Of a DNA stretch of 38,662 nucleotides, positions 1-38,662 are shown one piece after another; within the stretch, counting starts at the first letter, position 1, and every line of letters starts with the position of its first letter. A program made the translations under genes and the position numbers. The DNA is from Roseateles toxinivorans (lineage in GTDB: Bacteria; Pseudomonadota; Gammaproteobacteria; Burkholderiales; Burkholderiaceae_C): positions 1-38,662 of the forward strand of contig CAMDHE010000035.1 of NCBI GenBank assembly GCA_945898095.1, given 5' to 3'. The notes below the pieces were generated by a model that did no database searches, was not told the DNA's origin, and saw only the letters and a program-made list of their open reading frames with translations.

Positions 1-759
1 CACCTGCGCCAGCCTGGGTGCAAGCGGCGCATCAAACAAGTCGAAATATCCGAAAGGCCCTTCGAGGACATCGCGCGGACCGCTGAAGCCCGCGCGAGCC
101 AGGTCGATGGCAGTCACTGCAGACCTTGCTGCCAGCCCGACTTGCAAGGCCAGCATCGGTGAGCCCTCCAGATGGGCTTGCATCGTGCCTGCCAGCTGGC
201 TGTAGGTGATACCGAAAGCATCGGCCATGGCTTCGCGTGTCAGTCCGGCCAGTTTGGCCAGACCCAGGCTGGCGCCCAGCGCACCGCACATCGCCGGGCG
301 GAAGAAGCGCATCGGTGCGATCTGGGCCGAGCCGATCGTCGCCGCCACATCGACAGCCAGCACCAGCGCTTCGATCAGCGCGGCGCCGCTGATGGGCCGG
401 CCTTGCTGCGATTGCGCTTCGGCGAAGGCCAGCAGCGCCGGCAGGATGGTGGCAAGCGGATGAACGACCGCGCGTTCATGCACGCAGTCGAATTCCTGGT
501 TGTGGATCTGATAAGCGTTCAGCAGCGCCGCGGTGGGCGCCGGCCAGCGCTGCCCGCTGGCCCAATCGCGCGCCGCATCGCCCTGGCCCCAGCTTGCTGC
601 CGCGACCTTGACCTCGGCCAGGCGCGGATGTCGGCTCCCGGCCAAACCGACGCCAACGCTGTCTGTGATGAAGCACAGCGCTGCATCGATCGCAGGCTGC
701 GGCAGGTTCTCGAATCGCAAGGACTGTGCATGGTCGAGCAATTGGTCGATCAATCGCAT
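1..759 (-). CDS. MmgE/PrpD family protein, C-terminus cut off by window edge
   Basis: The reading frame is open from an ATG at 759 to the left edge, giving 253 codons; family members are usually about 450 residues, so roughly the C-terminal 40 % is missing. The protein starts MRLIDQLLDH and carries the MmgE/PrpD helical-domain pattern, including NQEFDCVHE around residues 87-95 and a conserved His-Pro at 100-101. Family members include 2-methylcitrate dehydratase, cis-aconitate decarboxylase and several isomerases of branched polycarboxylates, so a (de)hydration or isomerisation of a carboxylic acid is likely, but the substrate cannot be read. Its start overlaps the 3' end of the next MmgE/PrpD gene by 10 bp, which implies translational coupling and perhaps a hetero-oligomer. 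Confidence 0.85.
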   Translation of the reverse strand, partial: MRLIDQLLDHAQSLRFENLPQPAIDAALCFITDSVGVGLAGSRHPRLAEVKVAAASWGQGDAARDWASGQRWPAPTAALLNAYQIHNQEFDCVHERAVVHPLATILPALLAFAEAQSQQGRPISGAALIEALVLAVDVAATIGSAQIAPMRFFRPAMCGALGASLGLAKLAGLTREAMADAFGITYSQLAGTMQAHLEGSPMLALQVGLAARSAVTAIDLARAGFSGPRDVLEGPFGYFDLFDAPLAPRLAQV

Positions 760-2132
760 GGCTGAATCACCTTGTTCAAAGCATCAACTGTGGCAGCAGT
801 CGGCAGCGCTGCACAGGCGCGAATCGCTGCATCGATGCGTTGCGGCGACCAGCCGGCTGCAGTCATCAGGGTGGCGGCCTTGGTCTGGATTGCGTCCTGC
901 GACATCGGCCGCGCCGGGTCGCCCAGGGTGTCGAACAGGGCAGATTCTTCGCGCCGGCCATCACGCCAGCTGATGACGACCCTTGCGCCATATTGCGCTG
1001 GATAACGGGCTTCGAACTCGGCGCTCGAATCGACCGAGATGATGGCGCGCAGCGCTGACAGGGCCGGATCCTTCAGCATTTCAGCGCTGTAATGGCTGGC
1101 CTGCGGTTCGCCCCATAGCAGCAGCGCTGCCAACGCATGCTGGATCGAGAAGCGCGCCTGCGCTTCGTCGAGCGGGTTCGGCTTGTCACAAAAACGCAGG
1201 GCGTCGGCGTAGGTGAAAACCTCGACCTTCAAGATCGACTGCGGCAATCGCGCTTGCACGCCGAGCAGCTCCTTCAAGGCATCGATGGCCGGATGCGCAT
1301 GGCGGCAGGCCGGCCAGGGCTTGAAGCTGACATCGTCAATCCAGGGCGAACTGCGCGGCGCATCGATCATGCCGGCATCAGCCTCGGGTGCGGTGGCTGC
1401 GAACCAGCCCGAAGGACCGTCAAGTACACCTTGCGGCCCGGTCAGCCCGGCTGCCGCGAGCTGAGCCGCGGCCAGGCCGTCGCGCGCCGCCCCGGCCATA
1501 TGCCAGGCCTTGCCCAGTTGCGATTCATGTCGCACCTGCCAAAGTCCGCCGGCGCGGGTGCCGGCCAAGGCCAGCGCATGGGCTGTCTGAGCGGCATCGA
1601 GGCCCAGCAAGGCGGATGCAGCTGCGGCGGCACCGAAGCTGCCTGCGGTGGCGGTGCTGTGCCACATCCGGTAATGCGATGGGCCCAAGGCGCGACCGAC
1701 CCGGATCATCACTTCATAGCCCGCCACCAGGGCCGACAGAAGATCGGGCCCGCTGCTGCCGGGGCCTGCGGCAGCCAGCAAGGCGGGGATGATGACCGGC
1801 CCCGGATGCAGTATCGAACTGCGGTGAATGTCATCCATTTCGAGGGCACTGCCGATTGCGCCGTGATAAGCCGCAGCCGATGCGGCATCGCTGCTGCGAT
1901 CGGCCAACGTCGGCCTTGTGCCGGTGCCTTGCAGCTTCAACCAGCCTGCGAATGCTTCGCCCTGCGGGCTGATCGCGCCGCGCGCCGCGCAGCCTAGCCA
2001 ATCGAGCAGATGGGTTGCCGCGCGTGGATGCCATGCCGGGCAATCTCGAGCTTGCACCGAGATCTGTGCGAGGCGCTGGATGGCGGTCAAAGCTGCAGGG
2101 CTTGAGGATGTATTGGCGGTAAGACGTGACAT
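750..2132 (-). CDS. MmgE/PrpD family protein
   Basis: This 460-residue protein has the full length expected for the MmgE/PrpD family. The segment SALEMDDIHRSS at about 95-106 followed by His-Pro at 109-110 matches the family's active-site region, and SFKPWPACRHAHPAID further on matches the conserved 'K-P-x-xx-C-x-H' region of the second domain. Members dehydrate 2-methylcitrate or act on related polycarboxylates; the PrpR-type activator elsewhere in the window makes such an acid plausible, but this is inference. It is the first gene of a leftward operon and its stop overlaps the start of a second, diverged MmgE/PrpD gene. Its promoter at 2177-2205 has an operator-like palindrome at the expected start of transcription. 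The ATG at 2132 is the first good start after that promoter. Confidence 0.88.
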   Translation of the reverse strand: MSRLTANTSSSPAALTAIQRLAQISVQARDCPAWHPRAATHLLDWLGCAARGAISPQGEAFAGWLKLQGTGTRPTLADRSSDAASAAAYHGAIGSALEMDDIHRSSILHPGPVIIPALLAAAGPGSSGPDLLSALVAGYEVMIRVGRALGPSHYRMWHSTATAGSFGAAAAASALLGLDAAQTAHALALAGTRAGGLWQVRHESQLGKAWHMAGAARDGLAAAQLAAAGLTGPQGVLDGPSGWFAATAPEADAGMIDAPRSSPWIDDVSFKPWPACRHAHPAIDALKELLGVQARLPQSILKVEVFTYADALRFCDKPNPLDEAQARFSIQHALAALLLWGEPQASHYSAEMLKDPALSALRAIISVDSSAEFEARYPAQYGARVVISWRDGRREESALFDTLGDPARPMSQDAIQTKAATLMTAAGWSPQRIDAAIRACAALPTAATVDALNKVIQPCD

Positions 2133-2164
2133 CCTGGCTCGAGTTCGATTGAATGGGTGTAAAG

Positions 2165-2176
2165 TTGTACGGACAT
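2165..2176. promoter_or_regulatory. GntR operator candidate, site A
   Basis: The sequence is TTGTACGGACAT, an imperfect palindrome with half-sites TTGT and ACAT around a CG-rich centre. It is one of eight copies in the window and has the GT-N4-AC spacing known for HutC-type GntR regulators. It lies between the divergent MmgE/PrpD and CoA-transferase genes, directly downstream of the leftward -10 box, so a bound repressor would cover the start of transcription. Confidence 0.75.
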
Positions 2177-2205
2177 ATTATAGAAGCGGACCGCCAGCCT
2201 CGCAA
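2177..2205 (-). promoter_or_regulatory. sigma-70 promoter for the MmgE/PrpD operon
   Basis: On the minus strand TTGCGA (2205-2200) is followed after 17 bp by a perfect TATAAT (2182-2177). Transcription would start near 2170, inside operator site A. The -35 overlaps the first codon of the divergent CoA-transferase gene. Box identity and spacing are seen directly; activity is inferred. Confidence 0.65.
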
Positions 2206-3503
2206 TGATCAATGATCCCGCCAGACCATCAAATTCTCGCCGCCTGAGCCAGGACCAGCTTGGCCGCTTCCTGCGACCAGGCCAGCGGGTCTATTGGCCC
2301 GGCTGTGCAGGGCATTCATTGCTGTTCGAGCAATGGCTGAGGGCCGATCCCGGCTTGGCTGCGGGGCTGGAGTTCTGCGGCGTCTGGATTCCCGGTGTCA
2401 ACCGCTTTGACCCCTGCGCGCTGCACAGCGAAGCCCGCGCCACCAGTTTCTTCTTGTCCGCTGATTTGCGCGCGGCCTGGGAGCGTGCTGCGGTCGATTA
2501 CCTGCCGCTGCATTACAGCGAAATCCACGCCTACCTTGGCAGCCCTGATCGATTCGATGTCCTGATGCTGCATCTGGCGCCACCGGATGAGTCGGGCATT
2601 TGCAGCTTGTCGGTGGCTGCGGACTTCACGCCCGCCGTGCTGCAGGCGATAAGCGCCGGCGTCACCGTGCTTGCCCACCTGAACCCGAACTTACCGCGAA
2701 CCAATGGGCCGGGGGTGGCGCTGTCGCGCATCGACGCCTGGGTCGAGGCGCCGATGCCATTGCTGTCGCTGCCCGACGAAACGCCCGACCAGACCCTGAC
2801 CGAGGTGGCGCGTCAAGTGGCGATGCAGGTTCGCGATGGCGACTATCTGCAGTTCGGCCTCGGTCGCTTGCAGGCTGCGGTGCTGAATGAGTTGCAGGGA
2901 CACCGGGGCTTGAAGATTCATTCCGGCATGGTCTCCGATGGGCTGCTGCGGCTGCGCGATGCCGGGGCATTGGCACCTGAATCGATCCAATGTCCGCCTG
3001 TCTGCACCGGGGTTGCGCTGGGTAGCGAGCGGCTCTATCGGGAAATGGCCAACCATGCGCTGGTGCGCTTTGCTCCGGTCAGCCATACCCATGCACAAAC
3101 TACGCTGGCGAGTCTGCCGAGCTTGCTGGCGATCAACTCGGCGATCGAAATCGACTTGCTCGGGCAGGTCAACTGCGAAAGCATCGGTGGCCGGCAGATC
3201 AGCGGTGTTGGCGGCTTGGTCGACTTCATCCGCGGCGCAAGAGCCAGCCCCGGCGGGCGGGCCATCATCGCGGCCACTGCTACTGCCGGGCAACAACGGC
3301 GCTCGCGCATCGTGCCGATGCTGAATCGGGCGGTGCTGGGTCTGGCCCGTACCGACATCGACATCGTGGTCACCGAATATGGTGCTGCGGCTTTGCGACA
3401 ACTCGGCGTTGACGAGCGTGCGCAGGCATTGATCGCGATTGCAGCGCCCGAGCAGCGCGAAGAGTTGCAAGCCGCTTGGCATACACTGCGTCGCACCCTA
3501 TAG
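2205..3503 (+). CDS. Acetyl-CoA hydrolase/transferase family CoA-transferase
   Basis: This 432-residue protein belongs to the AcCoA_hydro family (acetate, succinate or 4-hydroxybutyrate CoA-transferases; itaconate CoA-transferase is a relative). Landmarks are AINSAIEIDLLGQVN at 309-323, GGLVDFIRGA at 336-345, and a C-terminal VTEYGAAALRQL followed by RAQALIAIA. It probably moves CoA from acetyl- or succinyl-CoA to a carboxylic acid made in this pathway; the acceptor is not evident. It diverges from the MmgE/PrpD operon across site A and is followed 11 bp downstream by GntR copy 1, so both are likely co-transcribed. The ATG at 2205 has no clear ribosome-binding site, but no better in-frame start is near. 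Confidence 0.88.
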   Translation: MINDPARPSNSRRLSQDQLGRFLRPGQRVYWPGCAGHSLLFEQWLRADPGLAAGLEFCGVWIPGVNRFDPCALHSEARATSFFLSADLRAAWERAAVDYLPLHYSEIHAYLGSPDRFDVLMLHLAPPDESGICSLSVAADFTPAVLQAISAGVTVLAHLNPNLPRTNGPGVALSRIDAWVEAPMPLLSLPDETPDQTLTEVARQVAMQVRDGDYLQFGLGRLQAAVLNELQGHRGLKIHSGMVSDGLLRLRDAGALAPESIQCPPVCTGVALGSERLYREMANHALVRFAPVSHTHAQTTLASLPSLLAINSAIEIDLLGQVNCESIGGRQISGVGGLVDFIRGARASPGGRAIIAATATAGQQRRSRIVPMLNRAVLGLARTDIDIVVTEYGAAALRQLGVDERAQALIAIAAPEQREELQAAWHTLRRTL

Positions 3504-3514
3504 ATGCATTGCCG

Positions 3515-4252
3515 ATGCCGAACAAGAAGATCCCCCGCTACCGGGCCATCGCCGACGAACTGATTCAAGCCATTGCCGGCGAGAAATATCCCCTTGGCAG
3601 TCAGTTGCCGGCTGAGTCCGAACTCTGCGAACAGTTGCAGGCCAGCCGCCACACGATCCGTGAAGCGCTGCGCATTCTTGAGGAACGCGGTTTGATCGTG
3701 CGGCGCCAAGGATCGGGGTCAGCCGTGATTGCCTTGAATCCGCCGGCGCGGCTGCGCCAGATGGTGGACAACATCGAAGATCTGCTGCAGTACGGCAGCG
3801 CGAGCCGGCTGCTGTTGCTGAAGGCACGCGAAATTCCGGTCGACGCCAATCAGGCCCTGCTGCTCGGTTGCGCCGAAGGCACGCGCTGCATTGAGCTGAC
3901 CGGCTTGCGTCGCGAGCGTGGCGACTCCGGCAGGCCTTTTGCATTGAGCCAGGTGCTGTTTCCGCCGCAGCCTGAGCGCCGGCGCGCGATCTTGCTCAAG
4001 CGCGAGACTGCCTTGGCGACGATGCTGGAGTCACTCGACGCGAGCAATCTGGGCCGGATCGAACAGACCTTCGACGCGGTCGCATTGGATGCTGCGACCG
4101 CAACCCATCTGCAGACCCGCAAAGGCGCACCGTCGCTGCGCGCGCAGCGTGCTTATTACGACCGCCAAGGCGCCTTGATCCTGGTGGCGATCTCCTGGCA
4201 CCGCGCCGACCTGTTTCGCATCTCGACCGTGCTGCGGCACGAGTCGTCCTGA
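3515..4252 (+). CDS. GntR-family regulator with UTRA domain, copy 1
   Basis: A 245-residue HutC-type GntR regulator. Residues about 8-70 form the winged helix (PRYRAIADEL, LPAESELCEQL, SRHTIREALRILEERGL, RRQGSGS), and about 90-240 a UTRA ligand-binding domain ending ILVAISWHRADLFRIS. HutC-type proteins usually repress until a pathway metabolite binds. The ATG at 3515 was chosen because it aligns exactly with the start of copy 2 at 11637. The two proteins differ at 15 of 245 positions, mostly conservative, and the recognition-helix region is identical, so both should read the same operator. The gene follows the CoA-transferase by 11 bp. Confidence 0.92.
   Translation: MPNKKIPRYRAIADELIQAIAGEKYPLGSQLPAESELCEQLQASRHTIREALRILEERGLIVRRQGSGSAVIALNPPARLRQMVDNIEDLLQYGSASRLLLLKAREIPVDANQALLLGCAEGTRCIELTGLRRERGDSGRPFALSQVLFPPQPERRRAILLKRETALATMLESLDASNLGRIEQTFDAVALDAATATHLQTRKGAPSLRAQRAYYDRQGALILVAISWHRADLFRISTVLRHESS
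3515..4252 (+). repeat. Duplicated gene unit, copy 1 (second copy 11637-12374)
   Basis: The two GntR genes are nearly identical at the nucleotide level from the shared AACAAGAAGATCCCC just after the start codon to the shared CACGAGTCGTCCTGATC at the stop. Flanking sequences are unrelated, so the duplication is confined to the gene itself. No terminal repeats or transposase accompany it. Confidence 0.85.
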
Positions 4253-4255
4253 TCT

Positions 4256-4273
4256 TCTGCTAACTTCAGCAGA
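4256..4273. other. Weak hairpin between convergent genes
   Basis: TCTGCT and AGCAGA form a 6-bp inverted repeat with a 6-nt loop in the 27 bp between the convergent GntR copy 1 and membrane-protein genes. There is no T-run, so termination is only a weak possibility. Confidence 0.25.
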
Positions 4274-4279
4274 GCATCC

Positions 4280-4939
4280 TCAAGGATTCAGCCAGTGAAG
4301 GCCGGTTGCTGCGCTCAGCAGCAGCAAGATCCAGATTGAAACCACATAGGGGATGCAACGCGCGATCGACTGATGGATCGCTTGGTTGCCGGCAGCATCG
4401 GGCCCTTGGGCCATCAGGCGGGCGAATGCCGGCCCGAACGGACGCAATTGGATGCGAATGGCCAGACCGCATGCAACAGTGCCGGCGAAGCACAGCAACT
4501 TGAACGCTAGCCAAGGCGCCAAGCCTGGTATTGCGCCGAACAGTCCGGCGCAGGCGGTGGCACCGAGACCGACCAATAGAACAACCCGCAAGCCAAAATC
4601 CAGTTGGACGATGAGCGCCAGCTTTGAACTGCCATTGCCATGATGAATGGACCAAATTGCCCATAGCCAAGCGGCACAGGCCAACCAGATCGCCCACAGC
4701 ATCGGGGTGGAGATTGCCACTGTTCCCGAGATGCTGGCCAGATGCAGCCCGGTTACAAGTGTCAATGGCATGCACAAGCGGGGAGCGATATCAGTCCCCA
4801 TCATGATCTTCGCCGCGATGGCCCGAGCTGCGGGCGCGAGTGATCCATTGGCCACGAATCGGCTTGAGTAAAAGGTGCCCAGATCGCCGCCAAGCCAGTA
4901 AACCCAGCAAAGGATGTGCATGAATTTCAGTGCGAGCAT
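4280..4939 (-). CDS. Small integral membrane protein, CopD/DUF2269-like
   Basis: A 219-residue protein with about six hydrophobic segments. It begins MLALKFMHILCWVYWLGG, a His-containing first membrane helix followed by a Gly-Gly turn, like CopD/DUF2269-type membrane proteins. A second His-rich stretch (WSIHHGNG) lies mid-protein. The family resemblance is loose and the function is unknown; metal or heme binding is possible from the membrane histidines but unproven. The ATG at 4939 is preferred because an upstream TTG alternative (5020) adds a polar, unconserved-looking leader. It is the last gene of the TonB-receptor operon, about 80 bp after the second MDR gene, and converges on GntR copy 1. 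Confidence 0.65.
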   Translation of the reverse strand: MLALKFMHILCWVYWLGGDLGTFYSSRFVANGSLAPAARAIAAKIMMGTDIAPRLCMPLTLVTGLHLASISGTVAISTPMLWAIWLACAAWLWAIWSIHHGNGSSKLALIVQLDFGLRVVLLVGLGATACAGLFGAIPGLAPWLAFKLLCFAGTVACGLAIRIQLRPFGPAFARLMAQGPDAAGNQAIHQSIARCIPYVVSIWILLLLSAATGLHWLNP

Positions 4940-5020
4940 GGATGAAGGCTGTTCTGGTTGGCGCTGGCTTGCGGCTCGCCCCGGGGCTTTATTGACCCGC
5001 GGGACCTTGCCGCACGGCAA

Positions 5021-5989
5021 TCAATCGATACGCAACACAATTTTTCCGAAATGGCGGCGCTCGTCGATCATTTCATGCGCGCGCTTCAAATCTTCCAGCG
5101 GCAAGATGCAATCGACTACAGGCTTGAACACGCCGGAGGCAAACAGCGGTAGCGCTTGTTCACGGAAGCTCTGCATGGTTTCAGTCATGAAGAGCGGGCT
5201 GGTCGAGATGCTCATCGAGTGCAACTCGATGTTGCGCACCCCGATGTTCAGACTGAAACACACCTGCCTGCCGCCCGTGCTCCCGTACATGATGATTTTT
5301 CCGCACATGGCCATCGAATCGAACAGCATGGTCGCCGTCTCCTCGCCGATCGTCATAAGCCCCACATCAATCCCGATGCCCTGCGTGTCCGCCATCACAC
5401 GGTCGACGAGATTTTCAGTCTTGTAGTTGTAGGCCGCGTCCAGCCCCCATTCCTTGGCACGCGCGACCTTCACGTCGGTGCTGGCCGTACCGGCTACCCA
5501 GCAGCCGCGCTCCCGCGCAATCTGCAAAGCGGCGCTGCCCACGCTGCTGGCTACCGCCTCGATCAACACGCGCTGACCTGACACAGGCTTGGCCACCGTG
5601 CGTAAAGCATGCCATGCGGTCAGCCAGCCCACCGGTATGGCCGCACCTTCCTCGAAACTGATGCCTGTGGGTAATGTCATCAAATGCGTCGTTGCCACAC
5701 ACACATACTGTGCATGGGCGCCGCGCGCACGCCCCATGACTTTCTGACCGACTGAAAATTCGCTGACGCCTTCTCCAACAGCATCGATCACACCGGCCAT
5801 TTCCATACCGGCCACGAAGGGCAAAGGCTGCCCGCTGTAGTCGCCCGAGCGCATGCGCGTCTCGGCAAAGTTCATCCCTGATGCATGGACGCGCACGCGC
5901 ACCTCGCCTGCTGCCGGTGATGGCATGGGCAATTCTTCCAGGTGCATGACATCAAGCCCACCAAATTCCCTGACGATCCAGCCTTTCAT
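5021..5989 (-). CDS. MDR-superfamily zinc-free oxidoreductase (quinone oxidoreductase-like)
   Basis: A 322-residue medium-chain dehydrogenase/reductase. The N-terminal GroES-like domain (EVRVRVHASGMNFAETRMRSG, then FVAGMEMAGVIDAVGEGV) is followed by a Rossmann domain (VLIEAVASSVGSAALQIA). The catalytic-zinc cysteine and structural-zinc lobe of alcohol dehydrogenases are absent, as in NADPH:quinone oxidoreductases and enoyl reductases. It probably reduces an activated C=C or a quinone-like compound with NAD(P)H. AAGGAG lies 8 nt before the ATG at 5989, and the stop of the upstream MFS gene overlaps this start (ATGA). It is the second MDR gene of this operon. Confidence 0.88.
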   Translation of the reverse strand: MKGWIVREFGGLDVMHLEELPMPSPAAGEVRVRVHASGMNFAETRMRSGDYSGQPLPFVAGMEMAGVIDAVGEGVSEFSVGQKVMGRARGAHAQYVCVATTHLMTLPTGISFEEGAAIPVGWLTAWHALRTVAKPVSGQRVLIEAVASSVGSAALQIARERGCWVAGTASTDVKVARAKEWGLDAAYNYKTENLVDRVMADTQGIGIDVGLMTIGEETATMLFDSMAMCGKIIMYGSTGGRQVCFSLNIGVRNIELHSMSISTSPLFMTETMQSFREQALPLFASGVFKPVVDCILPLEDLKRAHEMIDERRHFGKIVLRID

Positions 5990-7248
5990 GACGCAAGTCT
6001 CCTTTGAATTTCATCGACGTCGAGCCCCGACGGCACAGGTTTGAGAAACAGATAAAGCACGCCGGCCGTGATCAGCGGCAGGGCGCCGCCAACAAACATC
6101 GCGAAGTCCCAGCCGTGACGATCCGCCATCCAGCCGATCAGGGCCGGGCCGGTGGCCTGACCGAGCGTTGCAGCAAATGAGCCGCTGAATGCGATCCCAG
6201 TGGCGCGCAGTCGGGTGGGAAACAGTTCGACCACATAGGCGAACTTCACCGCCGCGGTTCCGAGCAGAAAAACGGCCATCACTGAAAAAGCAATCATGCT
6301 TTCCATATAGCTGGTCGACAGCCACAGAAAGATCACAAAGAAGAAACCACCCAGTAAAGTAAAGACGATGGTCGTCGTCCGGCGGGTCAGGTAAAACTCG
6401 CCGATCCAGGCCGCCATCAGGTAGCCCCCCGCACCGATCAGATTCGACAGCCCGACCAAGGTCGCAGTGTTGGCAATATCAAAGCCGCGCGCCTCATGAA
6501 AATAGATCGGTGCAAAGATGAAAGCGCCACCGTAGGCGATCACAAAAAAGTACTGTGCGACGAACAGGGTCAGGGTTCGCCGACGCATGCCGGGTGCAAA
6601 AAGCTCCATGATCGAAGCGCGGGGCTCTCCGGCGACTGGCGCCTCAAAGCGCGAGGATTCCCGAACCGTGCGATGAATCACCCAGGCGAACGGCAGCGTG
6701 AACAAGCCGGTCAGGAACAAGACTCGCCAGCCATAAGGCGTCAGCAGCCAGATCGCCGAAAGCGACGCCAGCGCCCAGCCCAAAGGATAGGCAATTTGCA
6801 GCAAGCCTGTCATCAGGCCGCGGATTTTCGGCGGCGCCTCTTCTGCCATCAGCGCGCCTGTGGCGGTGTACAAGAGCCCGCCAGATGCGATGCTGCCGGC
6901 CCGAACCGCGCACATGGCGACCAGGCCGGGCACCACCGCATGGGCTGCAACAAAAAGGGAAGACGCTGCCGTCCCGAACACCATCGGTGCACGTCGGCCA
7001 TAGCGGTCGGCCAGCAGACTGAGCCACAGCAAGGCCAGGCCGCCCAAAGCGAAGGCCGCCCCGGTCAAAGCCCCGAGTTCGGTCCGCGTCAGACCGTACT
7101 CCTTGCGGATCAGCGGCAATGCATAGCTCCAAAGCGCCAGATCCATCTGGCACAAGGCATAGGCAGCAAAGCACACCAGCCACAAGCGGCCCGGGTAACC
7201 CCGCGTCAGGGCGAATGCTTCTTTCAGCCGGTTGGCGACCACGCTCAT
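5986..7248 (-). CDS. MFS transporter (AAHS/sugar-porter-like)
   Basis: A 420-residue protein with about twelve hydrophobic segments. The MFS signature LADRYGRRAPMVFG lies between helices 2 and 3, and ELFPTRLRATG lies in the second half, a pattern typical of aromatic-acid/H+ symporters and related carriers. It probably moves an organic acid or aromatic compound across the inner membrane. The ATG at 7248 overlaps the stop of the upstream VOC gene (ATGA), and its own stop overlaps the next gene in the same way, so the three are translated together. A longer start at 7296 is unlikely given this overlap. Confidence 0.9.
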   Translation of the reverse strand: MSVVANRLKEAFALTRGYPGRLWLVCFAAYALCQMDLALWSYALPLIRKEYGLTRTELGALTGAAFALGGLALLWLSLLADRYGRRAPMVFGTAASSLFVAAHAVVPGLVAMCAVRAGSIASGGLLYTATGALMAEEAPPKIRGLMTGLLQIAYPLGWALASLSAIWLLTPYGWRVLFLTGLFTLPFAWVIHRTVRESSRFEAPVAGEPRASIMELFAPGMRRRTLTLFVAQYFFVIAYGGAFIFAPIYFHEARGFDIANTATLVGLSNLIGAGGYLMAAWIGEFYLTRRTTTIVFTLLGGFFFVIFLWLSTSYMESMIAFSVMAVFLLGTAAVKFAYVVELFPTRLRATGIAFSGSFAATLGQATGPALIGWMADRHGWDFAMFVGGALPLITAGVLYLFLKPVPSGLDVDEIQRRLAS

Positions 7249-8318
7249 ACTGACATCTCCATGATTTCCGCAGCATTGGCCTGCTGGAAGCACCAACTCG
7301 TGCCATCCGGTGCAACACAGCGGAAGGCCGATACACCGAATTCGTCGGGCAAGGATGGATGCGCGGCAGCTGTGTCAGATCGCTGCGCACAGATGTCGTG
7401 CATTGCCTGCAAGTCACGCACTCGCCAGGTAAAGAGCGAACAGCCAAGGTGACCTGGCTGGGAAAGCGACATCCGATCGGGTAGCACCGAAGTCGAGGGG
7501 AAGCGGAACAAATAAAGCCGTCCGCCCCGGCGGGTGTCCGCCGAGTTGCCCGAGCGTGGTTCCTCGTAGGTATGGCACCAGTGAGTTTCACCTTCGCGCA
7601 GATCAAATACGCCACGGCTGGCCATGGCCTGATCCCATGGCACCTCTTGCACTGAAGCCAGCTTCAAGCCAAGCGCATCGGCATAAAAGTCGAATACCGT
7701 CGGGTCGTCGCTAGTGACCATGAAACTCGCATTGACGATCTGCGATGCACGCATCAACGAGTCATCGTCGATCCGTCCAAGCAACTTGCTTTCATAGTGA
7801 AAGCGTTCCAGGAATGCTTGCCGCCACAAGGGCTGAATCAGCGTGTATTCCCGGACCGCCAGCAAGCGGTCAACAAAGGGCTGCGGCGGGTTTTGGCCAT
7901 AATGCTGAGGGTTGTACTTGGACAGGTCGACAAAGCTTGGCGCCGTGTCGATCAATGGCGTGCCAAGCCGCTTGGCCGCCGCAGCATGATTGCCGATGTC
8001 CAGACAATTGCGGGCAAACTGCCCCACCCATCGGCTGCCGTGGCCGCGAAGCGGGGCAAGGCCGATACCACCGCTCAAGGGCTGATCCCAGCGCATCAAG
8101 CGGATCAAACCATGATCGGTATTCAGGTGTTGCAACCTGACCGACTCCACTGCTGAGGCAACGCCGTAGAGTGCCAGTGCCACATCCGGCCCGACTGCCC
8201 CCCTGGCGATGGGCAGGTATCCGAAAGCCCGCCAATAGGCGCAAGCTGCATCAAGGTCGGTGACACCAAAACAGACTTCGTGGATTCCACCTATGGCTTG
8301 CGCCTGGCCCGCGCTCAC
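7245..8318 (-). CDS. Double VOC-domain protein (glyoxalase/extradiol-dioxygenase fold)
   Basis: A 357-residue protein with two vicinal-oxygen-chelate modules: GGIHEVCFGVTDLDAACAYW near the N-terminus and NASFMVTSDDPTVFDFYADALGLKL at about 190-215, with a further SLFTWRVRDLQAM segment. VOC proteins include extradiol dioxygenases, glyoxalases and isomerases; several need a metal held by His and Glu. Which activity applies here is not clear. The start is GTG at 8318, immediately after the TAG stop of the preceding reductase, with GGGGA about 7 nt upstream. Its operon position between two reductases and an MFS carrier suggests a catabolic ring or keto intermediate. Confidence 0.8.
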   Translation of the reverse strand: MSAGQAQAIGGIHEVCFGVTDLDAACAYWRAFGYLPIARGAVGPDVALALYGVASAVESVRLQHLNTDHGLIRLMRWDQPLSGGIGLAPLRGHGSRWVGQFARNCLDIGNHAAAAKRLGTPLIDTAPSFVDLSKYNPQHYGQNPPQPFVDRLLAVREYTLIQPLWRQAFLERFHYESKLLGRIDDDSLMRASQIVNASFMVTSDDPTVFDFYADALGLKLASVQEVPWDQAMASRGVFDLREGETHWCHTYEEPRSGNSADTRRGGRLYLFRFPSTSVLPDRMSLSQPGHLGCSLFTWRVRDLQAMHDICAQRSDTAAAHPSLPDEFGVSAFRCVAPDGTSWCFQQANAAEIMEMSV

Positions 8319-9308
8319 CTAGATTTCCCCGCCAACGCGAATCAGCGTGCGCCCGAGAAGGCGTCGATCTTCGAAATCATGATGCGCCTGAGCGACCTCT
8401 GACAACTCAAACACTTTCTCGACCGGAATACGCCATTCGCCGCTGCTCAATTTGGGAATTATTTCGGCCATTTCCCGGTACTTGGTCTTGGCCTGCCAGA
8501 AGTACTGGACAAAGCCGCTGACGCTGAAGCTCTTGCCGATCAAGAGGCCGATCGGAACTTCAGGTGCCGGGCCGGCCATCGCGCCCAGGTAGATGACGTT
8601 TCCGCAGGGCGCAATCACCTGATAGTTCCGCGCGGCATCAGCGCCTTGGTTGCCGTCGATGATCAAGTCAACGCCCCGATCGGCGGTGAGCGCTTTCACG
8701 CGCGCCACCCAATCGTCTCCCCGATAGTCGACCAGATGGTCTGCGCCGAACTGCTTCGCATAGGCCAGCTTCTCTGCGCCACCCGCAAGTCCGATCACGG
8801 TTGCCCCTGCGGACTTTGCGATCTGCGTCGTCAGGGCACCCACCGCGCCCGCGGCCGAATGCACCAGAACCGTATCGCCGGCTTGGACCTTCCCGGCCGA
8901 GTGCACCAGATGCCAGGCAGTAGGCGCGCAGGTCGAGAAAGTAGCCCCCGTTTGCCAACTGAACGCATCGGGAATGGAAACCAAGCGTGCCGCTGTCGCC
9001 AGCGCGTATTCCGCATTGCCGCCCCATTCGCCCGCCGACGACACACGTTTGCCGACCCATTGCGAGTCGACGTTCGCGCCCACTGCTTCAACCCGCCCGC
9101 AGAATTCATAGCCCGGGACAAATGGGAAACCAGGATGGCTCCATTTGATCCGGTCGGCGCGCGCATGGGTGTCCAGTGGATTCAGGGGCGAATAGGCAAC
9201 GCGAACCAGGACCTGGCCTGCGCCTGGCACCGGCACCGGGCGTTCCTGCAAAACAATAGATTCCGCAGGGCCCGCCCGCTCGGCAAGCGCGCTTCGCATC
9301 ATTTGCAT
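8319..9308 (-). CDS. NADPH:quinone reductase-like MDR protein
   Basis: A 329-residue medium-chain reductase without zinc-binding cysteines. Landmarks are VRVAYSPLNPLDTHAR and GYEFCGRVEAVGANV in the GroES-like half and VLVHSAAGAVGALTTQIAK, the nucleotide-binding turn of quinone reductases. It probably uses NADPH to reduce an enone or quinone. The ATG at 9308 has GAGGA about 9 nt upstream. It lies 19 bp after the TonB-dependent receptor gene and directly abuts the double-VOC gene, so it is the second gene of the receptor operon. It is clearly distinct in sequence from the other MDR protein of this operon. Confidence 0.88.
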   Translation of the reverse strand: MQMMRSALAERAGPAESIVLQERPVPVPGAGQVLVRVAYSPLNPLDTHARADRIKWSHPGFPFVPGYEFCGRVEAVGANVDSQWVGKRVSSAGEWGGNAEYALATAARLVSIPDAFSWQTGATFSTCAPTAWHLVHSAGKVQAGDTVLVHSAAGAVGALTTQIAKSAGATVIGLAGGAEKLAYAKQFGADHLVDYRGDDWVARVKALTADRGVDLIIDGNQGADAARNYQVIAPCGNVIYLGAMAGPAPEVPIGLLIGKSFSVSGFVQYFWQAKTKYREMAEIIPKLSSGEWRIPVEKVFELSEVAQAHHDFEDRRLLGRTLIRVGGEI

Positions 9309-9327
9309 TTTCTTGTTCCTCGATGGC

Positions 9328-11454
9328 TTAAAAACGATAGCGCAGGCTGGCTGACAAGGTGCGCGGATCAGCCGGGTAAAGGTTGGTCAGCAGTCCCCCG
9401 ATGTAAAGCCCGGCGCCGATATAGCTCTTGTTGGTCAGATTTTTCCCAGCCAAGGTTGAGGTCCAGTGGCCATCAGCCGAATTCCAGACCACCGATGCAT
9501 TCAACAGATTGACGGCTGGTGATGCAACGATCGGGATGTTGGCAAGACTGTTTTCCATCTGTGAGCGCAGGCTGACATCTGCATTCAGGCGCAATGACCC
9601 GGGTACAGCGACCGGCATCAGCCAGGAAAAACCGAGTGACCCGGTCGTGCGTGGCGCACCCTTGAGCTTGCGGTACGAGACATCGGTCAGCACACCGCCG
9701 ACAACGTCGAAGAATTTGTCGTATTTGGCTGACAGATAGCCCAGCGTGACGTAAGTGCGCAGCCCCTTCATCGGGATCGCTGAGACTTCGAGCTCGACAC
9801 CACTGGCGGTTGCTGAAGCTGCATTGAAACGCCGGCTGATATTGGTCGCAGGATCAAAGGCAGACAACTGCAGCGCCTTGTAGCTGTTCGAGAAGTAGGT
9901 CACGTTGGTGCGCAGGCGTCCGCCGAGCAGGTCGGTCTTGACCCCGGCCTCGAAAGTCGTGACATTCTCCTGGTCATAGGGCGTGAGAGCCGTTATCGCG
10001 ACGGTGCTGCGGTTGAATCCGCCCGCCTTGTAGCCCTTCGAATAGGAGCTGAACAGGAAAATTTCCTTGTTCATCTGGTAATCGGCCCCCAATCGCGGTG
10101 TGAATGCTGACCATTCCTTTTCAGCGGCGAAACTCAAAACCCGTGCAGGGTAGGCATCGGTAAACGTTTTCTTGTCGTTGGTCTGGCGGCCGCCGGCAGT
10201 CAACCTGAGTGCATCGGTCAGCGAATAAGTAGCTTGTCCGAAAAACGCGCTGCTGGTGCTTTTCTGGGTTGCCACGCCCACAGTCGACGTGAGCGCTGCA
10301 GCTGGATTGGCACGCGAGCCGCTGGTGGTCGTTGAAGCGTAGGTATTGTCTTCATCGAACCAGTAGGCCCCCATGATTGCGTCGACGCGGCCCCATTTCG
10401 CAGCCAGCGTCAGCTCTTGACTGAACTGTCTCTGGTCAGCGTCAAAGAAGACATGATTGATGGTCCGCTCCTCGGCGTCGTTGTCCAGCGTGCCATAGTT
10501 CTTCAAGTCGCGCCAAGCCGTGATGGAAGTCAGCGTGTAGTTGCCACTCACATAGGTTCCAGTCAATGCGGAGCCGCGTGTTCGCAGATAGCCTGCCGGA
10601 TTCGCATTGGCCGTGGTCGCCAACAGGTTCGCGGGTACACCGGTGAAGCCACTTGTTCCGACGAAGACATCGCCTTTGTCCGTGGTCTGGTCAACCACCA
10701 GCTTGAACTCAAGGTTTTCGGTCGCGTCCACGATGAACTTGCCGCGAACGGAGTTCAGGTCCTTGCGGTTGACGTCACGCCCCAGCGTACTGTCGATTGA
10801 CGTGCCATCGCGGCTCTGCTGGAGAACGCTCACCGATGCTCTAAGCGTCCGCCCCAACGGTCCGCCGAAAGCAGCGCGCAGTTGCTGCCGGCCAAAACTG
10901 CCAGCCGTCAATTCAGCTGTCCCCTCGAATGTATCGCCCGGGTCACGGGTGATGATCTTGATGGCGCCACCGGAGGTATTTCTGCCATACAAGGTCCCCT
11001 GCGGCCCGCGCAGCACCTCGATGCGCTGCACATCCACCAGATCAAACAGAGCTCCGAGCGTACGGGGGTAATACACGCCGTCCACATACATGCCGATTGC
11101 AGCGTCGGTCGTCGGGGTCGACTGGTCTTCGCCGACACCTCGCATGAAGACGCGGGAAGCGTTCGACAAGCCGGTCACGGGCTCGATCCGCAAATTGGGC
11201 ACCTGTGCCGCTATATCCATGACATTGGTTACCTGCCTGCTTTCCAAGGCCTCGCTGCTCAGTGCAGTGACCGCGACAGGAGTCTTCTGAATCAGTTCGG
11301 GTCGCCGCTGCGCAGTCACGATCACCGTCTCCAGCGTCGATGTGTCTTTCGCATCGCTCGCTCCGGCCGGATTTGCAGCGGGTGCCGTTTGGGCCATCGC
11401 TTGGCAGGCCGCCAAAGCGACAACGGTCATTGCAAACTGTGTTGATTTACGCAT
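9328..11454 (-). CDS. TonB-dependent outer-membrane receptor
   Basis: A 708-residue protein with an N-terminal signal peptide (MRKSTQFAMTVVALAACQAMAQ), a TonB-box-like ETVIVTA near residue 43, a plug domain (PVAVTALSSEALESRQV and later RGPQGTLYGRNTSGGA) and a beta-barrel ending in LRYRF, whose terminal Phe fits BAM-dependent outer-membrane proteins. Such receptors import bulky or scarce compounds with energy from TonB. The ligand is unknown; it heads an operon of two reductases, a VOC protein and an MFS carrier, so it probably takes up the substrate of this locus. The ATG at 11454 has GGGAG at a good distance. Two operator-like palindromes lie upstream. Confidence 0.93.
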   Translation of the reverse strand: MRKSTQFAMTVVALAACQAMAQTAPAANPAGASDAKDTSTLETVIVTAQRRPELIQKTPVAVTALSSEALESRQVTNVMDIAAQVPNLRIEPVTGLSNASRVFMRGVGEDQSTPTTDAAIGMYVDGVYYPRTLGALFDLVDVQRIEVLRGPQGTLYGRNTSGGAIKIITRDPGDTFEGTAELTAGSFGRQQLRAAFGGPLGRTLRASVSVLQQSRDGTSIDSTLGRDVNRKDLNSVRGKFIVDATENLEFKLVVDQTTDKGDVFVGTSGFTGVPANLLATTANANPAGYLRTRGSALTGTYVSGNYTLTSITAWRDLKNYGTLDNDAEERTINHVFFDADQRQFSQELTLAAKWGRVDAIMGAYWFDEDNTYASTTTSGSRANPAAALTSTVGVATQKSTSSAFFGQATYSLTDALRLTAGGRQTNDKKTFTDAYPARVLSFAAEKEWSAFTPRLGADYQMNKEIFLFSSYSKGYKAGGFNRSTVAITALTPYDQENVTTFEAGVKTDLLGGRLRTNVTYFSNSYKALQLSAFDPATNISRRFNAASATASGVELEVSAIPMKGLRTYVTLGYLSAKYDKFFDVVGGVLTDVSYRKLKGAPRTTGSLGFSWLMPVAVPGSLRLNADVSLRSQMENSLANIPIVASPAVNLLNASVVWNSADGHWTSTLAGKNLTNKSYIGAGLYIGGLLTNLYPADPRTLSASLRYRF

Positions 11455-11482
11455 CAAGAGTCTCCCGATTTAAATTTGAAAT

Positions 11483-11494
11483 TTGTCCGTACAA
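11483..11494. promoter_or_regulatory. GntR operator candidate, site B
   Basis: TTGTCCGTACAA, with both half-sites perfect (TTGT/ACAA), lies 28 bp upstream of the TonB-receptor start and 143 bp upstream of GntR copy 2. With site C it flanks the centre of this divergent promoter region. Confidence 0.8.
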
Positions 11495-11533
11495 GTAGCT
11501 AATCCCGCTGATAATGTAATTGATCAGTAAGAT

Positions 11534-11545
11534 TTGTCCAGACAA
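11534..11545. promoter_or_regulatory. GntR operator candidate, site C
   Basis: TTGTCCAGACAA has perfect outer half-sites and one altered central base. It lies about 51 bp from site B, close to five helical turns, on the GntR copy 2 side of the AT-rich divergent region. The pair could allow cooperative or looped binding and autoregulation. A degenerate third match (TTTTCCGAACAT) sits at 11557-11568. Confidence 0.75.
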
Positions 11546-11636
11546 ATTTGCAAGATTTTTCCGAACATTTCTACAAAACTTGGCTAATCATTGCTTCGCT
11601 TACAACTGTGCTTCAACTAAATTTGATGTAGTGCCA

Positions 11637-12374
11637 ATGCTGAACAAGAAGATCCCCCGCTACCGGGCCATCGCCGAAGAACTGATGCAAGCCATTGCCG
11701 GCGAGAAATATCCTGTGGGCACTCAGCTGCCGGCCGAGTCTGAACTCTGTGAACAGTTGCAGGCCAGTCGCCACACGATCCGTGAAGCGCTGCGCATTCT
11801 TGAGGAACGCGGTTTGATCTCGCGGCGCCAGGGATCGGGGTCAGCCGTGATCGCCTTGAATCCGCCGGCCCGGCTGCGCCAGATTGTGGACAACATCGAA
11901 GATCTGCTTCAGTACGGCAGCGCGAGCCGGCTGCTGCTGCTGAAGGCACGCGAAATTCCGGTCGACACCAGTCAGGCCCTGCTGCTCGGTTGCGCCGAAG
12001 GCACGCGCTGCATCGAGTTGACCGGCTTGCGCCGTGAACGTGGCGAGTCCGGCAGGCCTTTTGCCCTGAGCCAGGTGCTGTTTCCGCCGCAGTCAACGCT
12101 CAGGCGCGAGATCTTGCTCAAGCGCGAGACTGCCTTGGCGACGATGCTGGAGTCACTCGACGCGAGCAATCTGGGCCGGATCGAACAGACCTTCGACGCG
12201 GTTGCGTTGGATGCTGCCACCGCAAGCCATTTGCAGACCCGCAAAGGCGCGCCTTCGCTGCGCGCGCAGCGAGCTTATTACGATCGCCAAGGGGCTTTGA
12301 TCCTGGTGGCAATTTCCTGGCACCGCGCCGACCTGTTTCGCATCTCGACCGTGCTGCGCCACGAGTCGTCCTGA
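11637..12374 (+). CDS. GntR-family regulator with UTRA domain, copy 2
   Basis: A 245-residue HutC-type regulator with a winged helix at about 8-70 and a UTRA domain at about 90-240. It is a close paralogue of the protein encoded at 3515-4252, with 15 substitutions in 245 residues. Most changes are scattered in the UTRA domain (for example A-N to T-S near 112 and a P-E-R to S-T-L change near 153), which could shift ligand preference while leaving the DNA-recognition helix unchanged. The ATG at 11637 gives exactly the length of copy 1. It diverges from the TonB-receptor operon and has sites B and C in front of it, consistent with autoregulation. Confidence 0.92.
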   Translation: MLNKKIPRYRAIAEELMQAIAGEKYPVGTQLPAESELCEQLQASRHTIREALRILEERGLISRRQGSGSAVIALNPPARLRQIVDNIEDLLQYGSASRLLLLKAREIPVDTSQALLLGCAEGTRCIELTGLRRERGESGRPFALSQVLFPPQSTLRREILLKRETALATMLESLDASNLGRIEQTFDAVALDAATASHLQTRKGAPSLRAQRAYYDRQGALILVAISWHRADLFRISTVLRHESS

Positions 12375-12396
12375 TCACCCTCGAATCCCGGCAGGC

Positions 12397-12705
12397 TCAG
12401 GCGGCGGGCGCTTCGCCGAGCCCGTCGACCAGCACGACGGTGAAATCGCCAGCCCCATCGCGCAACTTGCAGGCTTCCCGGTACTCTTCGGATTGCCAGA
12501 AGGCCTGAGCGGCGGCCCGGCTCGGCCATTCGCTGATGACGGTCTTGACCTCAGGCCAGCCATCGCCCTCGAGCTTTTGCGTGGCGCCGCCGAGTACAAG
12601 ATAGCGGCCACCGAAGCGTGTCACCAAAGCCGGCACGACTGCGGTATAGGCGCGGAATTTTTCTGGCTGCGTGATGCGCGCCTGGACGATCATGTAGGCG
12701 CTCAT
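12397..12705 (-). CDS. DUF1330 family protein
   Basis: A 102-residue protein starting MSAYMIVQARITQPEKFRAY and containing GGRYLVLGG, the usual arrangement of DUF1330 proteins, which adopt a dimeric alpha/beta ferredoxin-like barrel. Members have no firmly established activity and often sit beside catabolic genes. The ATG at 12705 is preferred over one at 12726 because conservation begins there. It follows the unknown gene at 12740 by about 34 bp and converges on GntR copy 2, with only 22 bp between their stops. It is probably under site D. Confidence 0.8.
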   Translation of the reverse strand: MSAYMIVQARITQPEKFRAYTAVVPALVTRFGGRYLVLGGATQKLEGDGWPEVKTVISEWPSRAAAQAFWQSEEYREACKLRDGAGDFTVVLVDGLGEAPAA

Positions 12706-12739
12706 CGAGTTGCTCTCGGAAAACATTGCTTGATTGAAT

Positions 12740-13468
12740 TCATGCCGGCAACTCCAGCCCGCGCAGTTCGGTCAGTTCGTAGCGCGTCTTCATATAGCCG
12801 CCGACACAGCCGCGCAAGAAAATGTAATTGCCGTCAGCGGTGCACCAGACATCGTAGGCCGGGTGCTCCTCGGGCAACTGCCCGGCAGTATCGACATAGC
12901 GGAAATGCAATGCGTCGAATTTTCCTGCCGGCACTTCGACCGCCTCGGGGCCGACGAACTCGAGGCCCAGGCCGAGCGGGAACAATTGCGGCCCGGTGGC
13001 GCCGCGGTGGTCGGGCGAGCTCAACATCATTTGCGGAAAGAACTGGCGGCCTGGCCCGCGCGTCAAGTCATAGGCACGCAGCATCAGCGCATCGCCGCAG
13101 ATTGGATGGGTGCCCATGCCAGTCAGGGGAGCGGGGTTGGCAATCCGCTGCGAGATCCGGCCGGCGCGCTGGTTGAAGCTTTCGCATTCGGACACCTGAT
13201 CCTGGAAACGCATCCAGCCCGTGCCTTCGAATTTGCCGCCAACGGTCAAGCGCACCGAGGCGTCAAGCGGGCTTCCGTCAGCCGCCAGGCTCAGCACCAC
13301 ATCGCGTATCACGTCGGGGGCATCGTCGATTTCGCAATGCGCGTGAATGACCCGTACGCCGTCGGATTGGTCGGTCATGATGAAATATTCACGGCCGCGT
13401 TCCTGGCCGAGGCGCTCGGGTTTGTCGCTGGTGTAGCGGATGGTGCCGCGCAGGGTTCTATGCTTCAA
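12740..13468 (-). CDS. Hypothetical protein, DUF3108-like at best
   Basis: A 242-residue protein of no family I recognise with confidence. It lacks a signal peptide and membrane helices and is rich in beta-forming segments (VRLTVGGKFEGTGWMRF, GKFDALHFRYVD, DYDVWCTADGNYIFLRG-like pattern), which suggests a beta-barrel or lipocalin-like fold. The chosen start is TTG at 13468, with CAGGAG 10 nt upstream; the upstream in-frame ATG at 13636 would place the start inside the crotonase gene and read through operator site D, so it is rejected. With the DUF1330 gene it forms a two-gene operon. Confidence 0.7.
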   Translation of the reverse strand: MKHRTLRGTIRYTSDKPERLGQERGREYFIMTDQSDGVRVIHAHCEIDDAPDVIRDVVLSLAADGSPLDASVRLTVGGKFEGTGWMRFQDQVSECESFNQRAGRISQRIANPAPLTGMGTHPICGDALMLRAYDLTRGPGRQFFPQMMLSSPDHRGATGPQLFPLGLGLEFVGPEAVEVPAGKFDALHFRYVDTAGQLPEEHPAYDVWCTADGNYIFLRGCVGGYMKTRYELTELRGLELPA

Positions 13469-13521
13469 AGGGAGATGCTCCTGTGTCCGCTGTCGCGGCA
13501 ATTGATCCGTTGTGACAAAAC

Positions 13522-13533
13522 TTGTCCGGACAT
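13522..13533. promoter_or_regulatory. GntR operator candidate, site D
   Basis: TTGTCCGGACAT lies between the end of the crotonase gene (13542) and the TTG start at 13468. Its position implies that 12740-13468 and the DUF1330 gene have their own regulated promoter rather than relying on read-through from the crotonase. Confidence 0.75.
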
Positions 13534-13541
13534 ATTGTGCT

Positions 13542-14354
13542 TCAAATTTGTGGTTTTTGCACGCTTGATCTGGGCTGAAAATTCGCCTTGCGCCGCTGCA
13601 GAAAGGCCTCGGCACCCTCAAAGAAATCGGCGCCACTGAAGGCTTGCTCGAAAGCCGCTCGTACTTGAGTTTCGCTTGCTGCGCCGTTGCCGCTCAGCAG
13701 CCCGAGCGTGGCTTTGATGCCGGTCATCGAGGTCGGCGATTGCTGCAGCAGATCGGCCAGCCAGGCATTGGCGGTGGCCTCGAGCTGATCCGGTTCAACC
13801 AGCGCATCGAGCACGCCCCAGCTTGCAGCGGTCGCTGCGTCGAGTTGCTCGCCCCGCATCAGCAAGCGGCGTGTCTTGGCTGCGCCGAGCAGACCGACCA
13901 AGCGCCGACTGTCCTCGATGCTGTAGAGCAGGCCCAGCTTGGCCGGCGTGATGGCGAAACTGCTGCGGGTGCTGCCGATGCGGAAGTCACAGGCGGCGGC
14001 CAGGCCGAAGCCGCCGCCGAAACAGGGCCCGTCGATCATGGCCATTGTTGGCAGCGGCAGCCTCTCCAGCGCCAATTGCGCTGCGGCCACAAGCGCATTG
14101 TTGGCCGCCATCGCCGCCTGGTCGCGCAACAGGACTGTCAACTCCTTGATGTCGGCACCAGCGCAAAAAGCGCCCGCCTCGCCCGCCAGCAGCAGCGCAA
14201 GCGGCGCCGCTTCACCGCCGGCTTGATGCTCGGCAGTCAGTTGCAAAAAGCATTGCTGCAGTTCGCGCCACATCGCCAAGGTCAGCGCATTCTTTTTCTC
14301 CGCCCGGCGCAGCGTCAGCCGCACCAGACCCTGTTGGCGAATCACCTCGATCAT
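13542..14354 (-). CDS. Crotonase-superfamily enzyme lacking both hydratase glutamates
   Basis: A 270-residue crotonase-fold protein. FCAGADIKEL at 63-72 and GPCFGGGFGLAAACD at 109-123 form the oxyanion-hole regions that bind acyl-CoA. The two catalytic glutamates of enoyl-CoA hydratase are replaced: the GGGCE position reads GGGFG (Gly117) and the QPE position reads TPA (Ala138). The enzyme is therefore unlikely to be a standard hydratase and may be a thioesterase, isomerase, decarboxylase or retro-Claisen-type enzyme. The ATG at 14354 follows AGGGG; an ATG at 14369 is also possible. It diverges from the VOC-like gene across site E and is probably monocistronic because site D follows it. Confidence 0.82.
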   Translation of the reverse strand: MIEVIRQQGLVRLTLRRAEKKNALTLAMWRELQQCFLQLTAEHQAGGEAAPLALLLAGEAGAFCAGADIKELTVLLRDQAAMAANNALVAAAQLALERLPLPTMAMIDGPCFGGGFGLAAACDFRIGSTRSSFAITPAKLGLLYSIEDSRRLVGLLGAAKTRRLLMRGEQLDAATAASWGVLDALVEPDQLEATANAWLADLLQQSPTSMTGIKATLGLLSGNGAASETQVRAAFEQAFSGADFFEGAEAFLQRRKANFQPRSSVQKPQI

Positions 14355-14387
14355 CTCCGGCCCCTGCATCGGCGTTTAGCAGGCCGT

Positions 14388-14416
14388 AGGATAGACTGCA
14401 ATTGTTGTCCGTACAA
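14388..14416 (-). promoter_or_regulatory. sigma-70 promoter for the crotonase gene
   Basis: On the minus strand TTGTAC (14416-14411, inside site E) is followed after 17 bp by TATCCT (14393-14388). The operator therefore covers the -35 box. The -10 is a moderate match. Confidence 0.45.
14405..14416. promoter_or_regulatory. GntR operator candidate, site E
   Basis: TTGTCCGTACAA, identical to site B, lies in the 75-bp gap between the divergent crotonase and VOC-like genes, where one bound dimer could control both directions. Confidence 0.8.
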
Positions 14417-14429
14417 GTCGGGATTTTTC

Positions 14430-15290
14430 ATGTCAGATGTTTGCAACTGCGGGCCGCTGCGGCATGCCACCTTGATCGTCGCTGATGCGCAGCTCATGGT
14501 GCAGGCCTATGCCGCGCTTGGCCTGGTCGTGGTTGAGCGTTCGGTAATTGGTGACGAGCAGGCTCAGGCCTGGGGACAAGCACAGCTGGCAGGTCTGGGC
14601 GTGACCTGGCTGGCGCCGGTAGGTGCTGCACCCTTGCTGCGCCTGATCGAGTTGCCGGGTACGCTGCCAAGGCCGACCCGCCTCTCGCATGGCTGGCTGG
14701 CGCTGGAGTTGCTGGTGCGCGATGTCGATGCGCTGGCGCCGCGTTTGGCAGACAGCGGCTTCCGGATCGTCGGCGCGCCCGCCGATCTGGCGTTCAGCCC
14801 CAGCATCCGCGCGATGCAGGTCACCGGGCCGGCCGGAGAAATGCTCTATCTGACGCAGGTGAAATTGCCGGTGCCGCCGTTTGAGCTGCCCTTGTCCGCC
14901 GACCTGCCAGCCACGCAGGATCTGGGGGCCTTGTTCATCGCGGTGATGTCGGTGCCCTCGCGCGCCGCGCTGCTGCAGGCCTGCGCAGCCATGGCGCCGC
15001 GCTCGACCTTGCAGTTCGACACCACGGTGACGGTGTTGAACCAGGCGCTGGCGCGCCCCAGCGATCATGTCTGGCCGGTGGCCACGCTGCAGTGGCATGG
15101 GGCCAGCCTTTTCGAGATCGACGAAGTGATCGACCCCGCAGTGACGACGCCGCCGGCCGGGCAATTGCCTGAGGGCCTGGCCTGGGTCAGCATGGACGCT
15201 GGGGGCGACGGCCGTTTGCAGGAACTGGCGCCGGGCGTCTGGCTGGAGCGCCTCATAGCAAGGCCAGCGAAAGACCCGGCCACAGGATGA
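14430..15290 (+). CDS. VOC-like (glyoxalase-fold) protein
   Basis: A 286-residue protein starting MSDVCNCGPLRHATLIVADAQ. The segment 'L-xx-ATLIVAD-x-Q-L-M-V-Q-A-Y-AALGL' matches the beta-alpha start of a VOC module, and a second module seems to begin near GALFIAVMSVPSRAALLQ. The usual His/Glu metal ligands are not obvious, so it may bind rather than oxidise its ligand. The ATG at 14430 is the first start after site E; the longer upstream frame runs antisense through the crotonase gene and is rejected. Its 3' end overlaps the convergent DctM gene by 38 bp. Confidence 0.65.
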   Translation: MSDVCNCGPLRHATLIVADAQLMVQAYAALGLVVVERSVIGDEQAQAWGQAQLAGLGVTWLAPVGAAPLLRLIELPGTLPRPTRLSHGWLALELLVRDVDALAPRLADSGFRIVGAPADLAFSPSIRAMQVTGPAGEMLYLTQVKLPVPPFELPLSADLPATQDLGALFIAVMSVPSRAALLQACAAMAPRSTLQFDTTVTVLNQALARPSDHVWPVATLQWHGASLFEIDEVIDPAVTTPPAGQLPEGLAWVSMDAGGDGRLQELAPGVWLERLIARPAKDPATG

Positions 15291-16521
15291 CCACCAGCAG
15301 GCCCAGCAGCAGCAGTCCGATGAAGGGCGCGACGGCGCGACAGCATTCGGCAAAACTCGCCTTGAAGGCCACCGCAGCGACGATCAGGTTCAGGCCCATC
15401 GGCGGCGTCAGGTAACCGATTTCGAGGTTGACCAGCATGATCATGCCGAAGTGCACCGGGTCCATGCCCATCGCCTTGGCCATCGGCAAGAGCAAGGGCG
15501 ACAGGATCAGGATGGCCGAGCCGATGTCGATCAGGCAGCCGACCGCCAGCAGCAGCAGGTTGACCATGACCAGAAAACTTGTCTTGTCGGTCACGTAGCC
15601 GGCGAGCCATTGCGCGCCGATTTCGGGCAGATGCTTCTCGGTCATGAAGACATTGATGCTGATCGCCATGATCAGCATCGGAAACAGCGAACCCGACATC
15701 CTGACGGTCTCCTGGGTGATCCTGAACAGCCCTTTCAGACTCAGTTGGCGGTGCACGAGGATGTCGACGATGACGGCATAAAAGAGCGCCACCACAGCCG
15801 ATTCGGTGGCGGTGAAATAGCCGCTGTAGATGCCGCCCAGAATGATCACCGGCACCATCAGGGCAAAGATGCCGCTGCCGAGCGCGGCACGGATTTCCTG
15901 CCAGTCCCAATGCGCGGCTTGCCGCAGTTTGCGGTTCTTCACGACAGCATAAATGGACAGGATCGAAGCCAGCATCAGTCCGGGCATGACGCCGGCCTTG
16001 AACAGGTCGGTGATCGATACCGTGGTCATGATGCCGTAAAGAATCATCGGGATCGACGGCGGAATGATGATGCCCAATGTCCCTGCAGCACAGAGCAGAC
16101 CGAGCGAAAAGTTGCGCTGATAACCGGCTTTCAAGAGCGCCGGGAACAGCACACCGCCAACGGCCAGCATGGTGACGGTGGACGAGCCCGAGATGGCGGC
16201 AAAAAGCGCACAGGAGAGCACGGCCGCCAGGGCCAGTCCGCCGGGGATCGGCGCGGTCAAGGCCGACATCACGCGGATCAAGCGGGCGGCGATGCTGCCT
16301 TGTGCCATCACATTGCCTGCCAGCACATAAAGCGGTATCGCGAGGAAGACTTCGCTGCGTGCGTTCTGCCAGACATCGAGTGCCGTATTGCCGATCTCAC
16401 CCTGACTGCCGAAGTAATACAGCCAGGCTGAAGACAGGCCCAGCACCACGACCATGTTCTGCCGCAGCCACAGCAGCAGCGGCACCATCAGCAGTAAACC
16501 AAGTATCGGCAGGCTGCTCAT
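15253..16521 (-). CDS. dctM: TRAP transporter large permease (DctM family)
   Basis: A 422-residue, very hydrophobic protein with about twelve membrane segments and the DctM landmarks GSSTVTMLAVGGVLFPALLK and IIPPSIPMILYG, then PPMGLNLIVAAVAF near the C-terminus. It is the Na+-coupled translocation subunit of a TRAP transporter. Its ATG overlaps the DctQ stop (ATGA), completing a P-Q-M order. The last 38 bp overlap the convergent VOC-like gene. The gene name denotes the family, not a C4-dicarboxylate specificity. Confidence 0.93.
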   Translation of the reverse strand: MSSLPILGLLLMVPLLLWLRQNMVVVLGLSSAWLYYFGSQGEIGNTALDVWQNARSEVFLAIPLYVLAGNVMAQGSIAARLIRVMSALTAPIPGGLALAAVLSCALFAAISGSSTVTMLAVGGVLFPALLKAGYQRNFSLGLLCAAGTLGIIIPPSIPMILYGIMTTVSITDLFKAGVMPGLMLASILSIYAVVKNRKLRQAAHWDWQEIRAALGSGIFALMVPVIILGGIYSGYFTATESAVVALFYAVIVDILVHRQLSLKGLFRITQETVRMSGSLFPMLIMAISINVFMTEKHLPEIGAQWLAGYVTDKTSFLVMVNLLLLAVGCLIDIGSAILILSPLLLPMAKAMGMDPVHFGMIMLVNLEIGYLTPPMGLNLIVAAVAFKASFAECCRAVAPFIGLLLLGLLVVILWPGLSLALL

Positions 16522-17102
16522 CGGTGACCCCGCTCGGCCTGCGAATGTTCGTCCCTGTTGCCGGTCGGCGCGTACTGCTTCAACTGCAATTCACTGGGTG
16601 CGGAGTTTTCACCGCCGGTGATGTCCGGCCGCAGGACCGGCCAGACCGCATAGATGCTGTGGCGTAGCGAAGCCAGGGCAAATGCAGCCAGCAAGAAACC
16701 CTGGAAGGGCCAGACCTGCCATTGCAGCACCGGGTCGGTTTCCTGCAGGTCGATGCTCTGCTGCAACATGCGGTAGCAGAGCAGGCTGGCGCCGCTGCAG
16801 AAGAGCGCGAAACCTGCGTCGGTCAGGCGGTCAAGGCCGGCATCGAACTGCCTGGGTGCGAATCGGTCCATGAACTTCGGCCGCAGATGCTGGCCGCTTG
16901 CCGAAGCGATGCCGATGCCGATGAAAGAGATGAAAACATTGGCATAGACCGCGATCGGCGTGGCCCAGATCTTGCCGCTGCCCAGCAATTCGCGGCCCAG
17001 AATATCCGCGCCGAGCACCAGCACCATCACCAGGAAGGCCAGCGTCGTCGTCAACTGTTCAAGTATCAGCAGACGGGCGAGTATTGTTCGCGCCAGCTTC
17101 AT
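16518..17102 (-). CDS. dctQ: TRAP transporter small permease (DctQ family)
   Basis: A 194-residue protein starting MKLARTILARL with four predicted membrane helices and the DctQ-like stretch VMVLVLGADILGRELLGSGKIW. It joins the large permease to form the TRAP membrane complex. The ATG at 17102, 23 bp after the binding-protein gene, is preferred over 17183, which would lie inside that gene. A hydrophilic tail of about 35 residues follows the last helix. Confidence 0.88.
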   Translation of the reverse strand: MKLARTILARLLILEQLTTTLAFLVMVLVLGADILGRELLGSGKIWATPIAVYANVFISFIGIGIASASGQHLRPKFMDRFAPRQFDAGLDRLTDAGFALFCSGASLLCYRMLQQSIDLQETDPVLQWQVWPFQGFLLAAFALASLRHSIYAVWPVLRPDITGGENSAPSELQLKQYAPTGNRDEHSQAERGHR

Positions 17103-17124
17103 GTGGCCTGCAAGGTGCCGGCCT

Positions 17125-18141
17125 TCATTTGGCGGTTTCAATATTCTTGGCGATGTCGTCGCGGATGATCCTGGCCTGCGCACCCAGTCCGTTCAAGATT
17201 TCGTCAGCGGCTTTCTTGCCGGCGAGTTGCCACAGCGCCATTTCTTGCGGATCCGGACGCAGCAGGTTGACGCCACGTGACTTTGCATCGATGAGGAACT
17301 GCTCGTTCACCGCCCTTGTGGCGAGGGCCTGTTCGCGGGCGTTCCAGCCGTTCTGCACGGCTGTCTGCTGGGCGGGACTGAGTTTGTCGAACCAGTTCTT
17401 GTTGCACATGATGGTGCCGGAATCGAAGGCATGGCCGGTCAGCGTGTAGTGCGGGGCAGACTTGGCGATGAAACCGCTGTAATTGACGATACCTGACTCG
17501 CCGCCCTTGATCAGGCCGGTCTGCAAACCCGGCACCGCCTCGGAGATCGGCAGCACCACCGGCTCAGCCCCGACCGACTTGATCCAGGTCTGTGACGCAC
17601 GCGACTGTGTTGCGCGCATTTTCAGGCCCTTGAGATCGGCGGGTGTTCTGAACGGTTGAACGCTGTAGCTATGGGTGAAACCGACCTCGACGAACTGCAG
17701 CATCGCCAGACCCTTGGCGGCAAACAGCCCGCGGTAGGTGTCGGTCAAGCGCTTGCCATAAGCCTGGTCGACCTCCTTGAACGATGCAAACAGATAGGGC
17801 AGTTGCAGTACCGCCACCTCGGGCAGGATCGTTGCCGAACCTTGCAGCGAAGCGCCAACGCATTCGATCCGGCCGCGCCGAAGGTTGGAGAGCAGGTTGG
17901 CTTCGTTGGGGTCGCTGGTGTTGAGCTCGACCCTGATGCTGCCCTTGCTGTCGCGCTCGATATTGCTCTTGAACTGCTGCCAGAACTGGACAAAAACGCT
18001 GCCTGGCGGGGCAAACGAGCCGGTGCGCAGGACCACAGCATCATCGGCCCTGGCTGGGGCGATGCTGAGAACTGCCAGCAAGGCGGGCAAGATGGACTTG
18101 AGCATCATCGGGAATCCCAGGGTTGCAACTGAACGATTCAT
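17125..18141 (-). CDS. dctP: TRAP transporter substrate-binding protein (DctP family)
   Basis: A 338-residue periplasmic binding protein with a signal peptide ending APARA-DD near residue 32. The DctP pattern is clear: LRTGSFAPPGSVFVQFWQQF, then LKGLKMRATQSRA, whose arginine (KMR) in this family forms a salt bridge with a substrate carboxylate. The ligand is therefore probably an organic acid. The ATG at 18141 overlaps the stop of the FAD oxidase gene (ATGA), which ties transport to that enzyme. Confidence 0.93.
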   Translation of the reverse strand: MNRSVATLGFPMMLKSILPALLAVLSIAPARADDAVVLRTGSFAPPGSVFVQFWQQFKSNIERDSKGSIRVELNTSDPNEANLLSNLRRGRIECVGASLQGSATILPEVAVLQLPYLFASFKEVDQAYGKRLTDTYRGLFAAKGLAMLQFVEVGFTHSYSVQPFRTPADLKGLKMRATQSRASQTWIKSVGAEPVVLPISEAVPGLQTGLIKGGESGIVNYSGFIAKSAPHYTLTGHAFDSGTIMCNKNWFDKLSPAQQTAVQNGWNAREQALATRAVNEQFLIDAKSRGVNLLRPDPQEMALWQLAGKKAADEILNGLGAQARIIRDDIAKNIETAK

Positions 18142-19736
18142 GGCGGCGTCGCAGCCAGGCCCAGGCTGCCCGGATTCATCCGGCCATCCGGGTCAAGATG
18201 CTGTTTCAACGCTTCCAGCAAGCTCCTTGTTGCCGGCTGCAGGCGCTGCAGATAGGGATAGGCCCGGCCGATCTGGAAATGCACAGCGCCATGACGGTCC
18301 AGGCAGTCGACCACCTCCTTCCAGAGCTGTTCCACCAGCGCATGGGCCAGGGGTGCGGCAGGCCGCCCCTGCCAAGGCTTGGTCAAGGCCTGTCCGAGCA
18401 CATCGATATGCAGCGGCTTGATCGCGTCTGGCCAGTAAAAGCAGGGCTCGAACAGGAAGGCCCGGTCGAGGTTTGCAGTCAGCGGGGAGTAGATGATCTG
18501 GTGCTCATGCATTTGCTGGGCATGGCTGGCGATCAAGGCCTCGACCTCGTGCACCGCCTGCTGTGCCTTTGAAAGCGGCAGGATGCCATGCACCGGCACC
18601 CAGCGGTCGCCGTTGTAGCCCAGCACCGAGCGCAGCGGCTGGAAAGGCTGTGCCCGCAGCACCTGGGGCACTGAGGCGGGCTGGGCTGTGCCGTGATGGG
18701 CTGCCGCGATCTGCGCCACCCGCGCCAGGCGGTCATCGACATGGGCTTTGCTGTCGCCATCCAGGCTCAAGTGGATCGAGTAGGGGTGGACGGCCAGATA
18801 GTCGGTGCCGGCCAGCGCCACGCCGGCGGCCGCCTTCAGGCCGGCCAGCAGGGAAGGCCCTGAGCGCGCAATCTCGCCCAGAGTCTTGACGCCGGCTGCG
18901 AGCTTGTTGCCGGTCTGTGCAGAGTGGGTGGCCTTGAAGGCATCGATGCCAAAGCATTCCGAGCCCAGGCCCTTGCGCATCAAGTCGATCTGGGCCCCGA
19001 CCATGTCAGCGATAGTCTGGAAACCGTAGGACGCATAACCTTGCGCGGCTGGTGCCGGCACCAAGCGCAAGGTGGCCGATGCTTTCACGCCCATGGCGCC
19101 GGTGTCACCCAGGAACAAGCCGGTCAGGTCCGGCCCGCCGCTGCGGCTGAAAGGGCTGGCCGAAGTGAAACCGGCGCTGCCGGTGTGCAGGATCTGACCA
19201 TCGGCCAGCACCACCTGCAGCGCCAGCACCGACTCGGCCGCAGTGCCATGCTGGCCGGCCCCGAAAAACATGCTGTTCTGCGACAAAGCGCCGCCGACAG
19301 TAGCGCGCAAGCCCGACAAAGGCCCGCCGAAGGGCGTGGCAAGCCCGGTGCCGGCAAGCGCTTCGCGCAATTGAGCCCAGGTGCAGCCGGCTTCGACCGT
19401 GATGTAAAGGTCGGCGCTATTGACTTCGATGACCCGGTTCAACTTGGAGAGGTCGATGCAGGCGTAGCGCTGAGCGGGCAGATAGCCGCCGCTATAAGAC
19501 ATCCCGCCGCCCCGGGGCGCCACGGCCAGCCCCGCCGCCGTGATCCGCGCGACGGCCCCGGCAAGCGAAGCCAGATCGGTCGGCGCGAAGACAAATTCGG
19601 GCCATGCAGCGGCCTCGAAAAAGATGTCGTGGGCTGCCAGCTGGCGCGAGGCAGGATCGACCGCCAACGCCTCGGCGCCGCATAGCGAGGCCAGCGAGGC
19701 CAATAGTCCATCACCCATTTCAAGCGACCTCATCAT
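18138..19736 (-). CDS. FAD-linked oxidase/dehydrogenase (FAD_binding_4; GlcD/vanillyl-alcohol-oxidase type)
   Basis: A 532-residue flavoprotein. The PCMH-type FAD domain occupies about residues 45-220, with VAPRGGGMSYSGGYLP and the Gly-rich SGLRATVGGALSQNSMFFGAGQHG; PDLTGLFLGDTGAMGVKASATLRL closes it. The C-terminal cap ends HLDPDGRMNPGSLG, as in glycolate/lactate dehydrogenases and 4-cresol or vanillyl-alcohol oxidases. No signal peptide is seen, so it is probably cytoplasmic. The ATG at 19736 is chosen because AGGGG lies 9 nt upstream; an ATG at 19745 abuts that site. It heads the TRAP operon and probably oxidises the imported acid or its product. Confidence 0.85.
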   Translation of the reverse strand: MMRSLEMGDGLLASLASLCGAEALAVDPASRQLAAHDIFFEAAAWPEFVFAPTDLASLAGAVARITAAGLAVAPRGGGMSYSGGYLPAQRYACIDLSKLNRVIEVNSADLYITVEAGCTWAQLREALAGTGLATPFGGPLSGLRATVGGALSQNSMFFGAGQHGTAAESVLALQVVLADGQILHTGSAGFTSASPFSRSGGPDLTGLFLGDTGAMGVKASATLRLVPAPAAQGYASYGFQTIADMVGAQIDLMRKGLGSECFGIDAFKATHSAQTGNKLAAGVKTLGEIARSGPSLLAGLKAAAGVALAGTDYLAVHPYSIHLSLDGDSKAHVDDRLARVAQIAAAHHGTAQPASVPQVLRAQPFQPLRSVLGYNGDRWVPVHGILPLSKAQQAVHEVEALIASHAQQMHEHQIIYSPLTANLDRAFLFEPCFYWPDAIKPLHIDVLGQALTKPWQGRPAAPLAHALVEQLWKEVVDCLDRHGAVHFQIGRAYPYLQRLQPATRSLLEALKQHLDPDGRMNPGSLGLAATPP

Positions 19737-19779
19737 GCTGACCATCCCCTATGCCTGCCGCCACCCGGCGACAAAAAAG

Positions 19780-19791
19780 TTGTCCGTATCA
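19780..19791. promoter_or_regulatory. GntR operator candidate, site F (degenerate)
   Basis: TTGTCCGTATCA retains a perfect left half but has a disturbed right half. It lies 43 bp upstream of the FAD-oxidase start, in the gap behind the CpeT-like gene, the expected place for control of the TRAP operon. It is the weakest of the eight sites. Confidence 0.5.
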
Positions 19792-19832
19792 ATTGAATCT
19801 TATCGGCCATTGATGTCAGTTAGCCAGCCGCC

Positions 19833-20876
19833 TCAATCGGTCTTGCTGGCGAAGCCAAAAGCAAGATCAGAGGTTTTCGGCTTGAAGCCGAACTGGATCC
19901 AGCCGAGGTTCATGCCGATGGTGTTTGATTCCGGATCGCTCCAGGTGTAGGCGATCGTCTTGCCATTGCTCTGGTCGAGCAGAGTCAGCTTCAGGATCGC
20001 TGCCCTTGTGTTCTGGTAGGTCAGCTGAGCCAATTGGATCTGCAGCTTGCTCGGGCTGCCGTCTTCAAAATTCAGGGTGACGATCTGGCCTTCGTTGTGC
20101 AGTTGCAAGTCGCGCCGGCCTTGCAGGCGCCGGCCGTCGCTGTCCTTGCCGAACATCCAGCCGAGGTAGTAACGCACCTTGCGGGTCCTGATCGTCGTCC
20201 CGCTCTGGCTGCCTTGCTGATTGCGAGCTTGTTCGCTGATCCAGAGTTCCTTCTCGCTCAGCTTCACCAGATCAGTGGCGAGGCTGCCGGCTTCGGCCGC
20301 TGCCTTGCTGCAGGCGCCTGGAAGCATGCTGCCGATATATTCCTTGGTACTGGCCTGGTAGCGCCAGTACTGCTCGCAGCCCGGTACGGCGCGCAGCGAG
20401 GCGGGATCGAGTTGCGCGAACAAGGCCGGTTTCAGGTGGGCGTCGACGAAGGATTTTTCATCGGGCAGGGAGAAGGTTTCGAGCTTGATCGCCTGGCTGC
20501 TAGCGTCAGGCGTGACTCGGTAGAGGCGCTGTCGGTAGACTTTTGACAGGTCGGCACCAAGGCTTTGCTGCATGTAGAACAGCTGGCCGCCGACCTTTGG
20601 TGCTGCCACCGGAACGAGGATATGGTGGCTGTTGGCGATCGGCGCCAGTTCCGGCAAAGGCGGTTGGGCCGCGGCTCTTGTCTCGTTGTCGGTCTTGCGC
20701 TGCCAGACCTGTTCGAAGTTGTCCCATTCGCCGCCAAACCATTCGAGGAAGCGGGTCAGCTCGGCTTTCCGGTCCGCAGCCAGACTGCTGGCTGAAGGCG
20801 CTTGTGCGATCGCGATCGTCGGGACCAGCAGGCCCAGGGTCAGGCATAGGGTGAACTTACGAGATAGCTGGAACAT
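19833..20876 (-). CDS. Exported CpeT/CpcT-family protein
   Basis: A 347-residue protein with a signal peptide (MFQLSRKFTLCLTLGLLVPTIAIAQA). The mature part matches the CpeT/CpcT family: RFLEWFGGEWDNFEQVW, then QLFYMQQSL, VYRQRLYRV, LFAQLDPASLRAVPGCEQYW and a final YLGWMFGKDS. In cyanobacteria this fold attaches bilins to phycobiliproteins; relatives elsewhere have no known role. It is longer than the roughly 200-residue cyanobacterial proteins, with an added C-terminal domain of about 110 residues. The start at 20876 places the signal peptide at the N-terminus and has GAGGA upstream. A -24/-12 promoter lies about 125 nt upstream of the coding region. It could be a periplasmic binding protein for a tetrapyrrole-like ligand, which is inference. 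Confidence 0.75.
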   Translation of the reverse strand: MFQLSRKFTLCLTLGLLVPTIAIAQAPSASSLAADRKAELTRFLEWFGGEWDNFEQVWQRKTDNETRAAAQPPLPELAPIANSHHILVPVAAPKVGGQLFYMQQSLGADLSKVYRQRLYRVTPDASSQAIKLETFSLPDEKSFVDAHLKPALFAQLDPASLRAVPGCEQYWRYQASTKEYIGSMLPGACSKAAAEAGSLATDLVKLSEKELWISEQARNQQGSQSGTTIRTRKVRYYLGWMFGKDSDGRRLQGRRDLQLHNEGQIVTLNFEDGSPSKLQIQLAQLTYQNTRAAILKLTLLDQSNGKTIAYTWSDPESNTIGMNLGWIQFGFKPKTSDLAFGFASKTD

Positions 20877-21012
20877 CTGGCAGATCCTCAACTGATCAAA
20901 AAAAAATTGGCCGGCAGAGATGGCGCCGGATCTGGAAAACTTGCCAGAGCAATTGCGAGGCTGTTCCGGCCCGGCGTCGGGCTGGAGGTCGGATGCCTTC
21001 CGGTTCAATAAA

Positions 21013-21027
21013 GCAAGATGCTTGCCA
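21013..21027 (-). promoter_or_regulatory. sigma-54 (-24/-12) promoter for the CpeT-like gene
   Basis: On the minus strand TGGCAAGCATCTTGC matches the consensus TGGCACG-N4-TTGC at all but one base, with exact GG-to-GC spacing. Transcription would start near 21001 and leave a leader of about 125 nt before the start at 20876. The divergent neighbour encodes a sigma-54 activator. Confidence 0.75.
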
Positions 21028-21099
21028 TCCGCTATGAAACAACTTCCCTGCTGCTGCAGTCCCTCGCTGAGACGAAAAATGGCCTGCGAAGCGTAGATT

Positions 21100-21140
21100 T
21101 GAAACATATCCGCCGAACTGCTGCAACGTTCAATGTTTCA
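21100..21140. promoter_or_regulatory. Upstream activator site: TGAAACAT / ATGTTTCA inverted repeat
   Basis: TGAAACAT (21100-21107) and its exact reverse complement ATGTTTCA (21133-21140) are separated by 25 bp and centred about 120 bp upstream of the predicted sigma-54 start site, the usual enhancer distance. A third TGAAACA copy is at 21035-21041. The site probably binds the divergent PrpR-type activator. Confidence 0.6.
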
Positions 21141-21192
21141 GCTAGCATGCCATCAGCAACAAGCTTGACCCCGCATCTGAACCTGGAACCCC

Positions 21193-23136
21193 ATGGCTTT
21201 CATTCATCAACGCAAACCCCGCATCTGTGTGCTGACCTACAAGGCCTTGACGCGATTGCTGCGCCATGCCGAGAGTCGGGTGCGCGATCGCGCCGAGATC
21301 ATCGTCGACGAATACACGCTGGAGGATGCAGTGCTGCGCGGGCGCCAGATGCAGCAACGCGGTGATATCGATGTGCTCGTCAGCGCCGGCTCGATCGCCG
21401 TGATGCTGAGATCGCAACTGGATTTGCCGGTCGTCAGCATCGAGGTCACCGGCTTTGACCTGCTGCTGGCATTGCAGCGGGCGCGTCAGCTGTCATCCCG
21501 GGTCGGGATGGTGATCTTCCGCGAGACCATGCCCTTGCTCGACTCGGTCAAGGACCTGTTGAAAGTCGAGCTGTTCCAGTTCAGCTATGAAACCCTGGCC
21601 GAGGCGCGCGGGCATTTCCAGACCTTGATGGCACAGGGCATCGAGGTGGTGGTGGGTTCGAGCCTGATCGTCGATCTGGCCGAGCAGAATGGCTTGCATG
21701 GCATCCTCATCTACAGCAATGACTCGGTCGAGCGCGCGCTGGAAGAAGCTGTGCAACTGGGCGAAAACGCGATTCGCCAGGATTCGAAATACGAAAACCT
21801 GAATGCCGCTTTTGCCCATTTGCATGAAGCGATCCTGGCTGTCGATATGCAACACCGCATCACGGCGATCAACCCGCTGATGCGGCGGATTCTCGGCCTC
21901 GATGCAAGCAGCCCGATCGGCTTGCGCTTGCCGGATCTGGCCAGCGAGTTGTCGCTGGCCTCTGTTTTGGCCGGGCAGGACGATGACCTGGACATGGTGA
22001 TCCAGCTTGGGCGCAGCAGCTTGCTGATGAACCGCACCGCGATCCATGAGCGCGGCAGCATCACCGGCGCTTTGCTGACCTTGCGCGACACCAGCGCGAT
22101 CCATCGCGCCGACACGACGATCCGATCGCAGCGCCGGCCCAAGAGCGTGGCAGCGCGCTACAGCTTCGATCTGATCACCGGCAACAGCCCCGCGCTGGCC
22201 TATGCCCGGGGCGTGGCCGGGCGCTGCGCCAGGACCGCCTCGACCGTGTTGATCACCGGCGAAACCGGCACCGGCAAGGAGTTGTTCGCACAGGCGATTC
22301 ACAACGCCAGCGAACGCCAGCGCGGGCCATTCGTGGCGCTGAACTGCGCTTCATTTCCTGAGTCACTGCTCGAGAGCGAGTTGTTCGGCCATGAAGAAGG
22401 CGCCTTCACCGGCTCGCGCAAAGGCGGCAAACCCGGCTTGTTTGAAGCAGCCCATACCGGTACGGTTTTTCTGGACGAGATCGGCGATATGCCGATCTCC
22501 TTGCAGACCCGCTTGCTGCGGGTATTGCAGGAGCGTGAGGTTGTTCGTCTAGGCAGCAATGCACCGATCGCGATCGACGTGCGAGTGATTGCCGCGACCC
22601 ACCGCTCGCTTGAAAACCGCATTGCCGAAGGCCTGTTTCGCGCTGACCTGTTCTACCGGCTGAACATCCTGCTGGTCTCGCTGCCGCCGCTGCGCGAACG
22701 ACCCGAGGATCTGCATGCCTTGGCAAGCCAGTTGCTCGAAGCCAAGCTGCTCGAGCTGGGCAGTACCTTGTCGGCCGAGCCCTTGCTCTTGCCGCTGCTG
22801 CCGCTGCTGCGTCAGTACCGTTGGCCCGGCAATATCCGCGAGTTGGAAAACCTGATGGAACGCTTCGCTGTGTTCCTGTTCGGCCTGCCCGAGTCGGGCG
22901 AGGTCGAGTATTCGCTGTTCCTGCGCGAGGCGCCCGAGCTTGCACAGGGCTTGATCCCTGAGTTGACTGCGGCTGTTGAGGAGGAAGCTCCGGTCTTGCT
23001 CGATGACGCGCGCATTCTGGCGGCGCTGCAGGCCGCCAAGGGTAGCCGGCAGGGCGCAGCCCAGGCGCTTTCGATCAGCCGCACAACGCTGTGGCGCCGA
23101 CTCAAGGAGATCGAGGCCCTGGACCGCTCGCTTTGA
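21193..23136 (+). CDS. PrpR-type sigma-54-dependent transcriptional activator
   Basis: A 647-residue enhancer-binding protein. The N-terminal PrpR_N sensor spans about residues 10-190 (DVLVSAGSIAVMLR, LPVVSIEVTGFDLL), a PAS-like domain about 200-305, and the AAA+ domain about 322-550 with Walker A GETGTGKE at 356-363, the sigma-54-contacting GAFTG at 403-407 and Walker B VFLDEIGD at 425-432. A Fis-type helix-turn-helix ends the protein (GAAQALSISRTTLWRRLKEI). PrpR itself senses 2-methylcitrate; the ligand here may be a related acid. It diverges from the CpeT-like gene, which has a sigma-54 promoter. Confidence 0.92.
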   Translation: MAFIHQRKPRICVLTYKALTRLLRHAESRVRDRAEIIVDEYTLEDAVLRGRQMQQRGDIDVLVSAGSIAVMLRSQLDLPVVSIEVTGFDLLLALQRARQLSSRVGMVIFRETMPLLDSVKDLLKVELFQFSYETLAEARGHFQTLMAQGIEVVVGSSLIVDLAEQNGLHGILIYSNDSVERALEEAVQLGENAIRQDSKYENLNAAFAHLHEAILAVDMQHRITAINPLMRRILGLDASSPIGLRLPDLASELSLASVLAGQDDDLDMVIQLGRSSLLMNRTAIHERGSITGALLTLRDTSAIHRADTTIRSQRRPKSVAARYSFDLITGNSPALAYARGVAGRCARTASTVLITGETGTGKELFAQAIHNASERQRGPFVALNCASFPESLLESELFGHEEGAFTGSRKGGKPGLFEAAHTGTVFLDEIGDMPISLQTRLLRVLQEREVVRLGSNAPIAIDVRVIAATHRSLENRIAEGLFRADLFYRLNILLVSLPPLRERPEDLHALASQLLEAKLLELGSTLSAEPLLLPLLPLLRQYRWPGNIRELENLMERFAVFLFGLPESGEVEYSLFLREAPELAQGLIPELTAAVEEEAPVLLDDARILAALQAAKGSRQGAAQALSISRTTLWRRLKEIEALDRSL

Positions 23137-23164
23137 CTGGGGCTGTCAACTGCCCAATCCAGGA

Positions 23165-24016
23165 TCAATAAGCCTGCGGCGGCACCCAGGGTAGGGCGCT
23201 CAGGTGCGCATATTCGGGTGGCAATACCGGCTGATAAGGCTGATGGAAGTCGAACGGCGCTTCGTCGACGGTCCAGATGTTGACATGGCGGCCGCCGACG
23301 AAACGGATCAGCGCCACGCAGCCCCAGCGGGTACCAAAAGGTCCATGCGGAATGCCCGGCGGACGCCAGAAATAAGCACCCGCATGCATCTCGCCATAGG
23401 GGCCGACCAGCGAGCCGGCGATCACAAAGCATTCCTCGACCACCGGATGCGATTCGCGCGGTCCATGCGAGCCGGGCGGTTCGGAATGCGGCAGCATCAT
23501 CGACAAGAAGGTTCGCTCGCCGCTCACCGGGTCGGCACGCAAGTCCTTGCGCGAGATGCCCAGATGGGCCAGCTTGGCGTCGTTGACCTTCATGTCCCAG
23601 GGCATGTGCAACACATCGCGGTGCAGCAGCGCTTCGCTCGCCGCCGATGTGGCGCTGCCTTCGGCATGGAATTCCGGCTGCGCATCAAAGAAAGTCAGCA
23701 CCACCGCACCGCTTCGGGTCGACATCGAGTGGCGCAGCGCCTGCTTCGGGATATGCCCGTAATGGTCGGCCTTGTAGACCAGCCCGTTGACTTCGATCTC
23801 GCCCTCAAGCACATAGAACTCTTCGGTCGCATCGAGGTATTCGTCGGCCAGCCTTGCCCAGCCCGGCGCATAGCGGATCAAGCAGGTGCAAGCGCCGTCA
23901 TCCGGGTCGCGGCTGAGGAACTTGTATTCGGCGTCCGGCCTGGCTGCGCCGGGCGGGATGCGTCGCCAAGGCAGCATCTGCGACTGGACGAATTCGGTGT
24001 GTGGGCGCTTGAGCAT
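23165..24016 (-). CDS. Double-cupin protein
   Basis: A 283-residue protein with two cupin-like modules. The first contains DEYLDATEEFYVLEGEIEV and later HSMSTRSG; the second contains HPVVEECFVIAGSLVGPYG, GAYFWRPPGIPHGPFG. The histidines and glutamates of these motifs could hold a metal in each barrel. Cupins of this type may be dioxygenases, isomerases or simple binding proteins; nothing here decides between them. Its ATG overlaps the LeuD stop by one base (TGATG), so it is the last gene of the long leftward operon. Its 3' end faces the sigma-54 activator gene 28 bp away. Confidence 0.78.
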   Translation of the reverse strand: MLKRPHTEFVQSQMLPWRRIPPGAARPDAEYKFLSRDPDDGACTCLIRYAPGWARLADEYLDATEEFYVLEGEIEVNGLVYKADHYGHIPKQALRHSMSTRSGAVVLTFFDAQPEFHAEGSATSAASEALLHRDVLHMPWDMKVNDAKLAHLGISRKDLRADPVSGERTFLSMMLPHSEPPGSHGPRESHPVVEECFVIAGSLVGPYGEMHAGAYFWRPPGIPHGPFGTRWGCVALIRFVGGRHVNIWTVDEAPFDFHQPYQPVLPPEYAHLSALPWVPPQAY

Positions 24017-24657
24017 CAGCCGGCCTGGTGCAGATAAATCCAGGGCCGGGCTTTGCGGTCCTCGGCCTGGAAGGCATCGATCGCGGGGCTCAGCGCCAGG
24101 GTCAGCGCGATCGGGTCGAGCCCCTTGAGCAGCATCTCGCGCTGGCTGGCGGCCAGGCTGAAGGGGTAAGAGCGGCCCTGGGCATCGCTGAGACTATTGC
24201 GTTCAAGATCGACCCTCAGACGCCTTGTCTGCGGATCAGCGGCGCTGCTGCTGGCGAGTTCGGCAATCTGGCCCTCGCTCAGCACCAGCGGCAGCAAACC
24301 GTTCCTGACGCAGTTGCCCGCAAAAATTGCGCCGAAGCTGGGTGCCACGACGACGCGAATGCCGTATTCCTTGAGCGCCCAGACCGCATGCTCGCGCGAC
24401 GAGCCGCAGCCGAAGTTGATGCCTGCCAGCAAGATCGAGCTGCCCTGCTGCTCGGGCCGGTTCAGCACGAAGTCGGGGTTGGGTTGACGGGTCTGCACAT
24501 CCAGATAGCGCCAGCCGGCGAACAAGCCGCCGGCCAGGCCGGTCTTGGAAACAGTCTTCATCTCGCGCGAGGGGATGATCGCGTCGGTGTCGATATTGCT
24601 GCGCAGCAGGGCCGCCGCCACGCCTTCATGGGTGATGAACTTGTCCATCTCAGTCAT
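24016..24657 (-). CDS. LeuD-like aconitase-superfamily hydro-lyase, small subunit
   Basis: A 213-residue swivel-domain subunit. NIDTDAIIPSREMK at 21-34 and GINFGCGSSREHAVWALKEYG at 79-99 are the substrate-binding signatures of LeuD-type proteins. Partnered with the adjacent large subunit it should reversibly hydrate a cis-configured di- or tricarboxylate. No other leucine-biosynthesis gene is nearby and the neighbours are catabolic, so the substrate is more likely an alkyl-maleate or related acid than isopropylmalate; this is inference. It overlaps the LeuC gene by 8 bp. Confidence 0.88.
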   Translation of the reverse strand: MTEMDKFITHEGVAAALLRSNIDTDAIIPSREMKTVSKTGLAGGLFAGWRYLDVQTRQPNPDFVLNRPEQQGSSILLAGINFGCGSSREHAVWALKEYGIRVVVAPSFGAIFAGNCVRNGLLPLVLSEGQIAELASSSAADPQTRRLRVDLERNSLSDAQGRSYPFSLAASQREMLLKGLDPIALTLALSPAIDAFQAEDRKARPWIYLHQAG

Positions 24658-26062
24658 CTTGTAGCTGGCGGGGATCGGCGATGCAGCCCGCGATGGCCGA
24701 AGCCGCCACGGTCACCGGGCTGGCCAGATGGGTACGGGTCAGCGGCCCCTGGCGGCTCTCGAAGTTGCGGTTGGTCGTGCTCACCACGCGCTGCTGATGG
24801 CCAAAGCTCTCGCCGCCGGCGAAGAAGCACATCGAGCAGCCCGACTCGCGCCACTCAAAACCGGCGTCGATAAAAACCTGGTCCAGGCCTTCGGCCTCGG
24901 CCGCGCGCTTGACCTGGGTCGAGCCCGGCACGCAGATCGCCTTCACGCCGGCAGCGACCTTGCGCCCGCGCAGCAGCTCGGCCGCAGCGCGCAGGTCGGA
25001 GATCCGGCTGTTGGTGCAAGAGCCGATGAAGGCCGCGTCGATCGGCAAGCCGGCCAAGGCCTGCCCCGGCAGCAAGTCCATATAGGCCAGCGCCTTTGCC
25101 ATCGCCTGGCTTGTCGCTGCGTCGCTGACTTCGGCCGGATCGGGCACCCGCTGATTCACCGCCACCGCATGCTGCGGGCTGGTGCCCCAGGTCAGCATCG
25201 GGCTGAGGCGGCTGACGTCCAGGCGGGTCTCGAAATCGAACTGCGCATCGGCGTCGCTGTGCAGCTCGCGCCAGGCCTCAAGCGCTTGCGTCCAACCCTC
25301 GCCTTTGGGCGCGAAGGGCCGGCCCTCGAGATAGTCGAAGGTAGCTTGATCGGGTGCGATCAGGCCGGTGAAGGCCGAGAACTCCACCGCCATATTGCAC
25401 AAGGTCATGCGCGCTTCCAGGCTCAGTTCTTGCACGGCCTGGCCGGCAAACTCGGCCACTGAGCCTTGGGCGCCCGAGGCGCTGTCGCGTGCGATCAGGG
25501 CCAGGATCATGTCCTTGGCGCCCACGCCGGGCGGCAAGCTGCCGTCGAAGGTGACGCGCATCGACCGGGGCTTGACGATCCTGAGCGTCTGCGTGGCCAG
25601 CGCATGTTCGGCCTCCGAGCTGCCGATGCCCCAGGCCAGCGCACCGAGCGCGCCCTGGGTGCAGGTGTGGCTGTCGGCGCAGACCATTGTGGCGCCCGGC
25701 AGCACGATGGCCAGCTCGGGCGAGACCACATGCACGATGCCCTGGCGCGCATCACCCAGGTCAAACAGCTGGATGCCGTTGCGCCTGGTTTGCTCGCGCG
25801 TGATGCGGATGAAGGCCTCGCCGCCGGGCATCAAGGTCTTGTCGCTGCGGCCGGGCAAGGTGTCGACGATATGGTCCAGCGTCGCAAAAGCCAGTTGCGG
25901 GTTGCGCACCGCGTACCCGGCCTCGTCCAGCGCCTGCAAGGCCACACCGCCGGTGCGTTCATGCAAGAAGATGCGGTCGATGTGGATCAGGCTCGCGCCG
26001 TCAGCCAGTTCGCTGATGCAATGCTGGCGCCAGAGCTTCTCGAACAGCGACAGACCGCTCAT
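24650..26062 (-). CDS. LeuC-like aconitase-superfamily hydro-lyase, large subunit
   Basis: A 470-residue protein of normal LeuC length. VCADSHTCTQGALGALAWG at 128-146 and the three Fe-S ligands Cys349 (GSCTNSR), Cys409 and Cys412 (SGCSMCFF) are present, so a 4Fe-4S cluster is expected. After the last cysteine the usual LeuC 'LAMN' is replaced by FFAGG, a small divergence near the active site. Family members act on isopropylmalate, citramalate, homocitrate or dimethylmaleate. Its ATG overlaps the CaiB stop (ATGA); an in-frame extension to 27271 exists only because the CaiB gene lacks stops in that frame. Confidence 0.9.
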   Translation of the reverse strand: MSGLSLFEKLWRQHCISELADGASLIHIDRIFLHERTGGVALQALDEAGYAVRNPQLAFATLDHIVDTLPGRSDKTLMPGGEAFIRITREQTRRNGIQLFDLGDARQGIVHVVSPELAIVLPGATMVCADSHTCTQGALGALAWGIGSSEAEHALATQTLRIVKPRSMRVTFDGSLPPGVGAKDMILALIARDSASGAQGSVAEFAGQAVQELSLEARMTLCNMAVEFSAFTGLIAPDQATFDYLEGRPFAPKGEGWTQALEAWRELHSDADAQFDFETRLDVSRLSPMLTWGTSPQHAVAVNQRVPDPAEVSDAATSQAMAKALAYMDLLPGQALAGLPIDAAFIGSCTNSRISDLRAAAELLRGRKVAAGVKAICVPGSTQVKRAAEAEGLDQVFIDAGFEWRESGCSMCFFAGGESFGHQQRVVSTTNRNFESRQGPLTRTHLASPVTVAASAIAGCIADPRQLQDD

Positions 26063-27243
26063 GGCCTGATCACGCCTTGCTCGACCAGGGCGTCGATCTC
26101 GGCCGGGCTCAAGCCCCGCGCCAGCAACAACTCGCGGCTGTTGGCGCCGATCTGCGGCAGGTCGTGGCGCAGGCCGAAGCGCCGGCCCGCCATCTCGATC
26201 GGCAAGGCCGGCAGCTTGGTCGTCCGGCCGTCCTGCAGCGTGATGCCCACCAGTCCCCCGGCGGCGTTCAGGTGCGGGTCGTCGAACAACTCCTCGGGCT
26301 TGGCAATCGGCGCGAAGGGCAGACCGGTCGCCTCGAGCTGGGCCATCAGGCCGGCCTTGTCCAGCCGTTTGAAGCGCTCGCGGATCACCGGGATGGTGCG
26401 CTCGCGTTGGCGGACCCGTTCGGTGTTCTTGGCCAGCGTCGGGTCGGCGAGGAATTCGGCCAGCCCGAAGGATTCGCAGAACTTGCGCCATTGCGTATCG
26501 CTGACGACGGCGGCAAAGACACGCTCGCCGTCTGATGTCTCGAACACGTCGTAGACCGCCCAGGCCGACTGGCGCACCGACATCGGCGGTGCGGCCTTGC
26601 CGGTCGCGGCGAACTGCGCCATATGCTGACCCACCAGGAAGGCCGTGGTCTCGTACAGCGAGGTCTTGACATATTGGCCCAGGCCGCTGCGGCGGCGCTG
26701 CTCGAGCGCGCCCAGGATGCCGATCACGCCGAACATGGCGCCGGTCACGTCGATCACCGAGGCACCAGCGCGCATCGGCTTGTCCGGCAGGCCGGTCATA
26801 TAAGCCAGGCCGCCCATCATCTGCGCGACTTCGTCCAGCGCGGTGCGGCTCTCGTAAGGCCCGCTCAGAAAGCCCTTGCCCGAGCAGTAGATCAGCCGCG
26901 GGTTGATCGCAGCCAGCGCTTCGTAGCCAAAGCCCAGCTCGTCCATCGCGCCACCGCGGAAGTTCTCGATCAGCACGTCGGCATCGGCCAGCAAGTCCAG
27001 CACCACCTGGCGTCCGGCGGCGGACTTCACATCGATCGCCAGGCTCTTCTTGTTGCGGTTGTACATCGCGAAGTAGCCCGCGCCCGAGCCGGTCAGGCGG
27101 CGCGTGTTGTCGCCCTCGACCGGCTCGACCTTGCTCACCTGCGCGCCCATATCGGCCAGGATCAGCCCGATGCTGGGGCCCATCACCATATGGGTGAACT
27201 CGATCACCTTGAGGCCCGCCAGGGGCAGTTCTTGTTCGGTCAT
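26059..27243 (-). CDS. Class III (CaiB/BaiF) CoA-transferase
   Basis: A 394-residue family III CoA-transferase. The N-terminal LKVIEFTHMVMGPSIGLILADMGAQVSKVE is typical, and Asp137 in TALDEVAQMMGG occupies the place of the catalytic Asp of formyl-CoA transferase. It forms interlocked dimers and moves CoA between acids, usually from succinyl-CoA or acetyl-CoA. Placed between LeuC and an HMG-CoA-lyase-like gene, with ATGA overlaps on both sides, it probably activates the hydroxy acid made by the LeuCD pair, as succinyl-CoA:citramalate CoA-transferases do. Confidence 0.9.
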   Translation of the reverse strand: MTEQELPLAGLKVIEFTHMVMGPSIGLILADMGAQVSKVEPVEGDNTRRLTGSGAGYFAMYNRNKKSLAIDVKSAAGRQVVLDLLADADVLIENFRGGAMDELGFGYEALAAINPRLIYCSGKGFLSGPYESRTALDEVAQMMGGLAYMTGLPDKPMRAGASVIDVTGAMFGVIGILGALEQRRRSGLGQYVKTSLYETTAFLVGQHMAQFAATGKAAPPMSVRQSAWAVYDVFETSDGERVFAAVVSDTQWRKFCESFGLAEFLADPTLAKNTERVRQRERTIPVIRERFKRLDKAGLMAQLEATGLPFAPIAKPEELFDDPHLNAAGGLVGITLQDGRTTKLPALPIEMAGRRFGLRHDLPQIGANSRELLLARGLSPAEIDALVEQGVIRP

Positions 27244-28196
27244 TGATGTTGTTTTGTTGTTGCAGGGACAAAGCCCAGGGGCAGGCCGGCCAGCGGCGTC
27301 ATGCCGTAGAGCGGCTCGCCGGGTAGCGCGGCGCTGACGATCTCGCGCACGGCAAACAAGGCGTCGAGGTCGATGCCGGTGCGCAAGCCCATCGCTTCGA
27401 GCATGAAGACCAGGTCTTCGGTGACGATATTGCCGCTGGCGCCGGGTGCGAACGGGCAGCCGCCCAGGCCGCCCAGCGAGGCGTCGATGGTGGTCAGGCC
27501 CATGTCGAGCGCTGCCACCACATTGGCCAAGCCCTGGCCGCGGGTGTTGTGCAGGTGGATGCCACTCAGTTGATCGCGCCCGACGGCAGACCAGATCGAC
27601 TTGATCAAGCGCTTGACCTGGGCCGGATTGGCGTAGCCGGTCGTGTCCGACAGCCCCACCTCGTCGCAGCCGGCCTCCATCAGCGCGACGGCCAACTCGA
27701 CCACGCGCTGCTCGGGCACCACGCCTTCAAGCGTGCAGCCAAAGGCCGTCGACAGGCTGCCCTCGAAATGCGGGCGCTGGCCGGCCGGCAAGCTCTTGAT
27801 CAGCGCGGCGATCTGGCGCACCTCGTCGAGCATCTGGGCGTGATTGCGGCGCAGATTGCGCAGGCTGTGTGTCTCGCTGACCGACAGCGGGAGGGTGAGC
27901 TTGTGCGCGCCGCTGGCCACTGCGGCCTGCGCGCCCTTGAAGTTGGGCACCAGCACGGCCACGCTCAGGCCGGCGATGGTCAACGCATGGGCGACCAGTT
28001 CGGCCGTGTCGGCCAACTGCGGCAGGATATGGGCCGGAACGAAGGAGCCGACCTCGATCTCGGGCACACCGGCTGCGGCGGCCGCCGTTACCCAGGCCTT
28101 CTTCGCGGCCAGCGGCATGATGGCCTGGATGCTTTGCAGTCCGTCGCGCGGGCCGACTTCGCTGACCAGCACATCGCGCTTGGGTGCATTCGTCAT
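27240..28196 (-). CDS. HMG-CoA lyase-family enzyme (possible citramalyl-CoA-type lyase)
   Basis: A 318-residue TIM-barrel lyase. SEVGPRDGLQ at 12-21, the metal-binding His pair in HLHNTRGQGLAN (His214, His216) and the catalytic-cysteine loop GGLGGCPFAPGASGN (Cys247) are intact. HMG-CoA lyases usually have HxHDT where this has HxHNT, a difference that could reflect another substrate. It should split a 3-hydroxy-acyl-CoA into a keto acid and an acyl-CoA. The ATG at 28196 overlaps the preceding deacetylase stop; its own stop overlaps the CaiB start. Confidence 0.88.
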   Translation of the reverse strand: MTNAPKRDVLVSEVGPRDGLQSIQAIMPLAAKKAWVTAAAAAGVPEIEVGSFVPAHILPQLADTAELVAHALTIAGLSVAVLVPNFKGAQAAVASGAHKLTLPLSVSETHSLRNLRRNHAQMLDEVRQIAALIKSLPAGQRPHFEGSLSTAFGCTLEGVVPEQRVVELAVALMEAGCDEVGLSDTTGYANPAQVKRLIKSIWSAVGRDQLSGIHLHNTRGQGLANVVAALDMGLTTIDASLGGLGGCPFAPGASGNIVTEDLVFMLEAMGLRTGIDLDALFAVREIVSAALPGEPLYGMTPLAGLPLGFVPATTKQHQ

Positions 28197-29125
28197 GCGG
28201 ACGCTCCCTGCTGCGCTGCGAAGGCATCGATGATCTTGCCGGGTGCGGCCTGCCAGACTTCGCTGGACGCGCTGATATGGGCCAGCACCGCTTCCAGATG
28301 CTTGATCCGGTGCGGTTGTCCCATCACCCAGGGGTGCAGCGACAGCGTCAGCAGCCGCCCGCCCTGGCTGCGCGACTCGGCCAGCAGCAGCTCGAAGGCG
28401 TCGATCACCTGTTCGGCCCAGGAGGCTTCGGCGTGCAAGTTGTCCATCACCACAAAACGGTCCTCGATCTCGGTGGCCAGCGGCAGATTCCACAGATCGC
28501 CGGCCTGGGTGTGGAAGCGATAGGGCAACTCGTCGTTGACCCAGTCGGCGCAGTACTCGATGCCTTCGGCCTTGAGCAGCTCGGGCGTGTTCGGGCTTTG
28601 CAGCTTGCCCGGGCTGAGCCAGCCGCGCACGGCCTGGCCGCTCAATTCGCGCAGGGTGGTCAGCGAGCGCTGCACCAGCGCACGCTCCGCATCGATGTCG
28701 AGGCCGCCCGCATGGGGCGTGTCCATCGACCAGGAATGGCCCAGCCATTCATCGCCGCGCGCAAGGATGGTGGCCGCCAGCGCCGGGTAGCGCAGCGCCA
28801 GCTCAGCGTTGATGGCAAAGCTCGGGCGGATGCCGAATTGGTCAAAGGCGCGCAGCATGCGGTAGATGCCGACCCGGTTGCCATAGTCGCGCAGCGTGAA
28901 ATGGCGCAGGTCCGGATAGGGCATGGTCATGCTGCCGGGCAGCTTCAGCTTGGCCGACGGGTTCATCGGGAAATGCTGCAGGCTGACATTGACCCAGACC
29001 GCCAGGGTCTTGCCGCCGGGCCAATGCAAGGCCGGGCGGTCGGTCAGCATCGACCAGGCATAGCGGTCATGGTCCATGCCGTAGCGGCGCTGGGGGTAGT
29101 CGAGGTGGGCTTGATCGAGCGCCAT
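28193..29125 (-). CDS. PuuE/imidase-like polysaccharide-deacetylase-fold hydrolase, copy A
   Basis: A 310-residue NodB-fold protein. RDYGNRVGIYRMLRAFDQFGI and DEWLGHSWSMDTPH align with the 'EYGSRAG' and 'SHG' blocks of allantoinase PuuE and cyclic imidase. The HG of the metal motif reads HS here, so the metal site may be altered. Relatives open cyclic amides (allantoin, imides) or deacetylate sugars; the surrounding amidase favours a cyclic-amide substrate. The ATG at 29125, 2 bp after its paralogue's stop, replaces a longer frame that would run into that gene. Confidence 0.8.
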   Translation of the reverse strand: MALDQAHLDYPQRRYGMDHDRYAWSMLTDRPALHWPGGKTLAVWVNVSLQHFPMNPSAKLKLPGSMTMPYPDLRHFTLRDYGNRVGIYRMLRAFDQFGIRPSFAINAELALRYPALAATILARGDEWLGHSWSMDTPHAGGLDIDAERALVQRSLTTLRELSGQAVRGWLSPGKLQSPNTPELLKAEGIEYCADWVNDELPYRFHTQAGDLWNLPLATEIEDRFVVMDNLHAEASWAEQVIDAFELLLAESRSQGGRLLTLSLHPWVMGQPHRIKHLEAVLAHISASSEVWQAAPGKIIDAFAAQQGASA

Positions 29126-29127
29126 GG

Positions 29128-30045
29128 TCAGACGCCTCCGTTCTTGAGCGCAATGTCGGCCAGGGCTTCGTCGTGGTGCTGCGCCAGGTAATGCTCGGCG
29201 ATCTCGCGGCCGGTGGTCACCCAGACATCGCTGTGGCCGGTGATATAGGCCAGCGCGTCCTCGAAGGCCTTCAGGCGGTGCGGGCAGCTGACCTGGTAGT
29301 TGTGCGTGGGGATGCACATCACCGTGCCCGACTCGGCCCCTTCGGCGTAGAGCCGGTCAAAGCTGTCCTTGATCATCTGCCCGTAGCGGCGCGGCTCGAT
29401 CTTGTTGACCACATAGGCGATGGTGTCGTTGAGCTCGAGCGAATAGGGCACCGAGACGAAGCGCTGGCCCCCGCGCACGCGCAGCGGTGTTGGCTGGTCG
29501 TCGTGGAACAGGTCGCAGCTGTAGATGCCGCCGAGTTCGGCAAACAAATCGACGGTGACCTCGCTGTGCGACAGCGCCGGGGCCAGATAGCCGACCGGGG
29601 CGCGGCCGGTGTGCTTGGCGATCGTCTCGATCGACTCGAGGATCATCGAGCGCTCCTGCGCCTCGCTCATGCCGTAGGTGTAGCGGGTGTTGTAGATGCC
29701 GTGGCTGAAGAACTCCCAGTCGCGCTCGCGGCACATCTGGATGATCTCGGGGTGGTGCGTGCACAGCGCGGTCGACAGCGAGATCGAGCCGCGCACGCCG
29801 TATTTGTCCAGCAAGGCCATCTGCCGCATATGGCCGACCCGGTTGCCATAGTCGCGGATCGAATAACCGGGCACGGCCGGATAGGGGTGGGGCCAGGCGG
29901 CGCGTGCCGGATTGGCCGGTGGGGCGAGCTCATAGAACTCGATGTTCGGCGCGACCCAGAAGGCCAGCCGGGCGCCCTTGGGCCAGCGGATCTTGGGCCG
30001 GTTCAGGTAAGGCCAGTAGTCGTAATGGCCGGCATCGGCCCTCAT
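29128..30045 (-). CDS. PuuE/imidase-like polysaccharide-deacetylase-fold hydrolase, copy B
   Basis: A 305-residue NodB-fold protein sharing the RDYGNRVGHMRQMALLDKYGV block with copy A. The metal region reads EFFSHGIYNTRYTYG: the first His-Gly is kept, but the second histidine of the classical HxxxH is Thr/Arg. YLAPALSHSEVTVDLFAELG corresponds to the conserved mid-barrel segment. With copy A directly downstream it may form a heteromer or act on successive substrates. Its ATG overlaps the isochorismatase-like gene's stop (ATGA), which supports hydrolysis of a ring and then of the resulting amide. Confidence 0.82.
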   Translation of the reverse strand: MRADAGHYDYWPYLNRPKIRWPKGARLAFWVAPNIEFYELAPPANPARAAWPHPYPAVPGYSIRDYGNRVGHMRQMALLDKYGVRGSISLSTALCTHHPEIIQMCRERDWEFFSHGIYNTRYTYGMSEAQERSMILESIETIAKHTGRAPVGYLAPALSHSEVTVDLFAELGGIYSCDLFHDDQPTPLRVRGGQRFVSVPYSLELNDTIAYVVNKIEPRRYGQMIKDSFDRLYAEGAESGTVMCIPTHNYQVSCPHRLKAFEDALAYITGHSDVWVTTGREIAEHYLAQHHDEALADIALKNGGV

Positions 30046-30716
30046 GCTTGCAGCGCCTGCTGGTCGAGCCAGCCCAGCGTCTCGTGCACGTCGACGATGT
30101 CGGCGTACTTCAGCATCAGGTCGGTCAGGTTGGCGAAGTGATAGGACTCATGCTTGTCGGCCACGCATTGCTCGGGCACGATCGTGCGGTAGCCGCGTGA
30201 CAGCGAATCGACCGCTGCGGCGCGCACGCAGCCCGAGGTCGAGCCGCCGGTGATCACCACCGTGTCGACCTGATGCCAGACCAGCAGCGACTGCAGCGGG
30301 GTCTCGAAAAAGGGCGAAGGCATGCGCTTGCAATAGATCAGATCGTGGCCGTGCGAGATCTCGCAGCGGTCGTCAAACTCGGCCCGGCGCGAGCAATGCT
30401 TGATGTTCTGCAAGGAATCGGGCGTATTGGTGCGTGTGCCCCAGACGCCTGCGTCCTCGGCCGAATCGGCATAAGCCACATGGGTCCAGACCACCGGCCA
30501 GTTCAGTGCCCGAAAGCGCCGGGCCAGGGCATTGACATGCTCGATCTGGCGCGGATCGGTCTCATAAGCGGTCTTGAATTCATCAACCTTGGTGTAAGCG
30601 CATTGGAAGTCGATGTTCACCAGCACCGCCTTCTTGCCATAGCCGAACCGCGCACGCGCCGGGTTGGCCTTGATGTCGGCCCAGATCTCGCGGGCGGTCT
30701 TGTCGGACATTTCCAT
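30042..30716 (-). CDS. Isochorismatase-family cysteine hydrolase (probable amidase)
   Basis: A 224-residue cysteine hydrolase with the full triad: Asp36 (NIDFQ), Lys130 (CKRMPSPFF) and Cys163 (GGSTSGCVRAAAVD). The GGSTSGCVR block is closest to the N-carbamoylsarcosine amidase, maleamate amidase and ureidoacrylate hydrolase group, which release ammonia from an amide or carbamoyl group. In this operon it could deamidate the half-amide formed when a cyclic imide is opened. The ATG at 30716 has GGAG 8 nt upstream; a longer start at 30755 would begin inside a hairpin. Confidence 0.88.
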   Translation of the reverse strand: MEMSDKTAREIWADIKANPARARFGYGKKAVLVNIDFQCAYTKVDEFKTAYETDPRQIEHVNALARRFRALNWPVVWTHVAYADSAEDAGVWGTRTNTPDSLQNIKHCSRRAEFDDRCEISHGHDLIYCKRMPSPFFETPLQSLLVWHQVDTVVITGGSTSGCVRAAAVDSLSRGYRTIVPEQCVADKHESYHFANLTDLMLKYADIVDVHETLGWLDQQALQA

Positions 30717-30742
30717 GTTGGATCTCCAGCTTTGAAATGAGT

Positions 30743-30765
30743 GCAGCCCGGACAAGCCGGGCTGC
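30743..30765. other. Strong intercistronic stem-loop
   Basis: GCAGCCCGG and CCGGGCTGC form a perfect 9-bp stem with a 5-nt loop in the 63-bp gap between the small coiled-coil gene and the amidase gene. No T-run follows on either strand, so it is more likely an mRNA-stability or processing element than a terminator. Its loop side contains TTGTCCGG on the minus strand, half of the operator motif. Confidence 0.6.
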
Positions 30766-30779
30766 TGATGTCGATTGCG

Positions 30780-31184
30780 TCAGTGCTTGCCTTGGTCGTT
30801 GCCCGGCGTGCCCAATTCAGCGGCCACCTCATCGATTGAGGGTTCGGGCGCGCCGGCCATCGCCTGCACGTCCTGGTCGACGATGCGCAGCACTCGGGCG
30901 ATGTAGTCGCGGCCCCAGACATTGCGTGCTTCCTGCACGGCGGCATCGGGCTGGTAGGCCTCGATGTCGGCTGCGCTCAGGATGCCGCGCTGTTCCAGCA
31001 GGCGCTCCAGCGTGTCGATGCGCTCGCGGGCCACCGACAACTCGCCGGCGATGCTCATCGCGATCGACAGCACCCGCTCGACCGCGGGGTCGTCAAAAAA
31101 AACCGGTCGGCGGCCCTTGGCGCGCTGGTTGGCCATCTGCACCGGGTCGAGTTGATCGGGTTCGGGGCGTTGCTGCGCGCTCAT
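30780..31184 (-). CDS. Small coiled-coil protein of unknown function
   Basis: A 134-residue soluble protein that I do not recognise. Residues about 33-75 (VERVLSIAMSIAGELSVARERIDTLERLLEQRG) look like a long amphipathic helix or coiled coil, followed by SAADIEAYQPDAAVQEAR. No cysteine pairs, signal peptide or membrane helix are seen. It overlaps the stop of the methyltransferase gene (ATGA), so it is likely produced with it and may be a partner subunit. Confidence 0.65.
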   Translation of the reverse strand: MSAQQRPEPDQLDPVQMANQRAKGRRPVFFDDPAVERVLSIAMSIAGELSVARERIDTLERLLEQRGILSAADIEAYQPDAAVQEARNVWGRDYIARVLRIVDQDVQAMAGAPEPSIDEVAAELGTPGNDQGKH

Positions 31185-32395
31185 GCGGTGACTCCTGGTT
31201 TGGCTGCACCGAAGGCGGTCCAGCGTGGTGAGCGACCGTAGTCTTCGAGCTTGCCGCCCTCGGTGCCGCCGGCAGCAGGGAATAGCGTGCGGTCGACCTT
31301 GGCCTGCATCGTGGTTTCGAAATAGGAACCGGCCGGGAAGCCACTCTTGGTGATCAGCGCGTCGAGATCGGCCTCATGCATGCGGGTCCAGAACGGCTCG
31401 TTGTTGTTGTAGGTGTCCCAGTCGCGCATGAAGGCCTCGAACGGCTCCATGCCCTGGTACTGCGGCTGCTCCAGGTGCAGCGTCAGCCCGCCCGGCGACA
31501 GCACGCGGTGCACTTCCTTCATGATGCGCGGCATCGCGGCGGTGGAGGTCTCATGCCAGAACATCGCGGTCGTGACCAGGTCGAACTCGCCGTCGGCCCA
31601 GGGCAGACCCTCGCCGTTGGCCTGGCGGAATTCGATATTGTTGACGCCCAGCGAGCGCGCCCTCGCATGGGCATAACGCAGCATCGTTGCGGCGGTGTCG
31701 ATGGCGATCACCTCGGCGTCGGGGAAGGCCTGCGCCAGCGGCACGATGTTGTGACCGATGGTGCAGCCGATGTCGAGGATGCGCTTGGGCGACCAACCCG
31801 GCTTGTTTTTGGCCAGCCAGTCGACCACTGCCTGCCCGCCGCCGTCGGAATAGCTGCCCAGCGCGCCGGCCGTGGTGACGAACAGGCCGGCGTCATAGTT
31901 GGCGCCGGCGGCGATGTCGCGGTCGATGACCTCGGCGTGGTAGCAGCCGGGCATGCAGTGGATGTCCACCGCGGTGGCGTAGCGCGGCGAGCTGATGCTG
32001 GGGTCAAGCTTCAGCGTCGGCGCACCTTCGTTGATTGCATCGGCAATGGTCCGCAGCGCGCCGAGTTGGCGAAACACGACGCTGCGGCCGGCTTGCTGGC
32101 GCTGCTCCATGGTGTTGCGGCGCAGCGCGCTCCAGAGTTGGTAATGCAGGTCCTTTTGCATCGCCTTGCGCACTTCATGTCGATCAGTTGGCGCGCGGCC
32201 ATGCTCGGCGCAGAAGGCCGGCTTGACGCGGCTCTCGTAGGCCAGCTTGACACCCGGCAACACCGACTGCGACAGATGCATATTCAGCCTGGTGAGGAAA
32301 TCGAAGCGTGCGATCTCGTCATGTGTGGCCTGCGGAAAGACGGCATGCTTGCCGACTTGCCGCCAGCTTGGTTGGGGTACTGCGGATTTGCTCAT
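31181..32395 (-). CDS. SAM-dependent methyltransferase-fold protein with N-terminal domain
   Basis: A 404-residue protein. A class I methyltransferase core starts near residue 205 with RILDIGCTIGHN at 206-217 (SAM-binding loop) and VIAIDTAATML (acidic residue after strand 2). GEFDLVTTAMFWHE follows. The N-terminal 190 residues contain HCMPGCYHAEVIDRDIAAGANYD, a Cys/His-containing stretch of unknown role. It heads the long leftward operon directly after a promoter with operator site G. It may methylate the substrate or be a catalytically changed relative; the domain order is unusual enough to leave the reaction open. Confidence 0.8.
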   Translation of the reverse strand: MSKSAVPQPSWRQVGKHAVFPQATHDEIARFDFLTRLNMHLSQSVLPGVKLAYESRVKPAFCAEHGRAPTDRHEVRKAMQKDLHYQLWSALRRNTMEQRQQAGRSVVFRQLGALRTIADAINEGAPTLKLDPSISSPRYATAVDIHCMPGCYHAEVIDRDIAAGANYDAGLFVTTAGALGSYSDGGGQAVVDWLAKNKPGWSPKRILDIGCTIGHNIVPLAQAFPDAEVIAIDTAATMLRYAHARARSLGVNNIEFRQANGEGLPWADGEFDLVTTAMFWHETSTAAMPRIMKEVHRVLSPGGLTLHLEQPQYQGMEPFEAFMRDWDTYNNNEPFWTRMHEADLDALITKSGFPAGSYFETTMQAKVDRTLFPAAGGTEGGKLEDYGRSPRWTAFGAAKPGVTA

Positions 32396-32472
32396 TGAGT
32401 CCGTCCTGTGGTTGGCGCGCTGAATGTCGCCTGATTGCGCTGCACAAAGAATATCCGATCGAGCCGATTAGC

Positions 32473-32501
32473 GCAATATTTGTACGGACAACTTTTTGCA
32501 A
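32473..32501 (-). promoter_or_regulatory. sigma-70 promoter for the 9-kb leftward operon
   Basis: On the minus strand TTGCAA (32501-32496) is followed after 17 bp by TATTGC (32478-32473). Operator site G occupies most of the spacer, so a bound repressor would exclude RNA polymerase. Confidence 0.5.
32480..32491. promoter_or_regulatory. GntR operator candidate, site G
   Basis: TTGTACGGACAA has perfect outer half-sites and lies 85 bp upstream of the methyltransferase start, between the -35 and -10 boxes of the leftward promoter. Confidence 0.8.
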
Positions 32502-32546
32502 ACAGGCCCGGTCTGACAACAATGTCGCCGCGCTTGCATGGCAGGG

Positions 32547-32574
32547 TTGACAGCCTCTCGCCGGCTGCTATGAT
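32547..32574 (+). promoter_or_regulatory. Strong sigma-70 promoter for the rightward operon
   Basis: A perfect TTGACA (32547-32552) is followed after 16 bp by TATGAT (32569-32574). The operator begins at the next base, placing it across the start of transcription. This is the best sigma-70 match in the window. Confidence 0.7.
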
Positions 32575-32586
32575 TTGTCCGGACAA
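32575..32586. promoter_or_regulatory. GntR operator candidate, site H
   Basis: TTGTCCGGACAA is a perfect 12-bp palindrome and the best copy in the window. It abuts the -10 box of the rightward promoter and lies 34 bp before the TTG start at 32620. Confidence 0.85.
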
Positions 32587-32619
32587 CTATGCGGCTGGCA
32601 TGCCGCGAGAGGACTTGCC

Positions 32620-32925
32620 TTGACCACCTTGATCGTGCTGTTCAATTTGAAGGATTCTGCCGCCCAGCTCGACTACGAGCGCTGGGCGCGCGAGGTCGAT
32701 CTGCCGACAGCAGGCAGTCTGCCTTCGGTCGACCGATTCGAGGTCTTGAGGGCCAAGGGTCTGCTGACCGGCGGGCCGTCGCCCTATGCCTATGTCGAAA
32801 TCCTCAAGATCAACGATATGGCCCAACTCGGTGCTGACATCAGCACCCCGGCGATGCAGGCGATTTCGGCGCAATTCCAGGCCTTTGCCGATGCGCCGAT
32901 GTTCATCATCACCGAATCGCTGTGA
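32620..32925 (+). CDS. Small dimeric alpha/beta-barrel protein (RedY/EthD-like)
   Basis: A 101-residue protein of ferredoxin-like dimeric-barrel type: TLIVLFNLKD, then YERWAREVDLPTAGSLPSVDRFEV and PYAYVEILKINDM. Such proteins include EthD, RedY and other small enzymes or carriers in catabolic and tailoring pathways; an activity cannot be assigned. The TTG at 32620 is chosen because AGAGGA lies 7 nt upstream and the earlier ATG (32575) would lie on the operator. It is the first gene of the rightward operon and overlaps the SDR start (GTGA). Confidence 0.72.
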   Translation: MTTLIVLFNLKDSAAQLDYERWAREVDLPTAGSLPSVDRFEVLRAKGLLTGGPSPYAYVEILKINDMAQLGADISTPAMQAISAQFQAFADAPMFIITESL

Positions 32926-33779
32926 ACCAGGTCATGCAGGGCCGCTACCCTGATCTGGCCGGCAAGGTCGCCATCATCACTGGCGCTGGACGGCGTGGCG
33001 GGCTCGGCGCGGCGATGGCGCAGCGCTTGGCGGCCGAGGGCGCGCGAGTTGTCATTGCCGACATCGGAACGGCAGCCGGCCCGCATCTGCCAGCAGCAGC
33101 AATCGGCGCCAATGCCGAGATGCAGGCTATCGTCGACGAGATCAAGGCTTGCGGCGGACAGGCAATGGCCGTTGCCTGCAATATGCTGGATAGCGCTGCG
33201 ATCAAGAACCTGGTCGCACAGACCGAAGCGGTTTTTGGCGGGGTCGATATTCTGGTCAACAACGCCGGGGTCGGCTATCTGATGAAGCCGATCGTCGAGA
33301 TGTCCCTGGAAGAATGGGACATGGTGCTGGGTGTCAATCTGCGCGGCGTATTCGCTGCGACCCAGGCGGTGGCGATCAGGATGATCAAGCAGGGCCGGGG
33401 CGGCCGCATCATCAATATCGCCAGCCAGGCGGCCAAGTCAGGCTTCGGCATGGCTTCGGCCTATTGCGCGTCCAAGCATGGCTTGATCGGCCTGACCCGC
33501 GTCTCGGCGATCGAGTTGGCAGCGCATCAGATCACCGTCAACGCAATCTGTCCGAACCATGTCACGACCGGACTGGGCGCTTGGCAGAACGAACATTTCG
33601 CCCGCCTTCAAGGCAAGACGGTCGAGCAATACCTGGCCGAAATGGCGGCCCGCATTCCTTTGGGCCGGCCCGGACTGCCGAGCGACATCGCCAATGCCTG
33701 CGCATTTCTCTGCTCCGATCAGGCCCAGTACATCACCGGCGAGGCGATGAATGTCTCCGGCGGTGAGGAATACCACTGA
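32922..33779 (+). CDS. Short-chain dehydrogenase/reductase
   Basis: A 285-residue classical SDR. The nucleotide-binding turn TGAGRRGGLG at 20-29, NNAG at 113-116 and the catalytic Ser168, Tyr181 and Lys185 (SAYCASK) are all visible. Compared with typical 250-residue members it has an insertion of about 25 residues after strand 2 (GPHLPAAAIGANAEMQ). It should oxidise or reduce a hydroxyl/keto group with NAD(P). The start is GTG at 32922, overlapping the previous stop. The following deacetylase-fold gene begins 13 bp later. Confidence 0.9.
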   Translation: MNQVMQGRYPDLAGKVAIITGAGRRGGLGAAMAQRLAAEGARVVIADIGTAAGPHLPAAAIGANAEMQAIVDEIKACGGQAMAVACNMLDSAAIKNLVAQTEAVFGGVDILVNNAGVGYLMKPIVEMSLEEWDMVLGVNLRGVFAATQAVAIRMIKQGRGGRIINIASQAAKSGFGMASAYCASKHGLIGLTRVSAIELAAHQITVNAICPNHVTTGLGAWQNEHFARLQGKTVEQYLAEMAARIPLGRPGLPSDIANACAFLCSDQAQYITGEAMNVSGGEEYH

Positions 33780-33792
33780 AATCTTCAGACCC

Positions 33793-34680
33793 ATGACAAT
33801 GCAGCCCCCCTGGTCCTGGCCCGATGGCGCGAAGCTCGCGCTCTCGATCGTCGTCAATGTTGAGGAAGGTTCCGAGTACAGCGTGGCTGACGGAGACCCG
33901 ATGCCCGAGCCGGTCGATGAACTCGGCGTGACGCTGAAAAAGCCGATCCGCATGCATGGCAACGAGTCGAATTACCGTTACGGCATCAAGGAAGGTGCGC
34001 GGCGCATCGTCGGCCTTCTCGATGCTCACGGAATCCAAGCTACCTGGACTGCGGCTGCGTTGGCGCTGGAGCGCGCGCCCGAGTTGGCGCAAGTGATCCG
34101 GAGCCGCGGCGATGAGGCCTGCTCGCATGGCTGGCGCTGGATCCACCAGTTCCGCCTCAACGAAGCCGATGAGCGTGCCTTCATCCGCCGCGCGGCCGAC
34201 AGCATCGAAGCCAGCACCGGCAAAAGGCCTCTCGGCTGGCTGTCGCGCTATCTGCATACCGAACATACGCGGCGGCTCTTGCAGGAAGAAGGGTTTTTCT
34301 ATCACATGGACGATTACAGCGCCGACACGCCCTTCTGGGATGCGGTGCCGGGCTCCGATCGACCGATGGTGATCATGCCCTATGCCCTCGACTCCAACGA
34401 CATGAAGATGTGGATCTCGCCGGCCTACACACCCGATATGTGGTTGAAATACGCTTGCGATACCTTCGACCAGTTGCTGCTGGAAGCGCAGACCGCGACT
34501 GAGCCGCGGCTGATGTCGCTGGGCCTGCACCTGCGCATCATCGGCCGGCCAGGTCGCATCTGGGCCTTGAAGCGATTTTTCGAGCATGTCGAACAGGCCC
34601 GCGGCGTGTGGATCACGACCCGGATTGCGGCTGCGGAGCATTTCGCTGCGGCCGTGGCTGCACCCGGGCAGCTCAGCTGA
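33793..34680 (+). CDS. PuuE/imidase-like polysaccharide-deacetylase-fold hydrolase, copy C
   Basis: A 295-residue NodB-fold protein and the clearest PuuE-like member here: VNVEEGSEYSVADGD near the N-terminus, NYRYGIKEGARRI, and DEACSHGWRWIHQF, the block that in PuuE reads SHG-x-x-W-I. Family members hydrolyse allantoin or related cyclic amides without the metal set of ordinary polysaccharide deacetylases. It belongs to the rightward operon with CoA-thioester enzymes, so a ring-opening step may also feed that branch. The ATG at 33793 lies after the SDR stop; the upstream in-frame ATG at 33751 overlaps the SDR. Confidence 0.85.
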   Translation: MTMQPPWSWPDGAKLALSIVVNVEEGSEYSVADGDPMPEPVDELGVTLKKPIRMHGNESNYRYGIKEGARRIVGLLDAHGIQATWTAAALALERAPELAQVIRSRGDEACSHGWRWIHQFRLNEADERAFIRRAADSIEASTGKRPLGWLSRYLHTEHTRRLLQEEGFFYHMDDYSADTPFWDAVPGSDRPMVIMPYALDSNDMKMWISPAYTPDMWLKYACDTFDQLLLEAQTATEPRLMSLGLHLRIIGRPGRIWALKRFFEHVEQARGVWITTRIAAAEHFAAAVAAPGQLS

Positions 34681-35513
34681 TGTCGTCCGCCCCGAATTCA
34701 TTGCCAGCATTCAGGTCGCTGCTGTTCGTACCGGGCGACCGGCCCGAGCGCTTTGTCAAGGCAGGCAGTTGTGGCGCTGACCTGGTCTGCATTGACCTCG
34801 AAGATGCGGTGGCTCCGGCAGCGCGAGCGCAGGCCAGGGTCGCGGTGCTGTCTTTTTTGCAGCAGCAGCCGACGGGTCATCACTACGGGCTTCGCATCAG
34901 CGGACTGACGACTGCGGATGGGCTGCGTGATCTGCTGGCATTGCGCGAAGCTTGCGCCGCGCCGGCCTTCGTGATGCTGGCCAAGGCCGACAACGCCGAG
35001 CAGATTGCCTTGCTGGCGGCACAGCTTCCCGGGCTGCCCTTGATCGCCTTGATCGAGACTGTGGCGGGCCTGCAGGCAGCGCCCCGGATTGCCTGCGCAC
35101 ATGGACAACTTCAAGCGCTGATGCTGGGCGGCGCCGACTTGTCAGCCGAACTCGGTTGCGCCTTTGCGTGGGAGCCCTTGCTGCATGCAAGGTCGGTGCT
35201 GGTCGCTGCCGCCGCCGGCGCAGGCCGGATGGCGATCGATGTGCCCTGGCTTGATGTTGCCGATGCCGAAGGTGCCAGGCAGGAGACACAGCGGATCGTT
35301 GCGCTGGGCTTTACTGCCAAGGCCCTGATCCATCCGTCACAGGTGGTCCCGGTGCATGCCGGCTTGATGCCGTCTTCCGCCGACCTGGCGCGAGCCCGAA
35401 GGGTTGTGCAGGCCTGTGCCGATGGGCCGGCAGCGGCTTTGCTGGATGGAATTTTGATCGATCGACCGGTGCTGCTGTCTGCCCGACGCATCTTGTTGCG
35501 TGCCGGTGAATAA
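34680..35513 (+). CDS. CitE/HpcH-family lyase (citryl/malyl-CoA lyase beta-like)
   Basis: A 277-residue member of the HpcH/HpaI superfamily. LFVPGDRPERFVKAG at 15-29 and ADLVCIDLEDAVAP at 33-46 are the CitE hallmarks; a later IALIETVAGL supplies the metal-binding Glu and LMLGGADLSAELG the Asp. Relatives cleave citryl-, malyl-, beta-methylmalyl- or citramalyl-CoA into an acyl-CoA and an oxo acid. With MaoC, acyl-CoA dehydrogenase and CaiB downstream it forms the set used for methylsuccinyl-CoA-type degradation. Its ATG overlaps the deacetylase stop by one base. Confidence 0.88.
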   Translation: MSSAPNSLPAFRSLLFVPGDRPERFVKAGSCGADLVCIDLEDAVAPAARAQARVAVLSFLQQQPTGHHYGLRISGLTTADGLRDLLALREACAAPAFVMLAKADNAEQIALLAAQLPGLPLIALIETVAGLQAAPRIACAHGQLQALMLGGADLSAELGCAFAWEPLLHARSVLVAAAAGAGRMAIDVPWLDVADAEGARQETQRIVALGFTAKALIHPSQVVPVHAGLMPSSADLARARRVVQACADGPAAALLDGILIDRPVLLSARRILLRAGE

Positions 35514-35536
35514 AGCTTGTTTTGGAGAAAAGAGAG

Positions 35537-36055
35537 ATGGTGCAGAACATCAAGAAGGTTGGAGAAAACCGCTTCCGGGAAACTTTCGGACGCCATTACG
35601 AAGAGTTCCATGTCGGTGACATCTATGAGCACCGCCCGGGCCGCACGATCAGCGAGGCCGACAACACCTGGTTCACGCTGCTGACGATGAATACGCATCC
35701 GATGCACTTCGACGCCGAATATGCCAAGGCCTCGGAGTTCGGGCGCTGCATCGTCTGCTCACCGCTGACGATTGCGCTGATCGTCGGCATGAGCGTCAGC
35801 GACGTGTCGCAAAAGGCGATCGCCAATCTCGGCTGGACTGACATCAAGATGACCCATCCCTTGTTCGCCGGCGATACGCTGACGGCCGAATCGCAAGTGC
35901 TGTCCAAGCGCGAGTCGGCTTCGCGCCCGGGCGCAGGCATCGTCAACGTCAGCTCGACCGGGTTCAACCAGCACGGCGTGGTCGTCTGTACCTTCGTCCG
36001 CACCATCCTGGTCGCACGTCAGGGGCATGGCTTCGAAGACAAGGTCGGTTACTGA
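35537..36055 (+). CDS. MaoC-family hydratase (mesaconyl-CoA hydratase-like)
   Basis: A 172-residue hot-dog-fold hydratase. ISEADNTWFTLLTMNTHPMHFDAEYA contains the Asp and His of the MaoC active site (D-x(4)-F-x(6)-H-P-x-H), as in mesaconyl-CoA and (R)-enoyl-CoA hydratases. It should add water to a C=C of an acyl-CoA made by the acyl-CoA dehydrogenase, feeding the CitE-like lyase. GGAGAAA lies upstream of the ATG at 35537; a TTG at 35522 would overlap that site. It overlaps the dehydrogenase start by one base (TGATG). Confidence 0.88.
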   Translation: MVQNIKKVGENRFRETFGRHYEEFHVGDIYEHRPGRTISEADNTWFTLLTMNTHPMHFDAEYAKASEFGRCIVCSPLTIALIVGMSVSDVSQKAIANLGWTDIKMTHPLFAGDTLTAESQVLSKRESASRPGAGIVNVSSTGFNQHGVVVCTFVRTILVARQGHGFEDKVGY

Positions 36056-37236
36056 TGGATTCCAAGGCGAGCCGCCCTGACAGTCAGCTCTGGAGCGCTG
36101 ACGACGAACGCGCGATCCTCGACAGCATCGAACAATGGGTCGAGAAGGAAGTACGTCCGATCGCCCGCAAATTCGATCAGGCGGATGAATATCCGCATGA
36201 ACTGGTCGAGCAGATGAAAGAGCTGGGATTGTTTGGCGCCACCATCGGCCAGCAATATGGCGGCCTGGGCCTGCCGGCATCGACCTATGCCAAGATCGTC
36301 ATCAAGGTCGCCTCGGCCTGGATGGCGCCTTCGGGCATTTTCAATTCGCATCTGATCATGGCTTCGGCGATCGAGCGTTTCGGCACCGAGGCGCAAAAAG
36401 CCAGTTTTCTGCCGCGGATGGCCAGCGGTGAATTTCGCGGTGGTATCGGCCTGACCGAGCCCAATGCCGGCACTGACCTGCAGGCGATTCGCACGGTGGC
36501 CAAGCGCGATGGCGACAGCTACCTCGTCAACGGCGCCAAGACCTGGATCACCAACAGCGGCAACGGCCACGGGATTTTGCTGCTGGTCAAGACTGACCCG
36601 CAGGCCCAGCCCCGCCACAAGGGCATGAGCTTGCTGATCGCCGAGAAGGGCGAAGGATTCATCGTCGCCAACAAGATGAAGAAGCTCGGCTACAAGGCGA
36701 TCGATAGCTGCGAGCTGGTGTTTGACAACTACCGCGTCAGCGCTGACAGGCTGGTCGGCGGCGTCGAGGGCCTGGGCTTCAAGCAGGTGGCGGGCGGGCT
36801 GGAGTTGGGCCGGATCAATGTCGCAGCGCGCGGCTGCGGCATCGCGCTGGGTGCGCTCGAGTTGTCGGTGCGCTATGCACAGGAGCGCAGCACCTTCGGC
36901 AAGCCGATCTGCGAGCATCAGGCGATCCAGTTGAAGCTGGCTGAAATGGCGACCCAGGTCGAGGCGGCAAAGTTGCTGATCGAGCAGGCGGCACGCAAAT
37001 ACGATGCGGGCGAGCGCTGCGATATGGAGGCGGCGATGGCCAAATATTTTGGCTCCGAGGCCGGCGTTTTTTGCGCCAGTGAGGCGATGCGGATCTTTGG
37101 TGGTTACAGCTATTCGACCGAGTACGAGATCGAGCGCTATTACCGCGACGCGATGTTGATGTGCATCGGCGAAGGCACGAATGAAGTCCTGCGCACCATC
37201 ATCGCCAAGCAGTTGATCGCGCGCCACCCGGTATGA
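36055..37236 (+). CDS. Acyl-CoA dehydrogenase
   Basis: A 393-residue flavin-dependent acyl-CoA dehydrogenase. GIGLTEPNAGTDLQAIRT and KTWITNSGNGHG are the FAD and substrate signatures, RSTFGKPICEHQAIQ is the C-terminal domain motif, and CIGEGTNEVLRTIIAKQL carries the segment with the catalytic glutamate. It introduces a 2,3-double bond into an acyl-CoA and passes electrons to ETF. Placed between a MaoC hydratase and a class III CoA-transferase, its substrate is likely a branched or dicarboxylic acyl-CoA, which is inference. Confidence 0.92.
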   Translation: MDSKASRPDSQLWSADDERAILDSIEQWVEKEVRPIARKFDQADEYPHELVEQMKELGLFGATIGQQYGGLGLPASTYAKIVIKVASAWMAPSGIFNSHLIMASAIERFGTEAQKASFLPRMASGEFRGGIGLTEPNAGTDLQAIRTVAKRDGDSYLVNGAKTWITNSGNGHGILLLVKTDPQAQPRHKGMSLLIAEKGEGFIVANKMKKLGYKAIDSCELVFDNYRVSADRLVGGVEGLGFKQVAGGLELGRINVAARGCGIALGALELSVRYAQERSTFGKPICEHQAIQLKLAEMATQVEAAKLLIEQAARKYDAGERCDMEAAMAKYFGSEAGVFCASEAMRIFGGYSYSTEYEIERYYRDAMLMCIGEGTNEVLRTIIAKQLIARHPV

Positions 37237-38390
37237 GTTCGCCAGTCGCTCAGCCGCTGCCGCTGCAGGGCGTGCGCATCCTGGCGATCGAGCAATATGG
37301 CGCCGGCCCCTTCGCTTCGATGCACCTGGCCGATCTGGGCGCCGAGGTGATCAAGATCGAAACGCCCGGCGGCGGCGATATGTCACGTGCCACCGGCCCG
37401 CATTTTCTGGGCCCGGATGACAGCCAGTTCTTCCAGACCTTCAACCGCAACAAGCAGAGCGTCGTGCTCGACCTGAAGAGCGCTTCAGGGCGTGCGGATT
37501 TCCATCATCTGGTCGCGACGGCGGATGCCGTCTTGAACAACCTCCGCGGCGACCAGGCGGACAAGCTGGGGCTGACCTACCAGGCACTTGCTGCCATCAA
37601 CCCGCGCCTTGTTTGTGCCCATCTTTCTGCCTATGGCCGCGACAACGAGCGCGCGGCCTGGCCTGGCTACGACTATCTGATGCAGGCCGAAGCCGGCTTC
37701 ATGCATCTCACGGGCGAACCCGACGCGCCACCGACCCGCATGGGTTTGTCGGTGGTCGATTACATCAGCGGTGTCACGCTCGCGGTCGGTTTGCTGGCGG
37801 CGCTGGTCGGTGCGCTGAAGACCGGTGCCGGGCGCGATGTCGACGTCAGCCTGTTCGATGTCGCTTTGTTCCAGTTGACCTATCCAGCCACCTGGTACCT
37901 GAATGGCGGCCATGTCACCACCAGACAAGCGAGTTCGGCGCACCCGGCCACCGTACCCTGCCAGCTCTTGCCCACCGCCGACGGCCATGTTTTCCTGATG
38001 TGCATGACGGCCAAGTTCTGGGACTTGCTGCTGATTGAGCTGGATTTGCCCGCTCTGCGCAGTCCGCGCTTCGCCGATGCCGCGCTGCGACGCACGAACA
38101 AGGCCGATTTGATCCCGCTGCTGGAAGCCGCTTTTGCTCAGCGCAGCACCGCCGACTGGCTCGAGCGCATGTCCGGCAAGCTGCCGATCGCGCCGGTGCT
38201 GGGCCTGCAGCAAGCCATCGACAACCCTTTTGCCGCGCGCATCGGCATGCTGCAGTCGCTGCCGCATCCACTGGCTCCTGGATTTCGCATGCTGGCCAAT
38301 CCGATCAAGCTTGACGGCCAGCGCTTGTCCGGCCAGGTCTGCTCGGCGCTGGGCGCGGACAACTTGCGTTTGCTCGGCCACCGGCGATGA
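37233..38390 (+). CDS. Class III (CaiB/BaiF) CoA-transferase
   Basis: A 385-residue family III CoA-transferase with the N-terminal VRILAIEQYGAGPFASMHLADLGAEVIKIE and an Asp147 in PGYDYLMQAEAGF at the catalytic position. It is diverged from the CaiB protein encoded at 26059-27243. It probably makes the CoA thioester that the acyl-CoA dehydrogenase then oxidises. ATGA overlaps join it to the dehydrogenase upstream and the alpha/beta hydrolase downstream. Confidence 0.9.
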   Translation: MSSPVAQPLPLQGVRILAIEQYGAGPFASMHLADLGAEVIKIETPGGGDMSRATGPHFLGPDDSQFFQTFNRNKQSVVLDLKSASGRADFHHLVATADAVLNNLRGDQADKLGLTYQALAAINPRLVCAHLSAYGRDNERAAWPGYDYLMQAEAGFMHLTGEPDAPPTRMGLSVVDYISGVTLAVGLLAALVGALKTGAGRDVDVSLFDVALFQLTYPATWYLNGGHVTTRQASSAHPATVPCQLLPTADGHVFLMCMTAKFWDLLLIELDLPALRSPRFADAALRRTNKADLIPLLEAAFAQRSTADWLERMSGKLPIAPVLGLQQAIDNPFAARIGMLQSLPHPLAPGFRMLANPIKLDGQRLSGQVCSALGADNLRLLGHRR

Positions 38391-38662
38391 AGCGAGGCTT
38401 GATCCAGCGCCATGTGCGATGGTCCGGCGGCTTGCATCTGCAGTACCGTGAGGCCGGGCGTGGCGGCATGCCGCTGGTGTTGCTGCATGCGTCGCCGCGC
38501 TGCTCGGCAATGTATGAGCCCTGGATGAAGCAGCTTGCAGCTCAATTCCATGTCGTGGCAGTCGATACGCCGGGTTACGGTGGCTCTGATCCGCTGCCTA
38601 CGCCGCCGGCTTCGCTGGCCGACTATGTGGCGCCATTGCATCAACTGCTCAGCGAGCTGATC
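38387..38662 (+). CDS. Alpha/beta hydrolase, C-terminus cut off by window edge
   Basis: Only the first 92 residues are present. MKRGLIQRHVRWSGG begins the frame and LVLLHASPRCSAMYEPWMKQLA followed by FHVVAVDTPGYGGSDPL is the oxyanion loop and strand pattern of alpha/beta hydrolases. The nucleophile lies beyond the window. It may be an esterase, C-C hydrolase or thioesterase. Its ATG overlaps the CaiB stop (ATGA), so it continues the rightward operon. Confidence 0.85.
   Translation, partial: MKRGLIQRHVRWSGGLHLQYREAGRGGMPLVLLHASPRCSAMYEPWMKQLAAQFHVVAVDTPGYGGSDPLPTPPASLADYVAPLHQLLSELI

Follow-up and report, generated by a model that had tools for sequence, protein, structure and literature searches.

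Organisation of the gene cluster

The analysed stretch of DNA, referred to here as the window, comprises 38,662 nucleotides of a contig assigned to Roseateles toxinivorans. Its minus strand carries an operon of ten genes (positions 23165–32395), read from the sequence with Pfam and NCBIfam assignments, and beside it lies a plus-strand operon (32575–38390) containing a third gene of the PuuE fold. The following features were assigned:

12740–13474, minus: beta-barrel-like protein (predicted DUF1849-like fold, provisional start; family near the core in 22 genomes)
18138–19745, minus: FAD-linked oxidase (PF01565, 111 bits)
19833–20876, minus: CpeT/CpcT (bilin-lyase) family protein (PF06206, 76.8 bits, cut-off 21)
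21193–23136, plus: PrpR-type sigma-54 activator, divergently transcribed and probably regulating the pathway (TIGR02329)
23165–24016, minus: double cupin protein encoded at the end of the operon (PF12973, 65.1 bits, matching in two stretches)
24016–24657, minus: LeuD-like hydratase small subunit (TIGR00171, 211.5 bits, above the cut-off of 116.25)
24650–26062, minus: LeuC-like hydratase large subunit (PF00330, 505 bits; NF009116; TIGR00170)
26059–27243, minus: class III CoA-transferase, CaiB-1 (PF02515, 362.6 bits)
27240–28196, minus: HMG-CoA-lyase-like enzyme (HMGL), proposed alkylmalyl-CoA lyase (PF00682, 151.6 bits; NF004283)
28193–29125, minus: PuuE-fold hydrolase 2, PuuE-2 (TIGR03212, 91 bits, below cut-off; no Pfam match at 0.001)
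29128–30045, minus: PuuE-fold hydrolase 1, PuuE-1, proposed cyclic imide hydrolase (PF01522, 34.4 bits; TIGR03212, 122 bits)
30042–30716, minus: isochorismatase-fold amidase, proposed half-amidase (alkylmaleamate to alkylmaleate and NH3; PF00857, 92 bits)
30780–31184, minus: 134-aa protein, partner of the methyltransferase (no Pfam match at 0.001)
31181–32395, minus: SAM-dependent methyltransferase with an N-terminal extension of about 200 residues, first gene of the operon (Methyltransf_25, 81.5 bits)
32575–32925, plus: HapK/REDY-like protein (PF11639, 48.7 bits, cut-off 25)
32922–33779, plus: short-chain dehydrogenase (PF13561, 187.5 bits)
33751–34680, plus: PuuE-fold hydrolase 3, PuuE-3 (PF01522, 38.7 bits; TIGR03212, 225.6 bits, below cut-off)
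34680–35513, plus: CitE/citramalyl-CoA-lyase-like enzyme (PF03328, 108.9 bits)
35522–36055, plus: mesaconyl-CoA-hydratase-like (MaoC) enzyme (PF19315, 82.6 bits, cut-off 26.5)
36055–37236, plus: acyl-CoA dehydrogenase, proposed alkylsuccinyl-CoA dehydrogenase (PF00441, 165 bits)
37233–38390, plus: class III CoA-transferase, CaiB-2, 30% identical to CaiB-1 (PF02515, 364 bits)

The preliminary description had placed two PuuE-type hydrolases, an amidase, LeuCD, a CoA-transferase and an HMG-CoA-lyase-like enzyme on the minus strand, and both open reading frames and family matches confirmed these genes and their positions. Its statement that nearly all genes overlap holds for seven of the nine junctions (by 1–8 nt); PuuE-1 and PuuE-2 are spaced by 2 nt when the ATG at 29125 is taken as the PuuE-2 start, and a 63-nt gap ahead of the isochorismatase gene is one of the nine junctions. 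Beyond the genes named there, the window holds the methyltransferase, the 134-aa protein, the cupin, the PrpR-type regulator, the CpeT gene and the plus-strand operon.

Family assignment of the encoded proteins

All three PuuE-fold proteins scored below the cut-off of the allantoinase PuuE equivalog TIGR03212 (122, 91 and 225.6 bits for PuuE-1, PuuE-2 and PuuE-3 against 424.6). PuuE-1, whose nearest relative in the PDB is the PuuE allantoinase 3cl6 (E = 4e-28), shares 27% identity with PuuE-2. From the fold relationship we propose these proteins as putative cyclic imide hydrolases. The amidase carries the PF00857 domain together with the full D-K-C catalytic triad of the isochorismatase fold, as described earlier, and this triad is conserved without exception in the 80 family members aligned (four of 84 were removed by a length filter). 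LeuC narrowly misses the equivalog TIGR00170 (548.6 bits against 560.25) and belongs to the broader family NF009116 (699.9 bits); family and context together lead us to propose LeuCD as a putative 2,3-dimethylmaleate-type hydratase. The HMG-CoA-lyase-like enzyme falls into subfamily NF004283 (269.2 bits, cut-off 246). The activator matches PrpR (TIGR02329, 543.8 bits, cut-off 499.2; PrpR_N, PF06506, 147.9 bits) and stays below the narrower family NF011953 (513.6 against 703).

In the plus-strand operon, the best match of the CitE-like enzyme, the citramalyl-CoA lyase RipC/Ccl (NF038242), remained below cut-off (238 of 375 bits), and none of the 22 NCBIfam matches of the acyl-CoA dehydrogenase exceeded its own cut-off. 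The CpeT/CpcT gene is the single PF06206 match in the window genome, and its product has an N-terminus resembling, by eye, a signal peptide; its role as a bilin lyase is putative, as family membership alone does not prove a bilin ligand.

A conserved core with apparently exchangeable partners

A scan confirmed 562 loci encoding a PuuE-1 relative, and neighbourhoods were read for the best 80 of them. The locus titles include beta-, gamma- and alphaproteobacteria, the latter represented by Kordiimonadaceae and Emcibacteraceae, which we take to belong to this class. Most of the best 80 loci contain the whole core of amidase, PuuE-1 and PuuE-2. The comparison of neighbourhoods suggested in the preliminary description showed the three genes next to one another, co-directional and in constant order in 59 of the 60 retrieved loci in which all three were recognised. 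The isochorismatase-fold amidase and the two PuuE-fold hydrolases are thus a conserved module. Other neighbours recur as well: the methyltransferase is accompanied by the 134-aa gene in all 11 methyltransferase-bearing loci of at least 15 kb, relatives of the FAD-linked oxidase lie near the core in 12 genomes and the family of the 12740–13474 protein in 22 (window included in both counts), and PuuE-3 loci contain the acyl-CoA dehydrogenase (9 of 9) and HapK (8 of 9).

Three sets of partners surround the core, namely LeuCD with CaiB and HMGL as in the window, LeuCD with a PrpB/dimethylmalate-lyase-like protein, and HacAB with glutaryl-CoA dehydrogenase (GCDH); these hydratase and C–C lyase sets, paired with the core in different lineages, look interchangeable. 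LeuC, CaiB-1 and HMGL of the window type, each above set identity thresholds, occur together with PuuE-1 and PuuE-2 in five of the 80 loci (L115, L120, L133, L134, L143). In Halomonas-type loci the core lies beside LeuDC and the PrpB-like protein, a relative of which matches methylisocitrate lyase (3e-52) and 2,3-dimethylmalate lyase (6e-47) in the PDB. GCDH, clearly identified (PDB, E = 3e-188), was found in six of seven HacA/HacB loci and HacA in all six GCDH loci; the methylisocitrate-lyase-like gene was present in three of the seven HacA loci. After ring opening and deamidation, hematinic acid has the structure of methyl-cis-homoaconitate, consistent with HacAB, followed by a methylisocitrate-lyase-like cut to pyruvate and glutarate and then GCDH. 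Co-occurrence among the loci was not significant for LeuC with HMGL, examined for the CoA branch (p = 0.49), nor for HacA with ECH (p = 0.05).

Linkage with CpeT and RCCR

In the window, the CpeT gene lies 8 kb from PuuE-1. CpeT was found in 11 of 26 carrier genomes, in nine of these on the same contig within 40 kb of PuuE-1; seven of the 26 had been preselected for an already seen CpeT-like gene, and the other 19 give four of five linked. The red-chlorophyll-catabolite-reductase (RCCR) family (PF06405) occurs in 10 of 31 genomes searched and within 40 kb of PuuE-1 in seven, four of which had already been seen, the remaining cases giving three of six. Related loci encode members above the family cut-off (57.3 bits in L206, cut-off 24.9), and a profile of 11 sequences matched the structure of plant RCCR best (5e-23), followed by bilin reductases (3e-5, 5e-5). 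In locus L210, seven of the ten genes of the window operon (LeuC, LeuD, CaiB-1, HMGL, PuuE-1, PuuE-2 and the amidase, 55–76% identical to those of the window) share 18 kb with a Rieske oxygenase gene and an RCCR gene truncated at the contig end.

In a gammaproteobacterial order picked for its known carriers, PuuE-1 is present in 20 of 293 genomes, and these 20 include all nine genomes with RCCR (Fisher p = 4e-12) and all seven with CpeT (2e-9), the p-values being uncorrected and the genomes phylogenetically non-independent. Without five genomes known beforehand, five of five RCCR and six of six CpeT genomes are carriers (2e-7 and 7e-9). Heme oxygenase, the control, showed no enrichment in this order (3 of 20 carriers, 51 of all 293, p = 1), and a general link with heme turnover was not found. 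Among 20 carriers searched, four have heme oxygenase; in G320 it lies some 12 kb from PuuE-1.

Several observations count against the link. Both RCCR and CpeT are missing from seven of the order's 20 carriers, and no RCCR match was obtained in G069 and G189, the genomes sharing the window's plus-strand operon. RCCR is unlinked to PuuE-1 in G302, G319, G322, G395, G460 and G500, as is CpeT in G319, G395 and G460, and in G324, G463 and G586 CpeT and PuuE-1 are not on one contig. Of the three CpeT genomes among 200 Burkholderiales, two are missing from the genomes listed with PuuE-1 in the larger sample, and a BLAST-level CpeT-like match of L121 was not confirmed by a Pfam search of its genome. 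The Rieske enzyme of related loci is VanA/NdmA-like rather than PaO-like; PaO-type Rieske oxygenases (PF08417) were detected in seven of 31 genomes, in three above cut-off and in none within 40 kb of PuuE-1, and in one of these three (G327, genome of L064) the gene is on an unlinked contig. The window genome itself (97% complete) gave no match for RCCR, the PaO C-terminal domain or heme oxygenase, so that the source of maleimides in this genome is unexplained.

Two further families near these genes were modelled. The 12740–13474 protein was considered as a bilin-binding barrel, which found no support, as its model (pLDDT 89) matches the DUF1849 barrel 6ntr (E = 4e-6). The model of a family adjoining RCCR (F66) reached a pLDDT of only 33, too low to assign a fold.

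Proposed pathway and alternative explanations

Judged from gene content, we slightly favour the view that the operon encodes the lower part of an aerobic catabolism of alkyl-substituted maleimides derived from open-chain tetrapyrroles, i.e. from chlorophyll or bilin breakdown, with methylvinylmaleimide, ethylmethylmaleimide and hematinic acid as candidate substrates. One or both PuuE-fold hydrolases would open the imide to the half-amide, from which the amidase would release ammonia and a disubstituted maleate. LeuCD may then hydrate the latter to a tertiary alkylmalate, much as 2,3-dimethylmaleate hydratase adds water. CaiB-1 would form the CoA thioester, and its retro-aldol cleavage by the HMG-CoA-lyase-like enzyme would yield an acyl-CoA together with a 2-oxo acid, for instance butyryl-CoA and pyruvate; with hematinic acid as substrate the products would be glutaryl-CoA and pyruvate. 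An alkylated pathway intermediate would serve as the signal for the divergently transcribed PrpR-type activator. A ring-reduced succinimide counterpart may be handled likewise by the plus-strand operon, with its PuuE-3, CaiB-2, acyl-CoA dehydrogenase, MaoC and CitE-like enzymes. This order of steps, from imide to oxo acid and acyl-CoA, had been put forward in the preliminary description; because the core travels as a unit and relatives swap parts fitting the same steps, it has good genomic support, to which the co-occurrence of LeuC and HMGL (p = 0.49) does not add, and the earlier interpretation as a whole is supported in part.

Ethylmethylmaleimide and hematinic acid, imides of the tetrapyrrole type, had also been named there as compounds to assay; linkage and co-occurrence of CpeT and RCCR speak for them, and the window genome without RCCR and the carriers without both genes speak against. 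The same imide chemistry might serve other alkylpyrrole or imide natural products, such as prodiginine-type pigments, or xenobiotic imides, a reading we regard as rather unlikely. The HapK/REDY family belongs to prodiginine clusters, and the HapK/REDY gene (PF11639) might hint in this direction, as might the seven of 20 carriers lacking RCCR and CpeT and the Halomonas-type loci, whose matched genes include a TRAP transporter but none of the CpeT-like kind. Such sources do not agree well with the confinement of RCCR (9 of 9) and CpeT (7 of 7) to PuuE-1 carriers among 293 genomes, with their linkage within 40 kb (7 of 10 and 9 of 11 genomes, from partly preselected lists) or with the 18-kb stretch of L210 uniting RCCR, Rieske and window-type operon genes.

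It is improbable that ureides, hydantoins or pyrimidine-type rings are the substrates of the hydrolases and the operon a variant of ureide or pyrimidine catabolism. An allantoinase is the nearest solved relative of PuuE-1 (4e-28), and HyuA-like and HyuB-like genes occur near the core in four genomes each, but scores of 91–226 bits are far under the allantoinase cut-off, and LeuCD/HacAB, the alkylmalate-type lyases, GCDH and RCCR/CpeT would be left unaccounted for; allantoinase assignments were set aside for these reasons. That the hydrolases are polysaccharide deacetylases beside an unrelated citraconate/mesaconate operon appears very improbable. Polysacc_deac_1 of Pfam includes PuuE-1 and PuuE-3, and among the five relatives of PuuE-1 in the PDB three carry the name of a polysaccharide or peptidoglycan deacetylase; the top two, however, are the allantoinase PuuE and a protein without characterised function, the hydrolases lack an apparent signal peptide (by eye), and they are constantly paired with the amidase. 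Plain deacetylases were set aside given these best relatives and the pairing.

Returning to alkylmaleimides from tetrapyrroles, aquatic proteobacteria may, as a more tentative extension, possess a complete aerobic route mineralising chlorophyll- or bilin-derived tetrapyrroles to pyruvate, acyl-CoA and glutarate with release of nitrogen. A Rieske oxygenase and the RCCR homologue would act on the tetrapyrrole in much the same way as leaf PAO and RCCR, additional oxidases together with CpeT-type binding proteins would yield single-ring maleimides, and the window operons would convert these ring by ring via alkylmaleate, methylhomoaconitate and alkylsuccinate branches.

Relation to known pathways

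One paper places annual chlorophyll turnover on a scale of 10^12 kg; it reports hematinic acid among leaf products, did not itself detect maleimides, and refers to other work for their occurrence in lake sediments and senescent leaves (PMC7318184). Maleimides are also given as bacteriochlorophyll degradation products (PMC8669743). Titles and abstract openings in the open literature, a scope apart from subscription papers and preprints, yielded no described bacterial pathway for pigment-derived imides, and no papers on dimethylmaleate hydratase and dimethylmalate lyase were found in the open literature. What is new here is the probable substrate class, tetrapyrrole-derived alkylmaleimides. If true, a defined bacterial gene set would make it possible to test directly how microbes recycle pigments and what becomes of pigment nitrogen and carbon, and would provide a marker gene for the breakdown of pigment fragments in aquatic metagenomes.

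In the plant PAO/phyllobilin pathway, pheophorbide a oxygenase is followed by RCC reductase; we know of no continuation to central metabolites. Related loci resemble it in that the operon has a Rieske oxygenase gene and a homologue of RCCR nearby, but their Rieske enzyme is VanA/NdmA-like, and the window has neither gene. Cyclic imide catabolism of the Blastobacter/Pseudomonas type uses an imidase and a half-amidase, and its product enters the TCA cycle as succinate or fumarate. The proposed sequence of imide, half-amide and dicarboxylate is alike, whereas the hydratase, CoA-transferase and C–C lyase genes of the window imply branched (alkyl) maleates, and the half-amidase would be of the isochorismatase fold. 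The anaerobic nicotinate pathway of Eubacterium barkeri employs 2,3-dimethylmaleate hydratase and 2,3-dimethylmalate lyase, pairing a LeuCD-family hydratase for a dialkylmaleate with C–C cleavage by a lyase of the PrpB superfamily; the Halomonas-type loci show the same pairing of families. The present systems differ in their proteobacterial hosts, the imide entry and, in some, oxygenase-bearing neighbourhoods, and the window has CaiB and HMGL in place of the lyase. Finally, CaiB-2, MaoC (MC_hydratase) and the CitE-like enzyme of the plus-strand operon recall the CoA-transferase, mesaconyl-CoA hydratase and citramalyl-CoA lyase of itaconate/mesaconate degradation, from which this operon differs by a CitE-like enzyme below the RipC/Ccl cut-off (238 against 375 bits) and by its extra PuuE-fold hydrolase.

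Gene organisation

The minus-strand operon runs from 32395 to 23165 just as the preliminary description had it, with overlaps at 7 of its 9 junctions. It encodes, in this order, a methyltransferase, a 134-aa protein, an isochorismatase-fold amidase, two PuuE-fold hydrolases (PuuE-1 and PuuE-2), an HMG-CoA-lyase-like lyase (HMGL), a class III CoA-transferase (CaiB-1), LeuC, LeuD and a cupin. The CpeT/CpcT gene, the FAD oxidase and a plus-strand operon, all outside the coordinates which that description covered, turned out to matter as well. The features flanking the minus-strand operon are:

18138-19745, minus strand, FAD oxidase
19833-20876, minus strand, CpeT/CpcT-family (bilin-lyase family) gene, PF06206
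21193-23136, divergent from the minus-strand operon, PrpR-type sigma-54 activator, TIGR02329 over the cut-off
32575-38390, plus strand, operon HapK/REDY, SDR, PuuE-3 (a third PuuE-fold hydrolase), CitE-like, mesaconyl-CoA-hydratase-like (MaoC-like), acyl-CoA dehydrogenase and CaiB-2 (class III CoA-transferase)

The plus-strand set, including HapK, of a family known from prodiginine clusters, was complete in 8 of 9 PuuE-3 loci (best 80 read), among them L064, a locus with 97-100% identical genes that stands close to the window's species and is not independent. Genomes G069 and G189 also hold the full set, together with an FAD oxidase, a VOC protein and a TonB receptor. The family assignments suggest an alkylsuccinate route, in which the substrate would be activated with CoA, dehydrogenated, hydrated and cleaved.

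Elsewhere in the window, two GntR-type regulator genes (3476-4252 and 11520-12374, both plus strand), near-identical by eye and about 8 kb apart, enclose two alcohol-dehydrogenase-like genes, an MFS transporter, a VOC protein and a TonB receptor. A structure model of the barrel protein of the window revealed a DUF1849-like fold.

A conserved core module

PuuE-1 matches at E <= 1e-60 were obtained in 22 of 300 genomes of the window's order, its own genome counted. The best 80 of 562 PuuE-1 relatives confirmed by a contig scan were examined together with flanks of up to 10 kb on either side; by title, these loci include Burkholderiales, Rhodocyclaceae, Paraglaciecola, Alteromonas, Microbulbifer, Shewanella, Halieaceae, Halomonas/Billgrantia and Kordiimonadaceae. 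Of these best 80 of 562 loci, 76 have a recognisable PuuE-1, 71 a PuuE-2 and 69 the amidase, and in 59 of the 60 loci having all three, amidase, PuuE-1 and PuuE-2 are adjacent in this order on one strand. These three genes are a conserved module. The catalytic triad of the amidase is kept in 80 of 80 aligned family members. An identity of the PuuE-fold hydrolases as allantoinases was rejected by a curated model.

Several other families were observed. HyuA/HyuB hydantoinase-subunit-like genes, recognised by eye near the core in loci L067, L076, L090, L111 and L117 (4 genomes per subunit), possibly provide another lactam-opening step. One family recurs in 8 genomes (L079, L094, L103, L104, L119, L120, L143, L171); its L103 member, the sole one tested, matches DUF1838 (PF08894, 206 bits). 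A small-protein family occurs in 4 genomes (L040, L059, L060, L094, L129), and of two members searched against Pfam, that of L059 scored above and that of L060 below the DUF3598_N cut-off.

Downstream sets accompanying the core

Three kinds of downstream set accompany the core in the best 80 of 562 loci. The window's own set comprises LeuCD, CaiB-1 and HMGL; LeuC, CaiB-1 and HMGL were all above the identity thresholds in 5 of the 80 loci. The LeuC of the window narrowly misses the cut-off of the LeuC equivalog model; this agrees with, but does not prove, a function outside leucine synthesis. Halomonas-type loci carry LeuDC with a PrpB/dimethylmalate-lyase-like protein, a FAD_binding_2 flavoprotein and a TRAP transporter; of 8 loci of at least 15 kb with the flavoprotein, 7 have the lyase-like gene (p 8e-4). 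Solved relatives of the lyase-like protein of one such locus, L043, include methylisocitrate lyase (3e-52) and 2,3-dimethylmalate lyase (6e-47), and its score lies below the prpB cut-off.

The third set combines a HacA/HacB-like hydratase (HacAB) with a dehydrogenase which is unmistakably a glutaryl-CoA dehydrogenase (GCDH); GCDH is present in 6 of 7 HacA loci and HacA in 6 of 6 GCDH loci. Hematinic acid had been named in the preliminary description, from which HacAB and GCDH were absent. From its structure, the product of ring opening and deamidation of hematinic acid is methyl-cis-homoaconitate. Hydration followed by a methylisocitrate-lyase-like cut would yield pyruvate and glutarate, and glutarate of this origin would explain the GCDH in HacA loci. 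The lyase-like gene is present in only 3 of 7 HacA loci. A GCDH (73% identical) is also encoded elsewhere in the window's genome.

Linkage to CpeT and RCCR genes

A CpeT-family gene was found in 3 of 200 genomes of the window's order, including the window's own, where it lies 8 kb from PuuE-1; the other two (G126 and G152, Burkholderiales) are absent from the PuuE-1 list of the 300-genome search. Among 26 genomes with PuuE-1 (carriers), 7 of which had been preselected for CpeT-like matches (L105, L106, L119, L120, L121, L133, L143), 11 have CpeT, in 9 cases on the contig of PuuE-1 and at most 40 kb away. Among the 19 carriers without preselection, this distance was kept in 4 of 5 cases. The CpeT-like match of L121 was unconfirmed by the Pfam search.

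A Microbulbifer gene near the core matches PF06405 (1e-12), the red-chlorophyll-catabolite reductase (RCCR) family, which occurs in 10 of 31 genomes versus 0 of 14 control genomes. RCCR lies within 40 kb of PuuE-1 in seven genomes (G303, G304, G306, G309, G316, G321, G326), four of them known beforehand, and not within this distance in G302, G319 and G322. A profile built from 11 RCCR-type proteins retrieved plant RCCR (5e-23), followed by ferredoxin bilin reductases (2.7e-5 and 5.3e-5); RCCRs appear as an outgroup to bilin reductases in part of one article (PMC10151467).

Six fetched stretches with an RCCR match (L203, L206, L207, L209, L210, L212) also carry a Rieske oxygenase of a single family, and in G304 (L202) a Rieske oxygenase lies about 17 kb from RCCR; the family was not found in the RCCR stretches L200, L204 and L205. 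Two tested members are of the VanA_C type, and NdmA is the nearest solved relative of one. In L210, 18 kb contain window-type LeuC, LeuD, CaiB-1, HMGL, PuuE-1, PuuE-2 and amidase (55-76% identical) together with a Rieske gene and an RCCR gene, the latter incomplete as the contig ends within it.

The window's genome gave no match for RCCR, pheophorbide a oxygenase (PaO) or heme oxygenase. G327, the genome behind L064, has a PaO-domain match (G327:C118:2758-3030, L194; 29.5 bits, cut-off 27) on a small contig unlinked to the core. A conserved family of about 340 aa often lies close to RCCR genes (L087:1131-2099, L115:3807-4916, L134:3571-4581, L142:8041-9093); two members tested had no Pfam match.

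Order-wide co-occurrence

Of 293 genomes sampled evenly from the order of G316, 20 carry PuuE-1 (E <= 1e-110), 9 RCCR and 7 CpeT. All RCCR genomes (9/9, Fisher 4e-12) and all CpeT genomes (7/7, Fisher 2e-9) fall inside the 20 carriers, p values which ignore the kinship of these related genomes. With five genomes known beforehand excluded, 5 of 5 RCCR (2e-7) and 6 of 6 CpeT genomes (7e-9) lie inside the carriers, in a sample that may overlap further with loci read earlier. Heme oxygenase, used as control, occurs in 51 of 293 genomes (43 above cut-off) and in 3 of 20 carriers (p 1). Both RCCR and CpeT are absent from 7 of the 20 carriers. Newly met genomes showed linkage to PuuE-1 in G432 (CpeT 17 kb, RCCR 49 kb), G422 (CpeT 34 kb) and G553 (RCCR 7 kb), no such linkage in G395, G460 and G500, and separate contigs in G463 and G586.

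Putative catabolic role

The route put forward in the preliminary description, from imide through half-amide, alkylmaleate, alkylmalate and CoA thioester to oxo acid and acyl-CoA, is well supported by genomics: enzyme families, the catalytic triad, conservation and linkage are established, and we infer each of its reactions. Imide metabolism is known from Blastobacter and the nicotinate pathway from E. barkeri, and the PAO pathway is a plant pathway. The operon follows catabolic logic of a known kind, in a combination that we did not find described; judged by titles and abstract openings, searches of the open-access literature listed no comparable bacterial pathway. Hematinic acid and maleimides are treated as pigment breakdown products in parts of two articles (PMC7318184, PMC8669743). 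The substrates are probably tetrapyrrole-derived imides, and there is a real chance that the cluster belongs to a bacterial route mineralising chlorophyll or bilins.

A further block, partly common to several RCCR loci (L201, L204-L206, L208, L209; e.g. L206:10938-12698), encodes a carbon-nitrogen hydrolase protein, an alpha/beta hydrolase, a distant isochorismatase, an FAD monooxygenase, an ALDH and an MFS transporter, and may belong to the upper pathway that is still missing.
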